A stretch of DNA of 38,337 bases from IMG/VR virus record IMGVR_UViG_3300020420_000035, positions 1 to 38,337 of that record; one strand, written 5' to 3'. The notes under the pieces were generated by a model, which did not search any database, was not told where the DNA came from, and saw nothing but the letters and a program-made list of their open reading frames with translations. The DNA is from a virus. The translations under genes were made by a program, and so were the position numbers. Of the stretch, positions 1 through 38,337 are shown one piece after another. Position 1 is the stretch's first letter. Every line of letters starts with the position of its first letter.

Positions 1-430
1 AGAATGTGATAGAACCAGGCTCAGGAGCAGTTCCAAGCACCTTGTCTGTATATGTAGGTATTTGTAGGTACAACACAATAGACAGATCTCCTACATGATT
101 GTGGAGTGCTGTCATATCATGTTCTTTGTAGTAGTTAACCCAGATATGATCGAATTCCCAAATATCATCCTCAGTAGGAACAGGTAGTTGGTTGTGGCGA
201 CTATAACCTCCCAAATACTTCTTAAGATGAGGTCTAAAGATCCCCCAGAACCACTCTATATCCTTACTAGGAAAGTGCCATTGGTCATCAAAGTTGAAAG
301 GTAGCATAGGTGTGGCAGACTTATGCCCACGAATACTATTCGCCCTTTGAAGTATAACCTCTGTTATATCCCATGGTATTGTAGTTCGCCACAGGTAAGG
401 ACCCCATGTGTAACCTTCAGTACGAAGCAT
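1..430 (-). CDS. 2OG-Fe(II) oxygenase, partial (runs off the window)
   Basis: The first 143 residues of a longer protein are visible; the C-terminus lies beyond base 1. Residues 95-125 read as a phage-type 2-oxoglutarate/Fe(II) oxygenase core: a W-x-N-x-Y strand, then LHNH (H110, H112) as the likely iron-ligand region, followed by the hydrophobic strand SIVLYLQIP. This layout resembles the small putative 2OG-Fe(II) oxygenases common in cyanophages, and differs from the prolyl-hydroxylase type seen at 17074 and 19148. The distal His and the 2OG-binding Arg would lie outside the window. The ATG at 430 overlaps the end of the upstream 61-aa gene by 14 bases, so the two are probably co-transcribed. 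The substrate is unknown. Confidence 0.72.
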   Translation of the reverse strand, partial: MLRTEGYTWGPYLWRTTIPWDITEVILQRANSIRGHKSATPMLPFNFDDQWHFPSKDIEWFWGIFRPHLKKYLGGYSRHNQLPVPTEDDIWEFDHIWVNYYKEHDMTALHNHVGDLSIVLYLQIPTYTDKVLGTAPEPGSITF

Positions 431-602
431 CTGCTAAAAGACCACTATCAACAATGTCACAATCACTACCTACACACTCGTATGTAATACTATCTGTGTG
501 GTATGACCTATAGATTCTCCCCCAGATGACATCAAACTCATGTTGATCTAGGTTCTTAAACAAACACTTATCCTCAAAGTATATGTGGTATGTTTTGTTC
601 AT
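417..602 (-). CDS. conserved small phage protein, unknown function
   Basis: A 61-aa protein starting MNKTYHIYFEDKCLFKNL. The opening YHIY-x-x-D-K-C followed by a short F/E/W-rich helix looks like a small protein I have seen in T4-like cyanophages, but no function is known to me. There is no signal peptide or membrane segment. Its ATG overlaps the stop of the upstream AbrB-like gene (ATGA), and its 3' end overlaps the oxygenase start, so the three genes form one coupled string. Confidence 0.65.
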   Translation of the reverse strand: MNKTYHIYFEDKCLFKNLDQHEFDVIWGRIYRSYHTDSITYECVGSDCDIVDSGLLADASY

Positions 603-763
603 TCTTCTGAAATGTAGATTCCTTCTTCGTATAGTTGTAATGTAAGTTCCTGATCCTCGTACAGATCTAACTGTTGAACAAACGACTCAGGAATGGTGAT
701 TATGTATTCATCAGTAACTGAGTCAACCCTCACAGGCAATTTTATCTTAGAAAATTTTTTCAC
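599..763 (-). CDS. small AbrB/MazE-like protein (GTG start)
   Basis: A 54-aa reading frame with a GTG start (761-763) and a TGA that overlaps the next ATG. The pattern is: short basic N-terminus (MKKFSK), a strand IKLPVRVDS, then YIITIPESFVQQLDLYEDQELTLQLYEEGIYIS. The order V-x-IPxSF...LgLyedqeltlqly..GIyI matches the swapped-hairpin SpoVT/AbrB or MazE antitoxin fold, whose members bind DNA as dimers or neutralise a toxin. No toxin gene is recognisable next to it. If it binds DNA it could act on the unusual intergenic DNA just upstream. The frame stays open upstream of the GTG but has no ATG there. The fold call is by eye. Confidence 0.5.
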   Translation of the reverse strand: MKKFSKIKLPVRVDSVTDEYIITIPESFVQQLDLYEDQELTLQLYEEGIYISEE

Positions 764-1385
764 TAATATGTGGACTGACCTAATGTTTTTATATATCAGA
801 AATTTTTTTTTCAGACTGATAAAGACTTGTCGAATTGGGTCGTTTATAGCTTAGAATTAAGGAACCCTATTAAAACACCCCATCACGAAACCACAAAAAA
901 TATTTAAGAACAAAAAACACTGTCCTTAATTGTATAATAGTGAGTGCAATTGCATCATCATTCTTATTAACTAAGACTGCCAAGTTACTGTGAGTTGTTA
1001 TCAATTAGACTGTCAAATCATTGTTCTTATTTAACTATTAGTATTATAACATAATTCTCACTAATTATCAACAACTGTGTGAGTCTTAATTGTTACATAA
1101 TGCTGACAATTTACTGGACTGTGTGTTATTTTGTGTATCTGCTAGTTGACATTTTGTTTTCCTTATGTTATGCTCGCTTTACTAACAATAAGATCTCACA
1201 TTTACTGCTAATTGTTTATATTTAAGGAACATACAGTTATTGTTATAAATCTCTCATATATGTTTAATTAGATATTTAATTACTTTGAGTAATTGTGAGT
1301 TAATTGTTTATATTAACTGTAAGGTGCTTAAATGTTACATAGTGTCAAAAGTGTGAGATCTATTTGTATAACTGCGATTTACACA
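764..1385. other. large non-coding AT-rich region
   Basis: About 620 bases with no reading frame on either strand; every ATG I checked is followed within about 16 codons by a stop. It is rich in repeated short words (GTGAG/CTCAC, AATTGT, ACTGTG). TAATTGTTTATATT occurs twice in direct orientation, at 1209-1222 and 1301-1314. On the plus strand there is a consensus-like promoter, TTGACA at 1146-1151, 17 bases, TATGCT at 1169-1174, and a TATAATAG at 933-940, yet no plus-strand gene follows. On the minus strand a TATAAT lies at 1043-1048. It could hold minus-strand promoters for the 1-763 genes, a small RNA or an origin; nothing decides between these. Confidence 0.6.
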
Positions 1386-1598
1386 TTATGCGGTATTTGT
1401 ATCAATTAGTACGCAATCTTTCCACTCATTAGGATAAACTAATACACAACATTTAGTGGTTTTATATTTACTATTATTACATACTACTGGTTTCTCACTA
1501 ATACAAAAGGTGATGTAAGTATCACTTATAAATTGTATTTTACCCACCATATTAGCATGTTTAATAGTTAAACCTACTCGGAAGTCTTCTAGTCTCAT
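1386..1598 (-). CDS. conserved small phage protein, unknown function
   Basis: A 70-aa protein. The first half (EDFRVGLTIKHANMVGKIQFISDTYITFCI) alternates short strands, like a small SH3-type beta barrel, and the second half carries KCCVLVYPNEWKDCVLI with paired cysteines. Similar VG-x-x-x-H...G-x-I-x-FISDxYIT proteins occur in cyanophages, as I remember them, with no known role. It has an ATG start and no signal peptide. It is the last gene of the minus-strand series before the non-coding region. Confidence 0.6.
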   Translation of the reverse strand: MRLEDFRVGLTIKHANMVGKIQFISDTYITFCISEKPVVCNNSKYKTTKCCVLVYPNEWKDCVLIDTNTA

Positions 1599-1630
1599 TA
1601 AAATTTAGCGACCGCAACTCGACCCACTAT

Positions 1631-1939
1631 TTAACACTCAGCAATAGAAAGTAACTGTATGTCAATAACATTTGAGTCTTCATCTATAATGTTAATTAGT
1701 GAGTTAATTTGTTTTGTCCCATATCCATTAATATAGAGTAAACAATCACCACTATCTAACACTTTGTAAGATACGATTAGGTCATCATAAGTATAAGTTT
1801 CAGCGATAAGTTGCAACAAATAATCTTCTTTCCCGTAGTAACTTGTATTTAAAAGTATTTCACACTCAGCAACATAACCACTAAAGAATTTAATATCTTT
1901 GCTTAGTTTGTCAATAGTTAATGATGTTTTTCTGGGCAT
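1631..1939 (-). CDS. hypothetical protein, 102 aa
   Basis: Not recognised. The first 20 residues (PRKTSLTIDKLSKDIKFF) are basic; the rest is Ile/Leu/Tyr-rich with alternating strand and helix and an acidic tail (IDEDSNVIDIQLLSIAEC). It has no membrane segment. It sits 32 bases upstream of the 70-aa gene and 44 bases downstream of the 109-aa gene, and has no strong match to the shared promoter module. Confidence 0.55.
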   Translation of the reverse strand: MPRKTSLTIDKLSKDIKFFSGYVAECEILLNTSYYGKEDYLLQLIAETYTYDDLIVSYKVLDSGDCLLYINGYGTKQINSLINIIDEDSNVIDIQLLSIAEC

Positions 1940-1983
1940 TGTTTGATATTTAATAAAGGAATAAGTATAAAGAAATAGTGGGT

Positions 1984-2313
1984 TTAGACCAGTGACCCAC
2001 TAACAAAATCGAAAGTTTTACCTGCATAAGATATAAACCACTCATAATTCTTTTGAAATACTCTTGTATGCGGTCTAAACTCACTAAGTAATGCATTTAA
2101 CCTAGATTTAGTTGTATTAGACTGATAACCGCCATCATAAATTGCTACGAAGTCATTAGCAATTGTTGCTATATGGTTACCATGTAGTAATACTGTAACA
2201 TTGCCATTATTAGGATTTTTGGTTACTGTAGTATTAGATGATGCCCAGTTAGTAGAACCACCTGATAAAAGTGATCTAATTGCCATGTTCATGTTAGTTT
2301 CAATTTGTCTCAT
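1984..2313 (-). CDS. conserved phage protein with TTKxRLNAL motif
   Basis: A 109-aa protein. The central part, VLLHGNHIATIANDFVAIYDGGYQSNTTKSRLNALL, matches a small protein family shared by many unrelated phages: a HGN-x-IA strand, then GG-x-(x)-(S)NTTK-x-RLN. The end (FQKNYEWFISYAGKTFDF) supplies the usual W-F strand. The function is unknown; it looks like a compact alpha/beta protein with no membrane segment. A TATAAT at 2349-2354 lies 35 bases upstream of the ATG. Confidence 0.7.
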   Translation of the reverse strand: MRQIETNMNMAIRSLLSGGSTNWASSNTTVTKNPNNGNVTVLLHGNHIATIANDFVAIYDGGYQSNTTKSRLNALLSEFRPHTRVFQKNYEWFISYAGKTFDFVSGSLV

Positions 2314-2348
2314 GATATAAAAAGGAAAGAATGATGTTTGTTACTATC

Positions 2349-2390
2349 ATTATAAAAGATTTTAGACCCCATTGATAGTAAAAATGGGGG
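2349..2390 (-). promoter_or_regulatory. promoter for 1984-2313, variant of the shared module
   Basis: TATAAT (2349-2354, minus strand). At exactly the spacing used by the other modules (30 bases), the hexamer is CCCCCA instead of TGTCCA, so only the CCA half is kept. That half lies in the arm of a hairpin at 2367-2389. Confidence 0.45.
2367..2389 (-). terminator. hairpin between genes, possible terminator
   Basis: Perfect 7-bp stem CCCCATT/AATGGGG with a 9-base loop, just downstream of the 2406-2666 gene and followed on the minus strand by TCTAAAATCTTTT. The T tract is interrupted, so termination is uncertain, and the stem also overlaps the promoter of the next gene. Confidence 0.4.
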
Positions 2391-2405
2391 AATCGTAACA
2401 ATTAG

Positions 2406-2666
2406 TTACATGTAAACTGCTTCAGCATACTTACTGCAAGGATGGGGATTCTCTTTTGTACATCCTTCAGTTTGGAAAAACTCATCTAGCATTGTTGGAT
2501 CTAGGGTAGGATCATCAAAATCTACGCCACCAATATGATCTACTCCCCACTCTGAAATTTCAAAAACGAATGTTTCAAAGTCTTCGCAGATATAAGCAAT
2601 ATCGTTAAACTTTTCTACTTCTTTGATTCTATTGATTAGTCTGTTTGTTAATTCTGTATTGTACAT
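2406..2666 (-). CDS. hypothetical acidic protein, 86 aa
   Basis: Not recognised. It is strongly acidic, especially residues 26-67 (ICEDFETFVFEISEWGVDHIG...DFDDPTLDPTMLDEFF), with few basic residues after position 20. The C-terminus has two Cys flanking a proline-rich turn (GCTKENPHPC). A single-gene transcript is likely: it has its own promoter module and hairpins on both sides. Small acidic early proteins of this kind can be DNA mimics, but nothing here proves that. Confidence 0.6.
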   Translation of the reverse strand: MYNTELTNRLINRIKEVEKFNDIAYICEDFETFVFEISEWGVDHIGGVDFDDPTLDPTMLDEFFQTEGCTKENPHPCSKYAEAVYM

Positions 2667-2688
2667 AAAATGATGATTGATTGATTAT

Positions 2689-2736
2689 ATTATAATAATA
2701 AACCATTTTTTGCCAAAATGGAAGCAAAAATGGACA
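2689..2736 (-). promoter_or_regulatory. promoter module for 2406-2666 (TGTCCA box)
   Basis: TGTCCA at 2731-2736 on the minus strand, then 30 bases, then TATTAT (2695-2700), with an overlapping TATAAT at 2689-2694. Between box and -10 there is a perfect 7-bp hairpin CCATTTT/AAAATGG at 2703-2721. The box itself is one arm of the palindrome CAGTT-N4-AACTG (2735-2748). Confidence 0.6.
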
Positions 2737-2754
2737 GTTTGTCAACTGGTTTTT

Positions 2755-3039
2755 TTAGAAGTTTGCATTATATAAATCAGGGTTATCTGTCCGAGGTGTT
2801 GGTTTTTTCTTATCAAATAATTCTTCTAGTGTATAATGCTGAGTATCTGAATATATGAAAAATGGTTCTTGCTTTTCGTAATTGTACCCGCAAGTGATAT
2901 ATTTCCATTGAAGCATACAACTAAAGTTGCCTAGTAAATCATCCTTAGAATCAAAAAAGTCTAGGTTTTTTCTCTGTTGTAAGGTCATTAAATCTGATAC
3001 TGTATAATCATCAGATATGGATTTAATAGAAACTTGCAT
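2755..3039 (-). CDS. hypothetical protein, 94 aa
   Basis: Not recognised. The N-terminal half is a mix of strand and helix (QVSIKSISDDYTVSDLMTLQQRKNLDFF), the middle has C41, W45 and C51 around an aromatic strand, and the C-terminus is charged and proline-rich. There is no signal peptide. It is probably transcribed alone from a weak -10 (TATCAT, 3066-3071), and a CAGTT-N4-AACTG palindrome follows its stop. Confidence 0.55.
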   Translation of the reverse strand: MQVSIKSISDDYTVSDLMTLQQRKNLDFFDSKDDLLGNFSCMLQWKYITCGYNYEKQEPFFIYSDTQHYTLEELFDKKKPTPRTDNPDLYNANF

Positions 3040-3065
3040 AATTTAGAAAATTGCTTGATAATACT

Positions 3066-3107
3066 ATGATAACAAATAAAAAGGATAAAAATGAATATGT
3101 GTGTGAA
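3066..3107 (-). promoter_or_regulatory. weak promoter of the shared module type
   Basis: TATCATAGTATTAT with the -10 at 3066-3071. At the module spacing the hexamer is TTCACA (3102-3107), a poor match to TGTCCA. It is included because the AGTATTAT segment after the -10 matches the other modules. Confidence 0.35.
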
Positions 3108-3129
3108 TTGACATATTTGTTAATATTCA

Positions 3130-3561
3130 TTACTGCCACCTCCAAATGTGACCATCATCCGATCTATAATAATCATGCCTTACATTTGCTTCCCATGTAG
3201 CATCCCAGTCTATAACTAGGCATTCGGGAATATTTTGATCTACCAGTTCATATTCTTTTATGAAGTCTTCAATATCGTCATACTGACCAACATAAGAATC
3301 AGCATCAATACTACCAACATATTGAATGCTACCGAGGGCATTATTAATGTAATCGTCAACTATTTCAACTTCATCACCATATCCGAACACTTGAGAAACT
3401 AGATCAAGGTATTCTTCACAATATTTGATATTTTGCTCACCCCATGTATCAATAAAATCTAATACATGCTCAAGTTCATAATCATATTCAGTTAACTCAT
3501 CAACAATTTTAACTGTTTCTGGTTTTAAAGTATCGGTGTAATTTGCTTTTAAAGTGACCAT
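3130..3561 (-). CDS. ardA-like: ArdA-like antirestriction protein (copy 1)
   Basis: A 143-aa, extremely acidic protein (about 35 Asp/Glu against 8 Lys/Arg). The C-terminal half follows the ArdA layout: YVGQYDDIEDF (90-100), corresponding to the conserved YqGeYdseedFA segment, then IPECLVIDWDATWEANVRHDYY (111-132), corresponding to the IDW...a.....DY segment, and a final aromatic strand. ArdA proteins mimic bent B-form DNA and block type I restriction enzymes (and in some studies BREX). The N-terminal 80 residues are more diverged, with an EL-x-x-x-LDFIDTWGEQN segment like the ArdA 'fi..yGe' repeat. A second, separately transcribed copy lies at 5953-6363. The family call is by motif. Confidence 0.7.
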   Translation of the reverse strand: MVTLKANYTDTLKPETVKIVDELTEYDYELEHVLDFIDTWGEQNIKYCEEYLDLVSQVFGYGDEVEIVDDYINNALGSIQYVGSIDADSYVGQYDDIEDFIKEYELVDQNIPECLVIDWDATWEANVRHDYYRSDDGHIWRWQ

Positions 3562-3585
3562 AGTTTAATTTGTTTGTATAATACC

Positions 3586-3627
3586 ATTATAAAGAATGAA
3601 TTGTAAAATTTCGATAATTTGTGGACA
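3586..3627 (-). promoter_or_regulatory. promoter module for the first ardA-like gene
   Basis: TGTCCA (3622-3627), 30 bases, TATAAT (3586-3591), followed by GGTATTATA. The ATG lies 25 bases downstream of the -10. Confidence 0.65.
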
Positions 3628-3642
3628 GTTTAATTACTGTCC
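3623..3642. repeat. perfect palindrome over the stop codon of 3630-3899
   Basis: GGACAGT / TTAATT / ACTGTCC: 7-bp perfect arms and a 6-base centre. The left arm contains the TGTCCA box of the next promoter and the centre contains the TAA stop of the upstream gene. It could be a dimer operator or an RNA hairpin. Confidence 0.7.
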
Positions 3643-3899
3643 TCAAAACCGCTAAAATCTTGCTCCCAGTACATAGCATTAAAATGAGCAATATTCAAAT
3701 ATTCTGGTGCATGATATTTAAAATTATCTTCGGGAACTGTTCCCTCCACCATGAATACGAATTCTTCAAAAAATTGCTGAACAGATTGAAGTCTTAAGTT
3801 TTCAGTTGCCTTAAGTACTTCCCCGATCTCATCATCACCCATACCACATTCTTCGATACAGAATTTAAGGTTTTTCTCGATCATAGTTTCTTCAGTCAT
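3630..3899 (-). CDS. hypothetical acidic protein, 89 aa
   Basis: Not recognised. It is largely helical and acidic (MTEETMIEKNLKFCIEECGMGDDEIGEVLK..., then QQFFEEFVFMVEGTVPEDN), ending in an aromatic segment AMYWEQDFSGFEDSN. It is the last gene of a six-gene coupled string that begins at 4880; its ATG overlaps the end of the 41-aa gene by 8 bases. The stop codon lies inside the palindrome at 3623-3642. Confidence 0.6.
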   Translation of the reverse strand: MTEETMIEKNLKFCIEECGMGDDEIGEVLKATENLRLQSVQQFFEEFVFMVEGTVPEDNFKYHAPEYLNIAHFNAMYWEQDFSGFEDSN

Positions 3900-4017
3900 T
3901 TTTCTCAGTAAATAGGTTTTCTAGGATTTGCTCGGATAACTCTCTTTGTTCATTATCCATAAGTACATGATAATACTTGAATGAGTCATAAATCAACTCA
4001 TATTCTTTTCTAGTCAT
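3892..4017 (-). CDS. hypothetical small protein, 41 aa
   Basis: A short frame, MTRKEYELIYDSFKYYHVLM..., predicted as one or two amphipathic helices ending in charged residues (EQILENLFTEKND). Support for it is translational coupling: its ATG overlaps the stop of the 125-aa gene by one base (TAATG), and its stop overlaps the next ATG. No family recognised. Confidence 0.5.
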   Translation of the reverse strand: MTRKEYELIYDSFKYYHVLMDNEQRELSEQILENLFTEKND

Positions 4018-4394
4018 TAAACCGCACCTCCATACATTAATTTGTCAAAATTGAAAGACTTGATTAAAATGTCTCTTACTCTCTCTCTATCAAGAGAATC
4101 GCCACCGCCATAGGTAAAAGGCACTTGCTCATTTTTTCTTCTCTTACACTCTTTAAGGTAGAGATCAATTGCTAACATAATTTCATACTTAGTCACTAAC
4201 TGATTAGTATCGTTATGTCTCATAGGATAAAGTGCATCACTTGAACCGTAAAAAGAAAACACATAATCTGTGAATTCTTGAATTTCTGCATTTACTTTGT
4301 CGGTAGTGTTCATAAAATTTGGATTCGCTATACCTTTATTATAGTAGTTACTCCAAGTGTTTGGTAAATTTATGGACGGTAATTTCACTGGCAC
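4017..4394 (-). CDS. conserved phage protein, 125 aa (GTG start)
   Basis: Starts at GTG (4392-4394) behind a GAGGGG Shine-Dalgarno-like run; a second in-frame GTG lies two codons on. The middle reads DKVNAEIQEFTDYVFSFYG, a helix, then DALYPM and a helix DLYLKECKRRKNE. It is followed by a GGGDSLDRERVRDIL segment that I take to be the most conserved part of this family in phages. The function is unknown. It is the fourth gene of the coupled string from 4880. Confidence 0.6.
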   Translation of the reverse strand: MPVKLPSINLPNTWSNYYNKGIANPNFMNTTDKVNAEIQEFTDYVFSFYGSSDALYPMRHNDTNQLVTKYEIMLAIDLYLKECKRRKNEQVPFTYGGGDSLDRERVRDILIKSFNFDKLMYGGAV

Positions 4395-4561
4395 AACCCC
4401 TCGAATTTCTTGACTGCTGACTTTTCAAGTGCTAATATTACACCTGCATGAGTAGATATTTCAGCAAACATATCTGAAGTCAATTTGTTTGCTTTACAAA
4501 AATCCTCGATTGCTTCATCAAAACAGTCTTCCATTAATATTTCGTTTTGTATGCAACTCAT
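4385..4561 (-). CDS. hypothetical small protein, 58 aa
   Basis: MSCIQNEILMEDCFDEAIEDFCKA... reads as two helices with three Cys in the first 22 residues and a Lys-rich end (EKSAVKKFEGLCQ). Its ATG overlaps the upstream stop (ATGA) and its 3' end overlaps the GTG of the next gene by 10 bases. No family recognised; coupling is the main evidence. Confidence 0.5.
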   Translation of the reverse strand: MSCIQNEILMEDCFDEAIEDFCKANKLTSDMFAEISTHAGVILALEKSAVKKFEGLCQ

Positions 4562-4692
4562 TTTGTTTGTCCTCCTTTTTTGGTTTTCATTAGATCGTTG
4601 TATGCTGATTCGATTATATCCTCTATTTCCTTACCAGTGAATAATGTACCTTTATAACGATACAGTTTTGTTTGGTCTAATAATTTCTTCAT
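4558..4692 (-). CDS. hypothetical small protein, 44 aa
   Basis: MKKLLDQTKLYRYKGTLFTGKEIEDIIESAYNDLMK...: a basic start, a short strand (YRYKGTLFTG) and one helix, ending in the run KTKKGG. Both ends overlap neighbouring genes by ATGA junctions. No family recognised. Confidence 0.5.
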   Translation of the reverse strand: MKKLLDQTKLYRYKGTLFTGKEIEDIIESAYNDLMKTKKGGQTK

Positions 4693-4880
4693 TTTGCAAA
4701 CTCCATAAAATATGCTGTTTTGTAATGGTCAGGATTTTGACTAGGAAATTGGCATAACCTATGAACTTCCTCGATAGCAACTATTTCTCTAGTTTTTTCA
4801 AAGTGTTCATCAGCAATAACATTAGCGTGATTGTAGTCTGTTGTAAACTGAACTGGGTTAGTGTAGATGATGTACTTCAT
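4689..4880 (-). CDS. hypothetical protein, 63 aa, first gene of a string
   Basis: MKYIIYTNPVQFTTDYNHANVIADEHFEKT... begins with a strand and continues with a His/Glu-rich helix. It has an AAGGA ribosome-binding site 5 bases before the ATG and lies directly behind a shared promoter module, so it is the promoter-proximal gene of the six-gene string 4880-3630. The opposite-strand frame here (4761-4955) is a shadow. Confidence 0.6.
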   Translation of the reverse strand: MKYIIYTNPVQFTTDYNHANVIADEHFEKTREIVAIEEVHRLCQFPSQNPDHYKTAYFMEFAK

Positions 4881-4904
4881 AAATCCTTAACTGTTTATAA
4901 TACT

Positions 4905-4946
4905 ATTATAAAGGATGGATTGCCAGAATTAAACCAATTGTGGACA
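4905..4946 (-). promoter_or_regulatory. promoter module for the 4880-3630 string
   Basis: TGTCCA (4941-4946), 30 bases, TATAAT (4905-4910), then AGTATTATAA. The box is part of the inverted repeat GACACT-N6-AGTGTC (4943-4960). There is no recognisable -35 hexamer at the usual 17-base spacing. Confidence 0.68.
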
Positions 4947-4958
4947 CTAATATAAGTG

Positions 4959-5171
4959 TCACTTCAGTTGTATTTCAAAATCTATTTTTACTGGATAATA
5001 ACCTATAGAATCAATAATTGATTCTCTTAAGTCATCTTCATTTTTTGCTTCCCATATACCTAGTGCTGAATCTCTAATTGCAATTTCTTCATCAAAAGTT
5101 AATTGAAATTCTGGAATTCCATCCCCGACCTCATCAAGGTAAAATTCTATGTCTGTAACATTGTATTTCAT
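4959..5171 (-). CDS. small acidic protein, tandem paralogue of the next gene
   Basis: 70 aa. The C-terminal half, LGIWEAKNEDDLRESIIDSIGYYPVKIDFE, matches in pattern the neighbouring protein at 5168 (LGFWDYTTSDDLWTRIEKYMGTKLHSLTF), with shared LG-(I/F)-W, DDL and a G seven to eight residues later, before a final strand. Both begin with a VxDIEF/LESIEY strand. They therefore look like a tandem duplication. Similar small proteins are common in T4-like cyanophages; the role is unknown. Coupled by ATGA to 5168-5374; last gene of a four-gene string. Confidence 0.6.
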   Translation of the reverse strand: MKYNVTDIEFYLDEVGDGIPEFQLTFDEEIAIRDSALGIWEAKNEDDLRESIIDSIGYYPVKIDFEIQLK

Positions 5172-5374
5172 TTGAATGATGTTAATGTATGTGGTCTATT
5201 GTCACAAAATGTGAGTGAATGTAATTTAGTTCCCATGTACTTTTCTATTCTAGTCCATAGGTCATCCGAGGTAGTGTAATCCCAGAATCCTAGAGCATTG
5301 AACTCTTTGAACTCCAATTCTTCTTGCTCGGATGTAGTTCTATCGTATTCGATTGATTCTAAAATAACCATCAT
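5168..5374 (-). CDS. small acidic protein, tandem paralogue of the previous gene
   Basis: 68 aa, starting ATGATG; the first ATG overlaps the upstream stop (ATGA). It has the same layout as 4959-5171: N-terminal strand (VILESIEYD), acidic linker (TSEQEELEF), LGFWDYTTSDDL helix, then G and a strand. The last ten residues (CDNRPHTLTSFK) are unlike the paralogue. Function unknown. Confidence 0.6.
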   Translation of the reverse strand: MMVILESIEYDRTTSEQEELEFKEFNALGFWDYTTSDDLWTRIEKYMGTKLHSLTFCDNRPHTLTSFK

Positions 5375-5655
5375 GAGTTTGTGAACTCCAATTCTTCTAC
5401 TAATCTCATTTTAACTAAAACTTTGTAAATGTCCAAAAGTTTATTAAGATTAACTCCTTCGAGGTCAGTCCAGTTACCAACATAATCTAACTGACTCTCA
5501 TCATATCCACCTGACTTGAAACTAGGTGCTGAGATAAACTCTAATTCTGAGTCAAGAAAGAAGTGCCTACCAAAATACTCTGATTCAAAAGTCTCTACTG
5601 GTAAAAACTTACCATTAGGGTCATTATTAAATTTGTTAAAATCGTATGTTCTCAT
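5371..5655 (-). CDS. hypothetical acidic protein, 94 aa
   Basis: Not recognised. The N-terminal half is aromatic and acidic (FNKFNNDPNGKFLPVETFESEYFGRHFFLD), with a central SGGYDESQLDYVGNWTDLEG that could be strand-turn-helix, and a final helix. It overlaps the upstream stop by 1 base and the downstream start by 4. It is the second gene of the 5885-4959 string. Confidence 0.58.
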   Translation of the reverse strand: MRTYDFNKFNNDPNGKFLPVETFESEYFGRHFFLDSELEFISAPSFKSGGYDESQLDYVGNWTDLEGVNLNKLLDIYKVLVKMRLVEELEFTNS

Positions 5656-5885
5656 TATGCTAAGTCCACCATTTTTGCTACAAATGCACCCATAAGTGTT
5701 TGATATATGTCATCACAAATCTTTGTGAGTTCATCATCACTAGCACCAATACTGGGATGATATGAAACAAAATCCTCTACTGGGTCACCTCCAAGGGTAA
5801 CTTCTCTGATTGAAACTGATGAATCATCTTCAATAAATGCTTCATGCAAAACTGTTTCGCCTTGCCATGTGTTTTCAAAAATCAT
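5655..5885 (-). CDS. hypothetical acidic protein, 76 aa, first gene of a string
   Basis: Not recognised. Residues 6-34 carry many Glu/Asp (WQGETVLHEAFIEDDSSVSIREVTLGGD), predicted as strands, followed by a helix (SDDELTKICDDIYQTLMGAFVAKMVDLA). It is promoter-proximal behind the module at 5909-5950. Confidence 0.58.
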   Translation of the reverse strand: MIFENTWQGETVLHEAFIEDDSSVSIREVTLGGDPVEDFVSYHPSIGASDDELTKICDDIYQTLMGAFVAKMVDLA

Positions 5886-5908
5886 AGTCTCTGTGTCTGT
5901 ATAATACT

Positions 5909-5950
5909 ATTATAAAGGATAAATTTTAAAAAAAGGACAAAAAATGGACA
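5909..5950 (-). promoter_or_regulatory. promoter module for the 5885-4959 string
   Basis: TGTCCA (5945-5950), 30 bases including a long T run, TATAAT (5909-5914), then AGTATTATA. A GACA/TGTC inverted repeat (5947-5964) overlaps the box and the stop of the upstream ardA-like gene. Confidence 0.68.
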
Positions 5951-5952
5951 CT

Positions 5953-6363
5953 TTAATAATTGTCATTAAATATGTAACCTTCACCAATTTCTGTGTAATC
6001 ATAAGATAAAGCATTATCCCATGATGATTGCCAGTCCACTACCACCCAACTAGGAATGTCCATTGAATAACACTCTGAAACAAGTGACTCTGCAAAATCA
6101 CCACCGTCTTTATATTGTCCTTGATACATATCTTCAAAATGATCTATTGTATCAATATCAAAATGATTTGCAAATTCATCTATTAAGTTTTGACCATAAT
6201 CGTCAACTAATTGATGATACTTTGTATAGCGTGTTTGAAACTCTGTTTCACCATAATTTTCTATGAATTCACACATTTCGTTGTACTCCCAGTTAAAGAG
6301 TTCATTATAGTGGTCAAGAAGTTCCTGTGTATGTTCTTGCATTTGTCCAGTTGGTTTTCCCAT
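5953..6363 (-). CDS. ardA-like: ArdA-like antirestriction protein (copy 2)
   Basis: A 136-aa protein with about 30 acidic against 4 basic residues. FEDMYQGQYKDGGDFAESL (76-94) is a close match to the ArdA signature FeeaYqGeydseedFAeel, followed by IPSWVVVDWQSSWDNALSYDY (103-123) and the end GYIFNDNY (129-136). The N-terminal domain has a second 'FIENYGETEF' element (33-42), as in true ArdA. Of the two copies this one is the clearer family member. Expected role: DNA mimicry that shields incoming phage DNA from type I restriction. A GGAG ribosome-binding site lies 4 bases before the ATG. It has its own promoter module and is probably monocistronic. Confidence 0.78.
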   Translation of the reverse strand: MGKPTGQMQEHTQELLDHYNELFNWEYNEMCEFIENYGETEFQTRYTKYHQLVDDYGQNLIDEFANHFDIDTIDHFEDMYQGQYKDGGDFAESLVSECYSMDIPSWVVVDWQSSWDNALSYDYTEIGEGYIFNDNY

Positions 6364-6384
6364 AATTCTCCTTGATATACTACT

Positions 6385-6426
6385 ATTATAATGAATGAAA
6401 TTTAAAAAACAATGAGTTAGTGGTCA
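6385..6426 (-). promoter_or_regulatory. promoter module for the second ardA-like gene
   Basis: TGACCA (6421-6426), 30 bases, TATAAT (6385-6390), then AGTAGTATAT. The palindrome CAGTT-N4-AACTG (6425-6438) has the same layout as the one at 2735-2748. Confidence 0.62.
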
Positions 6427-6579
6427 GTTTGATAACTGGTTTTCTTGTCCATCCCAAAATAGTTTGAACAGTTTAGAATGTATTTGATCTAATTCTGGAT
6501 TGATGGGAACTCTACTAGAAATAAAATAGTATAAACTCTTGAGTTGTTTATCAGTTAGTTTTAATCTATTTTGTTTCAT
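6424..6579 (-). CDS. hypothetical small protein, 51 aa
   Basis: MKQNRLKLTDKQLKSLYYFISSR... is basic in the first 25 residues and acidic/polar at the end (WDGQENQLSN), predicted as two helices. Its ATG overlaps the upstream stop (ATGA). Its stop lies inside the palindrome that carries the box of the next promoter. Last gene of the 7435-6424 string; no family recognised. Confidence 0.52.
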   Translation of the reverse strand: MKQNRLKLTDKQLKSLYYFISSRVPINPELDQIHSKLFKLFWDGQENQLSN

Positions 6580-6722
6580 GAGAATCTAGTATTGTTTTTA
6601 ATTTCTTTTAGAATTGCATCAACTTCGCTGATATATTCGCTATCAGCATATTTGAGTGATGTTTTAAGACTTGTCTCGATTATTGAGATTTGATCTTTTG
6701 TGAATGGAATTAAATGTCTCAT
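6576..6722 (-). CDS. hypothetical small protein, 48 aa
   Basis: MRHLIPFTKDQISIIETSLKTSLKYADSEYISEVDAILKE...: two predicted helices, the second with regular Ile/Leu spacing. ATGA overlaps at both ends place it firmly in the coupled string. No family recognised. Confidence 0.52.
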   Translation of the reverse strand: MRHLIPFTKDQISIIETSLKTSLKYADSEYISEVDAILKEIKNNTRFS

Positions 6723-6964
6723 GTTCTTAACTCTTTTGGTTTTTTAAAATCACAATTTGCATATTCTTTGATTTCTTCAACTACATCATCATACATATCT
6801 TCCCAGTAGTTTTTTGCTTCAACAATAAACTCAGGTTCAGATAATTTGTCCATGTAGTTTTCCATGTCCTCCTTGACATATTGAACTAAATCTTCCATTG
6901 ACATTTGATCCACAATGCGATCTACTAAATGCCATTTAAGTTCTTGTAACTCATTTTGAGTCAT
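6719..6964 (-). CDS. hypothetical acidic helical protein, 81 aa
   Basis: I use the ATG at 6964 (MTQNELQELKW...), two bases after the stop of the 37-aa gene, rather than the longer frame that starts at 7021 inside that gene. The protein is helical and acidic (MSMEDLVQYVKEDMENYMDKLSEPEF, then YWEDMYDDVVEEIKEY), ending in a basic tail (CDFKKPKELRT). No family recognised. Helical acidic proteins of this size can be DNA-mimic inhibitors, but that is speculation. Confidence 0.58.
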   Translation of the reverse strand: MTQNELQELKWHLVDRIVDQMSMEDLVQYVKEDMENYMDKLSEPEFIVEAKNYWEDMYDDVVEEIKEYANCDFKKPKELRT

Positions 6965-6965
6965 A

Positions 6966-7079
6966 TTAGTTTTTTCCATTTCTTTTTTTGTTAATAGAAT
7001 TGTAGTCGATTGTAGTAGCAATTGCCATACCTACAGTATAAAGTGCATAGCAACCACCTACTAAGATTAAAATTTCCAT
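6966..7079 (-). CDS. small single-pass membrane peptide, 37 aa
   Basis: MEILILVGGCYALYTVGMAIATT is one hydrophobic segment of about 22 residues, followed by a basic tail (INKKRNGKN), so an N-out, C-in inner-membrane peptide is predicted. It fits exactly between two genes (gap of 4 bases before, 1 base after), which supports it as real. Function unknown. Confidence 0.5.
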   Translation of the reverse strand: MEILILVGGCYALYTVGMAIATTIDYNSINKKRNGKN

Positions 7080-7083
7080 AGTG

Positions 7084-7272
7084 TTAAGTATGTTGGTTGA
7101 TAATGTCCCATGTATCAATAAATGACTCTAACCATTTAACTTGCATCATGTTTAATTTACCTTTAGTGTCTGCACCATAAAGTAAGTCATCAGCACTAAG
7201 TCTAGGTAATTTTTGTTTCTTACACCAGTCTGTGTAAACATCAATTAAAAATAACATTTGATTACTCATCAT
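7084..7272 (-). CDS. hypothetical protein, 62 aa
   Basis: MMSNQMLFLIDVYTDWCKKQKLPRLSADDLLYG... reads as a helix, a loop (PRLSADDLL) and a second helix rich in Trp (VKWLESFIDTWDII). A helical hairpin of the form 'DVYTDWCKKQKLPRLSADDLL' is common in small cyanophage proteins. A GAGG ribosome-binding site lies 7 bases before the first ATG; it overlaps the upstream gene by 11 bases. Confidence 0.6.
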   Translation of the reverse strand: MMSNQMLFLIDVYTDWCKKQKLPRLSADDLLYGADTKGKLNMMQVKWLESFIDTWDIINQHT

Positions 7273-7435
7273 GATCTACCTCGATAGCATTTACAAATTT
7301 GACACAATACTGCTCAAACTTTTTGAGTGATGATACTGGAATTGAGTCATCTTCTTCACCAACATAATAAAATAATTTGCTTATGTCGTTAGTTAGATTT
7401 AAGAGTGCTAACTCATTTTTTGTGTAATCTGACAT
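7262..7435 (-). CDS. hypothetical acidic small protein, 57 aa
   Basis: MSDYTKNELALLNLTNDISKLFYYVGEEDD... is two helices joined by an acidic loop, ending IEVDHDE. It is the first gene after the module at 7460-7501 and overlaps the next gene by 11 bases. No family recognised. Confidence 0.55.
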   Translation of the reverse strand: MSDYTKNELALLNLTNDISKLFYYVGEEDDSIPVSSLKKFEQYCVKFVNAIEVDHDE

Positions 7436-7459
7436 TTGAAATTTGTTTGTTATAATACT

Positions 7460-7501
7460 ATTGTAATTGGTTAGTGTCCAAAATTAAACCAATAGTGGAC
7501 A
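7460..7501 (-). promoter_or_regulatory. promoter module for the 7435-6424 string
   Basis: TGTCCA (7496-7501), 30 bases, TACAAT (7460-7465), then AGTATTATAA. CACT-N6-AGTG (7500-7513) overlaps the box. A second GTGTCC-like word, in the opposite orientation, lies between box and -10. Confidence 0.64.
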
Positions 7502-7515
7502 CTAATCAAAGTGGT

Positions 7516-7968
7516 TTACAGATAACCTGCAACTTCCATTCCTGGTTCATCATAGAACCATGATACGCTAAGGTCAGGGAACATTTCTCTTAACTTATGG
7601 CATATTGATTCTGGTGGACTCCATGCTGTATTGAAAGTAATTTCAATTTGTTCTGAGTCTTCATACTCAAATTGAACACTACCTGCTATGTCCCATTTTG
7701 TATCCCAGTTTGCGATATTCCAGTCATACCATCTTGAGTCTTGTTTTCCACTAGGGAACTCAGTTGTTACAAATGAAACTTCACCATTTGGTTGTTTATG
7801 CTCTACTACTTTTGGTAACTCTCCATCTTCATTTGGAATAGTTGCCCAGTCTGGACTAGGTATAATCTTACCGAATACTGTATCCTTAGATGAAAAGATT
7901 TTTTCCACTTTGGATATTTCTTGTTCAGTACCAAATACTGTAACTCTGTTTCTGCACCAATTTGGCAT
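7516..7968 (-). CDS. Api92-like protein (DUF1281 type)
   Basis: 150 aa. The start MPNWCRNRVTVFG, the IIPSPDW segment (55-61), YDWNIANWDTKWDI and the end FNTAWSPPESICHKLREMFPDLSVSWFYDEPGMEVAGYL are the diagnostic motifs of the Api92/DUF1281 family. This widespread phage and plasmid family has a ferredoxin-like fold. The molecular role is not established; members often sit among anti-restriction genes. Full-length, with an ATG start behind AAAGGAATT. Unlike its neighbours it has a long (about 100-base) GC-rich leader between promoter and start. Confidence 0.85.
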   Translation of the reverse strand: MPNWCRNRVTVFGTEQEISKVEKIFSSKDTVFGKIIPSPDWATIPNEDGELPKVVEHKQPNGEVSFVTTEFPSGKQDSRWYDWNIANWDTKWDIAGSVQFEYEDSEQIEITFNTAWSPPESICHKLREMFPDLSVSWFYDEPGMEVAGYL

Positions 7969-8069
7969 AATTGAATTCCTTTAATAAAATGAGGGCGGTA
8001 GGGTGGTGGCGAGTTGCGTTACCTACGCTTTAATGATAACAATAGTAACCTAGTCAACCCTCTGACTAT
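7969..8069 (-). promoter_or_regulatory. structured GC-rich 5' leader of the Api92-like gene
   Basis: About 100 untranslated bases between the -10 at 8076 and the ATG. On the minus strand it contains GCGT-AGGTA-ACGC (a 4-bp hairpin), GTAGG pairing with CCTAC about 18 bases later, and an outer AGAGGG/CCCTC pair that brackets the whole element. It is much richer in G and C than the surroundings. No ORF or tRNA fits. It may be a regulatory RNA structure. Confidence 0.45.
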
Positions 8070-8075
8070 ATTCTT

Positions 8076-8117
8076 ATTATAATGGATGACTCTGAACTTG
8101 AGTACTAAAAGTGGACA
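8076..8117 (-). promoter_or_regulatory. promoter module for the Api92-like gene
   Basis: TGTCCA (8112-8117), 30 bases, TATAAT (8076-8081). The transcription start would be about 100 bases from the ATG, the longest leader among these modules. Confidence 0.66.
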
Positions 8118-8132
8118 GAGATTTAATTGGCA

Positions 8133-8516
8133 CTATCCATAAGGAATATCACCCATACATGCAAGTTGCAAAATCCAGTCTGCCATTGTAGAATCACAAA
8201 TATAGTCTATTGATGAACATGCATCAGTATCCCATATATCTCTAGTCATGTAATCATATACTTTCTTACGATTGCTAGAATGTAATTGTATCTCAACTTT
8301 ATTTTCAGCAATTGCAACAATGCATTGCTCTATTTGATTTTTTGTGATATTATATTTCTCTCCAGACATTTCATCTAACACCTCGATAAAATCAGTCTGG
8401 TCAAAATCAAAATTAATCTGACTTGCCCAGTAATTAGAACCATAAGATGCCATATCTAAAATGCATAATAGTTCTTCTTCAGTTAGACTGTATTCAAATT
8501 TAATTAATTGAGTCAT
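8133..8516 (-). CDS. conserved phage protein, 127 aa, unknown function
   Basis: MTQLIKFEYSLTEEELLCILDMASYGSNYWASQINFDF... has the sequence of a small phage family recognisable by a helix followed by G-(S)NYWA, a central Ile/Glu-rich helix, and the end DWILQLACMGDIPYG (the 'G-x-I-x-YG' tail). I remember such proteins from marine and other phages without an assigned role. The start overlaps the upstream stop by 1 base. Confidence 0.62.
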   Translation of the reverse strand: MTQLIKFEYSLTEEELLCILDMASYGSNYWASQINFDFDQTDFIEVLDEMSGEKYNITKNQIEQCIVAIAENKVEIQLHSSNRKKVYDYMTRDIWDTDACSSIDYICDSTMADWILQLACMGDIPYG

Positions 8517-8713
8517 TATTCGTAATACCCCATTTCTTCTTCTTCTTCTCTGATCTCTTCACTTGCCATTGCAAAAAAGTCTTTGATTGTCATATCAGGA
8601 TATTGAAGCAAGTAAGAACATAATGCACTCATTTGCATGTGTCTGCTTTCTTGCATGTGGATTTGTTCCATAACTGTGTTGGCATCCCATTGTAATGATT
8701 CTTGTTCTGTCAT
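8516..8713 (-). CDS. hypothetical protein, 65 aa
   Basis: Helical; Met/Gln/His-rich in the middle (MEQIHMQESRHMQMSALCSYLL) and very acidic at the end (ASEEIREEEEEMGYYE). ATG directly abuts the stop of the 55-aa gene. No family recognised. Confidence 0.55.
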   Translation of the reverse strand: MTEQESLQWDANTVMEQIHMQESRHMQMSALCSYLLQYPDMTIKDFFAMASEEIREEEEEMGYYE

Positions 8714-8881
8714 TTAAACTTCCTCCACACTTTCAATAGTCCACTCTGAGACATACTCATCTTCTACTTCAAATGAGTTAATGTCTTTATGTGCAAGTTC
8801 CCTTGCCTGATCTTCAGTATCTGCTTCCACTAGAACTGTGAAGTAGTTTACCTCTGAACATTCAACTCTAAACTGATTCAT
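8714..8881 (-). CDS. DpnD/PcfM-like small protein
   Basis: 55 aa: MNQFRVECSEVNYFTVLVEADTEDQARELAHKDINSFEVEDEYV... The pattern is a strand, then V-x-VEAdTeDqAreLA-x-k helix, then acidic strand-rich end. It matches the short phage and plasmid peptides annotated as DpnD/PcfM-like. DpnD is encoded in the DpnII restriction operon, but its function is not known. It is the first gene of the 8881-8133 string. Confidence 0.55.
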   Translation of the reverse strand: MNQFRVECSEVNYFTVLVEADTEDQARELAHKDINSFEVEDEYVSEWTIESVEEV

Positions 8882-8905
8882 TAGTCTTTTGTATGTTATA
8901 CTTCT

Positions 8906-8946
8906 ATTATTACATATTTAATGCCATAGTTAACGCATTGTGTACA
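8906..8946 (-). promoter_or_regulatory. weak promoter before 8714-8881
   Basis: AATAAT (8906-8911) followed by AGAAGTATAA, with TGTACA 29 bases upstream (8941-8946), inside the 3' end of the methyltransferase gene. This is a degenerate version of the shared module. Confidence 0.4.
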
Positions 8947-9860
8947 GGTTTGTCAACTGGCACTCTCTTATCAATTAACTCAGCATAAGACTCATGCAAC
9001 TCACATCCTATGTAATGTCTTCCTAATTTCTTTGCTACCATACCAGTAGTGCCTGACCCCATAAATGGGTCAAGTATTATATCTCCCTCCTTACTCCCTG
9101 CTAATATGCAAGGTTCTATCAAGTCAGGTGGATAAACTGCAAAATGTGCATCCTTATACGGTTTATTTGTTACTGACCAAACAGATCGTTTATTTTTCCT
9201 GTCATAAGACTTGGATAAACCACTATGAGGAGATAACCCAGTACCAGAATTATGGTACTTACCTTTTGTGCGATCTCTTGTTCCCCAGTCTTGTTTGACT
9301 GGTTCTTTGATTGCTTCATTGTCATAATAATACTTTTTGTTTTTACTCAAAAGAAAAATGTATTCATGTGACTTAGTACATCTATCTTTTACTGACTCAG
9401 GCATAGGATTAGGTTTATGCCATATAATATCTTGCCTTAGATACCATCCATCAGACCTAAGTGCAAATGCCAACATCCAAGGGATGCCGATTAAATCTTT
9501 CTCTTTTAATCCTTCTAATTTATTTGCTCTACGATTACATTTAGTTGGTAAATCCTGATTAGTTTTAGATACTGATTGCTTAACTAATCCTTGACCTTTT
9601 CCTGGTCTATAGTTATAATAACTATCTCCTATGTTTACCCATAGGACTCCATCATCAGATAATATATTTCTAACTTCTCGGAAAACTTCCACTAAGTTAT
9701 TAATATATTCTTCGGGTGTATTCTCTTGACCTATCTGATTTTCTTCCCCTCCATAATCCCTCAATCCATAGTAAGGTGGGGATGTTACACACATCTGAAC
9801 CTTACTATCAATTGTTTTTAGGGTATCCTTACAGTCTCCAAATAGTATGGTATCTTTCAT
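8910..9860 (-). CDS. site-specific DNA methyltransferase (beta class, N4-cytosine/N6-adenine)
   Basis: 316 aa, full-length. Motif IV is TSPPYYG (26-32) and motif I is DPFMGSGTTG (264-273); IV before I is the beta-class order. The TSPPY form is most common in N4-cytosine enzymes, but adenine specificity cannot be excluded. Between them lie EEYINNLVEVFREVRNILSDDGVLWVNIGDSY (motif V to VI region) and the target-recognition part with the K/Y-rich segment around 170-230. No cognate restriction gene is adjacent, so the likely job is to protect phage DNA from host nucleases, or to regulate. It follows a 54-aa gene with a 1-base TAATG overlap, in an operon with the helicase. Confidence 0.85.
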   Translation of the reverse strand: MKDTILFGDCKDTLKTIDSKVQMCVTSPPYYGLRDYGGEENQIGQENTPEEYINNLVEVFREVRNILSDDGVLWVNIGDSYYNYRPGKGQGLVKQSVSKTNQDLPTKCNRRANKLEGLKEKDLIGIPWMLAFALRSDGWYLRQDIIWHKPNPMPESVKDRCTKSHEYIFLLSKNKKYYYDNEAIKEPVKQDWGTRDRTKGKYHNSGTGLSPHSGLSKSYDRKNKRSVWSVTNKPYKDAHFAVYPPDLIEPCILAGSKEGDIILDPFMGSGTTGMVAKKLGRHYIGCELHESYAELIDKRVPVDKPVHNALTMALNM

Positions 9861-10024
9861 TAGTTGAGATTTACTCTTTTAATGTCAACATCACCATACT
9901 GTTCTATAACAGTTCTTTTAGCACTATCATAGTTGGTTGCAGGGACATCAACAGTAATTAGTCCCATATCGTTACGATAAAATGTGACTGACGCTGTTCT
10001 GTTGTTTGTATCAAATAAAGACAT
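9860..10024 (-). CDS. hypothetical small protein, 54 aa
   Basis: MSLFDTNNRTASVTFYRNDMGLITVDVPATNYDSAKRTVIEQYGDVDIKRVNLN: strand-strand-helix-strand, a compact alpha/beta fold similar in outline to the 56-aa protein just upstream. Its TAA overlaps the methyltransferase ATG, and the gap to the 56-aa gene is 15 bases. No family recognised. Confidence 0.55.
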   Translation of the reverse strand: MSLFDTNNRTASVTFYRNDMGLITVDVPATNYDSAKRTVIEQYGDVDIKRVNLN

Positions 10025-10039
10025 AATAATAAAATAGGG

Positions 10040-10210
10040 TTAGGATACTGGTGGAATAGTAGTTAAGTTTTTAACAACTTGTATGCTAGTTCCATCACGA
10101 TTTTGGATGAAATTCTTAGCAGCAGTAGGTGTTGATGCTGTAACTTCCTCTGTTACTTCGGTAGATGAACCATCTACCACATAGGTTACTTGTTGAATGA
10201 AAGTAGTCAT
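10040..10210 (-). CDS. hypothetical small protein, 56 aa
   Basis: I use the ATG at 10210 (MTTFIQQVTYVVDGSSTEVTEEVTA...), one base after the helicase stop; the longer frame from 10249 would run into the helicase. Strand-strand-helix-strand (TPTAAKNFIQNRDGTSIQVVKNL) resembles the 54-aa neighbour, so the two could be diverged duplicates. Function unknown. Confidence 0.55.
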   Translation of the reverse strand: MTTFIQQVTYVVDGSSTEVTEEVTASTPTAAKNFIQNRDGTSIQVVKNLTTIPPVS

Positions 10211-10211
10211 T

Positions 10212-11453
10212 TTAGTTTGCGAATGAATGTGCAGGTAATCCATCTTCAAAGATTAATTCAATTAATTTCTGAAGTCGGTTTCTAGTTGCCTTACTAGATC
10301 TACTGTTTACAGGAACATTTACTATACCATGTGGTTTGCGATATGATTCAATATCACCCGCTTTAAGTTTGTTTTCCTGTATATCTTGATAATCATATTT
10401 ATGTAATCGGATGACCCTTCCAATAGTTTGTGCCATTTCGATTATAGGTAGATTTCTCAACAATACAGTATGAGTAAGACCTCTGACATTGATCCCCTCT
10501 GATAGGATAGAATAATGAAACAAGATAAACTTCTTGTCATCATCATCACCCCATTTAGTAAGAGTATCAAAGAATTTGTCTCTACGAACTTTCTTTTTGT
10601 TGATATATGCACCATGCTTAGAGGTAATGTGCATAATATGGTAATCTCTCTTGTATAGTTCAGTAATGATGTCAGTCTGTGATAACATTGCCCATAGGAC
10701 TCTAGTATTAGGTGATGCAACTAATACCTTAGAATTATCATTCTCATCAATATTGTCTAGTATGTCTAGGACGACATCCCTGTCAATCTCACTAGCATTT
10801 TCTTTGTTTCTCTCTTCTTCTCTATCAAATACTTCTAGTTTAGGTGATAGAATACATCCACTCTTGACTAATTCTGGAGCAGGGACATTTATTAGAGTAT
10901 TACCAAATACTTTAGTATTGTTCATACCTCTCTTGTTATCTGCTGATCTAGTGTACTTAGGTGTAGCAGTAAAGAAATACTTTCTAGTAGAATGTCTTGA
11001 GAAGTATGATACAGCATCAAAGAAATTTCTTTGTACTGAGTTATGTGCTTCATCAAAGTATATTGTATCGACATTGATGCTAGAGTCAGCAATTTTATGT
11101 AGTGAATGGTATGTAGTAAAGATGAGTTGATTTTCGGTACTGTTGAAATGCCAGTCATCAATCACATCAGTTTTGGTTGTACTCTTGAACTCTGTTTCTG
11201 CACTATGTACATGAAGCACCTCTACATCTTTGATATGAGTCAAAAACTCTGAGCATAATTGTTGTGCTAGTAGTATTCTAGGAGCAACAACAATAATAGT
11301 TTTAGGTAGAGTAGTATTCTCTAGTTGTCTGTAAGCATCAGCGATCATGCAAATAGTCTTACCTCCACCAGTAGGAACATAGACACATCCTTTAGGATGT
11401 TTTGCCATTATGTTAAGTGCTTTAGTTTGATGTGATTTAAGTTTTGTATTCAA
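10212..11453 (-). CDS. SF2 DNA/RNA helicase (DEAH, UvsW-like)
   Basis: 413 aa with the SF2 motifs: Q-motif-like HQ (8-9), Walker A PTGGGKT (27-33), motif Ia VVAPRILLAQQL, DEAH (134-137), motif III TATP (163-166), a C-terminal RecA domain with FHYSILSEGINVRG (312-325) and motif VI QTIGRVIR (342-349). This is a compact helicase of the kind often found in T4-like cyanophages, close in layout to UvsW or to the helicase part of type I/III restriction subunits. The start is a TTG; the next in-frame ATG (codon 16) would remove the Q motif. It heads an operon with two small genes and the methyltransferase. Frames on the other strand are shadows. Confidence 0.85.
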   Translation of the reverse strand: MNTKLKSHQTKALNIMAKHPKGCVYVPTGGGKTICMIADAYRQLENTTLPKTIIVVAPRILLAQQLCSEFLTHIKDVEVLHVHSAETEFKSTTKTDVIDDWHFNSTENQLIFTTYHSLHKIADSSINVDTIYFDEAHNSVQRNFFDAVSYFSRHSTRKYFFTATPKYTRSADNKRGMNNTKVFGNTLINVPAPELVKSGCILSPKLEVFDREEERNKENASEIDRDVVLDILDNIDENDNSKVLVASPNTRVLWAMLSQTDIITELYKRDYHIMHITSKHGAYINKKKVRRDKFFDTLTKWGDDDDKKFILFHYSILSEGINVRGLTHTVLLRNLPIIEMAQTIGRVIRLHKYDYQDIQENKLKAGDIESYRKPHGIVNVPVNSRSSKATRNRLQKLIELIFEDGLPAHSFAN

Positions 11454-11474
11454 AGTTTTGCTGTCAATAATAAT

Positions 11475-11517
11475 ATTATAATGGATAATGAATATAAAAT
11501 CTGCTATTGATGTGACA
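11475..11517 (-). promoter_or_regulatory. promoter module for the helicase-methyltransferase operon
   Basis: TATAAT (11475-11480) with TGTCAC 31 bases upstream (11512-11517). The box lies next to the stop of the 114-aa gene, as in the other modules. Confidence 0.58.
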
Positions 11518-11519
11518 GT

Positions 11520-11864
11520 TTAGAAATTGTAATCGTAAAATGCTCTCCATCCTTCATGTATGGTAGTTGGATATGTAGAGTTATCTCCACATCTACACCA
11601 TCTACCATTTTTCCTTAAACTAAATTTACTAACTCTACCATCTTCATTTCTGGTAAAATCATATCTTTGACTATTATTATTTGTACAATGTCCTGCAAAT
11701 CCACCAGGAATTATCTCAGGTTTCCAGTCCTTTTGTAATTCATATTTGTCTTCTTGTATCCATACAAATTTTGGTGTTCTCTTAATAACAGTAGCAGGGT
11801 GAACATCAGTATAGTAGTAGATACCGCAATGATCTCCTACTTTGGGTTGCCATTTAATTTTCAT
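11520..11864 (-). CDS. conserved phage protein, 114 aa
   Basis: KVGDHCGIYYYTDVHPATVIKRTPKFVWIQEDKYELQKDWKPE opens with a small beta-barrel-like part (YYTDVHPATVI is the recurrent motif). It then continues with YDFTRNEDGRVSKFSLRKNGRWCRCG and ends with HEGWRAFYDYNF. This 'G-x-x-x-x-x-(Y)D-x-x-PaTVi ... FtlRkNGrW' layout is a widespread small phage family with no assigned function. The ATG overlaps the upstream stop (ATGA). Confidence 0.7.
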   Translation of the reverse strand: MKIKWQPKVGDHCGIYYYTDVHPATVIKRTPKFVWIQEDKYELQKDWKPEIIPGGFAGHCTNNNSQRYDFTRNEDGRVSKFSLRKNGRWCRCGDNSTYPTTIHEGWRAFYDYNF

Positions 11865-12076
11865 TTGTGTGTAACTCCATTGTGCAATACTCCTTTTACA
11901 TCATCAGTTAAATATGTTTGCTTTGCATTGCAAACATTGTCAACTAAATTATCAAATGTTTGTATATCCCATCCCTTTTGAACTGGAATATCTAAATCGT
12001 ATGCTGTCATAACTAGGTCATATAAAAAATCATATTGACTAGGTGTGACTTGTATGTTTAAACCGTTTGGATGCAT
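11861..12076 (-). CDS. hypothetical protein, 71 aa
   Basis: MHPNGLNIQVTPSQYDFLYDLVMTAYDLDIPVQKGWDIQTFDNLVDNVCNA...: helical, with a Trp-containing loop. It is the first gene after the -10 at 12102 and is coupled to the 114-aa gene by ATGA. No family recognised. Confidence 0.57.
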   Translation of the reverse strand: MHPNGLNIQVTPSQYDFLYDLVMTAYDLDIPVQKGWDIQTFDNLVDNVCNAKQTYLTDDVKGVLHNGVTHK

Positions 12077-12101
12077 AATAATAAATTTCTCTTATACATC
12101 T

Positions 12102-12107
12102 ATTATA
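12102..12107 (-). promoter_or_regulatory. -10 element TATAAT before 11861-12076
   Basis: GCTATAATAGATGTATAAG on the minus strand. It has the TATAATAG-N3-TAT tail of the shared module but no TGTCCA at the module spacing (CTACAC is found there). Confidence 0.45.
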
Positions 12108-12204
12108 GCGAATCTAAGTCTCTTCTTTTATGTTTGTGTGTAGGTTTTATTTCTGTCACATTCTTCCTTGACATGAGTTTCTTTATGAAAGAAATAAAAT
12201 TCAT
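12103..12204 (-). CDS. hypothetical basic peptide, 33 aa
   Basis: MNFISFIKKLMSRKNVTEIKPTHKHKRRDLDSL: a short hydrophobic start and a strongly basic rest. The ATG overlaps the stop of the 90-aa gene (ATGA), the same junction used along this whole string. The stop overlaps the next -10. Small, so only moderately supported. Confidence 0.4.
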   Translation of the reverse strand: MNFISFIKKLMSRKNVTEIKPTHKHKRRDLDSL

Positions 12205-12473
12205 CTAATCACCCCATCCCTAGGATACTGACCCTGTGGTTCAGTAGGTAAAGGCATATAATATCCTCTAGGTTCTTGTCGTATGCTTCCCAGTCTCTTT
12301 TGTATCATAATTGAGATAGTTTTATCAAACCAAGCATCAAGTGATGCTGACATTTGCCTGTATCCTAGACCAACATAAAGTTGTCCTGCAAATACCGATA
12401 GGGTTGCTGTTCCCCAAAATAGGTAATAGAATTTAGTCTTCACCTGTGCTTTTAGTTTTCGTTTAATTTCCAT
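12201..12473 (-). CDS. single-pass membrane protein, 90 aa
   Basis: A basic N-terminus (MEIKRKLKAQVKTK) is followed by the hydrophobic segment FYYLFWGTATLSVFAGQLYVGLGY (15-38), then a helix and a Pro/Arg-rich soluble tail (GSIRQEPRGYYMPLPTEPQGQYPRDGVIR). This predicts N-in, C-out insertion in the cytoplasmic membrane. It directly follows another membrane protein with a 1-base overlap, suggesting a pair. Function unknown. Confidence 0.62.
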   Translation of the reverse strand: MEIKRKLKAQVKTKFYYLFWGTATLSVFAGQLYVGLGYRQMSASLDAWFDKTISIMIQKRLGSIRQEPRGYYMPLPTEPQGQYPRDGVIR

Positions 12474-12703
12474 TAATTAATTCCAATAGCAATTTTGCTG
12501 AATCCTATAGTCAATAGGAATACAAACATTATTACGACATCCCACATTTTATTTTTAATATAAAATGGTAGTGCCATCAGTTCAAATACTACATTAAACA
12601 TAGCACCAACATAAGTGCTGATATGCAATGTAACAAAGTATCCTAATATTATACCATAAGTACCTATCATTCTTGCCAGAACAATTGGTTTATAGGTTTT
12701 CAT
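12473..12703 (-). CDS. small multi-pass membrane protein, 76 aa
   Basis: About three hydrophobic segments can be seen: MIGTYGIILGYFVTLHIS, VGAMFNVVFELMALPFYI and MWDVVIMFVFLLTIGFSKIAIGI. The N-terminus, MKTYKPIVLAR, is basic. The frame stays open to 12727 (GTG/ATG alternatives), but the ATG at 12703 gives a shorter, 14-base overlap with the upstream gene, so I prefer it. Polytopic small early membrane proteins can alter host membrane permeability or immunity; no evidence here decides. Confidence 0.6.
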   Translation of the reverse strand: MKTYKPIVLARMIGTYGIILGYFVTLHISTYVGAMFNVVFELMALPFYIKNKMWDVVIMFVFLLTIGFSKIAIGIN

Positions 12704-12965
12704 TAATGATCTGGATGACTTCATCACATTTATCAGGATAATCGTTTTTGTCTAAAAAATGATCTTGAACAGTAAAACCGATCTGATCTAATGCTTTATT
12801 ATAGCATTTTTTTACATTATTAACAAGTCCTAACAACTCATCATATGCTTTATCATCCATAATTAATCTATGTTTTAATTCTGGATTTTCCTCTATCTCT
12901 CTAAGGATATGATCTAGTTGTTCCATCTGGAATAAATCAAATCCAACTTTAATTCTGTTTTTCAT
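12690..12965 (-). CDS. hypothetical helical protein, 91 aa
   Basis: Mostly helical with regular Leu spacing (FDLFQMEQLDHILREIEENPELKHRLIMDDKAYDELLGLVNNVKKCY), then an acidic segment (DKNDYPDKCDEVIQIINENL). Short coiled coil possible. ATGA-coupled to the upstream gene. No family recognised. Confidence 0.57.
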   Translation of the reverse strand: MKNRIKVGFDLFQMEQLDHILREIEENPELKHRLIMDDKAYDELLGLVNNVKKCYNKALDQIGFTVQDHFLDKNDYPDKCDEVIQIINENL

Positions 12966-13210
12966 TTTGGTGTATCTCCCTCCTCTGCTTCGGTGACTTC
13001 AAACATACCAACTATTGACTCCATGCCTTCCCTGATATATTTTTGTCTAGTCTCTAATTTAGTGAATACTAATTGACTTCTAAAATAATTATCATATTTA
13101 ATATAGTCCTCTGACATACCATTTATTTTACAGTATTCTTTAAGTCCTTCCCATACCATGTCCCATGCTTCATCAGACATAATATTTCTTGCTTTGTGTT
13201 GATTAGTCAT
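12962..13210 (-). CDS. hypothetical helical protein, 82 aa
   Basis: MTNQHKARNIMSDEAWDMVWEGLKEYCKINGMSEDYIKYDNYFRSQLVFTKLETRQKYIREGMESIVGMF...: a helix-loop-helix layout with an acidic tail (TEAEEGDTPK). ATG overlaps the stop of the 38-aa gene. No family recognised. Confidence 0.57.
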   Translation of the reverse strand: MTNQHKARNIMSDEAWDMVWEGLKEYCKINGMSEDYIKYDNYFRSQLVFTKLETRQKYIREGMESIVGMFEVTEAEEGDTPK

Positions 13211-13323
13211 AGGATTGAAATAGTTTGTGAACCATCAGGATTATCTGTGATTGTTATTTTTTTGTTTGGATGAGACTTTTGTAATAGTCTCTTTAATTTT
13301 AAGTTTTTTAATAGTTTTTTCAT
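13207..13323 (-). CDS. hypothetical basic peptide, 38 aa
   Basis: MKKLLKNLKLKRLLQKSHPNKKITITDNPDGSQTISIL: a strongly basic amphipathic helix, then the beta hairpin ITITDNPDGSQTISIL. ATGA overlaps at both ends (with the nuclease-like gene and with 12962-13210) support translation. Function unknown. Confidence 0.48.
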   Translation of the reverse strand: MKKLLKNLKLKRLLQKSHPNKKITITDNPDGSQTISIL

Positions 13324-14048
13324 CTATAAATGTGAAACATCATACCATGATAACCAGAATTATATTTCTTACCGCTACCCTTCATTTGTAGATGGAATAG
13401 TTTTTCACCATCTTTAGTTCTGAACTCTGCGGTAGTATTATTTAATGTCCATTTACCAGTTCTTACTTTTGCCCTTAATGTATCTAGTGGAATCATAGTT
13501 ATCCTCTCAGTACCCTTTAAATGCCATACAAGAGTATTTACTGACTCACCTTCAAATCCTTTTGCTACAATTACTTCAAAGACTTCCATCTTGTTTGTAT
13601 TCATCCATCTTAAAAATGATGCTGATACTTTAGTATCAATATTATCTTTATATACTCTGTTTTGATGTATTTCTTTATCAGATAATTTTAACTCAGGGTG
13701 CTTTTGTTTTACAATAGACTTTAGTTCTTCATTTGGATACCCAAAGAATTGAGTTAGAAATTCTCCACATAATGTATTGGATAATTTAAAGTGTTTAATC
13801 CATTTAGAGGTAGAATATAAACCTACCTGTGTATGGTTCTTTGATACACTCTTTACACTATAATTCCAGTCTCTAGTTTCTTCTTTAATATCAACTTTAG
13901 TATTTGATCTTCCATCAACAGTATGTTTACCACCAAACAAATTATCAAAAGTTGCTGCAAGTTTATGTTCAAACTCATGCCCTGCAATTTTTGCATTTTT
14001 ACCTGCGATTTGTGATGCTACCATTTCTGATCTTTTTGGAATTTTCAT
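13320..14048 (-). CDS. putative PD-(D/E)XK-type nuclease
   Basis: 242 aa. GHEFEHKLAATFDNLFGG (23-40), then VDGRSNTKVDI (44-54) and WNYSVKSVS (61-69), give the order E27...D53...(S)VK66. This resembles the core of PD-(D/E)XK nucleases (Glu on the first helix, Asp on strand 2, x-x-K on strand 3), although the residue two before the Lys is Ser instead of Glu or Asp. The rest includes HLKGTERITMIPLDTLRAKVRTGKWTLN, possibly a substrate-binding domain. If it is a nuclease, host DNA degradation or recombination are possible jobs. It lies in the same long string as the small genes downstream. The family call is tentative; it may also be a diverged non-catalytic member. Confidence 0.45.
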   Translation of the reverse strand: MKIPKRSEMVASQIAGKNAKIAGHEFEHKLAATFDNLFGGKHTVDGRSNTKVDIKEETRDWNYSVKSVSKNHTQVGLYSTSKWIKHFKLSNTLCGEFLTQFFGYPNEELKSIVKQKHPELKLSDKEIHQNRVYKDNIDTKVSASFLRWMNTNKMEVFEVIVAKGFEGESVNTLVWHLKGTERITMIPLDTLRAKVRTGKWTLNNTTAEFRTKDGEKLFHLQMKGSGKKYNSGYHGMMFHIYR

Positions 14049-14167
14049 TAGGTATGGGAGAGGTTCGACTTAAAAGCGTGTTCATTAGACTTACAGACCG
14101 TAATTTCCCTGCTGAACAGAGACAACCATAGAGTCTTGCAATGGTATCCACTACCCATGCCTCCCAT
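14048..14167 (-). CDS. possible 39-aa leader peptide or leader RNA
   Basis: A frame MGGMGSGYHCKTLWLSL... ends TAATG, overlapping the nuclease-like ATG by 1 base, which is the junction type of real genes here. But its ATG lies only 6 bases after the -10 at 14174, so the transcript would be almost leaderless (the second ATG, codon 4, gives little more room). The region is more GC-rich than its neighbours and has local pairs (GGTA/TACC). Either a short peptide coupled to the next gene or an untranslated leader. Confidence 0.35.
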   Translation of the reverse strand: MGGMGSGYHCKTLWLSLFSREITVCKSNEHAFKSNLSHT

Positions 14168-14173
14168 GTTTCT

Positions 14174-14215
14174 ATTATAATCCATTTTGTTAGACTAGGT
14201 AGGGTAGATGTGACA
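14174..14215 (-). promoter_or_regulatory. promoter module for the 14167-12103 string
   Basis: TGTCAC (14210-14215), 30 bases, TATAAT (14174-14179). The box lies inside the 3' end of the halogenase gene. TGTCAC is also the variant found before the helicase operon. Confidence 0.58.
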
Positions 14216-15692
14216 CCTTTTTAATTGTCTCAAGATAGTCCTTATGATCTACCATTATTGTTTTACTCTTGTAATCCATGATATAGTCATGTTGCTGTCT
14301 AGCATCATCATATAATAATTCTGGATTTTTTCTTGATTGCATATAATCCTGTATTGCATCTTTATTGAATAGGTTAGTTCCCTTCATTACCTGTATGTAA
14401 TTATCATTACCCCAATAATCTAACATATCATCAGTATCAAATACATCTAGGAACTCATGCTTACATTTTTCCTCCAAAGTCCTTACCCAGTCAGTTTTAT
14501 TATTCTTCATGTGTCTCCAGAATTTAGAGTCAGTTCTATTTGTACAATAATGTAAGTTTAAAAACTGTGTGTAATCAAATAGTATTCTATTCTGAACCAT
14601 ATTAAATCTATCTCTATTATAATCTAACATTTTAAGAGTAGAATTTAGACTCATGAATGTCTCTACCATGAATGTTAGATATTGATGAGTTAATGCTTCA
14701 AGTGGTTCAATAAATCCACCTGATAAACCTACTGCTAAACAATTACCTATCCATGCTTTTTTCTGATAACCACTATTCCATTTTATTATTCTAGGTTCTT
14801 CATCTAATCTCTCAGAATGATTTATTGCTAACCAATTATCAAAGTCATGTTTTGCTTCATCATCAGTAGTGAACTTAGATGAATATAAGTAACCCGTACC
14901 ATATTCAGTTTGTGACGGGATTTGCCAAATCCACCCATGTTTAGTTGCATTTGCTAGTGTGTAACTAGGAATAAAATCACTGTGATTTTTTATCTTTTGT
15001 GGTATTGCTCTATCTAATGGTAAATGATGAGATAAATCTACCCACTCTGCACCATCTAACTTATTAAGTAACATAGCATCAAGTCCAGTTGCATCTACAA
15101 ATAAATCTGCACTCACCTCTCCACTCTTTTCACATATAATACTTTGTATATTTTTACCATCAGTATTTACTTCACTTACCTTATCTTCTATGACATTGAC
15201 TCTACCCTTTAAATATTTAAACAGAAAATCACATAATTTATTTGTGGTTATATGAAATGCAAAGTCACATTTATATAACTCAGTAGGAATAGTATTTGTT
15301 GGTTCATTGAAGTTGATACCACCCTTATAACAATCATTAATTAAAGAATAGAATGAACTTACATTACTTGATAACTTATCACTTCTCTTGTCTGTCTCAT
15401 CATTTGCAACTTCCACAAATCCATGATAATACTGTGTATTAGGAATCCAATCCTTGAACAATACACCTAACTTAATTGTTGCATCTAACTCTCTGATAGC
15501 ATCTTCAGTAGAGTATCCCAAAGTTTCATTTAAGACATCAATAAAACTAGGTGTAGTTCCCTCCCCTACACCTATACTTTGATTGTCTGGATTATAATAT
15601 AATGATATATTTACTTTATCTTTCCAAAAATTCTGCATAATTGCAGCAGTGACTAATCCAGATGTACCTCCTCCAACTATTACTATATTCAT
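14190..15692 (-). CDS. flavin-dependent tryptophan halogenase (PrnA-like)
   Basis: 500 aa from the ATG at 15692 (ATGA overlap with the upstream gene; an in-frame ATG at 15698 is also possible). Diagnostic motifs: GGGTSG (7-12, FAD-binding GxGxxG), SIGVGEGTTPSF (39-50), IKLG with K74 at the position of the essential Lys79 of PrnA, GWIWQIP (253-259; the WxWxIP signature), and GLSGGFIEPLEA (322-333) with E329 in the place of the second active-site Glu. All key residues are present, so halogenase activity is plausible; the family uses FADH2, O2 and chloride or bromide. Substrate unknown: free Trp or a protein. Annotated homologues are known in T4-like cyanophages. It lies downstream of a degenerate paralogue. 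Confidence 0.85.
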   Translation of the reverse strand: MNIVIVGGGTSGLVTAAIMQNFWKDKVNISLYYNPDNQSIGVGEGTTPSFIDVLNETLGYSTEDAIRELDATIKLGVLFKDWIPNTQYYHGFVEVANDETDKRSDKLSSNVSSFYSLINDCYKGGINFNEPTNTIPTELYKCDFAFHITTNKLCDFLFKYLKGRVNVIEDKVSEVNTDGKNIQSIICEKSGEVSADLFVDATGLDAMLLNKLDGAEWVDLSHHLPLDRAIPQKIKNHSDFIPSYTLANATKHGWIWQIPSQTEYGTGYLYSSKFTTDDEAKHDFDNWLAINHSERLDEEPRIIKWNSGYQKKAWIGNCLAVGLSGGFIEPLEALTHQYLTFMVETFMSLNSTLKMLDYNRDRFNMVQNRILFDYTQFLNLHYCTNRTDSKFWRHMKNNKTDWVRTLEEKCKHEFLDVFDTDDMLDYWGNDNYIQVMKGTNLFNKDAIQDYMQSRKNPELLYDDARQQHDYIMDYKSKTIMVDHKDYLETIKKVSHLPYLV

Positions 15693-17065
15693 ACGCAATC
15701 GTACCCTATTGTTCCAAATGGTTCTGGCGGGTCAGTCTCCCCCATAGTTGATAATAAATTTGCATAGGGACTACCTAAACCTATTGAATACTCATAAAAC
15801 ATATTTGCATTATTCATCCATGAGTATGGTAGTATCAACTCACCACTAGCATTTTGTCCATGATGTGCTATTCTAAAATCTTCCTCTGTAAATGTATCAC
15901 TTACTATCTTATCTAAGAAATTATTTCCTGTAAATGCACCAGGATGCGAGAATATCGGACTATTCAAATACTCATTTGTTTTCTCTTTAATTCCATTCCA
16001 GTATTCTGTATCATGTCTTGACCCATATTGATATGTAAAACATAAAAAAGATTGTAGAGTTTGTATAATATAACTACCATATTGTAACTGTAGCATATGG
16101 TCATGCACCTCTCTTTCTCTAGCATTATCATTATAAAGGTATCTACATATTTGTTCTGCTACAAAACAAGTTGACTCTGCACTGGTTCCAGGACTTGCAG
16201 GTTCTATATTTAATAATGCAGTACCATTTCTCATATATCTTTTGTTGTCAGGATGTATAATATAATTTGATATTTTAGGTGTCCATGAATGTTCTTGATA
16301 AAAGAATGTTCTTTGTCCACCATTGACTGTCTCATCAAATTTAAAATTAGGAAATACCTCCTTAAAATCCTCTACAACCTCTAGTTCATGAGTAATAGTG
16401 TTATCGTATAGATATATCCATCTTTGACTGTCACGCAATGGTAAACCCACTATGTGACCATACTTAGCAGCATACTCAATAGTATAATTCCAATGACCTT
16501 TCTCTGGTATCTCTATCATTATGGCACTATTACTAAATGTCACACTTGGACTCATGTAATCATCTTCCCATCCTAGTGGATTTTTCTCTGTGCAATCTAT
16601 AACATAATCATACTCATTATTATTAATTAAACACTTATCATCAGTAACAGAGAATGAATCTATTTTCTGTTGTATTATACTTACATTCTTTCCAAATATC
16701 TTACCACCATCTTTTAAAAAATGCTGTCTAAATTTTTCAATATCAAATGTATTACTACATCCTGTTACCATAAAGTTTTTATCTCTTCTGTTACCCCAAC
16801 CAACATACTTATACCCACAACTGTCAACACCGTCACAATACTTATCTAACCATCTTTTTGTAAAATATATTTCTCTTTCTAATACTTCTTGGAACGCAAC
16901 ACCTATCCCACTCAGCATATATGGATATACTTTGTCAGGGTCATGTATTAGGGTGAACTCATCATCACCATACTTTTCTTTGCCATCATACCTTCTGTTG
17001 TTTATAAGCAATGATAACTGTATAAACGCTTCGGGTGTAGCACCTACGATTGCAATTTTTCTCAT
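15689..17065 (-). CDS. degenerate halogenase-like flavoprotein paralogue
   Basis: 458 aa. Same overall layout as the next gene: N-terminal strand MRKIAIVGATPEAF (GxGxxG degraded to GATPEA), KYGHIVGLPLRDSQRWIYLY (201-220) in place of the WxWxIP strand, and LLNIEPASPGTSAEST (284-299) aligning to the GLSGGFIEPLEA segment. By eye, the position of the catalytic Lys is Ser82 (DSCGYKYVGW against IKLGVLFKDW) and the active-site Glu is Gly293. So it probably cannot halogenate and may be a partner or scaffold subunit, or may have a different activity. It overlaps the active gene by 4 bases (ATGA), which fits a two-subunit arrangement. The alignment is by eye. Confidence 0.62.
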   Translation of the reverse strand: MRKIAIVGATPEAFIQLSLLINNRRYDGKEKYGDDEFTLIHDPDKVYPYMLSGIGVAFQEVLEREIYFTKRWLDKYCDGVDSCGYKYVGWGNRRDKNFMVTGCSNTFDIEKFRQHFLKDGGKIFGKNVSIIQQKIDSFSVTDDKCLINNNEYDYVIDCTEKNPLGWEDDYMSPSVTFSNSAIMIEIPEKGHWNYTIEYAAKYGHIVGLPLRDSQRWIYLYDNTITHELEVVEDFKEVFPNFKFDETVNGGQRTFFYQEHSWTPKISNYIIHPDNKRYMRNGTALLNIEPASPGTSAESTCFVAEQICRYLYNDNAREREVHDHMLQLQYGSYIIQTLQSFLCFTYQYGSRHDTEYWNGIKEKTNEYLNSPIFSHPGAFTGNNFLDKIVSDTFTEEDFRIAHHGQNASGELILPYSWMNNANMFYEYSIGLGSPYANLLSTMGETDPPEPFGTIGYDCV

Positions 17066-17073
17066 AAAATTAT

Positions 17074-17670
17074 TTATGACATAAAATTAAAGTTTATCAA
17101 CACTCTTCTTTGACTATCAGTAGGTGAACCTGCATGATAAAAATTAGATGGAAATACTATTAATCTACCTTTCTTTGGTGATATACGATCTATTGGTTCC
17201 CACTTGTGTTCAAATCTATTTTCTATTCCTACCTCATCATTAATATCTCTCTCTTGAAATAGATATGTGTCTCCAGTAGCATCAGTAACATAATATATGG
17301 CACTAAATCCTCCAGAGTCAGTTGTATCTGTATGTGGTGGATAATGCACTATGTCATCTTTTACTGGTGTCTGTAATATACCTCTAATCCTTACTGGTCT
17401 GTAGTCTGGTAAAATATCATCTACTACCTTACTCATTAAACCTATCATAGTGTGATAGAGTGATGTATCAAACACCTTTCCATCTTCAAATACATTAACA
17501 GTAAATTGTGGGTATCCACCACCTCTCTTATCACCTGTTTTATAATCCATTGACTCCTGCCAATTCCAAGGGACTTCTGGACTTAATAATAATTGTTCTA
17601 TAACATTTTGATAAGTTGGACTAATAAAATCATCAAAGACTTTAAATTTGTGTGCTATTGGTGTAATCAT
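17074..17670 (-). CDS. 2OG-Fe(II) oxygenase (prolyl-hydroxylase type)
   Basis: 198 aa. A double-stranded beta-helix core with H113-x-D115 (PPHTDTTDSGGFSAIYYV), distal His179 (FPSNFYHAGSP), and Arg188/189 (SQRRVLINFNF) as the 2OG-binding base. The N-terminal 100 residues form the usual helix-rich cap. This is an intact 2OG-Fe(II) hydroxylase. The cyanophage context (next to a halogenase pair and, 2 kb away, a collagen-like gene) suggests a protein or small-molecule substrate; the sequence does not say which. It is ATGA-coupled to 17667-17936, and the halogenase-like gene starts 8 bases beyond its stop. Confidence 0.82.
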   Translation of the reverse strand: MITPIAHKFKVFDDFISPTYQNVIEQLLLSPEVPWNWQESMDYKTGDKRGGGYPQFTVNVFEDGKVFDTSLYHTMIGLMSKVVDDILPDYRPVRIRGILQTPVKDDIVHYPPHTDTTDSGGFSAIYYVTDATGDTYLFQERDINDEVGIENRFEHKWEPIDRISPKKGRLIVFPSNFYHAGSPTDSQRRVLINFNFMS

Positions 17671-17936
17671 TCACAATCTTTGGTAGTTAATATATCAAAT
17701 GGGATAACTTTGTCATCAAGTAAGAAGTCATGATATTGGTCAGGATCTTCAAAATTTTCTTCAACATTATCCATAAACCCTTTGAGTTCTCTAATGAGTT
17801 TCCAACAGGCATCTTGTTCGATTTTCTCCTCTGGAGATAAGTCTTTGAACCTACCTAGTCTAGCATAATATTCATACTTTAGTGTGATATATTCTCTGAC
17901 CTTGATAAAGTCCTTAAATGTTGCTACTTTGTCCAT
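17667..17936 (-). CDS. hypothetical helical protein, 89 aa
   Basis: MDKVATFKDFIKVREYITLKYEYYARLGRFKDLSPEEKIEQDACWKLIRELKGFMDNVEENF... is largely helical with a basic first third and an acidic C-terminus (EDPDQYHDFLLDDKVIPF). It overlaps the ligase-like gene by 13 bases and the hydroxylase by 4. No family recognised. Confidence 0.58.
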   Translation of the reverse strand: MDKVATFKDFIKVREYITLKYEYYARLGRFKDLSPEEKIEQDACWKLIRELKGFMDNVEENFEDPDQYHDFLLDDKVIPFDILTTKDCE

Positions 17937-19096
17937 GATTTTACAACAGTGATGTTTGCTTGCCTAAAATCATCATCAACAAACTTTAGGTTAGTACCCT
18001 TATATGATACCACATATCCCTCTGGTTGTGAAGGAACTTTGTTAACGAAAGTTTTGATCCTATCTACCTTATTTAACTGACTTAGTACCATCTTCTTAGC
18101 AGTACGAACTGAGATGTAAGATGCAACCACAAAATAGATTTCTAACTCAAACTTTTCTATGAATTTTAGACCCATGTTTTTCATGTGCATATATCTTTTC
18201 TTTGCAGTCTCAGTCTTTTTCTTATCAATCTCTTCATCCATCTTTCTCGCATAGAATAGTGCAAAGTCTCCTGCAACTCTCTTAGTATCAACAACACCCT
18301 TACCAGTTCTAATTCTGTCATTGAAAAACTGTTTGAATAGTGTTGCCATCAAGAATTTAGATGTGCCATACTCATGTATAAGTTTTAGAAACTCTTTTGA
18401 CTTGTGTATAGAACCTGATGCTCTGTTGATAAGAGCAGTGTACTTAGCACTATCACGAACATTGAACTTAGTAATACCTGACTCATCTACAAAATTAGCA
18501 TCTGCAACATAACATTCTTTTGTGCTAGGTATCTTTAATTGAGCATTTACCCCTGCTGTAGAGGTCTGTATGGTGTCTCCTAAGTAAACTGTATGAAATA
18601 CTATACCTAACTCTGCCTCTGTGATACTGATGCCCTTGAGAGAGTCAACTGGAACTGCATAGGTAATAGCATTAGGTGTAAATGTAATATATCTTTCACC
18701 ATCTAAATTTGCATATTGTGTATCATTAGTAAATAACAAGTCTCCTTGAACCATACCTCTGATACCTAGTGTAGGTAGATACTTAAGACATACTTTAAGT
18801 TTATTTGCTAACTGTTCATCATCAGGTGCAAAATAATATAAATCTATATCTGTCTCTGTGTAACAAACTTTAGGATTGAACTTATTGAATACTGATTTAG
18901 TACCAACAAAGAATCTATCAGTCTGTGGGTCAATGCCACAAATAATAGCAGGTGAACCATCCCACTTTGTGCTGATTGTTAAATTGGATTTCCTACCAGT
19001 CAGCATGTGACCAAATGATTTTAGGAAATCAATGGTTTCTTTAGGTGAACCATTGAGAATATTGTCTTCTAGATGTTCGAGATGTGTGTTTTTCAT
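17924..19096 (-). CDS. ligase-superfamily nucleotidyltransferase-like protein
   Basis: 390 aa from the ATG at 19096; the frame is open to 19138 but the -10 at 19103 favours this start. KWDG (44-47), preceded by LTIST, is the motif I lysine of ATP-dependent ligases and capping enzymes. It is followed by FFVGTKSVFNK (62-72, motif Ia/III-like), QGDLLF (117-122, the DGEL-like motif III) and LGIVFHTVY (163-171). EGYVV...TNLKFV (359-373) has the spacing and residues of motifs IV and V (EGxVxK...lKxK). Between them lies a helix-rich stretch of about 190 residues, Lys-rich, which is unusual. It is annotated in cyanophages as hypothetical as far as I remember. Likely an RNA or DNA ligase-fold enzyme; the substrate is unknown. 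Confidence 0.6.
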   Translation of the reverse strand: MKNTHLEHLEDNILNGSPKETIDFLKSFGHMLTGRKSNLTISTKWDGSPAIICGIDPQTDRFFVGTKSVFNKFNPKVCYTETDIDLYYFAPDDEQLANKLKVCLKYLPTLGIRGMVQGDLLFTNDTQYANLDGERYITFTPNAITYAVPVDSLKGISITEAELGIVFHTVYLGDTIQTSTAGVNAQLKIPSTKECYVADANFVDESGITKFNVRDSAKYTALINRASGSIHKSKEFLKLIHEYGTSKFLMATLFKQFFNDRIRTGKGVVDTKRVAGDFALFYARKMDEEIDKKKTETAKKRYMHMKNMGLKFIEKFELEIYFVVASYISVRTAKKMVLSQLNKVDRIKTFVNKVPSQPEGYVVSYKGTNLKFVDDDFRQANITVVKSWTK

Positions 19097-19102
19097 ATCT
19101 CT

Positions 19103-19108
19103 ATTATA
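19103..19108 (-). promoter_or_regulatory. -10 element TATAAT before the ligase-like gene
   Basis: GCTATAATAGAGATATG: the ATG is 6 bases after the -10 hexamer, so the transcript would have almost no leader. No TGTCCA box at the module spacing. TATAAAAT lies just upstream (minus strand), which could be a late-type element. It is listed because it helps decide the start. Confidence 0.4.
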
Positions 19109-19147
19109 GCAAATTTTATACCCTTTGTGTGAGTCCATTTGTGCCAG

Positions 19148-19747
19148 TTATTGAAATGGTTTTCCACATAACCATACCACTAGACTTTTCCTACTTCCTT
19201 TAGTTACAGGTGTGACTTGATGTAATGAGTAACTTGGAAACGCAATCACCAAACCTCTTTCTTTTGGAAGTGTTGAGAGTCTACTAGAATGAATTTGAAA
19301 GTCACCACCTTCATACTCATCAGGATTTGATAACTGTAAGGTGATACTTAACTTTCGTTGAGGATACTCAGATCCTTTTATACCATTATCTATATGCCAT
19401 CCATAAAAACAACCATCACTATTATACCTTGTGTATTGTAAATCTTCAGCAAATCCTGATATATCGAATCTCCAATGTAATCCATTTAAACATCTGCATA
19501 TATTTCCTAACCTTTCATATATCCACTCAGTATCTTTATTCAGTCCTATCCATGAATTTAATGATTTTCTTATTTGTTCATTTGATTTCTGTTTTTCAGC
19601 ATCTGCACCCACTGTAGAGTTCATTGCATTATATAACTCACCTATTTCAATTATTCTATCACATTCATCAGGTGTAAATCCATCTTCCCAAGTTGCAAAA
19701 TCACACTCATCATATGTCGGATGAGGTAATAAAGGATAATGTGCCAT
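19148..19747 (-). CDS. prolyl-4-hydroxylase-like 2OG-Fe(II) oxygenase (PKHD type)
   Basis: 199 aa. H118-x-D120 (FYGWHIDNG), distal His176 (PSYSLHQVTPV) and Arg186 (TKGSRKSLVVWLCG) are complete. RKLSITLQLSNPDEYEGGDFQI is the usual P4H strand pair, and FPSYSLHQVTPVTKGSRKSLVVW is typical of the PiuC/PKHD-type bacterial P4Hs. It lies directly downstream of the collagen-like gene (gap of 6 bases) on the same transcript. A role in hydroxylating Pro in that protein is an inference; PKHD members in other systems modify various substrates. Confidence 0.85.
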   Translation of the reverse strand: MAHYPLLPHPTYDECDFATWEDGFTPDECDRIIEIGELYNAMNSTVGADAEKQKSNEQIRKSLNSWIGLNKDTEWIYERLGNICRCLNGLHWRFDISGFAEDLQYTRYNSDGCFYGWHIDNGIKGSEYPQRKLSITLQLSNPDEYEGGDFQIHSSRLSTLPKERGLVIAFPSYSLHQVTPVTKGSRKSLVVWLCGKPFQ

Positions 19748-19753
19748 AATAAA

Positions 19754-21523
19754 TTAGTAAATTACTCGAATGTCTCCTCCATTTGGGATGACTTGATAAG
19801 GTGTACCAGATACTGCTCTACCTGCAGCACCTCCACCAGGATTTGACTTACCCCAGTCTCCACCTGCAACACCAGGTTGACCAGGTGTGCCAGGTGTACC
19901 AGGTTGCCCATCACCACCAGGTGTGCCATCTGTACCTGGTTGACCTGGTGTGCCAGGTGTGCCAGGTGTCCCATCACCACCAGGTGTTCCATCAGTACCA
20001 GGTTGCCCATCTGTACCAGGTTGACCAGGTTGACCATCTGTAGCAGCACCACCTTGTGCGGGTTGACCTGGTTGTCCACCAGAACCAGGATTTCCTTGAG
20101 TCGCTGATCCACCAGGTGTACCAGGTTGACCTTGAGTTCCTTGAGTTGCTGCGGTTGCTGAAGTGCCAGGTGTACCAGGTGTCCCTGCACCACCAGGTGT
20201 TCCCTGTGTGCCAGGTGTTCCACCAGAGGAATTTAGAGTTTCAGTTAGATTGTTCCAACCTCTACCTCCACTACCAGAACCTGCTAATCCTTTAACACCC
20301 TTAACTCCATTATAACCCCCTTGTCCAGCTAAACCACCTTGTCCTCCTTGACCACCTAAACCTTTGCTTCCTCCTTGTCCACCAACACCTGCTCCACCAC
20401 CTGCTCCTTTTCCTCCTCCAGTACCACCTTGCCCTCCAAGACCACCTGCCATAGCAGCACGATTATTGATAGCATACTGTTGTGACTGTTGAGCATTTGC
20501 AGTTTGTTGTGTTGCCTGTGTAGTAGTTTGGTTACTAGGATACCTTGACCACCACTCTCTGCGTCTTGATGTGTTTTGAGTATAAGATAGAATGGTTTGT
20601 TGTACTGTGGTAGTAACTCTTTGCCAGTTATATGAAATCCATGTTTGCTGACCTGGTTGACCTGGTTGACCAGATGAACCTGGTGTGCCATCTATTCCAT
20701 CTGAACCTGATGAACCTGGTGAACCATCAACACCATCTTGACCATCAGCACCAGGTTGACCATCAACACCTGCCTGACCTGGTGACACATTATTACTTCC
20801 ATCTGTCCCATCTACACCGTCTACACCATCAAATCCTCCACCACCACCTGCCCATATTTTAGAAGTTGATCCTTCACATGATACAAATACAACTCTAGTT
20901 GCAGGTGCAGAGGGATTTGATATTGTTATAGCATGACCACCAGGATTTCCTGTTCCTGTTCCTTTAACACCACCTGCTGCCATGATACCCATACCTGCAG
21001 GAGAATTATTAACAAATAGATTAAGATTAGATGATGCAGAACTGGCAATTGATACAGCAGGTGTGCTAGTATCATCTGAGACTATCCTACCTCTAATTTT
21101 TAAGTATTTGGTAATATTTCTATTGAGATTATTTCCCCAGTTTACACTAGCAGTTGGTGTGTCAGGTCCTGTAAGAGTACCTGCATCAAATTTCTGCTCA
21201 GTTGCATTTGGGTCTTGTTCTATAACATATTCTTTTATTATATCTTTTACATCTTGAGGTGATATAGCACCACTTGTAGGTACTCCAACATTTTCTACAG
21301 CATCTAAAATATATGGTAAATGTGGATCTGAGGATGTAGGATGTGCAGGGAAATTATATGGTGCGTCTATATCTGTAACTCTATACAATTCTGATGCAGA
21401 AATAGATTTTGATGTATCACCTATTGCTGCTCTAATTTGACCAAATGAAAACTCAGTATTATTTGGTATGTCAGATGTTTTTAATAATTGTTGGGTAGTA
21501 TTTGACCAATCAGGTGCTGCCAT
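19754..21523 (-). CDS. collagen-like phage structural protein
   Basis: 589 aa. Residues 1-230 form a globular N-terminal part with a Gly/Asn-rich stretch (GGVKGTGTGNPGGHAITI). Collagen-like Gly-x-y triplets appear at about 230-305, then a Trp/Gln-rich insertion (WISYNWQRVTTTVQQTIL...), a Gly-rich section, and a second collagen-like part (about 440-560) rich in GTPGTPG and GQPGTDG. The end, GGGAAGRAVSGTPYQVIPNGGDIRVIY, resembles phage fibre tips. Pro is very often in the Y position, followed by Gly (X-Pro-Gly), which is the substrate position for prolyl-4-hydroxylase. Probably a trimeric fibre or decoration; the position in the virion is unknown. Confidence 0.8.
   Translation of the reverse strand: MAAPDWSNTTQQLLKTSDIPNNTEFSFGQIRAAIGDTSKSISASELYRVTDIDAPYNFPAHPTSSDPHLPYILDAVENVGVPTSGAISPQDVKDIIKEYVIEQDPNATEQKFDAGTLTGPDTPTASVNWGNNLNRNITKYLKIRGRIVSDDTSTPAVSIASSASSNLNLFVNNSPAGMGIMAAGGVKGTGTGNPGGHAITISNPSAPATRVVFVSCEGSTSKIWAGGGGGFDGVDGVDGTDGSNNVSPGQAGVDGQPGADGQDGVDGSPGSSGSDGIDGTPGSSGQPGQPGQQTWISYNWQRVTTTVQQTILSYTQNTSRRREWWSRYPSNQTTTQATQQTANAQQSQQYAINNRAAMAGGLGGQGGTGGGKGAGGGAGVGGQGGSKGLGGQGGQGGLAGQGGYNGVKGVKGLAGSGSGGRGWNNLTETLNSSGGTPGTQGTPGGAGTPGTPGTSATAATQGTQGQPGTPGGSATQGNPGSGGQPGQPAQGGAATDGQPGQPGTDGQPGTDGTPGGDGTPGTPGTPGQPGTDGTPGGDGQPGTPGTPGQPGVAGGDWGKSNPGGGAAGRAVSGTPYQVIPNGGDIRVIY
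19861..20800. repeat. DNA repeats encoding collagen-like triplets
   Basis: Tandem variants of the 9-base word CCAGGTGTG (plus strand), with CACCAGGT and TTGACCAGG, encode Gly-x-Pro and Gly-x-Asp triplets on the minus strand. The region explains the long open frames on other strands here, which are not genes. Such repeats can expand or contract by slippage. Confidence 0.75.
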
Positions 21524-21530
21524 AGTTTCC

Positions 21531-24092
21531 TCAACTGAATGAACCTAGTACAATGGAACCTACTCCTACTAGATTTAGTACAGCAGTATTTCCTACTGTA
21601 ATTATTTCATAACCAGTGGTTGCACTACCTACTAATGATCTCCACTGATCATCTGCACAATAAACCTGTATTTGATGTGTAGGTGAGAAATAACCCATGT
21701 TAGAAGTTGTCCAACCAACTGGTTCATCTACTGGGAATGTTGGTGTCTGGTTTGTTTTACTTTGCTCACTCTCAAATATAGGACCTTTGAATCCTCTAAT
21801 CGCCATCCAGTCATTAAGTGTCTTACCATATGTCTCTGACACCATACCAATAAAGTTACCACTTCCCTGACCCATAGCAACTCTAAGTTTCATATCATGC
21901 TTACTGAACCAGATGTTACCAGTATGATCTCCATCACTGTGGAAGAATGACATACCACTATTATCTGTATTTCCTTCGCATACTGGTAAACATAGTGGAG
22001 CTCCTGCTGCTCTCATATCTAATGCACCACCAGGTTGAGTAGTGTTGAAACCAACTTGAACCACATTTGTAGCAACACCCACAGTGCCACCCATACCAGT
22101 GTGATCTCCAAACAATCTAATATTTCTATAGATGTCTACACTCTCTACTCCTTGACTTGTAGCAGCAACTGCAGTTGTACCAATACCAATACTACCACTC
22201 TCAAATATACTTACTGAATCTAATAAAGCATTTCCATTTCTACCGTAACCAACATAGAACTTACTGTTCATCAATCTGTCACCAGATGTTGTTCCAATAC
22301 CAACACCCTGAGAGTATGCGTCCATGAACAATTCTGACTGTGTAGCATATATCTCTACACCATCTGTAATTCTACGAACTCCAGTATTGACTCCAACATA
22401 TTGACTGAACATTCTAGTGTTCTGTCCAGATGTAACTAATATATCACTAAATGTACTAACACCTGATGCTCTATATCCAACAGCAGATACAACACCTGTA
22501 AGACCATCAATTTGAATTTGACCCGTTGATATTGTTCCAATACCCGTTACATTTAAACCACCTGCTATTTCTAAACTACTTGCCTTTGCATTTCCTATTG
22601 TGGATATACCTGCAACATTTAAGTTAGTTCCAACTATACTTGCACCTGTAATATTTCCACCACTAATAGCACCAGTCGCTGTGATAGCATCAGCACCAGT
22701 GATAGAACCATTCATAGTAATTCCTGATCCTATGATTAGTCCACCACCATTCAATACTCTTATATCTGAACCTGCAACGGTATTACCAACAACTAGACCA
22801 CTACCAATAGTCTGTCCTCCACCAATATTTGAACTATCAGTTGCATCTAATTCTCCTGCGGTTACAGTTCCAGTAACATTAAAGTCAGCACCACCTGTGA
22901 CAGTTCCTTGGAATGTTGATATACCTGCAACAGATAGACCTGCACCAACATTTAATACATTAATATTTTGTGTAGAACCTAACTCAACAGTACCTACTAA
23001 ACTACCACCGATTGATATACTTCCACCTAATATTAGATCACCATTATGGACTCTAACTGTACCAATAAATCCACCTGCATCACCAACTGCAGATATAGTA
23101 TTACCTACACCAATAAAGTTTCCAACTCTTAAATCTTCTCCTACTGTGCTAACACCTGCACCTCTGAGGAATGTAGGTGCTGTACCATTGATGTCAACAG
23201 AATCTACTTGAATATCTGGATCTCCACCTATACCATACGCAATTGCTGCATTTAATGATGTAGTTGCAGTTCCACTAAATGTGGTTGCAGTAACAATACC
23301 ATTGCTTGCTGTGATTCCACCTGATACTTGTATAGACTCAAACTCTGTAAGGTTGGAGAATGTTCCACCTCCAGATACAATACTGCTGACAATTATAGCA
23401 GGTACATCAGTCAATCCTTGTGCGTTGGTTGCAACTGTAGCAGTATCTGCATTACCTGCTAGACTTCCAACAATGGCACTGGATGCTGTTATGGTTGAGA
23501 ATGTACCAACATCAGCGTTTATATTACCCTGTCCTGCACCTGTCTGATTTAATACTGTGATATTTTTTGTTACTAATCCTTCAAATGTACCGATACCACT
23601 CTCGGCATCCATGTATATTTCATATCCTACAGCAAAATCTGAACCACCTCTGGGTTGTTCAGTTCCAATTCCTACATCTTTTAATGTAAAGATAGTGTCA
23701 CCTGCACCAGGATTTGTCCAAACTGATGCGGGAATATTTGTTAAATTTGCACCAGAACCAAAATATTCTACAGCAGTAACATTACCTTGCTCATCTACTG
23801 TGAATCCTGTAGTTCCAATACCAACTTGAAATGCTGCCTCTGGAACTGTAGTTCCTATACCTACTGATGATCCACTACTAACAGCAACATCATTCTTAAA
23901 TGAAGTAATACCTGTAACTGTTACATTATTAAATTCTGCACCTTCAGATACTATGACATTACCACGAACATCTAATTGTTGTCTAGGTATTGTACTACCA
24001 ATACCCACCAGACCATTATTGGAGATGAGGTCATCAGTATCTACTTGAATCCCATCTCTGAAATTTATGACTGATTTATAATTGCTTGGCAT
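21531..24092 (-). CDS. large fibre-like structural protein with GIGTT repeats
   Basis: 853 aa. The N-terminus (MPSNYKSVINFRDGIQVDTDDLISNNGLVGIGSTIPRQQLDVRGNV) is typical of the cyanophage tail-fibre-like proteins. The rest is built of short repeats with G-I-G-T-T or S-V-G-I-G-T (for example SVGIGTTVPEAAFQVGIGTTGF, SVSIFESGSIGIGTTAVA), Gly/Ser/Thr rich and strand forming. The C-terminal 150 residues (MSFFHSDGDHTGNIWFSKHDMKLRVAMG...) look like a receptor-binding or structural tip. It starts 27 bases after the 1753-aa gene. Role assignment is by analogy. Confidence 0.72.
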   Translation of the reverse strand: MPSNYKSVINFRDGIQVDTDDLISNNGLVGIGSTIPRQQLDVRGNVIVSEGAEFNNVTVTGITSFKNDVAVSSGSSVGIGTTVPEAAFQVGIGTTGFTVDEQGNVTAVEYFGSGANLTNIPASVWTNPGAGDTIFTLKDVGIGTEQPRGGSDFAVGYEIYMDAESGIGTFEGLVTKNITVLNQTGAGQGNINADVGTFSTITASSAIVGSLAGNADTATVATNAQGLTDVPAIIVSSIVSGGGTFSNLTEFESIQVSGGITASNGIVTATTFSGTATTSLNAAIAYGIGGDPDIQVDSVDINGTAPTFLRGAGVSTVGEDLRVGNFIGVGNTISAVGDAGGFIGTVRVHNGDLILGGSISIGGSLVGTVELGSTQNINVLNVGAGLSVAGISTFQGTVTGGADFNVTGTVTAGELDATDSSNIGGGQTIGSGLVVGNTVAGSDIRVLNGGGLIIGSGITMNGSITGADAITATGAISGGNITGASIVGTNLNVAGISTIGNAKASSLEIAGGLNVTGIGTISTGQIQIDGLTGVVSAVGYRASGVSTFSDILVTSGQNTRMFSQYVGVNTGVRRITDGVEIYATQSELFMDAYSQGVGIGTTSGDRLMNSKFYVGYGRNGNALLDSVSIFESGSIGIGTTAVAATSQGVESVDIYRNIRLFGDHTGMGGTVGVATNVVQVGFNTTQPGGALDMRAAGAPLCLPVCEGNTDNSGMSFFHSDGDHTGNIWFSKHDMKLRVAMGQGSGNFIGMVSETYGKTLNDWMAIRGFKGPIFESEQSKTNQTPTFPVDEPVGWTTSNMGYFSPTHQIQVYCADDQWRSLVGSATTGYEIITVGNTAVLNLVGVGSIVLGSFS

Positions 24093-24119
24093 TATCTTTT
24101 AGTAGGTAAAACCCTTGAG

Positions 24120-27100
24120 TTATTTATCTTTGATGTCATCAACCTTATTGGAAAGATCTTTGACTGCCTCTATGAGTAGAGGTATAAGTTTATTATAGTG
24201 GACACCTTTTGTGCCATCAGGTTTGGTTGATACTGCTTCTGGTAAAACCTTCTCAATATCTTGTGCGATCACACCTATGTCATGTCCAGAATAGTTTTTG
24301 TTACCTTCCTTCCAGTCGTATTCAGTACCACGAATTTGCATAACTTTGGCAAGAGGATTATCTAGTGTAGATATATTCTCTTTCAATGATATATCAGATG
24401 ATTGACCATAGAACGCAACAATGTCATCACAGACATGTAAAGGTCCTCCACAGAATGTAGCACCTGCACCTGCGAAATATACATCACCACTAAATGTTGT
24501 GAATCCAGTATTCTCAACTAATTGGTTATAAGTTACAGGTGCATCATACTGTGTATCAGTTGCAATTGCAACTCTGAAACCAGGTGCTGCATTTAGAACC
24601 AAGTTACCTTGAAGTGTTTTAGTTGTAATCTCATTCTTATTAGTACCAACACCAACAAGTACATTGTTGATAGCAGCACCATTAGGGAATGAACCAGAGA
24701 AGTCAATGTCTCCTGCTAGTTCGATAGTTCCACTGGATACTACCTTACCAGTCATAGAAACATCATTGGTCATAGTAACAGGACCATCAAGTTGTGATAG
24801 TATGTTTTGACCAGTACCACCTTCAACATTAAGTCTCTGTTTAACTGTGACTTCATCAAATACAACAGAGTTTGCAGAAGGATCTTCTCCTGTTATGCTT
24901 GGGATAGGAATATCAAATGATTTTTCCTGTCCAGTTGCAGAGTTAATCTTCTTATTACCAATAAAGAAGTCACCTCTATTGTTTAGTCCTGTATATACAT
25001 TTGAACCACCACCTCTATTCTGTGCCTGTGCTAAGTATTCCTCAGTCTCAGTTAGAGTTCTGTTCTGTACCTGTGGTAAACCAGTTGAGTAGTTACCAGG
25101 ACCATAACCAAGATATTCAAATGTGTGACCTGATGCTCTTAAGATAGATGGTCTTCTACCCTCCACTGCCAGAGTTCTTATCTTACGCATTGGAGAATTA
25201 ATCACATGAGTCTTAGGAACTGTTCCTAACTGACCTCTGAGAACAGTGAGTGAATCATTTCCTGATCCAGTTAGTCCTGTGTCAGCAACTCTTACAATCT
25301 CCTCATTAAGTTCAAGATAATCTCCTAATTCAAATCTATTTGCAGTACCAATACCACTAGCATGTTGTACTGGAATTACTGTTGCTGTTGCTGTTATATC
25401 AGTTTTTAATCCTACGCTATCTCCACCATATAGATTGAAATATCTAGCACCTATTGCTTCTTTAACATCAACTGTCTGGTTGTTATCTGAGAAAGCATGT
25501 GGTAGTATTCTATATCCTGATACAAATACTGGATCTGTGACTGTGGTTGAAGTAAACTCATTAGGTGATGCGATAGTATTACTATAGAAATCTCCTATCT
25601 TATTATTGTTATTATCTACAAGTGTAAACTGTCCTCCTCTCCTAATATTATGAGGAGTAGATGTAGTAAATGTTGTCAATCCTGTAGTAACATCAAAATG
25701 AGTAGATGCTATAGCAACAGAAGGACCTGATTTAAAGATGTATTGTCCAGATGCAGAATTATTAGGAATTATTGTGGGATCTCCTGCGGTAGCAGCAATA
25801 GCAATACTACTTGAAGAAGGAATGGATGTAATTCTGTAATATCCATCAGATGTCTTACCTACACCAGTTACCTGTATTGTATCATTGACATTGTTAATAA
25901 TACCTGCAGTTGGAACTCCTATGGATGCACCTGTAAAGTTCTCAGGGAATAATGTCTCTCCTCCAACATAACCAGAGCCAGGTGACTGTAGTTTGAAATA
26001 TGTTATCGAAGTAGAACCAACACCAACTTTTATATGTGCAGTTGCACCATTCCAATTTTGTGATCCATCTAATAATCTTACATTATATTTGTCTGTAACA
26101 GCAAATCCTGTGCCACTACTAAATGGTGATAGATTTTCATATTCTTTCACCCCGTTGAAATCATGCTGTCCCGTAAGTTGAACAGTTACAATACCTGCTG
26201 ATACTGGAGTAACACTAGAGACACCAAGACCAACACCAAAATTTTGTGCAAATTTATCTATTGCTTCTCTAGTTGATGAGTTAAGTATGTTATTAGAATC
26301 AACCTTACCAAGTGGAGCTCTTCTTGCGAAGGACTTCATAGCAGGTGGGTTCTTTCTTACATTATCTCTATCTAACTGTGGATAGAAATCACTAACCTGC
26401 TGACTATAATTTTGATCTGTAAATTCGCCAGGTGGTGTGTAATCAGATGCTAAAATTTCTAATAGATATACACCATCAGTTTCACCTTTAACATAAGGTT
26501 TCAATACTGTAGATCTATACACATCAAAGTTACCTTTGTTATCCTTAACAGTAAATCTAGGTAAATCTAAACCTCTATTTGCAGTATTGTCTATGAAATT
26601 ACCTGTATTTTTTGTATCTCCATCTACATCAGTATTACTATACTGGAACTCCATGTTATTAGGAACTCCAGTTACAGTATAGAATCCATTATATCCTCTT
26701 TTATCTACACCTGTAGGGTTGTTACTATCAAGAATATTCTCAGTATATACAAGTTGTCCTACCTTTACACCATGTGGTAGTTCTGCTCTAACTGTGACAG
26801 TATTACCTACTTCACTTGTTGTTGCAATAAACCCGTAGTTTCTCTTGAAATTATTATCCGAAGAAGTAATTGAAGTTGCAGTAGCATCAGATGTTTTTGC
26901 AAATCCAGTTGTGCTTGAAGGTTGCAATACAAATCCATCTACGGGATCTCTTGAGTTCTCTGCCTCTTTTGGAATTACATAACGAACTTTATATAATTTG
27001 TTATCAATACCTCTACGATCTTCATATCTCTTGAAGTATGATGCATCAGTCTCAGGATTATTTTTAACATAATCATTGTTATTAAGTTGATCGTAAAGAT

Positions 27101-29381
27101 TAGAGTTTGTCTCAGTTAAAACATACCAGTTTTTCTGTGTATCATCAAACTGAACTGGATGTCCTATGTCATTAGGTTTCTTATCACTAACTCTACTTTC
27201 TATTCTTAAATCACTACCACCATAAACTGATATAGGAATATTATTAATAGCATTTGATAATGTGCTTGCTAATTTTAAACCAGTTGGTGTAGATTTGATT
27301 GCATAGTAAACTCTATTTGGTTCTAATCCCTCTGGTAGGTCACCATCATCACTAATAACACGAATTGTCTCACCATTTACGATACCAATATCTTGTATTG
27401 CCAGTTCAAAATTAGTATTAGGTACACCTGCAGTACTAAATTTAGTTCCTTGATGGGAATTAATACCGATACCTGCAGTTTGAACACCAGTTGTTACATT
27501 CTCTGGCATATAAACTGGAGATCCAAATTCAGTACCACCTATGGATACATATAATTCTTCATTTAAGTTTGCACCTAATCTATAACCCTGTGTTAATGGA
27601 AGTGGTGGTACATCTTCTCTATTGAATCCAGAGAGATATAAGTGTGATGATATACCTGCCTGTTGTGTTTTATCTACATCTAACTGGAAATATGATATTT
27701 TATCTCTGTTTTCCTCATAAGTAGGAACCCACTCAGGAGAAACAATGTGTGTGATATATCCTTGATCATCCCTTGGGAAAGCATCTGGTCTAAATCCACC
27801 TGCAATTAAGGCATGTTGTCCAAAGTTGGAGTTAGAGTTAGTGATTGAAGCATCAGCACCACCTGACCCCTTAATATGACCATTATAACCAATAGCAAAT
27901 ACTGATACAATCTGCATGACTGCATCATTATCCATTTCTACATGGTTTTGTTCCCATCCCTTACGATATATTGCACCACTATCTAAATGATACACTGTGT
28001 TAGGGTCAGTAGAACTAGATTCTGCTGCTAGGGTAGCACCTGTAGTCTTTTGATATGCTATTCCTTCATATTGACGACTCTCTTTATTATATTTTACAAA
28101 TGCTCTATCATCTTTCTGTAGTGATATACCAGTAAACTGAGCAACAACCATGGATCTGAAACCATCTGCCTTTGCTCCATCTGCTTTCATACCATTCATA
28201 CCATAGACTGATCTTAGAGAACAGTTAAAGATATAAGGTGATGCACCTTTTACAGTATCTGCTTCAATAGTTGCTCTTGCTGCACTAATATTTGTAGGTG
28301 TAGCAGGTAAGTTAGCAGGGACATCAGGTATTAAGTATGTAAACTGCGTAGCTGATGGTACACTCTGAACAGATGTTGATATATTATATGGTGTAACATT
28401 GACACCACTAATCTTAATTGGTGTGCCTGTAGTCAATCCATGAGGTGACTGGGTTGTGACAGTTACCTGAGTGGTAGCTGTTGTACCATCACCTGCTATA
28501 ATTGATGATATAATAATAGGGTCATTACCTAACGCACCAACTATCTCGTATTCTGGTCTTACTTTATCGAAGTCACCTAAGAAATTAGGATACTCATAAT
28601 CGACCTCTCTACCAGTTGGTTCTTGGTATGCATAACTTAGTTTGTAATAGTACATACTAAGGTCGGTTACATACCCTTCTACATCATTCACACCATCAGC
28701 ATACTCAAAACAAGTTAATTTGTGATGAGAGAATGTTGGTTTTGATTGATTTGCTTCATTAAATTGTTGATGATCGGTATATACCAAACCGTTTTCATCA
28801 CCATCAAAGAATGAAAACTGCCAGAAGTAGCAACTACCTGTAATTCTCATTATTGCAGATTTGGGTACTGCATCATCTGTAGGGTTTGGGACATATAAAG
28901 GTCTTATCTTTGTCTTTCTTAAATCCATACCAACTATGGAAGTACCTCTTGGTACAATTACACCACCATAGACTGAGTTAAATTTGTATAGTACATTATT
29001 CTCAACTGATAAGTCAAACTCACTTGTAAGACTTAATCCAAAAGTTAATGATGCTAATTGTTCTGCACCTGTAGGTGATACTGATAATGCTCTAGTCCCA
29101 TCAGTAGGGTCTGGTTTTATTGCAAATCCTGGTCTATTATCAATTTGATGTTCGCCTGGATATATCAATATAGTTGTCTTATCTGTGTCATCATTATCAA
29201 TACCTGGTTGATATGAAAATCTTGCTGACTCTATAAGAGCTCTTTGAATTGTCTTGAAAGGTTTTGTTAAAGAGTTACCTTGGTTGGTGATACTGTCTGT
29301 AGAGTCCAAATCATTTGGATTTACATAAAGGATTCGACCCTCGGTATTCTTTATAAAATTTTCTAACTTATTTAATGGCAT
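24120..29381 (-). CDS. giant tail-fibre protein with C-terminal S74 chaperone domain
   Basis: 1753 aa. The N-terminal 90 residues (NTEGRILYVNPNDLDSTDSITNQGNSLTKPFKTIQRALIESARFSYQPGIDNDDTDKTTILIYPGEHQ) have the 'tkPFkTIqrAl' and 'I-x-IyPGeY' signature of pectate-lyase-like beta-helix proteins of cyanophages. The middle is long, strand-rich and Gly/Asn/Thr-rich. The C-terminus (from about 1662; SDISLKENISTLDNPLAKVMQIRGTEYDWK..., then HDIGVIAQDIEKVLPEAV) is a peptidase S74 intramolecular chaperone with the SDxxLKxNI and DIGxIAQeV motifs. Such domains trimerise the fibre and may cleave themselves off. It is the first gene of the fibre operon, starting 32 bases from a late promoter. Confidence 0.88.
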   Translation of the reverse strand: MPLNKLENFIKNTEGRILYVNPNDLDSTDSITNQGNSLTKPFKTIQRALIESARFSYQPGIDNDDTDKTTILIYPGEHQIDNRPGFAIKPDPTDGTRALSVSPTGAEQLASLTFGLSLTSEFDLSVENNVLYKFNSVYGGVIVPRGTSIVGMDLRKTKIRPLYVPNPTDDAVPKSAIMRITGSCYFWQFSFFDGDENGLVYTDHQQFNEANQSKPTFSHHKLTCFEYADGVNDVEGYVTDLSMYYYKLSYAYQEPTGREVDYEYPNFLGDFDKVRPEYEIVGALGNDPIIISSIIAGDGTTATTQVTVTTQSPHGLTTGTPIKISGVNVTPYNISTSVQSVPSATQFTYLIPDVPANLPATPTNISAARATIEADTVKGASPYIFNCSLRSVYGMNGMKADGAKADGFRSMVVAQFTGISLQKDDRAFVKYNKESRQYEGIAYQKTTGATLAAESSSTDPNTVYHLDSGAIYRKGWEQNHVEMDNDAVMQIVSVFAIGYNGHIKGSGGADASITNSNSNFGQHALIAGGFRPDAFPRDDQGYITHIVSPEWVPTYEENRDKISYFQLDVDKTQQAGISSHLYLSGFNREDVPPLPLTQGYRLGANLNEELYVSIGGTEFGSPVYMPENVTTGVQTAGIGINSHQGTKFSTAGVPNTNFELAIQDIGIVNGETIRVISDDGDLPEGLEPNRVYYAIKSTPTGLKLASTLSNAINNIPISVYGGSDLRIESRVSDKKPNDIGHPVQFDDTQKNWYVLTETNSNLYDQLNNNDYVKNNPETDASYFKRYEDRRGIDNKLYKVRYVIPKEAENSRDPVDGFVLQPSSTTGFAKTSDATATSITSSDNNFKRNYGFIATTSEVGNTVTVRAELPHGVKVGQLVYTENILDSNNPTGVDKRGYNGFYTVTGVPNNMEFQYSNTDVDGDTKNTGNFIDNTANRGLDLPRFTVKDNKGNFDVYRSTVLKPYVKGETDGVYLLEILASDYTPPGEFTDQNYSQQVSDFYPQLDRDNVRKNPPAMKSFARRAPLGKVDSNNILNSSTREAIDKFAQNFGVGLGVSSVTPVSAGIVTVQLTGQHDFNGVKEYENLSPFSSGTGFAVTDKYNVRLLDGSQNWNGATAHIKVGVGSTSITYFKLQSPGSGYVGGETLFPENFTGASIGVPTAGIINNVNDTIQVTGVGKTSDGYYRITSIPSSSSIAIAATAGDPTIIPNNSASGQYIFKSGPSVAIASTHFDVTTGLTTFTTSTPHNIRRGGQFTLVDNNNNKIGDFYSNTIASPNEFTSTTVTDPVFVSGYRILPHAFSDNNQTVDVKEAIGARYFNLYGGDSVGLKTDITATATVIPVQHASGIGTANRFELGDYLELNEEIVRVADTGLTGSGNDSLTVLRGQLGTVPKTHVINSPMRKIRTLAVEGRRPSILRASGHTFEYLGYGPGNYSTGLPQVQNRTLTETEEYLAQAQNRGGGSNVYTGLNNRGDFFIGNKKINSATGQEKSFDIPIPSITGEDPSANSVVFDEVTVKQRLNVEGGTGQNILSQLDGPVTMTNDVSMTGKVVSSGTIELAGDIDFSGSFPNGAAINNVLVGVGTNKNEITTKTLQGNLVLNAAPGFRVAIATDTQYDAPVTYNQLVENTGFTTFSGDVYFAGAGATFCGGPLHVCDDIVAFYGQSSDISLKENISTLDNPLAKVMQIRGTEYDWKEGNKNYSGHDIGVIAQDIEKVLPEAVSTKPDGTKGVHYNKLIPLLIEAVKDLSNKVDDIKDK

Positions 29382-29412
29382 CTCACTATCAGTAGATACA
29401 GGTTGCTTCAGT

Positions 29413-29420
29413 TATTTAGC
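29413..29420 (-). promoter_or_regulatory. T4-type late promoter for the fibre operon
   Basis: GCTAAATA on the minus strand, a close match to the TATAAATA late element. It lies about 32 bases upstream of the 1753-aa start, and pairs with the divergent element at 29425-29432. Confidence 0.6.
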
Positions 29421-29424
29421 CTAG

Positions 29425-29432
29425 TCTAAATA
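29425..29432 (+). promoter_or_regulatory. T4-type late promoter for the plus-strand operon
   Basis: TCTAAATA, 18 bases before the ATG at 29451; the expected start lies about 6 bases downstream of the element. It is separated from the minus-strand late element by only 4 bases, so the two sites are back to back. Confidence 0.6.
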
Positions 29433-29450
29433 CTTCTATACAATAATATT

Positions 29451-29681
29451 ATGGATCTTCAAAAGATAGCAACTTATAGTTCAGCAGCAGCAGTCGTTGG
29501 GACAGGTGCAATCGTTGGTGGTGGTCAAGTAATTGACAACATAAATGATGGACCTACAAAACGACAAGAAGCACAAATTGAACAAATAAGGCAAGTTGTC
29601 GCTGAAGAAGTCTTTAAGCAATTAAAGAATGCGTGGCCTGAGACATCAGGACCAGTAAAAGGAACTCCACTAAAACAATGA
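29451..29681 (+). CDS. small membrane protein, 76 aa
   Basis: MDLQKIATYSSAAAVVGTGAIVGGGQVIDNIND opens with one hydrophobic Ala/Gly/Val segment (about 9-28) and then a helix with Glu/Gln heptads (RQEAQIEQIRQVVAEEVFKQLKNAW). N-terminal signal-anchor or internal-virion-type protein. It heads a five- to six-gene plus-strand operon with ATGA overlaps. A holin-like role is possible but unsupported. No family recognised. Confidence 0.62.
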   Translation: MDLQKIATYSSAAAVVGTGAIVGGGQVIDNINDGPTKRQEAQIEQIRQVVAEEVFKQLKNAWPETSGPVKGTPLKQ

Positions 29682-29914
29682 AAGCATTTATCGGAACACA
29701 AATCAGCAGATTTTTCAACTCAGGAAAATGGGCATTGAAACTGATCTTTCTTGTTGTAATAGTTGAGTTAGGTATTGTTGTAGGTGCTATTGCTACTCAA
29801 GAACTTGATGAAAACGATAGTAACAACATCAAACATATATTATCTTTAGTTGCTACAAAGTCATTTGCTCTATATGCAGCAGAGAAAGGTATAAAACCTG
29901 AGAAAGAACAATGA
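29678..29914 (+). CDS. small membrane protein, 78 aa
   Basis: A basic/polar N-terminus (MKAFIGTQISRFFNSGKWAL) is followed by KLIFLVVIVELGIVVGAIAT (21-40, one membrane span) and an acidic and then hydrophobic helix (ILSLVATKSFALYAAEK). It overlaps the previous gene by 4 bases. Possibly a second membrane partner of the 76-aa protein. Function unknown. Confidence 0.62.
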   Translation: MKAFIGTQISRFFNSGKWALKLIFLVVIVELGIVVGAIATQELDENDSNNIKHILSLVATKSFALYAAEKGIKPEKEQ

Positions 29915-30108
29915 AACTCTACTCCCTCCAATACTTAATAAGAAAATACTTTCGTCTTCCTCGAAAGAAATTGTGGATTGCTGCTCTAAAAGTCAATCGT
30001 TGGCCAGTAAATTGGTGGGACGAAGAAGTAGAAGCAAGAAGAAAGAAAGAAGAAAATAGACAAAATAAAATTAAATCACTCTACCCAAGCAACGGTAAAC
30101 AAAAATGA
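29911..30108 (+). CDS. basic protein, 65 aa
   Basis: MKLYSLQYLIRKYFRLPRKKLWIAALKVNRWPVNWWDEEVEARRKKEENRQNKIKSLYPSNGKQK: Arg/Lys-rich throughout, Trp-rich in the middle. ATGA-linked on both sides. It could bind nucleic acid or the inner membrane surface. No family recognised. Confidence 0.58.
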   Translation: MKLYSLQYLIRKYFRLPRKKLWIAALKVNRWPVNWWDEEVEARRKKEENRQNKIKSLYPSNGKQK

Positions 30109-30401
30109 AGTACACTTCAGCATTAATCTTAGGCATTATATTTGCCTTTATGGTATATCTCCCGAACATGGCATATGCCGAAACATTATGGGTTCAAGTT
30201 CCTCAGTGGTCAGATGACTGGGAAAAATGTGCAGTAGATGTACCAGATGCTGCATGTCATTGGTATGTTGCTAATGCAGACAATACATTTGGTGAAGGAT
30301 TCTCTTGGGAAGACGCACCATGGTATAGTATTGAAGGATTAAAAGATGTTGCACCTATGCAAAAGAAAACTGTTGTAGAGAAGTTGCAGGAGATAGGATG
30401 A
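30105..30401 (+). CDS. exported protein with signal peptide, 98 aa
   Basis: MKYTSALILGIIFAFMVYLPNMAYA followed by ETLW is a clear Sec-type signal peptide with the cleavage expected after AYA (residue 25). The mature part (WVQVPQWSDDWEKCAVDVPDAACHWYVANADNTFGEGFSWEDAPWY) is Trp- and Asp-rich and has two Cys 9 residues apart (C39, C48). The signal peptide predicts action in the periplasm or outside the host cell. Not recognised. Confidence 0.68.
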   Translation: MKYTSALILGIIFAFMVYLPNMAYAETLWVQVPQWSDDWEKCAVDVPDAACHWYVANADNTFGEGFSWEDAPWYSIEGLKDVAPMQKKTVVEKLQEIG

Positions 30402-30532
30402 ACTATTCAGAAGTAATGCAGGTGTATAAAAAACCAGTATCAATGAAATATATACCTTTAAAGCATGTGCCTAACATTTTTAGAGGTGCTTTGACTGTAG
30501 CAGTATTATGTCAATTCCTCACATCAATCTAG
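30398..30532 (+). CDS. hypothetical small protein, 44 aa
   Basis: MNYSEVMQVYKKPVSMKYIPLKHVPNIFRGALTVAVLCQFLTSI: basic first half, C-terminal hydrophobic segment (about 30-44). It is ATGA-coupled to the exported gene and overlaps the start of the next gene by 25 bases. The overlap suggests it is translated, but it is short. Confidence 0.48.
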   Translation: MNYSEVMQVYKKPVSMKYIPLKHVPNIFRGALTVAVLCQFLTSI

Positions 30533-31320
30533 AAGGTGGTTCGATACCATTTACACATATAAACAAGATAGGTGTATACGATACTCGTATATGGGTGTTT
30601 ACACCACCATCAGCAATACCAAACCATTTACCTGCAACTACTCTGATTGGAGTTCCAATCGTGGATATGCCTGGTTGCGTGAAGATAAGTCGAGAGAATT
30701 CCAGTCGGAAGGAAGGCAATAAGAACAAGGCACTAGTAAACGACGACCCCAAAGGTAATATTGTATTATGTGATGGCGGTCTTCCTTACTATGAACCGCC
30801 TGACTATGAACGAGAGGATTTAACATGGGAAACAGTTGTAACAGAAAATGAGGAAGCACCTCCAGTAGATACTGGTGATCCTCCTCCACCACCAGAGTCG
30901 GATACATCACCACCAGACACACCTGAGACTGATAAAGAAATAGAGTGTCCTCCAGTAAATGCTAGAAGAATAGGAGATAGATCTCAGACTGGTGAAGAAC
31001 AAGTAGCAGGGTATAAATTAACACCTGATGGATTGATCTGTGAGACAATCTGGGAACCAGTCCCTGCAGTAGAGCAGTTTTTACCATCTGTAGAAGTGGT
31101 ATCTACTACAGCAGTAATTGCTACTGTGGCAACTGCGTCTGCCCTATTTGCAAAACCTTTAGCAGATCTGCTCCTCCGAGTGGTGAAGCCTGTTGTGAAG
31201 AAAGGGATTGATTCTGCGAAGAAGAAGTTTGGGAAAGGGGAGAAGAAGTTGTCTCGTTCTGAGGTTTTATCAAATAAGTATCGGGATTCAAAGGGTCTGC
31301 CTCCTCTGAAGAAGAAGTAG
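30508..31320 (+). CDS. Pro-rich protein with C-terminal membrane segment, 270 aa
   Basis: The N-terminal domain (1-90) includes HINLEGGSIPFTHINKIGVYDTRIWVFTPPS. A Pro/Asp/Glu-rich linker follows (115-145; DTGDPPPPPESDTSPPDTPETDKEI), then a short beta-like part and VEVVSTTAVIATVATASALFAKPLADLLLRVV, a membrane span. The end is Lys-rich (KKGIDSAKKKFGKGEKKLSRSE...). Similar proteins with a 'TTAVIAtvAtaSALfAKPLADLLLrvvKPvvKK' tail are known in cyanophages, I believe, with no function. The last 200 bases overlap the minus-strand gene at 31121; codon use there shifts to G-ending codons (AAG, GGG, GTG). Confidence 0.75.
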   Translation: MSIPHINLEGGSIPFTHINKIGVYDTRIWVFTPPSAIPNHLPATTLIGVPIVDMPGCVKISRENSSRKEGNKNKALVNDDPKGNIVLCDGGLPYYEPPDYEREDLTWETVVTENEEAPPVDTGDPPPPPESDTSPPDTPETDKEIECPPVNARRIGDRSQTGEEQVAGYKLTPDGLICETIWEPVPAVEQFLPSVEVVSTTAVIATVATASALFAKPLADLLLRVVKPVVKKGIDSAKKKFGKGEKKLSRSEVLSNKYRDSKGLPPLKKK

Positions 31321-32143
31321 AATTATTCCATTTTGGTTGTGGGAGTTGATGTTCATGTGGCACTACTCTACCACCTGGTGCTGTAACTATCACATCTGAG
31401 CAAATAGCAGCATATTGAGACTGAGGATGGAAAAATATACCAGATTTTTTTAGCTCACCACAGTTTTTTAACCTAGCTAATTCAAAATCAAGTCTCTTAT
31501 TAGCAACTAATTGATTTTGCATGTTGTTCTGTGCTACTGCTGCCTGTTCACATAAATCTCTTAATTTTTTATTCAATGGTATGGATAGTGTAGCAGATAC
31601 ACCTAAGTTAAGACTTTGATTTGCTCTCATGTCTGTTCTGATAGGTTTATACCATATAGGGTCTAATGATTGATTTGCTACTGCATCTGGTACTCCATCA
31701 CCTGCAGGAACTGACTCTGTAATTTCTATATCATCACCATCAGCAAACCATCTAGTGCCATCTGATTTGAGTTCAGTATTGTACCAAGTCTCCCAAGGAT
31801 AGTTTTTGACAGTTCTAGTCTGATCGACCATTCTACCTGTTATATCTGTAGTATTATATTGTGGTTCATTATAAAAATCCTCCCATGGATGCTTTCTAGA
31901 GTCTGCAAACTGGAAGTATGGAGTTATATTTAATGTTCTACCTTGACAACTGACTCCACCACCATAAGTATTAGTTATATAAGGACCCTGTAAAACCTGT
32001 ATAGCTTGATTGGTCACCGAGCCAGAACTATTGGCGATCGGATTTGCAGTCGCAGAAACACCACCTACACCCTCTGCATAGGTTGGTGATGCAACAAACA
32101 ATGCTGCTATTGTGTAAAGGTACTTGTAGTATCGGTTACGCTT
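31121..32143 (-). CDS. exported protein, about 300-340 aa, start not resolved
   Basis: The frame contains a typical signal peptide, KRNRYYKYLYTIAALFVASPTYA followed by EGVGG. The mature part then runs through VSATANPIANSSGSVTNQAIQVLQGPYITNTYGGGVSCQGRTLNITPYFQF and on to a Ser/Gln-rich end (SSPLSQTSSSQNQSLSSQQ). But there is no ATG, GTG or TTG where the signal peptide begins. The nearest TTG (32101) would remove most of it, and the only in-frame upstream ATG (32422) lies deep inside the preceding gene. I give 32143 (first residue of the basic start) as a practical limit. The gene could use an unusual start, be made by frameshift from 32107-32586, or contain a sequence error. Its 3' end overlaps the plus-strand gene by 200 bases. 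Confidence 0.6.
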   Translation of the reverse strand, partial: KRNRYYKYLYTIAALFVASPTYAEGVGGVSATANPIANSSGSVTNQAIQVLQGPYITNTYGGGVSCQGRTLNITPYFQFADSRKHPWEDFYNEPQYNTTDITGRMVDQTRTVKNYPWETWYNTELKSDGTRWFADGDDIEITESVPAGDGVPDAVANQSLDPIWYKPIRTDMRANQSLNLGVSATLSIPLNKKLRDLCEQAAVAQNNMQNQLVANKRLDFELARLKNCGELKKSGIFFHPQSQYAAICSDVIVTAPGGRVVPHEHQLPQPKWNNSTSSSEEADPLNPDTYLIKPQNETTSSPLSQTSSSQNQSLSSQQASPLGGADLLKVLQIGQTQLPQ

Positions 32144-32586
32144 TGTATAGTTGTTGTTCTTTGAATTATTGTTTGATTTGTCATGCCAGGTCCCTGATAA
32201 CTTTGAGTGAACTGGAATGCTCCACCTGGATCTTTTAGTGTGAAGTTTGGTTGACTGGAGAGATCTAACGAATCGAATGATGAGGTTAGACTTGATGTTA
32301 TCACTCCACTGCCATTTGCTGCCGACATTCCTGGCGACACATAAGTTGTGGAGTTTGTCACATTTGGATTCACGGGGTTCTGACCATTTTCGATGCCTAC
32401 CCCTGTTACTGAGTATTCCCATCCTGTACGATAATCAATTGAATTTATGGTTTCTTGCACCGTAGACTGAGTTTCGGTGCGGCTCGTCATCGAGCCTTGT
32501 TGGAAATTAGGGACCACAGGAACAGCAATCGCATTCCTCGCACTCGCAAGGACTACAATCACAACACTGGCAAGTAGTTTCTTCAT
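32107..32586 (-). CDS. exported Ser/Thr-rich protein, 159 aa
   Basis: MKKLLASVVIVVLASARNAIA then VPVVP is a clear signal peptide. The mature part is Ser/Thr/Gln/Gly-rich without Cys (MTSRTETQSTVQETINSIDYRTGWEYSVTGVGI...), ending TTTIQSVTDTTSTFTQ. Its 3' end overlaps the apparent beginning of the next exported protein in another frame. Not recognised; secreted or outer-surface role predicted. Confidence 0.7.
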   Translation of the reverse strand: MKKLLASVVIVVLASARNAIAVPVVPNFQQGSMTSRTETQSTVQETINSIDYRTGWEYSVTGVGIENGQNPVNPNVTNSTTYVSPGMSAANGSGVITSSLTSSFDSLDLSSQPNFTLKDPGGAFQFTQSYQGPGMTNQTIIQRTTTIQSVTDTTSTFTQ

Positions 32587-32594
32587 TAGTCATA

Positions 32595-33113
32595 TCAATC
32601 TATGCTAATTTCGGAAACAAATTGTCCTGTAGCTGTTGTACCTGCTCCACCTGCTGTTAGTGTCATAACACCTGCTGATGTAATTGTACCAGCTAATGAT
32701 CCTGCGACTCCTCCAGACTGTGTAACAACTTCACCGTAAGCTGGCATGTCTGCTACTATACCAGAAGATACATCTACACCTGATCCAATAGGTGCTACGG
32801 CATCTCCATGTACAAAACTCTCCGAAAGGCTGAAAGCCGACCCTGCTGTAGTCACAGTGTAAACACCTTGAGTTTGTGTTGCTGCTGCTGTAGTTGCAGT
32901 GTCTCCAGATGCCTTAGTTAGACCTCCCATAGTACCTGCGGTGATATTGTTACCACTTACAGTATATGTAGACCCAATTCTTGAGGACTGAGTTGCTGCA
33001 CCATCCACAGAAAGTTGTGTTGAGGTGGATAATCTATGTGTCAAATCTGCTTTAACTTGAGTAGTTAATAACCCAGTTGCTGCAATCATAATGAAGGGGA
33101 TAATTTTCTTCAT
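32595..33113 (-). CDS. exported Gly/Thr/Ser-rich protein, 172 aa
   Basis: Signal peptide MKKIIPFIMIAATGLLTTQVKA, cleavage expected before DLTHR. The mature protein is Thr/Ala/Gly/Ser-rich, with low-complexity strand-rich segments (TMGGLTKASGDTATTAAATQTQGVYTVTTAGSAF) and no Cys, as in self-assembling or surface proteins. It is the first of three exported proteins in a row. I have seen such proteins in cyanophages without a known role. Confidence 0.7.
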   Translation of the reverse strand: MKKIIPFIMIAATGLLTTQVKADLTHRLSTSTQLSVDGAATQSSRIGSTYTVSGNNITAGTMGGLTKASGDTATTAAATQTQGVYTVTTAGSAFSLSESFVHGDAVAPIGSGVDVSSGIVADMPAYGEVVTQSGGVAGSLAGTITSAGVMTLTAGGAGTTATGQFVSEISID

Positions 33114-33137
33114 TATCTTTTTTAGTATTATTACTTA

Positions 33138-33467
33138 TTAATATATAGGCTCTCTCATATCCTCTTGTAATTCTCTCCTAATATCATCATGCAATCTTTC
33201 TTGTGCTTCTTGATGACTTAACTTGTTAGCACTGGGAAGTCCTTGTTGACCTGGTAATTCTGCTTCATGCTCTGCAGTAACATCAACAATATGTGGTGGT
33301 AATGGTTTAGGAGCATCTATCCTTCTGTAAGTAAAAGTTTCGTTCTGATGCTCTTCATGTAACTCAAGTGTTCTGATTGCATATTCTTCATGACTGCAAT
33401 CACAATACTGCTGACCCCTCTCATCAAATACTCTATAAAAGGGATACATGTGTTCAGCTATTGGCAT
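33138..33467 (-). CDS. hypothetical phage protein, 109 aa
   Basis: MPIAEHMYPFYRVFDERGQQYCDCSHEEYAIRTLELHEEHQNETFTYRRI: strand-turn-helix with a CDC pair (C22, C24) and His residues nearby, then a Pro-rich linker (DAPKPLPPHIVDVTAEHEAELPGQQGLPS) and a Glu/Arg-rich helix (LSHQEAQERLHDDIRRELQEDMREPIY). A metal site is possible. Appears conserved in cyanophages; function unknown. It overlaps the 43-aa gene by 14 bases. Confidence 0.62.
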   Translation of the reverse strand: MPIAEHMYPFYRVFDERGQQYCDCSHEEYAIRTLELHEEHQNETFTYRRIDAPKPLPPHIVDVTAEHEAELPGQQGLPSANKLSHQEAQERLHDDIRRELQEDMREPIY

Positions 33468-33585
33468 AATGTACTAATTTTGAAATAAGGATTTTAGTTC
33501 TTTTTTTTGCTGCTCTAAGTGCTTGTGGTTTTAGAGTTCGCTTAGGTTCTTTCTTACTATGGTGTTTCCAGTTTGGAGTGATCAT
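33454..33585 (-). CDS. basic peptide, 43 aa
   Basis: MITPNWKHHSKKEPKRTLKPQALRAAKKRTKILISKLVHYANS: about 13 Lys/Arg and no acidic residue except one Glu, so nucleic-acid binding is possible. The ATG overlaps the stop of the 59-aa gene (ATGA), and its end overlaps the 109-aa gene. The coding run contains A8, a possible slippage site. Confidence 0.5.
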   Translation of the reverse strand: MITPNWKHHSKKEPKRTLKPQALRAAKKRTKILISKLVHYANS

Positions 33586-33761
33586 GCGTCTGACCCCCTT
33601 CCATAATAGTATTGTTCATAGTACTTTTCCATCTCGTCAACTGGATCTTTGTGGACGATTTTATCTTTTTGTATGTCTATGAACTCTATGTGTGCCCTTA
33701 TAAAGTCAGCACCATCTTCTTCCATTGAACATGGACTTGTATCTATTGATTCTTTTTCCAT
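33582..33761 (-). CDS. hypothetical acidic protein, 59 aa
   Basis: I prefer the ATG at 33761 (MEKESIDTSPCSMEED...) with AGGG just upstream; a GTG at 33773 is possible. Acidic N-terminal half, then a helix with a Tyr-rich end (MEKYYEQYYYGRGSDA). ATGA-coupled to the 43-aa gene. No family recognised. Confidence 0.55.
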   Translation of the reverse strand: MEKESIDTSPCSMEEDGADFIRAHIEFIDIQKDKIVHKDPVDEMEKYYEQYYYGRGSDA

Positions 33762-33791
33762 TTTCCCTGTCACTACCTTGTATCTTGATAT

Positions 33792-33992
33792 TTAGGTTGC
33801 CACCACTTTTATCTCCTCATAGAAGATATCTTCGGGATCTAAGACTGTTTTGCAGAACTCAACTACATTTATAAACTCTTGTCCTTTCTTACAATTGACA
33901 AGTTTTTCTTCACCATCTGATGATATGCAGTTGATAGTACGCTTTTGTACATTAATCACTACTCGTGAAATGTACTCGTCTTCTTTACCCAT
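33792..33992 (-). CDS. hypothetical protein, 66 aa
   Basis: Starts MGKEDEYISRVVINVQKRTINCISSDGEEKLVNCKK...; the open frame reaches 34037, but a sigma70-type promoter (-10 at 34017) lies inside that extension, which argues for the ATG at 33992. Strand-rich N-terminal half, helix in the middle (GQEFINVVEFCKTVL), acidic end. Seems conserved in cyanophages; function unknown. Confidence 0.58.
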   Translation of the reverse strand: MGKEDEYISRVVINVQKRTINCISSDGEEKLVNCKKGQEFINVVEFCKTVLDPEDIFYEEIKVVAT

Positions 33993-34016
33993 AGAGTGAT
34001 GTAACCAGAGAATACC

Positions 34017-34045
34017 ATTATAGCATGAAAGAATCATACCGTCAA
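34017..34045 (-). promoter_or_regulatory. sigma70-type promoter
   Basis: TTGACG (34040-34045), a 17-base spacer, TATAAT (34017-34022). This is the best consensus promoter of the window. It lies between structural genes and directs the 66-aa gene. Confidence 0.6.
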
Positions 34046-34059
34046 GGAATAGGATACTA

Positions 34060-34923
34060 TTATATAGTATTTGTATTTGGTGATCCTGCGAATCTAGAGT
34101 CGTTGGTTATTCTTTGATCTATGGGAACTTTATTTGGATCATAGTTTGGATCTGGATAATCATGCCAAGTATTTCCTTCATACTCAACAATCAGAGGATT
34201 AATATCTTTTCTCTCTCCATATACATGATAAAAACAATCTACATTTCCTGATAGAGTTATCTTTTCATTATTAAAGTCCATCACAATTATATCCTGTGAT
34301 GATCCAATTGGTTGTAGTTGAACAGATATACTATCTTCATGAACTAAATCTTTCCAATAGTCAGGTAAAGTTATTTCATTTGTTTTAGTTCTACCTCTAC
34401 AATATACTGCGACCTCTGGTCCTTCAATACATGCATATCTCAGTCTGTGTCCCTCACCCTTGGTAGGATGAACCATGTCAAATGGTTTGGGTAAACTATC
34501 AGCAGTTGCAAATCTTGATGTTAGTTGTCCAATACCTGCTCCAAAATTTGCATCACCTGCTACAACTAGAGGAGTTCCAGTAGTACCTTGAATGAATACA
34601 TCTCCTTGCTGAAAGGTTTCACCTCCAACATATAATCTAGACTTTAGATCTGTGTCATTACATACATAAAGTTCTTTCTCTACCTGTACTTCTTGGAATG
34701 TAGAAATTCCTGGCCTGACTAATAAATTTCCTGTGTAAATTCTTACATCACCGTTGGTAATCTCAATGTCAGTAGGACGAGAGGGTATGCCTTGTACATC
34801 TATAAACCCTGAGCATACAACAGGATCTTCAAAATAGTTTGTAGGATCACCAATTTTAAATGGTTTGTTTGCTATGTCTTTCTTAGCACTACAATTAAAT
34901 GAATTAGGATTTGATTCTGCCAT
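34060..34923 (-). CDS. fibre/tip-like structural protein, 287 aa
   Basis: The N-terminal half is strand-rich with repeats of the form GD-V-x-I-x-x-G-(T)-T (for example ITNGDVRIYTGNLLVRPGISTFQEVQVEKELYV). The second half starts at FDMVHPTKGEGHRLRYACIEGPEVAVYCRGR (148-178), continuing EITLPDYWKDLV. This 'HPtk..g..LrhaciEGPE.avYcRG' domain is found at the C-terminus of several phage and cyanophage fibre proteins. It ends 2 bases before the spike-like gene and is likely part of the baseplate or tail tip. Role by analogy. Confidence 0.7.
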   Translation of the reverse strand: MAESNPNSFNCSAKKDIANKPFKIGDPTNYFEDPVVCSGFIDVQGIPSRPTDIEITNGDVRIYTGNLLVRPGISTFQEVQVEKELYVCNDTDLKSRLYVGGETFQQGDVFIQGTTGTPLVVAGDANFGAGIGQLTSRFATADSLPKPFDMVHPTKGEGHRLRYACIEGPEVAVYCRGRTKTNEITLPDYWKDLVHEDSISVQLQPIGSSQDIIVMDFNNEKITLSGNVDCFYHVYGERKDINPLIVEYEGNTWHDYPDPNYDPNKVPIDQRITNDSRFAGSPNTNTI

Positions 34924-34925
34924 GA

Positions 34926-36086
34926 TTATTCTAGTGTAAAGTCCTCTGATACTGTTTCAACAGCAATAACTTCCTCACCTTGAAGAAGTTTCCTCTCAGT
35001 ATCCTCAGAGGTTTCTTGATTAGTATTGGTAACATTTGGTGTGTTCTTAGCAGAAAGTAGATCCTGTTTTAATGCTTCCATTCTTAATGCAGTGGCATTA
35101 CTTACAGTCTCATCAAGTTTTTCTGGAGGTATATCTGGATGAGTTGGAGAAGCACCACCGTCAAGTGTTGCTAATTCATCACTAGATTGATTACTGACAG
35201 TTGCTGCAGCACCTTTACCAACACTTCCAGTTCCAAATTTTTCTTTTCTTCCAGTTTGTGCGTTACCACCTTCAGTAACACCTAATTCATTTGCTGCTGA
35301 TGAGTTCAATGAATCTATATTACCTGTCAATACTTGACCTTCTACAGGTGGTATTGGTGTTGATGGTTCTATTAGATTATCTGGATTTTGTAATGGATCA
35401 GGTGTTTGTTGAGTTGTTGCTGCCTCGGTTTTTTCTATTGCCTCTATACCACCTGTCTGTGGAGTAACACCCAAATCTTTGAGACTAAATCCAAATCCTT
35501 TCAATGCTCCTCCTATTACACCATTGAAACTACCTGCTGCTGCACCTGATATTACTGACTGTGCCAGTGGAGCAAAAATCTTTGCTAATGTACTATCAGG
35601 AATAAAACTATTTTTGGTTATCCTTGCACCCCATGTCTCAGGAACTAAATTACCTCTCAGTGCTTTAACTTGTGCAGTATTTGCATCTAGAAAAATTCTA
35701 CCTGCAGAGGAGTGTAAGTTAATATTTCTTCCTGCGTTTATATCCACATCCCTATCAGCAGTAAGCATAAGATCTTTTCCATGTAATCTAATTCTACCTC
35801 TAGAAGCAGTGATAGTTATATCTCCTGTAGCAGCACTTACTCTAATGTCAATACTATTAGGATCGTTTTTATCTCCCGCATTGATCTCTATACTTTTGTC
35901 AGATGATATTCTACCTAGTCCTGTCCCATGACCATGTGCTATTAAAAATACTTCACCATTATCATTAGATGAATATATCTTAGTTGGTTCAGGACCGTCT
36001 CTTCCTTGTCTTGGACTACCAGTTTCTATTCTAAAGTGTCCACCTCTAGAATCAACAACTCTTCTTCCCCAGTTCTGTTCTGCCAT
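34926..36086 (-). CDS. spike-like structural protein with beta-helical repeats, 386 aa
   Basis: Residues 20-140 contain repeats of strand-turn units (SSDKSIEINAGDKNDPNSIDIRVSAATGDITITASRGRIRLHGKDLMLTADRDVDINAGRNINLHSSAGRIFLDAN). They match the beta-helix of phage spike proteins and of the gp5/VgrG C-terminal needle. The remainder is Ala/Gly-rich and then Thr/Gln/Glu-rich. It directly follows the gp5-like hub (overlap of 1 base, TAATG), so a separately encoded spike or hub partner is likely. Confidence 0.7.
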   Translation of the reverse strand: MAEQNWGRRVVDSRGGHFRIETGSPRQGRDGPEPTKIYSSNDNGEVFLIAHGHGTGLGRISSDKSIEINAGDKNDPNSIDIRVSAATGDITITASRGRIRLHGKDLMLTADRDVDINAGRNINLHSSAGRIFLDANTAQVKALRGNLVPETWGARITKNSFIPDSTLAKIFAPLAQSVISGAAAGSFNGVIGGALKGFGFSLKDLGVTPQTGGIEAIEKTEAATTQQTPDPLQNPDNLIEPSTPIPPVEGQVLTGNIDSLNSSAANELGVTEGGNAQTGRKEKFGTGSVGKGAAATVSNQSSDELATLDGGASPTHPDIPPEKLDETVSNATALRMEALKQDLLSAKNTPNVTNTNQETSEDTERKLLQGEEVIAVETVSEDFTLE

Positions 36087-38296
36087 TATATTTTACCTAT
36101 ACAGTCTATTACTTTAGCAACTCTAGCAGGTGCTTTTGCTTCTGGTATTGTACCGAATACTGGTCTAAGAACAGCACCGACACCAGTTGCAGATTTCATC
36201 TCTATCACAGGAGGGACATCATATTTAAGAATATTTAGAACCTCAACTGACTGTACTCCACCTGTTTCTGGATCTACTTTTACATCAAATACAGGAGTCT
36301 TTAGGATCTCCTCTGTAGTTAGATTTGCATAAGCATCCTCCTCAGCAGGTGCAAATCCTGTTTGGAATATGAATACAGTTTCATCAATTTGATCACCAGG
36401 TACATAACCTCTGCCAGGATCTTCAACGATAACAGTTGTAACACCAACATTTTCTGGAGGATCTGTAACAACTGGATATCCCTCACCTACACTATCCATA
36501 ACAATAGCAGCGATACCACCATTATCATCTAAAACTGCATGACCATGAGCTCCAAATCCTACTCCACATTTATCTGAGAAACTAATAGCAGGTGGTGTCT
36601 TATATCCTACACCAGGTATCTTCATATCTACACCAATAATACTTGCGGTTCTGGTAACACCTTCTGCAATTCCACCCAGACCACTATTCTCTACAATACC
36701 ACCAACAACGACATTACCAATAGCACCGATTCCACCACCACCAAAGATTTGTAATTTAGCATCACCACAATCTTTCTTACCACCTACACATGATCCACCT
36801 GCACTAAGATCTTCTATTAATCCTGCTACTCTGCCAGGTGCTCCAAGAGTATCAGATATACCTTTAGGAATTAAATTACCAAAGTCAGGAGTTAGACTAC
36901 CAAATTCAAATCCAGTTACAGAATCTATTGCACTGCCAAGTCCACCCAACGCACCACCAACAGCAGAACCAAGTCCTCCACCAGGTTTAGCAGACTTTTG
37001 CATTTGTGATGTAATATAATTATATGGATCAGCACCTTTCTCCATAACACTACCACCAACCTCATATTTCTTAGCAGGGGGACACTTATCTTTATTAGTC
37101 TGTCCACAATCTAAGAATCCTGAGAAGTCTTCTAGTAAGAAAGCAGAACTTCTTAAAAATTCTGCAACATCTAATCCACCAGGTAATAAGTTACTTAATC
37201 CACTCAAAGGTCCTGACATAGCACCTGAGATATCATCTATTATATTATTTAAAAATTTTGATACAAAGTTTGCTGTGACACAACCTGCAATACCAAGACC
37301 AGATGCTAATAAATCTTTTAGCATATCTGATACAGTTCCTCTTAATCCTTCTACTACTTTATTTGCTACACATGCCAAAGCATTCTCTGCGTTTTTAATA
37401 TTAACAACTTCTCCTACCTGTGATGCTACACCTGCAGCATGTCCCAGAGCATATGACTGAGGTGAATCACCTGTTTGAGCAACTACTTCTGAAAACTTAT
37501 CTGTATATATTTTATCTAATCCTGCCTGTAATTGTGGTTCTAAGTGATTATATAAACCTTGAAACATACTACCAACAAATCCATTTGCTTGAGTCTCAAC
37601 TGCCTCGGCAACAGCATTTATCTCTGCCTCTAATTTAGCTCCTGTCATCTGGAGATCTTCTATCCTCTGTGCCATAGTCTCTAGTTGCAATGCCATTCTA
37701 GAGATAGCAGATGGTGTACAAGTATCTGCTACTATTTCTTTTTTACCTGCACCAGATTGATCTACATTCTTTCCTTTTGTACCGCTAGAGTTAGTGGTAT
37801 TTGATTTTTTATTTTGTTCGTTTGTTGTATCTGGTTTACCAGTTTCTTCTACAATCTCTGTCTTAGGATTTATTTTTATATTACCTGTAAATCCTGTGCC
37901 TGGTTCAAACTTCCCGCCAAATTCTCCAGAGTTCTTTACACCTGCTGCCTGACCAAAATGACCAAGGATACATGGGACTTGACCTTCATCGCCATCTAAA
38001 AAGAATCCAAATACAACATCACCCTGTTGTAGTTGAGTTGATTTTGAATAGTTAGCAGCACCACTACCTGATGTAGTTGGCAACATACACATTGCCCAAG
38101 GTAAATCTACATCTTCTAGGTCATCTGTAAATGGGTGATAACCCATTATTCTTACTTTATATCTTTGACCCCAACCATCACCATCATCAATCTGATCTTT
38201 CTGAGCTTCCCTAGGAGCAACTTGACCGATCCACCATCTGAATCCGTCCCTGCCTAAAAATTGACTGTTGCCCAATAGGGATTCTTCTAATGCCAT
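36086..38296 (-). CDS. gp5-like: baseplate hub protein, gp5-like with OB-fold
   Basis: 736 aa. FRWWIGQVAPREAQKDQIDDGDGWGQRYKVRIMGYHPFTDDLEDVDLPWAMCMLPTTSG (19-77), followed by LQQGDVVFGFFLDGDEGQVPCILGHFG, is the gp5 N-terminal OB domain (WGrrkVRIfGyHP... LPWA... vp.GD.V.GFFLDGde.Q.PvilG). I see no lysozyme domain; instead a helical and Ala/Gly-rich central part (190-500) and strand-rich repeats (GVGYKTPPAISFSD..., VEDPGRGYVPGD) follow. This is the usual composition in cyanophages, where gp5 is much longer than the T4 enzyme and lacks its lysozyme. It starts with a 1-base overlap with the upstream gene. Confidence 0.82.
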   Translation of the reverse strand: MALEESLLGNSQFLGRDGFRWWIGQVAPREAQKDQIDDGDGWGQRYKVRIMGYHPFTDDLEDVDLPWAMCMLPTTSGSGAANYSKSTQLQQGDVVFGFFLDGDEGQVPCILGHFGQAAGVKNSGEFGGKFEPGTGFTGNIKINPKTEIVEETGKPDTTNEQNKKSNTTNSSGTKGKNVDQSGAGKKEIVADTCTPSAISRMALQLETMAQRIEDLQMTGAKLEAEINAVAEAVETQANGFVGSMFQGLYNHLEPQLQAGLDKIYTDKFSEVVAQTGDSPQSYALGHAAGVASQVGEVVNIKNAENALACVANKVVEGLRGTVSDMLKDLLASGLGIAGCVTANFVSKFLNNIIDDISGAMSGPLSGLSNLLPGGLDVAEFLRSSAFLLEDFSGFLDCGQTNKDKCPPAKKYEVGGSVMEKGADPYNYITSQMQKSAKPGGGLGSAVGGALGGLGSAIDSVTGFEFGSLTPDFGNLIPKGISDTLGAPGRVAGLIEDLSAGGSCVGGKKDCGDAKLQIFGGGGIGAIGNVVVGGIVENSGLGGIAEGVTRTASIIGVDMKIPGVGYKTPPAISFSDKCGVGFGAHGHAVLDDNGGIAAIVMDSVGEGYPVVTDPPENVGVTTVIVEDPGRGYVPGDQIDETVFIFQTGFAPAEEDAYANLTTEEILKTPVFDVKVDPETGGVQSVEVLNILKYDVPPVIEMKSATGVGAVLRPVFGTIPEAKAPARVAKVIDCIGKI

Positions 38297-38337
38297 TAGT
38301 CGTCGTATACTCTACATTCAAATGCATCTGGATGATT
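38296..38337 (-). CDS. C-terminal end of an upstream gene, partial
   Basis: Only the last 13 residues (NHPDAFECRVYDD) and the TAA are in the window; the stop overlaps the gp5-like ATG by one base (TAATG). In frame and coupled, so it is likely a real gene, but the family cannot be identified from this. Confidence 0.5.
   Translation of the reverse strand, partial: NHPDAFECRVYDD

Follow-up and report, generated by a model that had tools for sequence, protein, structure and literature searches.

Viral hydroxylation of collagen is already known from PBCV-1 and Mimivirus. PBCV-1, an algal giant virus, encodes the single-domain 2OG-Fe(II) prolyl hydroxylase vCPH (PDB 5C5T), and Mimivirus encodes collagens (e.g. 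L71) together with collagen-hydroxylating enzymes (L593/L230) (PMC9546862). Among cellular enzymes, the prolyl hydroxylase (P4H) of Bacillus anthracis is described as acting on collagen-like peptides, with the Y position of Gly-X-Y preferred over X (PMC8968730). Phage and bacterial collagens have been reported to show no preference for proline at Y, for want of a P4H, and the EPclPs, which are collagen-like phage tail fibres, carry proline mainly at X and are not accompanied by a hydroxylase (PMC3368898). Polyglycine motifs together with variable loops make up the gp38 tip adhesins of T-even fibres (T2 and S16) (PMC7917993). Marine viromes contain P4H genes as one of their more common 'auxiliary' gene types, whose viral use has been called cryptic (PMC9301287), and cyanophage 2OG oxygenases have previously been given metabolic explanations (PMC3037559).

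The locus analysed here is located within a stretch of 38,337 nucleotides (the window) from an uncultured marine T4-like (Kyanoviridae-type) phage. Like vCPH, its P4H is a virus-encoded single-domain enzyme of the same fold, although identity is only ~19% and vCPH is not paired with an adhesin of a tail. Mimivirus differs in being a eukaryotic giant virus with neither a tail adhesin nor a halogenase, while the B. anthracis P4H is a cellular enzyme that is not encoded beside a phage adhesin. The window adhesin shares with the EPclPs the collagen repeats of a phage tail protein, and, as a probable Gly-rich tip protein, recalls T2/S16 gp38, the Gly-rich receptor-binding protein of T-even fibres, but deviates from the former in that its proline is confined to Y and a hydroxylase gene adjoins it, and from the latter by its long GXP collagen-like blocks and linked hydroxylase. 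A tailed-phage adhesin version of collagen hydroxylation appears to be undescribed in the literature searched.

Results

Organization of the locus

Open reading frame coordinates and family matches placed every gene of the minus-strand order put forward in a first-pass annotation where it had been described (Table 1). The adhesin gene is located downstream of the tail-fibre genes and is separated from the P4H gene by 6 bases, and the order fibre, tail protein, adhesin is conserved. Among named phages, no close DNA relatives over the module were found. The DUF6267 protein is also common elsewhere in cyanophage genomes; its earlier designation as 'ligase-like' had the KWDG motif as its sole basis, and while this motif is present, a PDB profile search with the protein gave no match.

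Table 1. Features of the fibre, adhesin and enzyme locus in the window
Feature	Position	Strand	Family match or homologue
Long tail-fibre protein, C-terminal Peptidase_S74 chaperone	24120..29381	(-)	phrog_529
Tail protein, always upstream of adhesin	21531..24092	(-)	phrog_3269 type
Collagen-like, Gly-rich probable tail-fibre-tip adhesin, 589 aa	19754..21523	(-)	PF01391 5e-9; S-SRM01 gp53 homologue
Longest strictly periodic Gly-X-Y block, adhesin residues 497-556, proposed hydroxylation target	19856..20035	(-)	
2OG-Fe(II) oxygenase, prolyl-hydroxylase type (P4H), 199 aa	19148..19747	(-)	PF13640 (6e-16, 9e-8 for the two oxygenases)
DUF6267 protein, 404 aa, KWDG motif	17924..19138	(-)	PF19782 1.5e-104; phrog_455
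89-aa ORF, conserved in nearest relatives	17667..17936	(-)	
Second 2OG-Fe(II) oxygenase, 198 aa	17074..17670	(-)	PF13640; phrog_274 type
Degenerate flavin-dependent halogenase homologue (hal2), 458 aa	15689..17065	(-)	phrog_2928 5.6e-25
Flavin-dependent halogenase (hal), 502 aa from TTG/500 from ATG	14190..15698	(-)	PF04820 2.7e-81

Collagen-like adhesin and the position of its prolines

The adhesin encompasses a conserved N-domain (residues 1-225), a collagen-like segment (227-293), a basic, Trp-containing insert (294-360, with RREWWSRYPS), a Gly-rich block (361-417), a further collagen-like segment (435-556) and a conserved end (DWG...GGAAGRAV). It displays the long uninterrupted Gly-X-Y repeats that define collagen-like (PF01391) proteins, with 67 GXY triplets in runs of six or more, whereas shuffling the Gly-rich half that contains them gave 1.3, with a maximum of 18. 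Genes for gp38-type tip adhesins follow the gp37-like fibre gene, and their products have a Gly-rich domain bearing variable loops; the window protein, a probable tip adhesin, has a Gly-rich block and a variable insert, and its S-SRM01 homologue gp53 carries the annotation 'adhesin tip complex'. A search of the adhesin against the PDB yielded no sequence match to gp38, and its full-length AlphaFold model (AF2 monomer) was uninformative (pLDDT 30). As tblastn with the N-domain matched no named phage, the homology to S-SRM01 was seen only by gene neighbourhood and direct locus search.

The prolines of the window adhesin were shown to be distributed unevenly, with 22 at Y and none at X, including 13 at Y and none at X in block 497-556. 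The same distribution extends to all adhesins of the lineage (0-2 prolines at X and 21-43 at Y). Y is the position modified by collagen P4Hs, and animal P4Hs do not act at X.

Active site, fold and relatives of the P4H

The complete iron and 2OG ligands previously noted in both oxygenases were confirmed, being H118, D120, H176 and R186 (HxD..H..R) in the P4H, where they are invariant in 36 homologues, and HTD..HAG...R in the second oxygenase. The P4H thereby combines the HxD...H iron triad and basic 2OG ligand with a double-stranded beta-helix fold (AF2 model, pLDDT 84.6), and is under purifying selection (dN/dS 0.11-0.12). A fold search returned the Pseudomonas putida P4H (4iw3) as the top match, followed by, among others, PHD2 with HIF peptides and the PBCV-1 collagen P4H 5c5t (TM 0.68/0.74), whereas the best sequence matches were PKHD-type hydroxylases (3dkq, PiuC). 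Of these closest fold and sequence relatives, the latter being of the PKHD type (PiuC / Sbal_3634), 4IW3 was solved in complex with EF-Tu and PiuC belongs to iron uptake; unlike the window P4H, neither is linked to collagen. Because the best sequence matches are of the PKHD type and 4iw3 is bound to EF-Tu, family membership leaves the substrate of the P4H unfixed.

Association of P4H with collagen-like genes

An IMG/VR search starting from the adhesin identified 36 contigs, all of which (36/36) encode a P4H downstream of the adhesin, in 35 cases at a distance of 3-9 bp. These contigs represent one lineage, forming 12 clusters at 80% identity and a single cluster at 60%. Adhesin homologues in S-SRM01 and four related contigs are without GXP collagen repeats and without an adjacent P4H, and distant members of the P4H family lie elsewhere in two of the five S-SRM01-type records. 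As this presence/absence contrast represents a single change on the tree, a Fisher p value for 36/0 versus 0/5 was dropped.

Across P4H clusters, which take in homologues from unrelated marine phages, a collagen-like gene was observed within two genes in 9/25, compared with 2.8 expected (p=0.0005). Further P4H-collagen pairs emerged when DNA patterns of GXP or GPX repeats were scanned for, a procedure blind to P4H. Several P4H homologues adjoin collagens with proline only at X; on the tree, P4Hs adjacent to Y-Pro and X-Pro collagens separate (three changes versus 9.6 in shuffles, with 0/500 as low), and all members of the window's clade of 11 are located beside Y-Pro collagens. A comparison of P4H frequency near Y-dominant (4/23) and X-dominant (7/104) collagens was dropped, as it was too small and partly involved truncated contigs.

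Conversely, a collagen-like gene was absent within 1.7 kb for 72/135 P4H-family matches (43/75 after dereplication). This half of the family, together with the P. putida enzyme in complex with EF-Tu as the closest fold, would fit a P4H whose substrate is a host protein (EF-Tu, for instance) or another target, its adjacency to collagen then reflecting no more than a fibre-linked cargo slot. Such a role is considered improbable, as it leaves the 36/36 adjacency, the Y-only prolines and the tracking of proline position by P4H phylogeny unexplained. For cyanophages, 2OG oxygenases have been proposed to serve as sinks for 2-oxoglutarate or to modulate NtcA signalling (PMC3037559). On that view, no tie to collagen-like genes or to the placing of their prolines would be expected, and the conservation of the position in the operon points to a specific substrate; this is the least likely of the explanations considered.

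The first-pass annotation had proposed that phage enzymes modify the collagen-like virion protein, and had stated beforehand that the idea would fall if related phages did not carry collagen-like genes along with these enzymes. For the hydroxylase, this proposal is sustained by the co-occurrence (36/36 contigs and 9/25 clusters) and the Y-only prolines, while its halogenase half is weaker. The predicted P4H-to-collagen link is well supported by these genomic patterns, which suggests that the phages may chemically modify their own host-binding protein.

Halogenases and the second oxygenase

The hal product exhibits all diagnostic motifs of flavin-dependent halogenases (GxGxxG as GGGTSG, the catalytic Lys as K76, WxWxIP as WIWQIP and the catalytic Glu as E334). 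Syn10 VirX1 (6QGM) and PrnA/RebH belong to the same family and have these diagnostic motifs too, at only 26-30% identity. In RebH/PrnA, the catalytic Glu is the second E of EPLES. In hal, the Ser of this motif is replaced by Ala (EPLEA) and both Glu residues are intact, the catalytic one being E334 (E332 from ATG). Of the two residues previously listed as intact, K74 is correct (ATG numbering; K76 from TTG), while E329 is the first E of the motif and not the catalytic Glu. The pairing of a degenerate with an intact copy was borne out: all motifs are present in hal but lost in hal2 (GATPEA, no Lys, HIVGLP and EPASP in all close relatives), which is, as judged by motif, a pseudo-halogenase. Searches with hal2 gave no match in Pfam or the PDB, and the gene is under purifying selection (dN/dS 0.07-0.18). 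VirX1 resembles hal in being encoded after tail-fibre genes, as part of a tandem pair and among 2OG oxygenases; both copies in Syn9/Syn10 have intact motifs, whereas in the window one copy is degenerate and EPLEA replaces EPLES.

The second oxygenase belongs to a family (phrog_274 type) different from that of the P4H, and nothing ties it to proline. It matches S-SSM7 SSSM7_124 (51%), which adjoins the halogenase of that phage, and a PDB search with it gave no match.

A halogenase-like gene is present in the module of 34/36 adhesin contigs, the other two ending before that point, and directly adjoins the adhesin gene in S-SRM01-type phages without a P4H. In S-SRM01 itself, a cultured Synechococcus phage, this neighbour of gp53 is gp52, an intact halogenase. 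In 13 adhesin contigs, the sole remaining copy is devoid of halogenase motifs, and halogenation therefore cannot be a necessary step. Among 42 viral halogenase clusters, collagen-like neighbours occurred at chance level (1 versus 0.8 expected) and tail genes were not enriched (4 versus 4.2). A general link between halogenases and collagen genes was therefore dropped; the real associates are 2OG oxygenases (23/42 clusters versus 15.2, p=0.0006). A second halogenase was found within two genes in 14/43 clusters.

This association of viral halogenases with diverse 2OG oxygenases and with further halogenases is consistent with the halogenases and second oxygenase being small-molecule or host-metabolism enzymes, which share a late-gene island by chance or co-regulation, with only the P4H acting on the collagen-like protein. 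VirX1 takes many small aromatics in vitro, its natural pathway is blank in the table of a review (PMC8407142), and published suggestions are metabolic (PMC10452541; PMC3037559). The conserved position among fibre/adhesin genes in the window lineage and in S-SRM01-type phages argues against this explanation, which we regard as quite plausible, if short of probable.

The alternative that the whole locus, including the halogenase, tailors the adhesin, by Y-Pro hydroxylation and Trp/Tyr halogenation in the exposed insert RREWWSRYPS, draws on that same position, i.e. on the presence of the halogenase-like gene in nearly all adhesin contigs and its adjacency to the adhesin in S-SRM01 and relatives, and on the location of Syn9/Syn10 VirX1 and its tandem partner directly after fibre and fibre-assembly genes. 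Furthermore, WW-motif adhesins accompany an intact-motif halogenase in 16/16 readable cases, while the 13 contigs with only the degenerate copy have no WW. The existence of peptide-acting flavin-dependent halogenases (MibH) also counts in its favour. Conversely, ten contigs have an intact-motif copy but no WW, and WW and halogenase intactness change only one or two times on the tree, meaning that their link may be due to shared ancestry. Given, in addition, the dispensability of the motifs and the chance-level collagen and tail neighbours described above, tailoring by the whole locus is possible but doubtful.

Discussion

Gene order, intact active sites, conservation and a Y-only proline pattern that tracks enzyme phylogeny form the observed base for proposing a virion-tailoring operon, in which a dedicated prolyl hydroxylase is likely to act on the Y-position prolines of the adhesin. 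The collagen-like protein would then be the substrate, 4-hydroxyproline the product, and stability or receptor binding the purpose. In the proposed scheme, the tail-fibre genes are followed by the collagen-like, Gly-rich tip adhesin and directly by the hydroxylase, which, late in infection, would use Fe(II), O2 and 2-oxoglutarate to hydroxylate Y prolines in the Gly-X-Pro repeats of new adhesin chains, before or during folding. Hydroxylation would stabilize collagen or polyproline/polyglycine-II helices, and these may keep the receptor-binding part at a distance from the fibre. Aromatic residues of the adhesin, with the Trp-containing insert as the candidate site, are a less probable target for the halogenase-like gene(s) of the same conserved locus.

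In its most far-reaching and rather unlikely form, the proposal would have tailed phages remodelling their own receptor-binding protein through both hydroxyproline in the GXP adhesin and insert-Trp halogenation by a flavin halogenase that is partnered by a conserved pseudo-halogenase. If true, host recognition would depend on chemistry beyond that of the 20 amino acids, and VirX1 and kindred viral halogenases would gain their missing natural substrate. For P4H, the data point to a concrete task, namely modifying the collagen-like adhesin that the phage itself encodes, and the Pro-only-at-Y signature predicts which phages hydroxylate their adhesin. If correct, collagen hydroxylation would extend to tailed phages, and orphan viral halogenases would acquire testable candidates.

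Organisation of the locus

The 38-kb IMG/VR fragment derives from a T4-like phage, and encodes helicase and baseplate-hub/lysozyme functions as well as a large fibre protein with 43–49 % identity to counterparts in S-SRM01, P-SSM2 and other Kyanoviridae. On the minus strand, genes for a long fibre (S74 chaperone) and a tail protein are followed by the seven tabulated genes from the collagen-like protein through to the intact halogenase. The genes, their order, coordinates and motifs as described in the first-pass annotation were confirmed, except that the catalytic Glu of the halogenase is the second E in EPLE, not the residue originally named.

The second 2OG oxygenase, which matches PF13640/PF13759 and contains HxD..H..R, carries the name 'DNA endonuclease V' (phrog_274; PHROG/RefSeq), as do apparent 2OG-Fe(II) oxygenases of comparison loci L003 and L005. 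This label looks like a propagated misannotation, and a similar one seems to affect small cyanophage genes labelled 'Ferrochelatase' (phrog_3531).

Features of the window and of comparison loci
Feature	Location	Strand	Remark
Collagen-like protein (probable adhesin)	19754-21523	-	589 aa; residues 1-225 conserved domain, then collagen-like, Trp-containing basic, Gly-rich (GGX), collagen-like, conserved end
P4H-type oxygenase	19148-19747	-	
DUF6267	17924-19138	-	
89-aa ORF	17667-17936	-	
Second 2OG oxygenase	17074-17670	-	phrog_274
Degenerate halogenase	15689-17065	-	upstream copy
Halogenase	14190-15698	-	downstream copy
ORF	30508-31320	+	phrog_570; 200-base opposite-strand overlap with next
ORF	31121-32422	-	phrog_848
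S-SRM01 adhesin	L002:21174-22262		
Oxygenase	L003:8960-9514		phrog_274
Oxygenases	L005:22899-23417, 24022-24606		phrog_274

The collagen-like protein, a probable adhesin

The homologous gp53 of S-SRM01 is annotated as a gp37-gp38 adhesin tip and the PHROG matches are tail proteins, suggesting that the collagen-like protein acts as a tip adhesin. Among the 32 prolines past residue 225, 28 occur in X-Pro-Gly and 26 in Gly-X-Pro-Gly, while strict GXY runs contain 22 prolines at Y and none at X. Since bacterial and phage collagens reportedly show no Y-Pro preference, prokaryotes having no hydroxylase (PMC3368898), Y-only proline is the expected appearance of a hydroxylase substrate. The most variable portion of the adhesin, and perhaps its receptor-binding loop, is the insert between Gly-rich segments (residues 294-360), which is basic and Trp-containing across the marine family and Cys/Trp-rich in S-SRM01.

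Association of P4H and collagen-like genes

All four metal and 2OG ligands of the P4H were invariant among 36 homologues, and its AlphaFold model (pLDDT 84.6) most closely resembled Pseudomonas putida P4H, PKHD-type oxygenases, PHD2 and the PBCV-1 collagen P4H. Family membership by itself is compatible with EF-Tu or another substrate as the possible target, and 72 of 135 family matches had no collagen-like gene nearby, which counts against a link to collagen. When 80 IMG/VR loci (25 clusters) were searched for a collagen-like gene on the same strand within two genes of the P4H, nine clusters contained one, compared with 2.8 expected from random draws of other genes from the same loci (p=0.0005). 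DNA scans for (GXP)5 and (GPX)5, blind to P4H, revealed further pairs, for example in L189 (P4H 9 bp downstream) and, in other phages, L227, L238 and L246. Starting from the adhesin (52–98 % identity), a P4H was located downstream in 36 of 36 contigs, 35 at 3–9 bp, these contigs representing a single lineage. The homologous adhesins of S-SRM01, L340, L343, L344 and L363 lack both GXP repeats and an adjacent P4H, a contrast corresponding to a single event on the tree; two of these five records encode more distant P4H-family members far from the adhesin. Tandem P4H duplications were observed in the relatives L014, L015, L016, L426, L427, L440, L451 and L452, the second copy sharing, where measured, 40–46 % identity with the window enzyme.

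Collagens adjoining P4H homologues split sharply into those with proline at Y and those with proline at X, and the P4H tree separated the two with three changes (28 rows), while shuffling gave 9.6, none of the 500 shuffles reaching so low a number. Linked inheritance may contribute to this agreement, although among the Y-type neighbours within the window's clade are quite dissimilar proteins (L019, L021 and L225). In ten other marine phage contigs (L028, L044, L060, L066, L079, L227, L238, L246, L274 and L287), P4H homologues adjoin collagen tail fibres of the GPT type, whose proline is mostly or exclusively at X. Animal P4Hs leave X-position proline unmodified; the enzymes beside X-type collagens are a putative second class of phage collagen hydroxylases.

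The halogenase pair

The downstream copy contains all family motifs. All four are absent from the upstream copy in every close relative, yet it is under purifying selection; this copy is therefore most plausibly a conserved pseudo-halogenase, which may serve as a partner subunit. In Syn9, S-RIM44 and P-TIM40, halogenases lie 3' of fibre and fibre-assembly genes and are followed by runs of 2OG oxygenases, VirX1 occupying the second position in the Syn9/Syn10 pair; the S-SRM01 halogenase is flanked by a tail-fibre gene and the adhesin. Across 43 IMG/VR clusters of viral halogenases, 2OG oxygenases were enriched as neighbours (23 of 42 clusters, 15.2 expected, p=0.0006), other halogenases being the second significant class, while collagen-like genes (1, 0.8 expected) and recognised tail genes (4, 4.2 expected) occurred at chance level.

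A halogenase-like gene was present in 34 of the 36 adhesin contigs, i.e. wherever the contig reaches. An insert containing a Trp pair was accompanied by an intact-motif copy in 16 of 16 cases, and the pair was absent from all 13 degenerate-only contigs. Halogenation of the adhesin would be a reasonable extension, though a tentative one, because on the tree this link amounts to just one or two changes, ten contigs combine an intact copy with an adhesin lacking the pair, and collagen-like and tail neighbours are at chance. In L437, L442, L447 and relatives, the halogenase-like ORF following DUF6267 retains the Lys without WxWxIP and the catalytic Glu. Such proteins, the sole halogenase-like copy in 13 contigs, may be flavin enzymes with a different activity.

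Relation to known viral hydroxylases

Collagen hydroxylation by viruses is known from PBCV-1 and Mimivirus (PMC9546862; PMC9301287), the host-recognition genes catalogued for marine phage islands include Fe(II) oxygenases (PMC3909814), and marine-virus P4H has been termed cryptic (PMC9301287). For cyanophage 2OG oxygenases, NtcA signalling has been offered as an explanation (PMC3037559). No tailed-phage hydroxylase tied to a collagen-like adhesin was found in the literature searched, with subscription journals mostly outside the search and bioRxiv not covered.

The locus had been proposed to be a virion-tailoring module, a reading that is partly supported. This genomic analysis yielded no evidence of an adhesin-tailoring role for the second 2OG oxygenase or DUF6267, and adhesin halogenation is possible but less likely, whereas hydroxylase action on collagen was supported by co-occurrence from four sides. 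With this strong genomic support, the P4H probably acts on the collagen-like adhesin.
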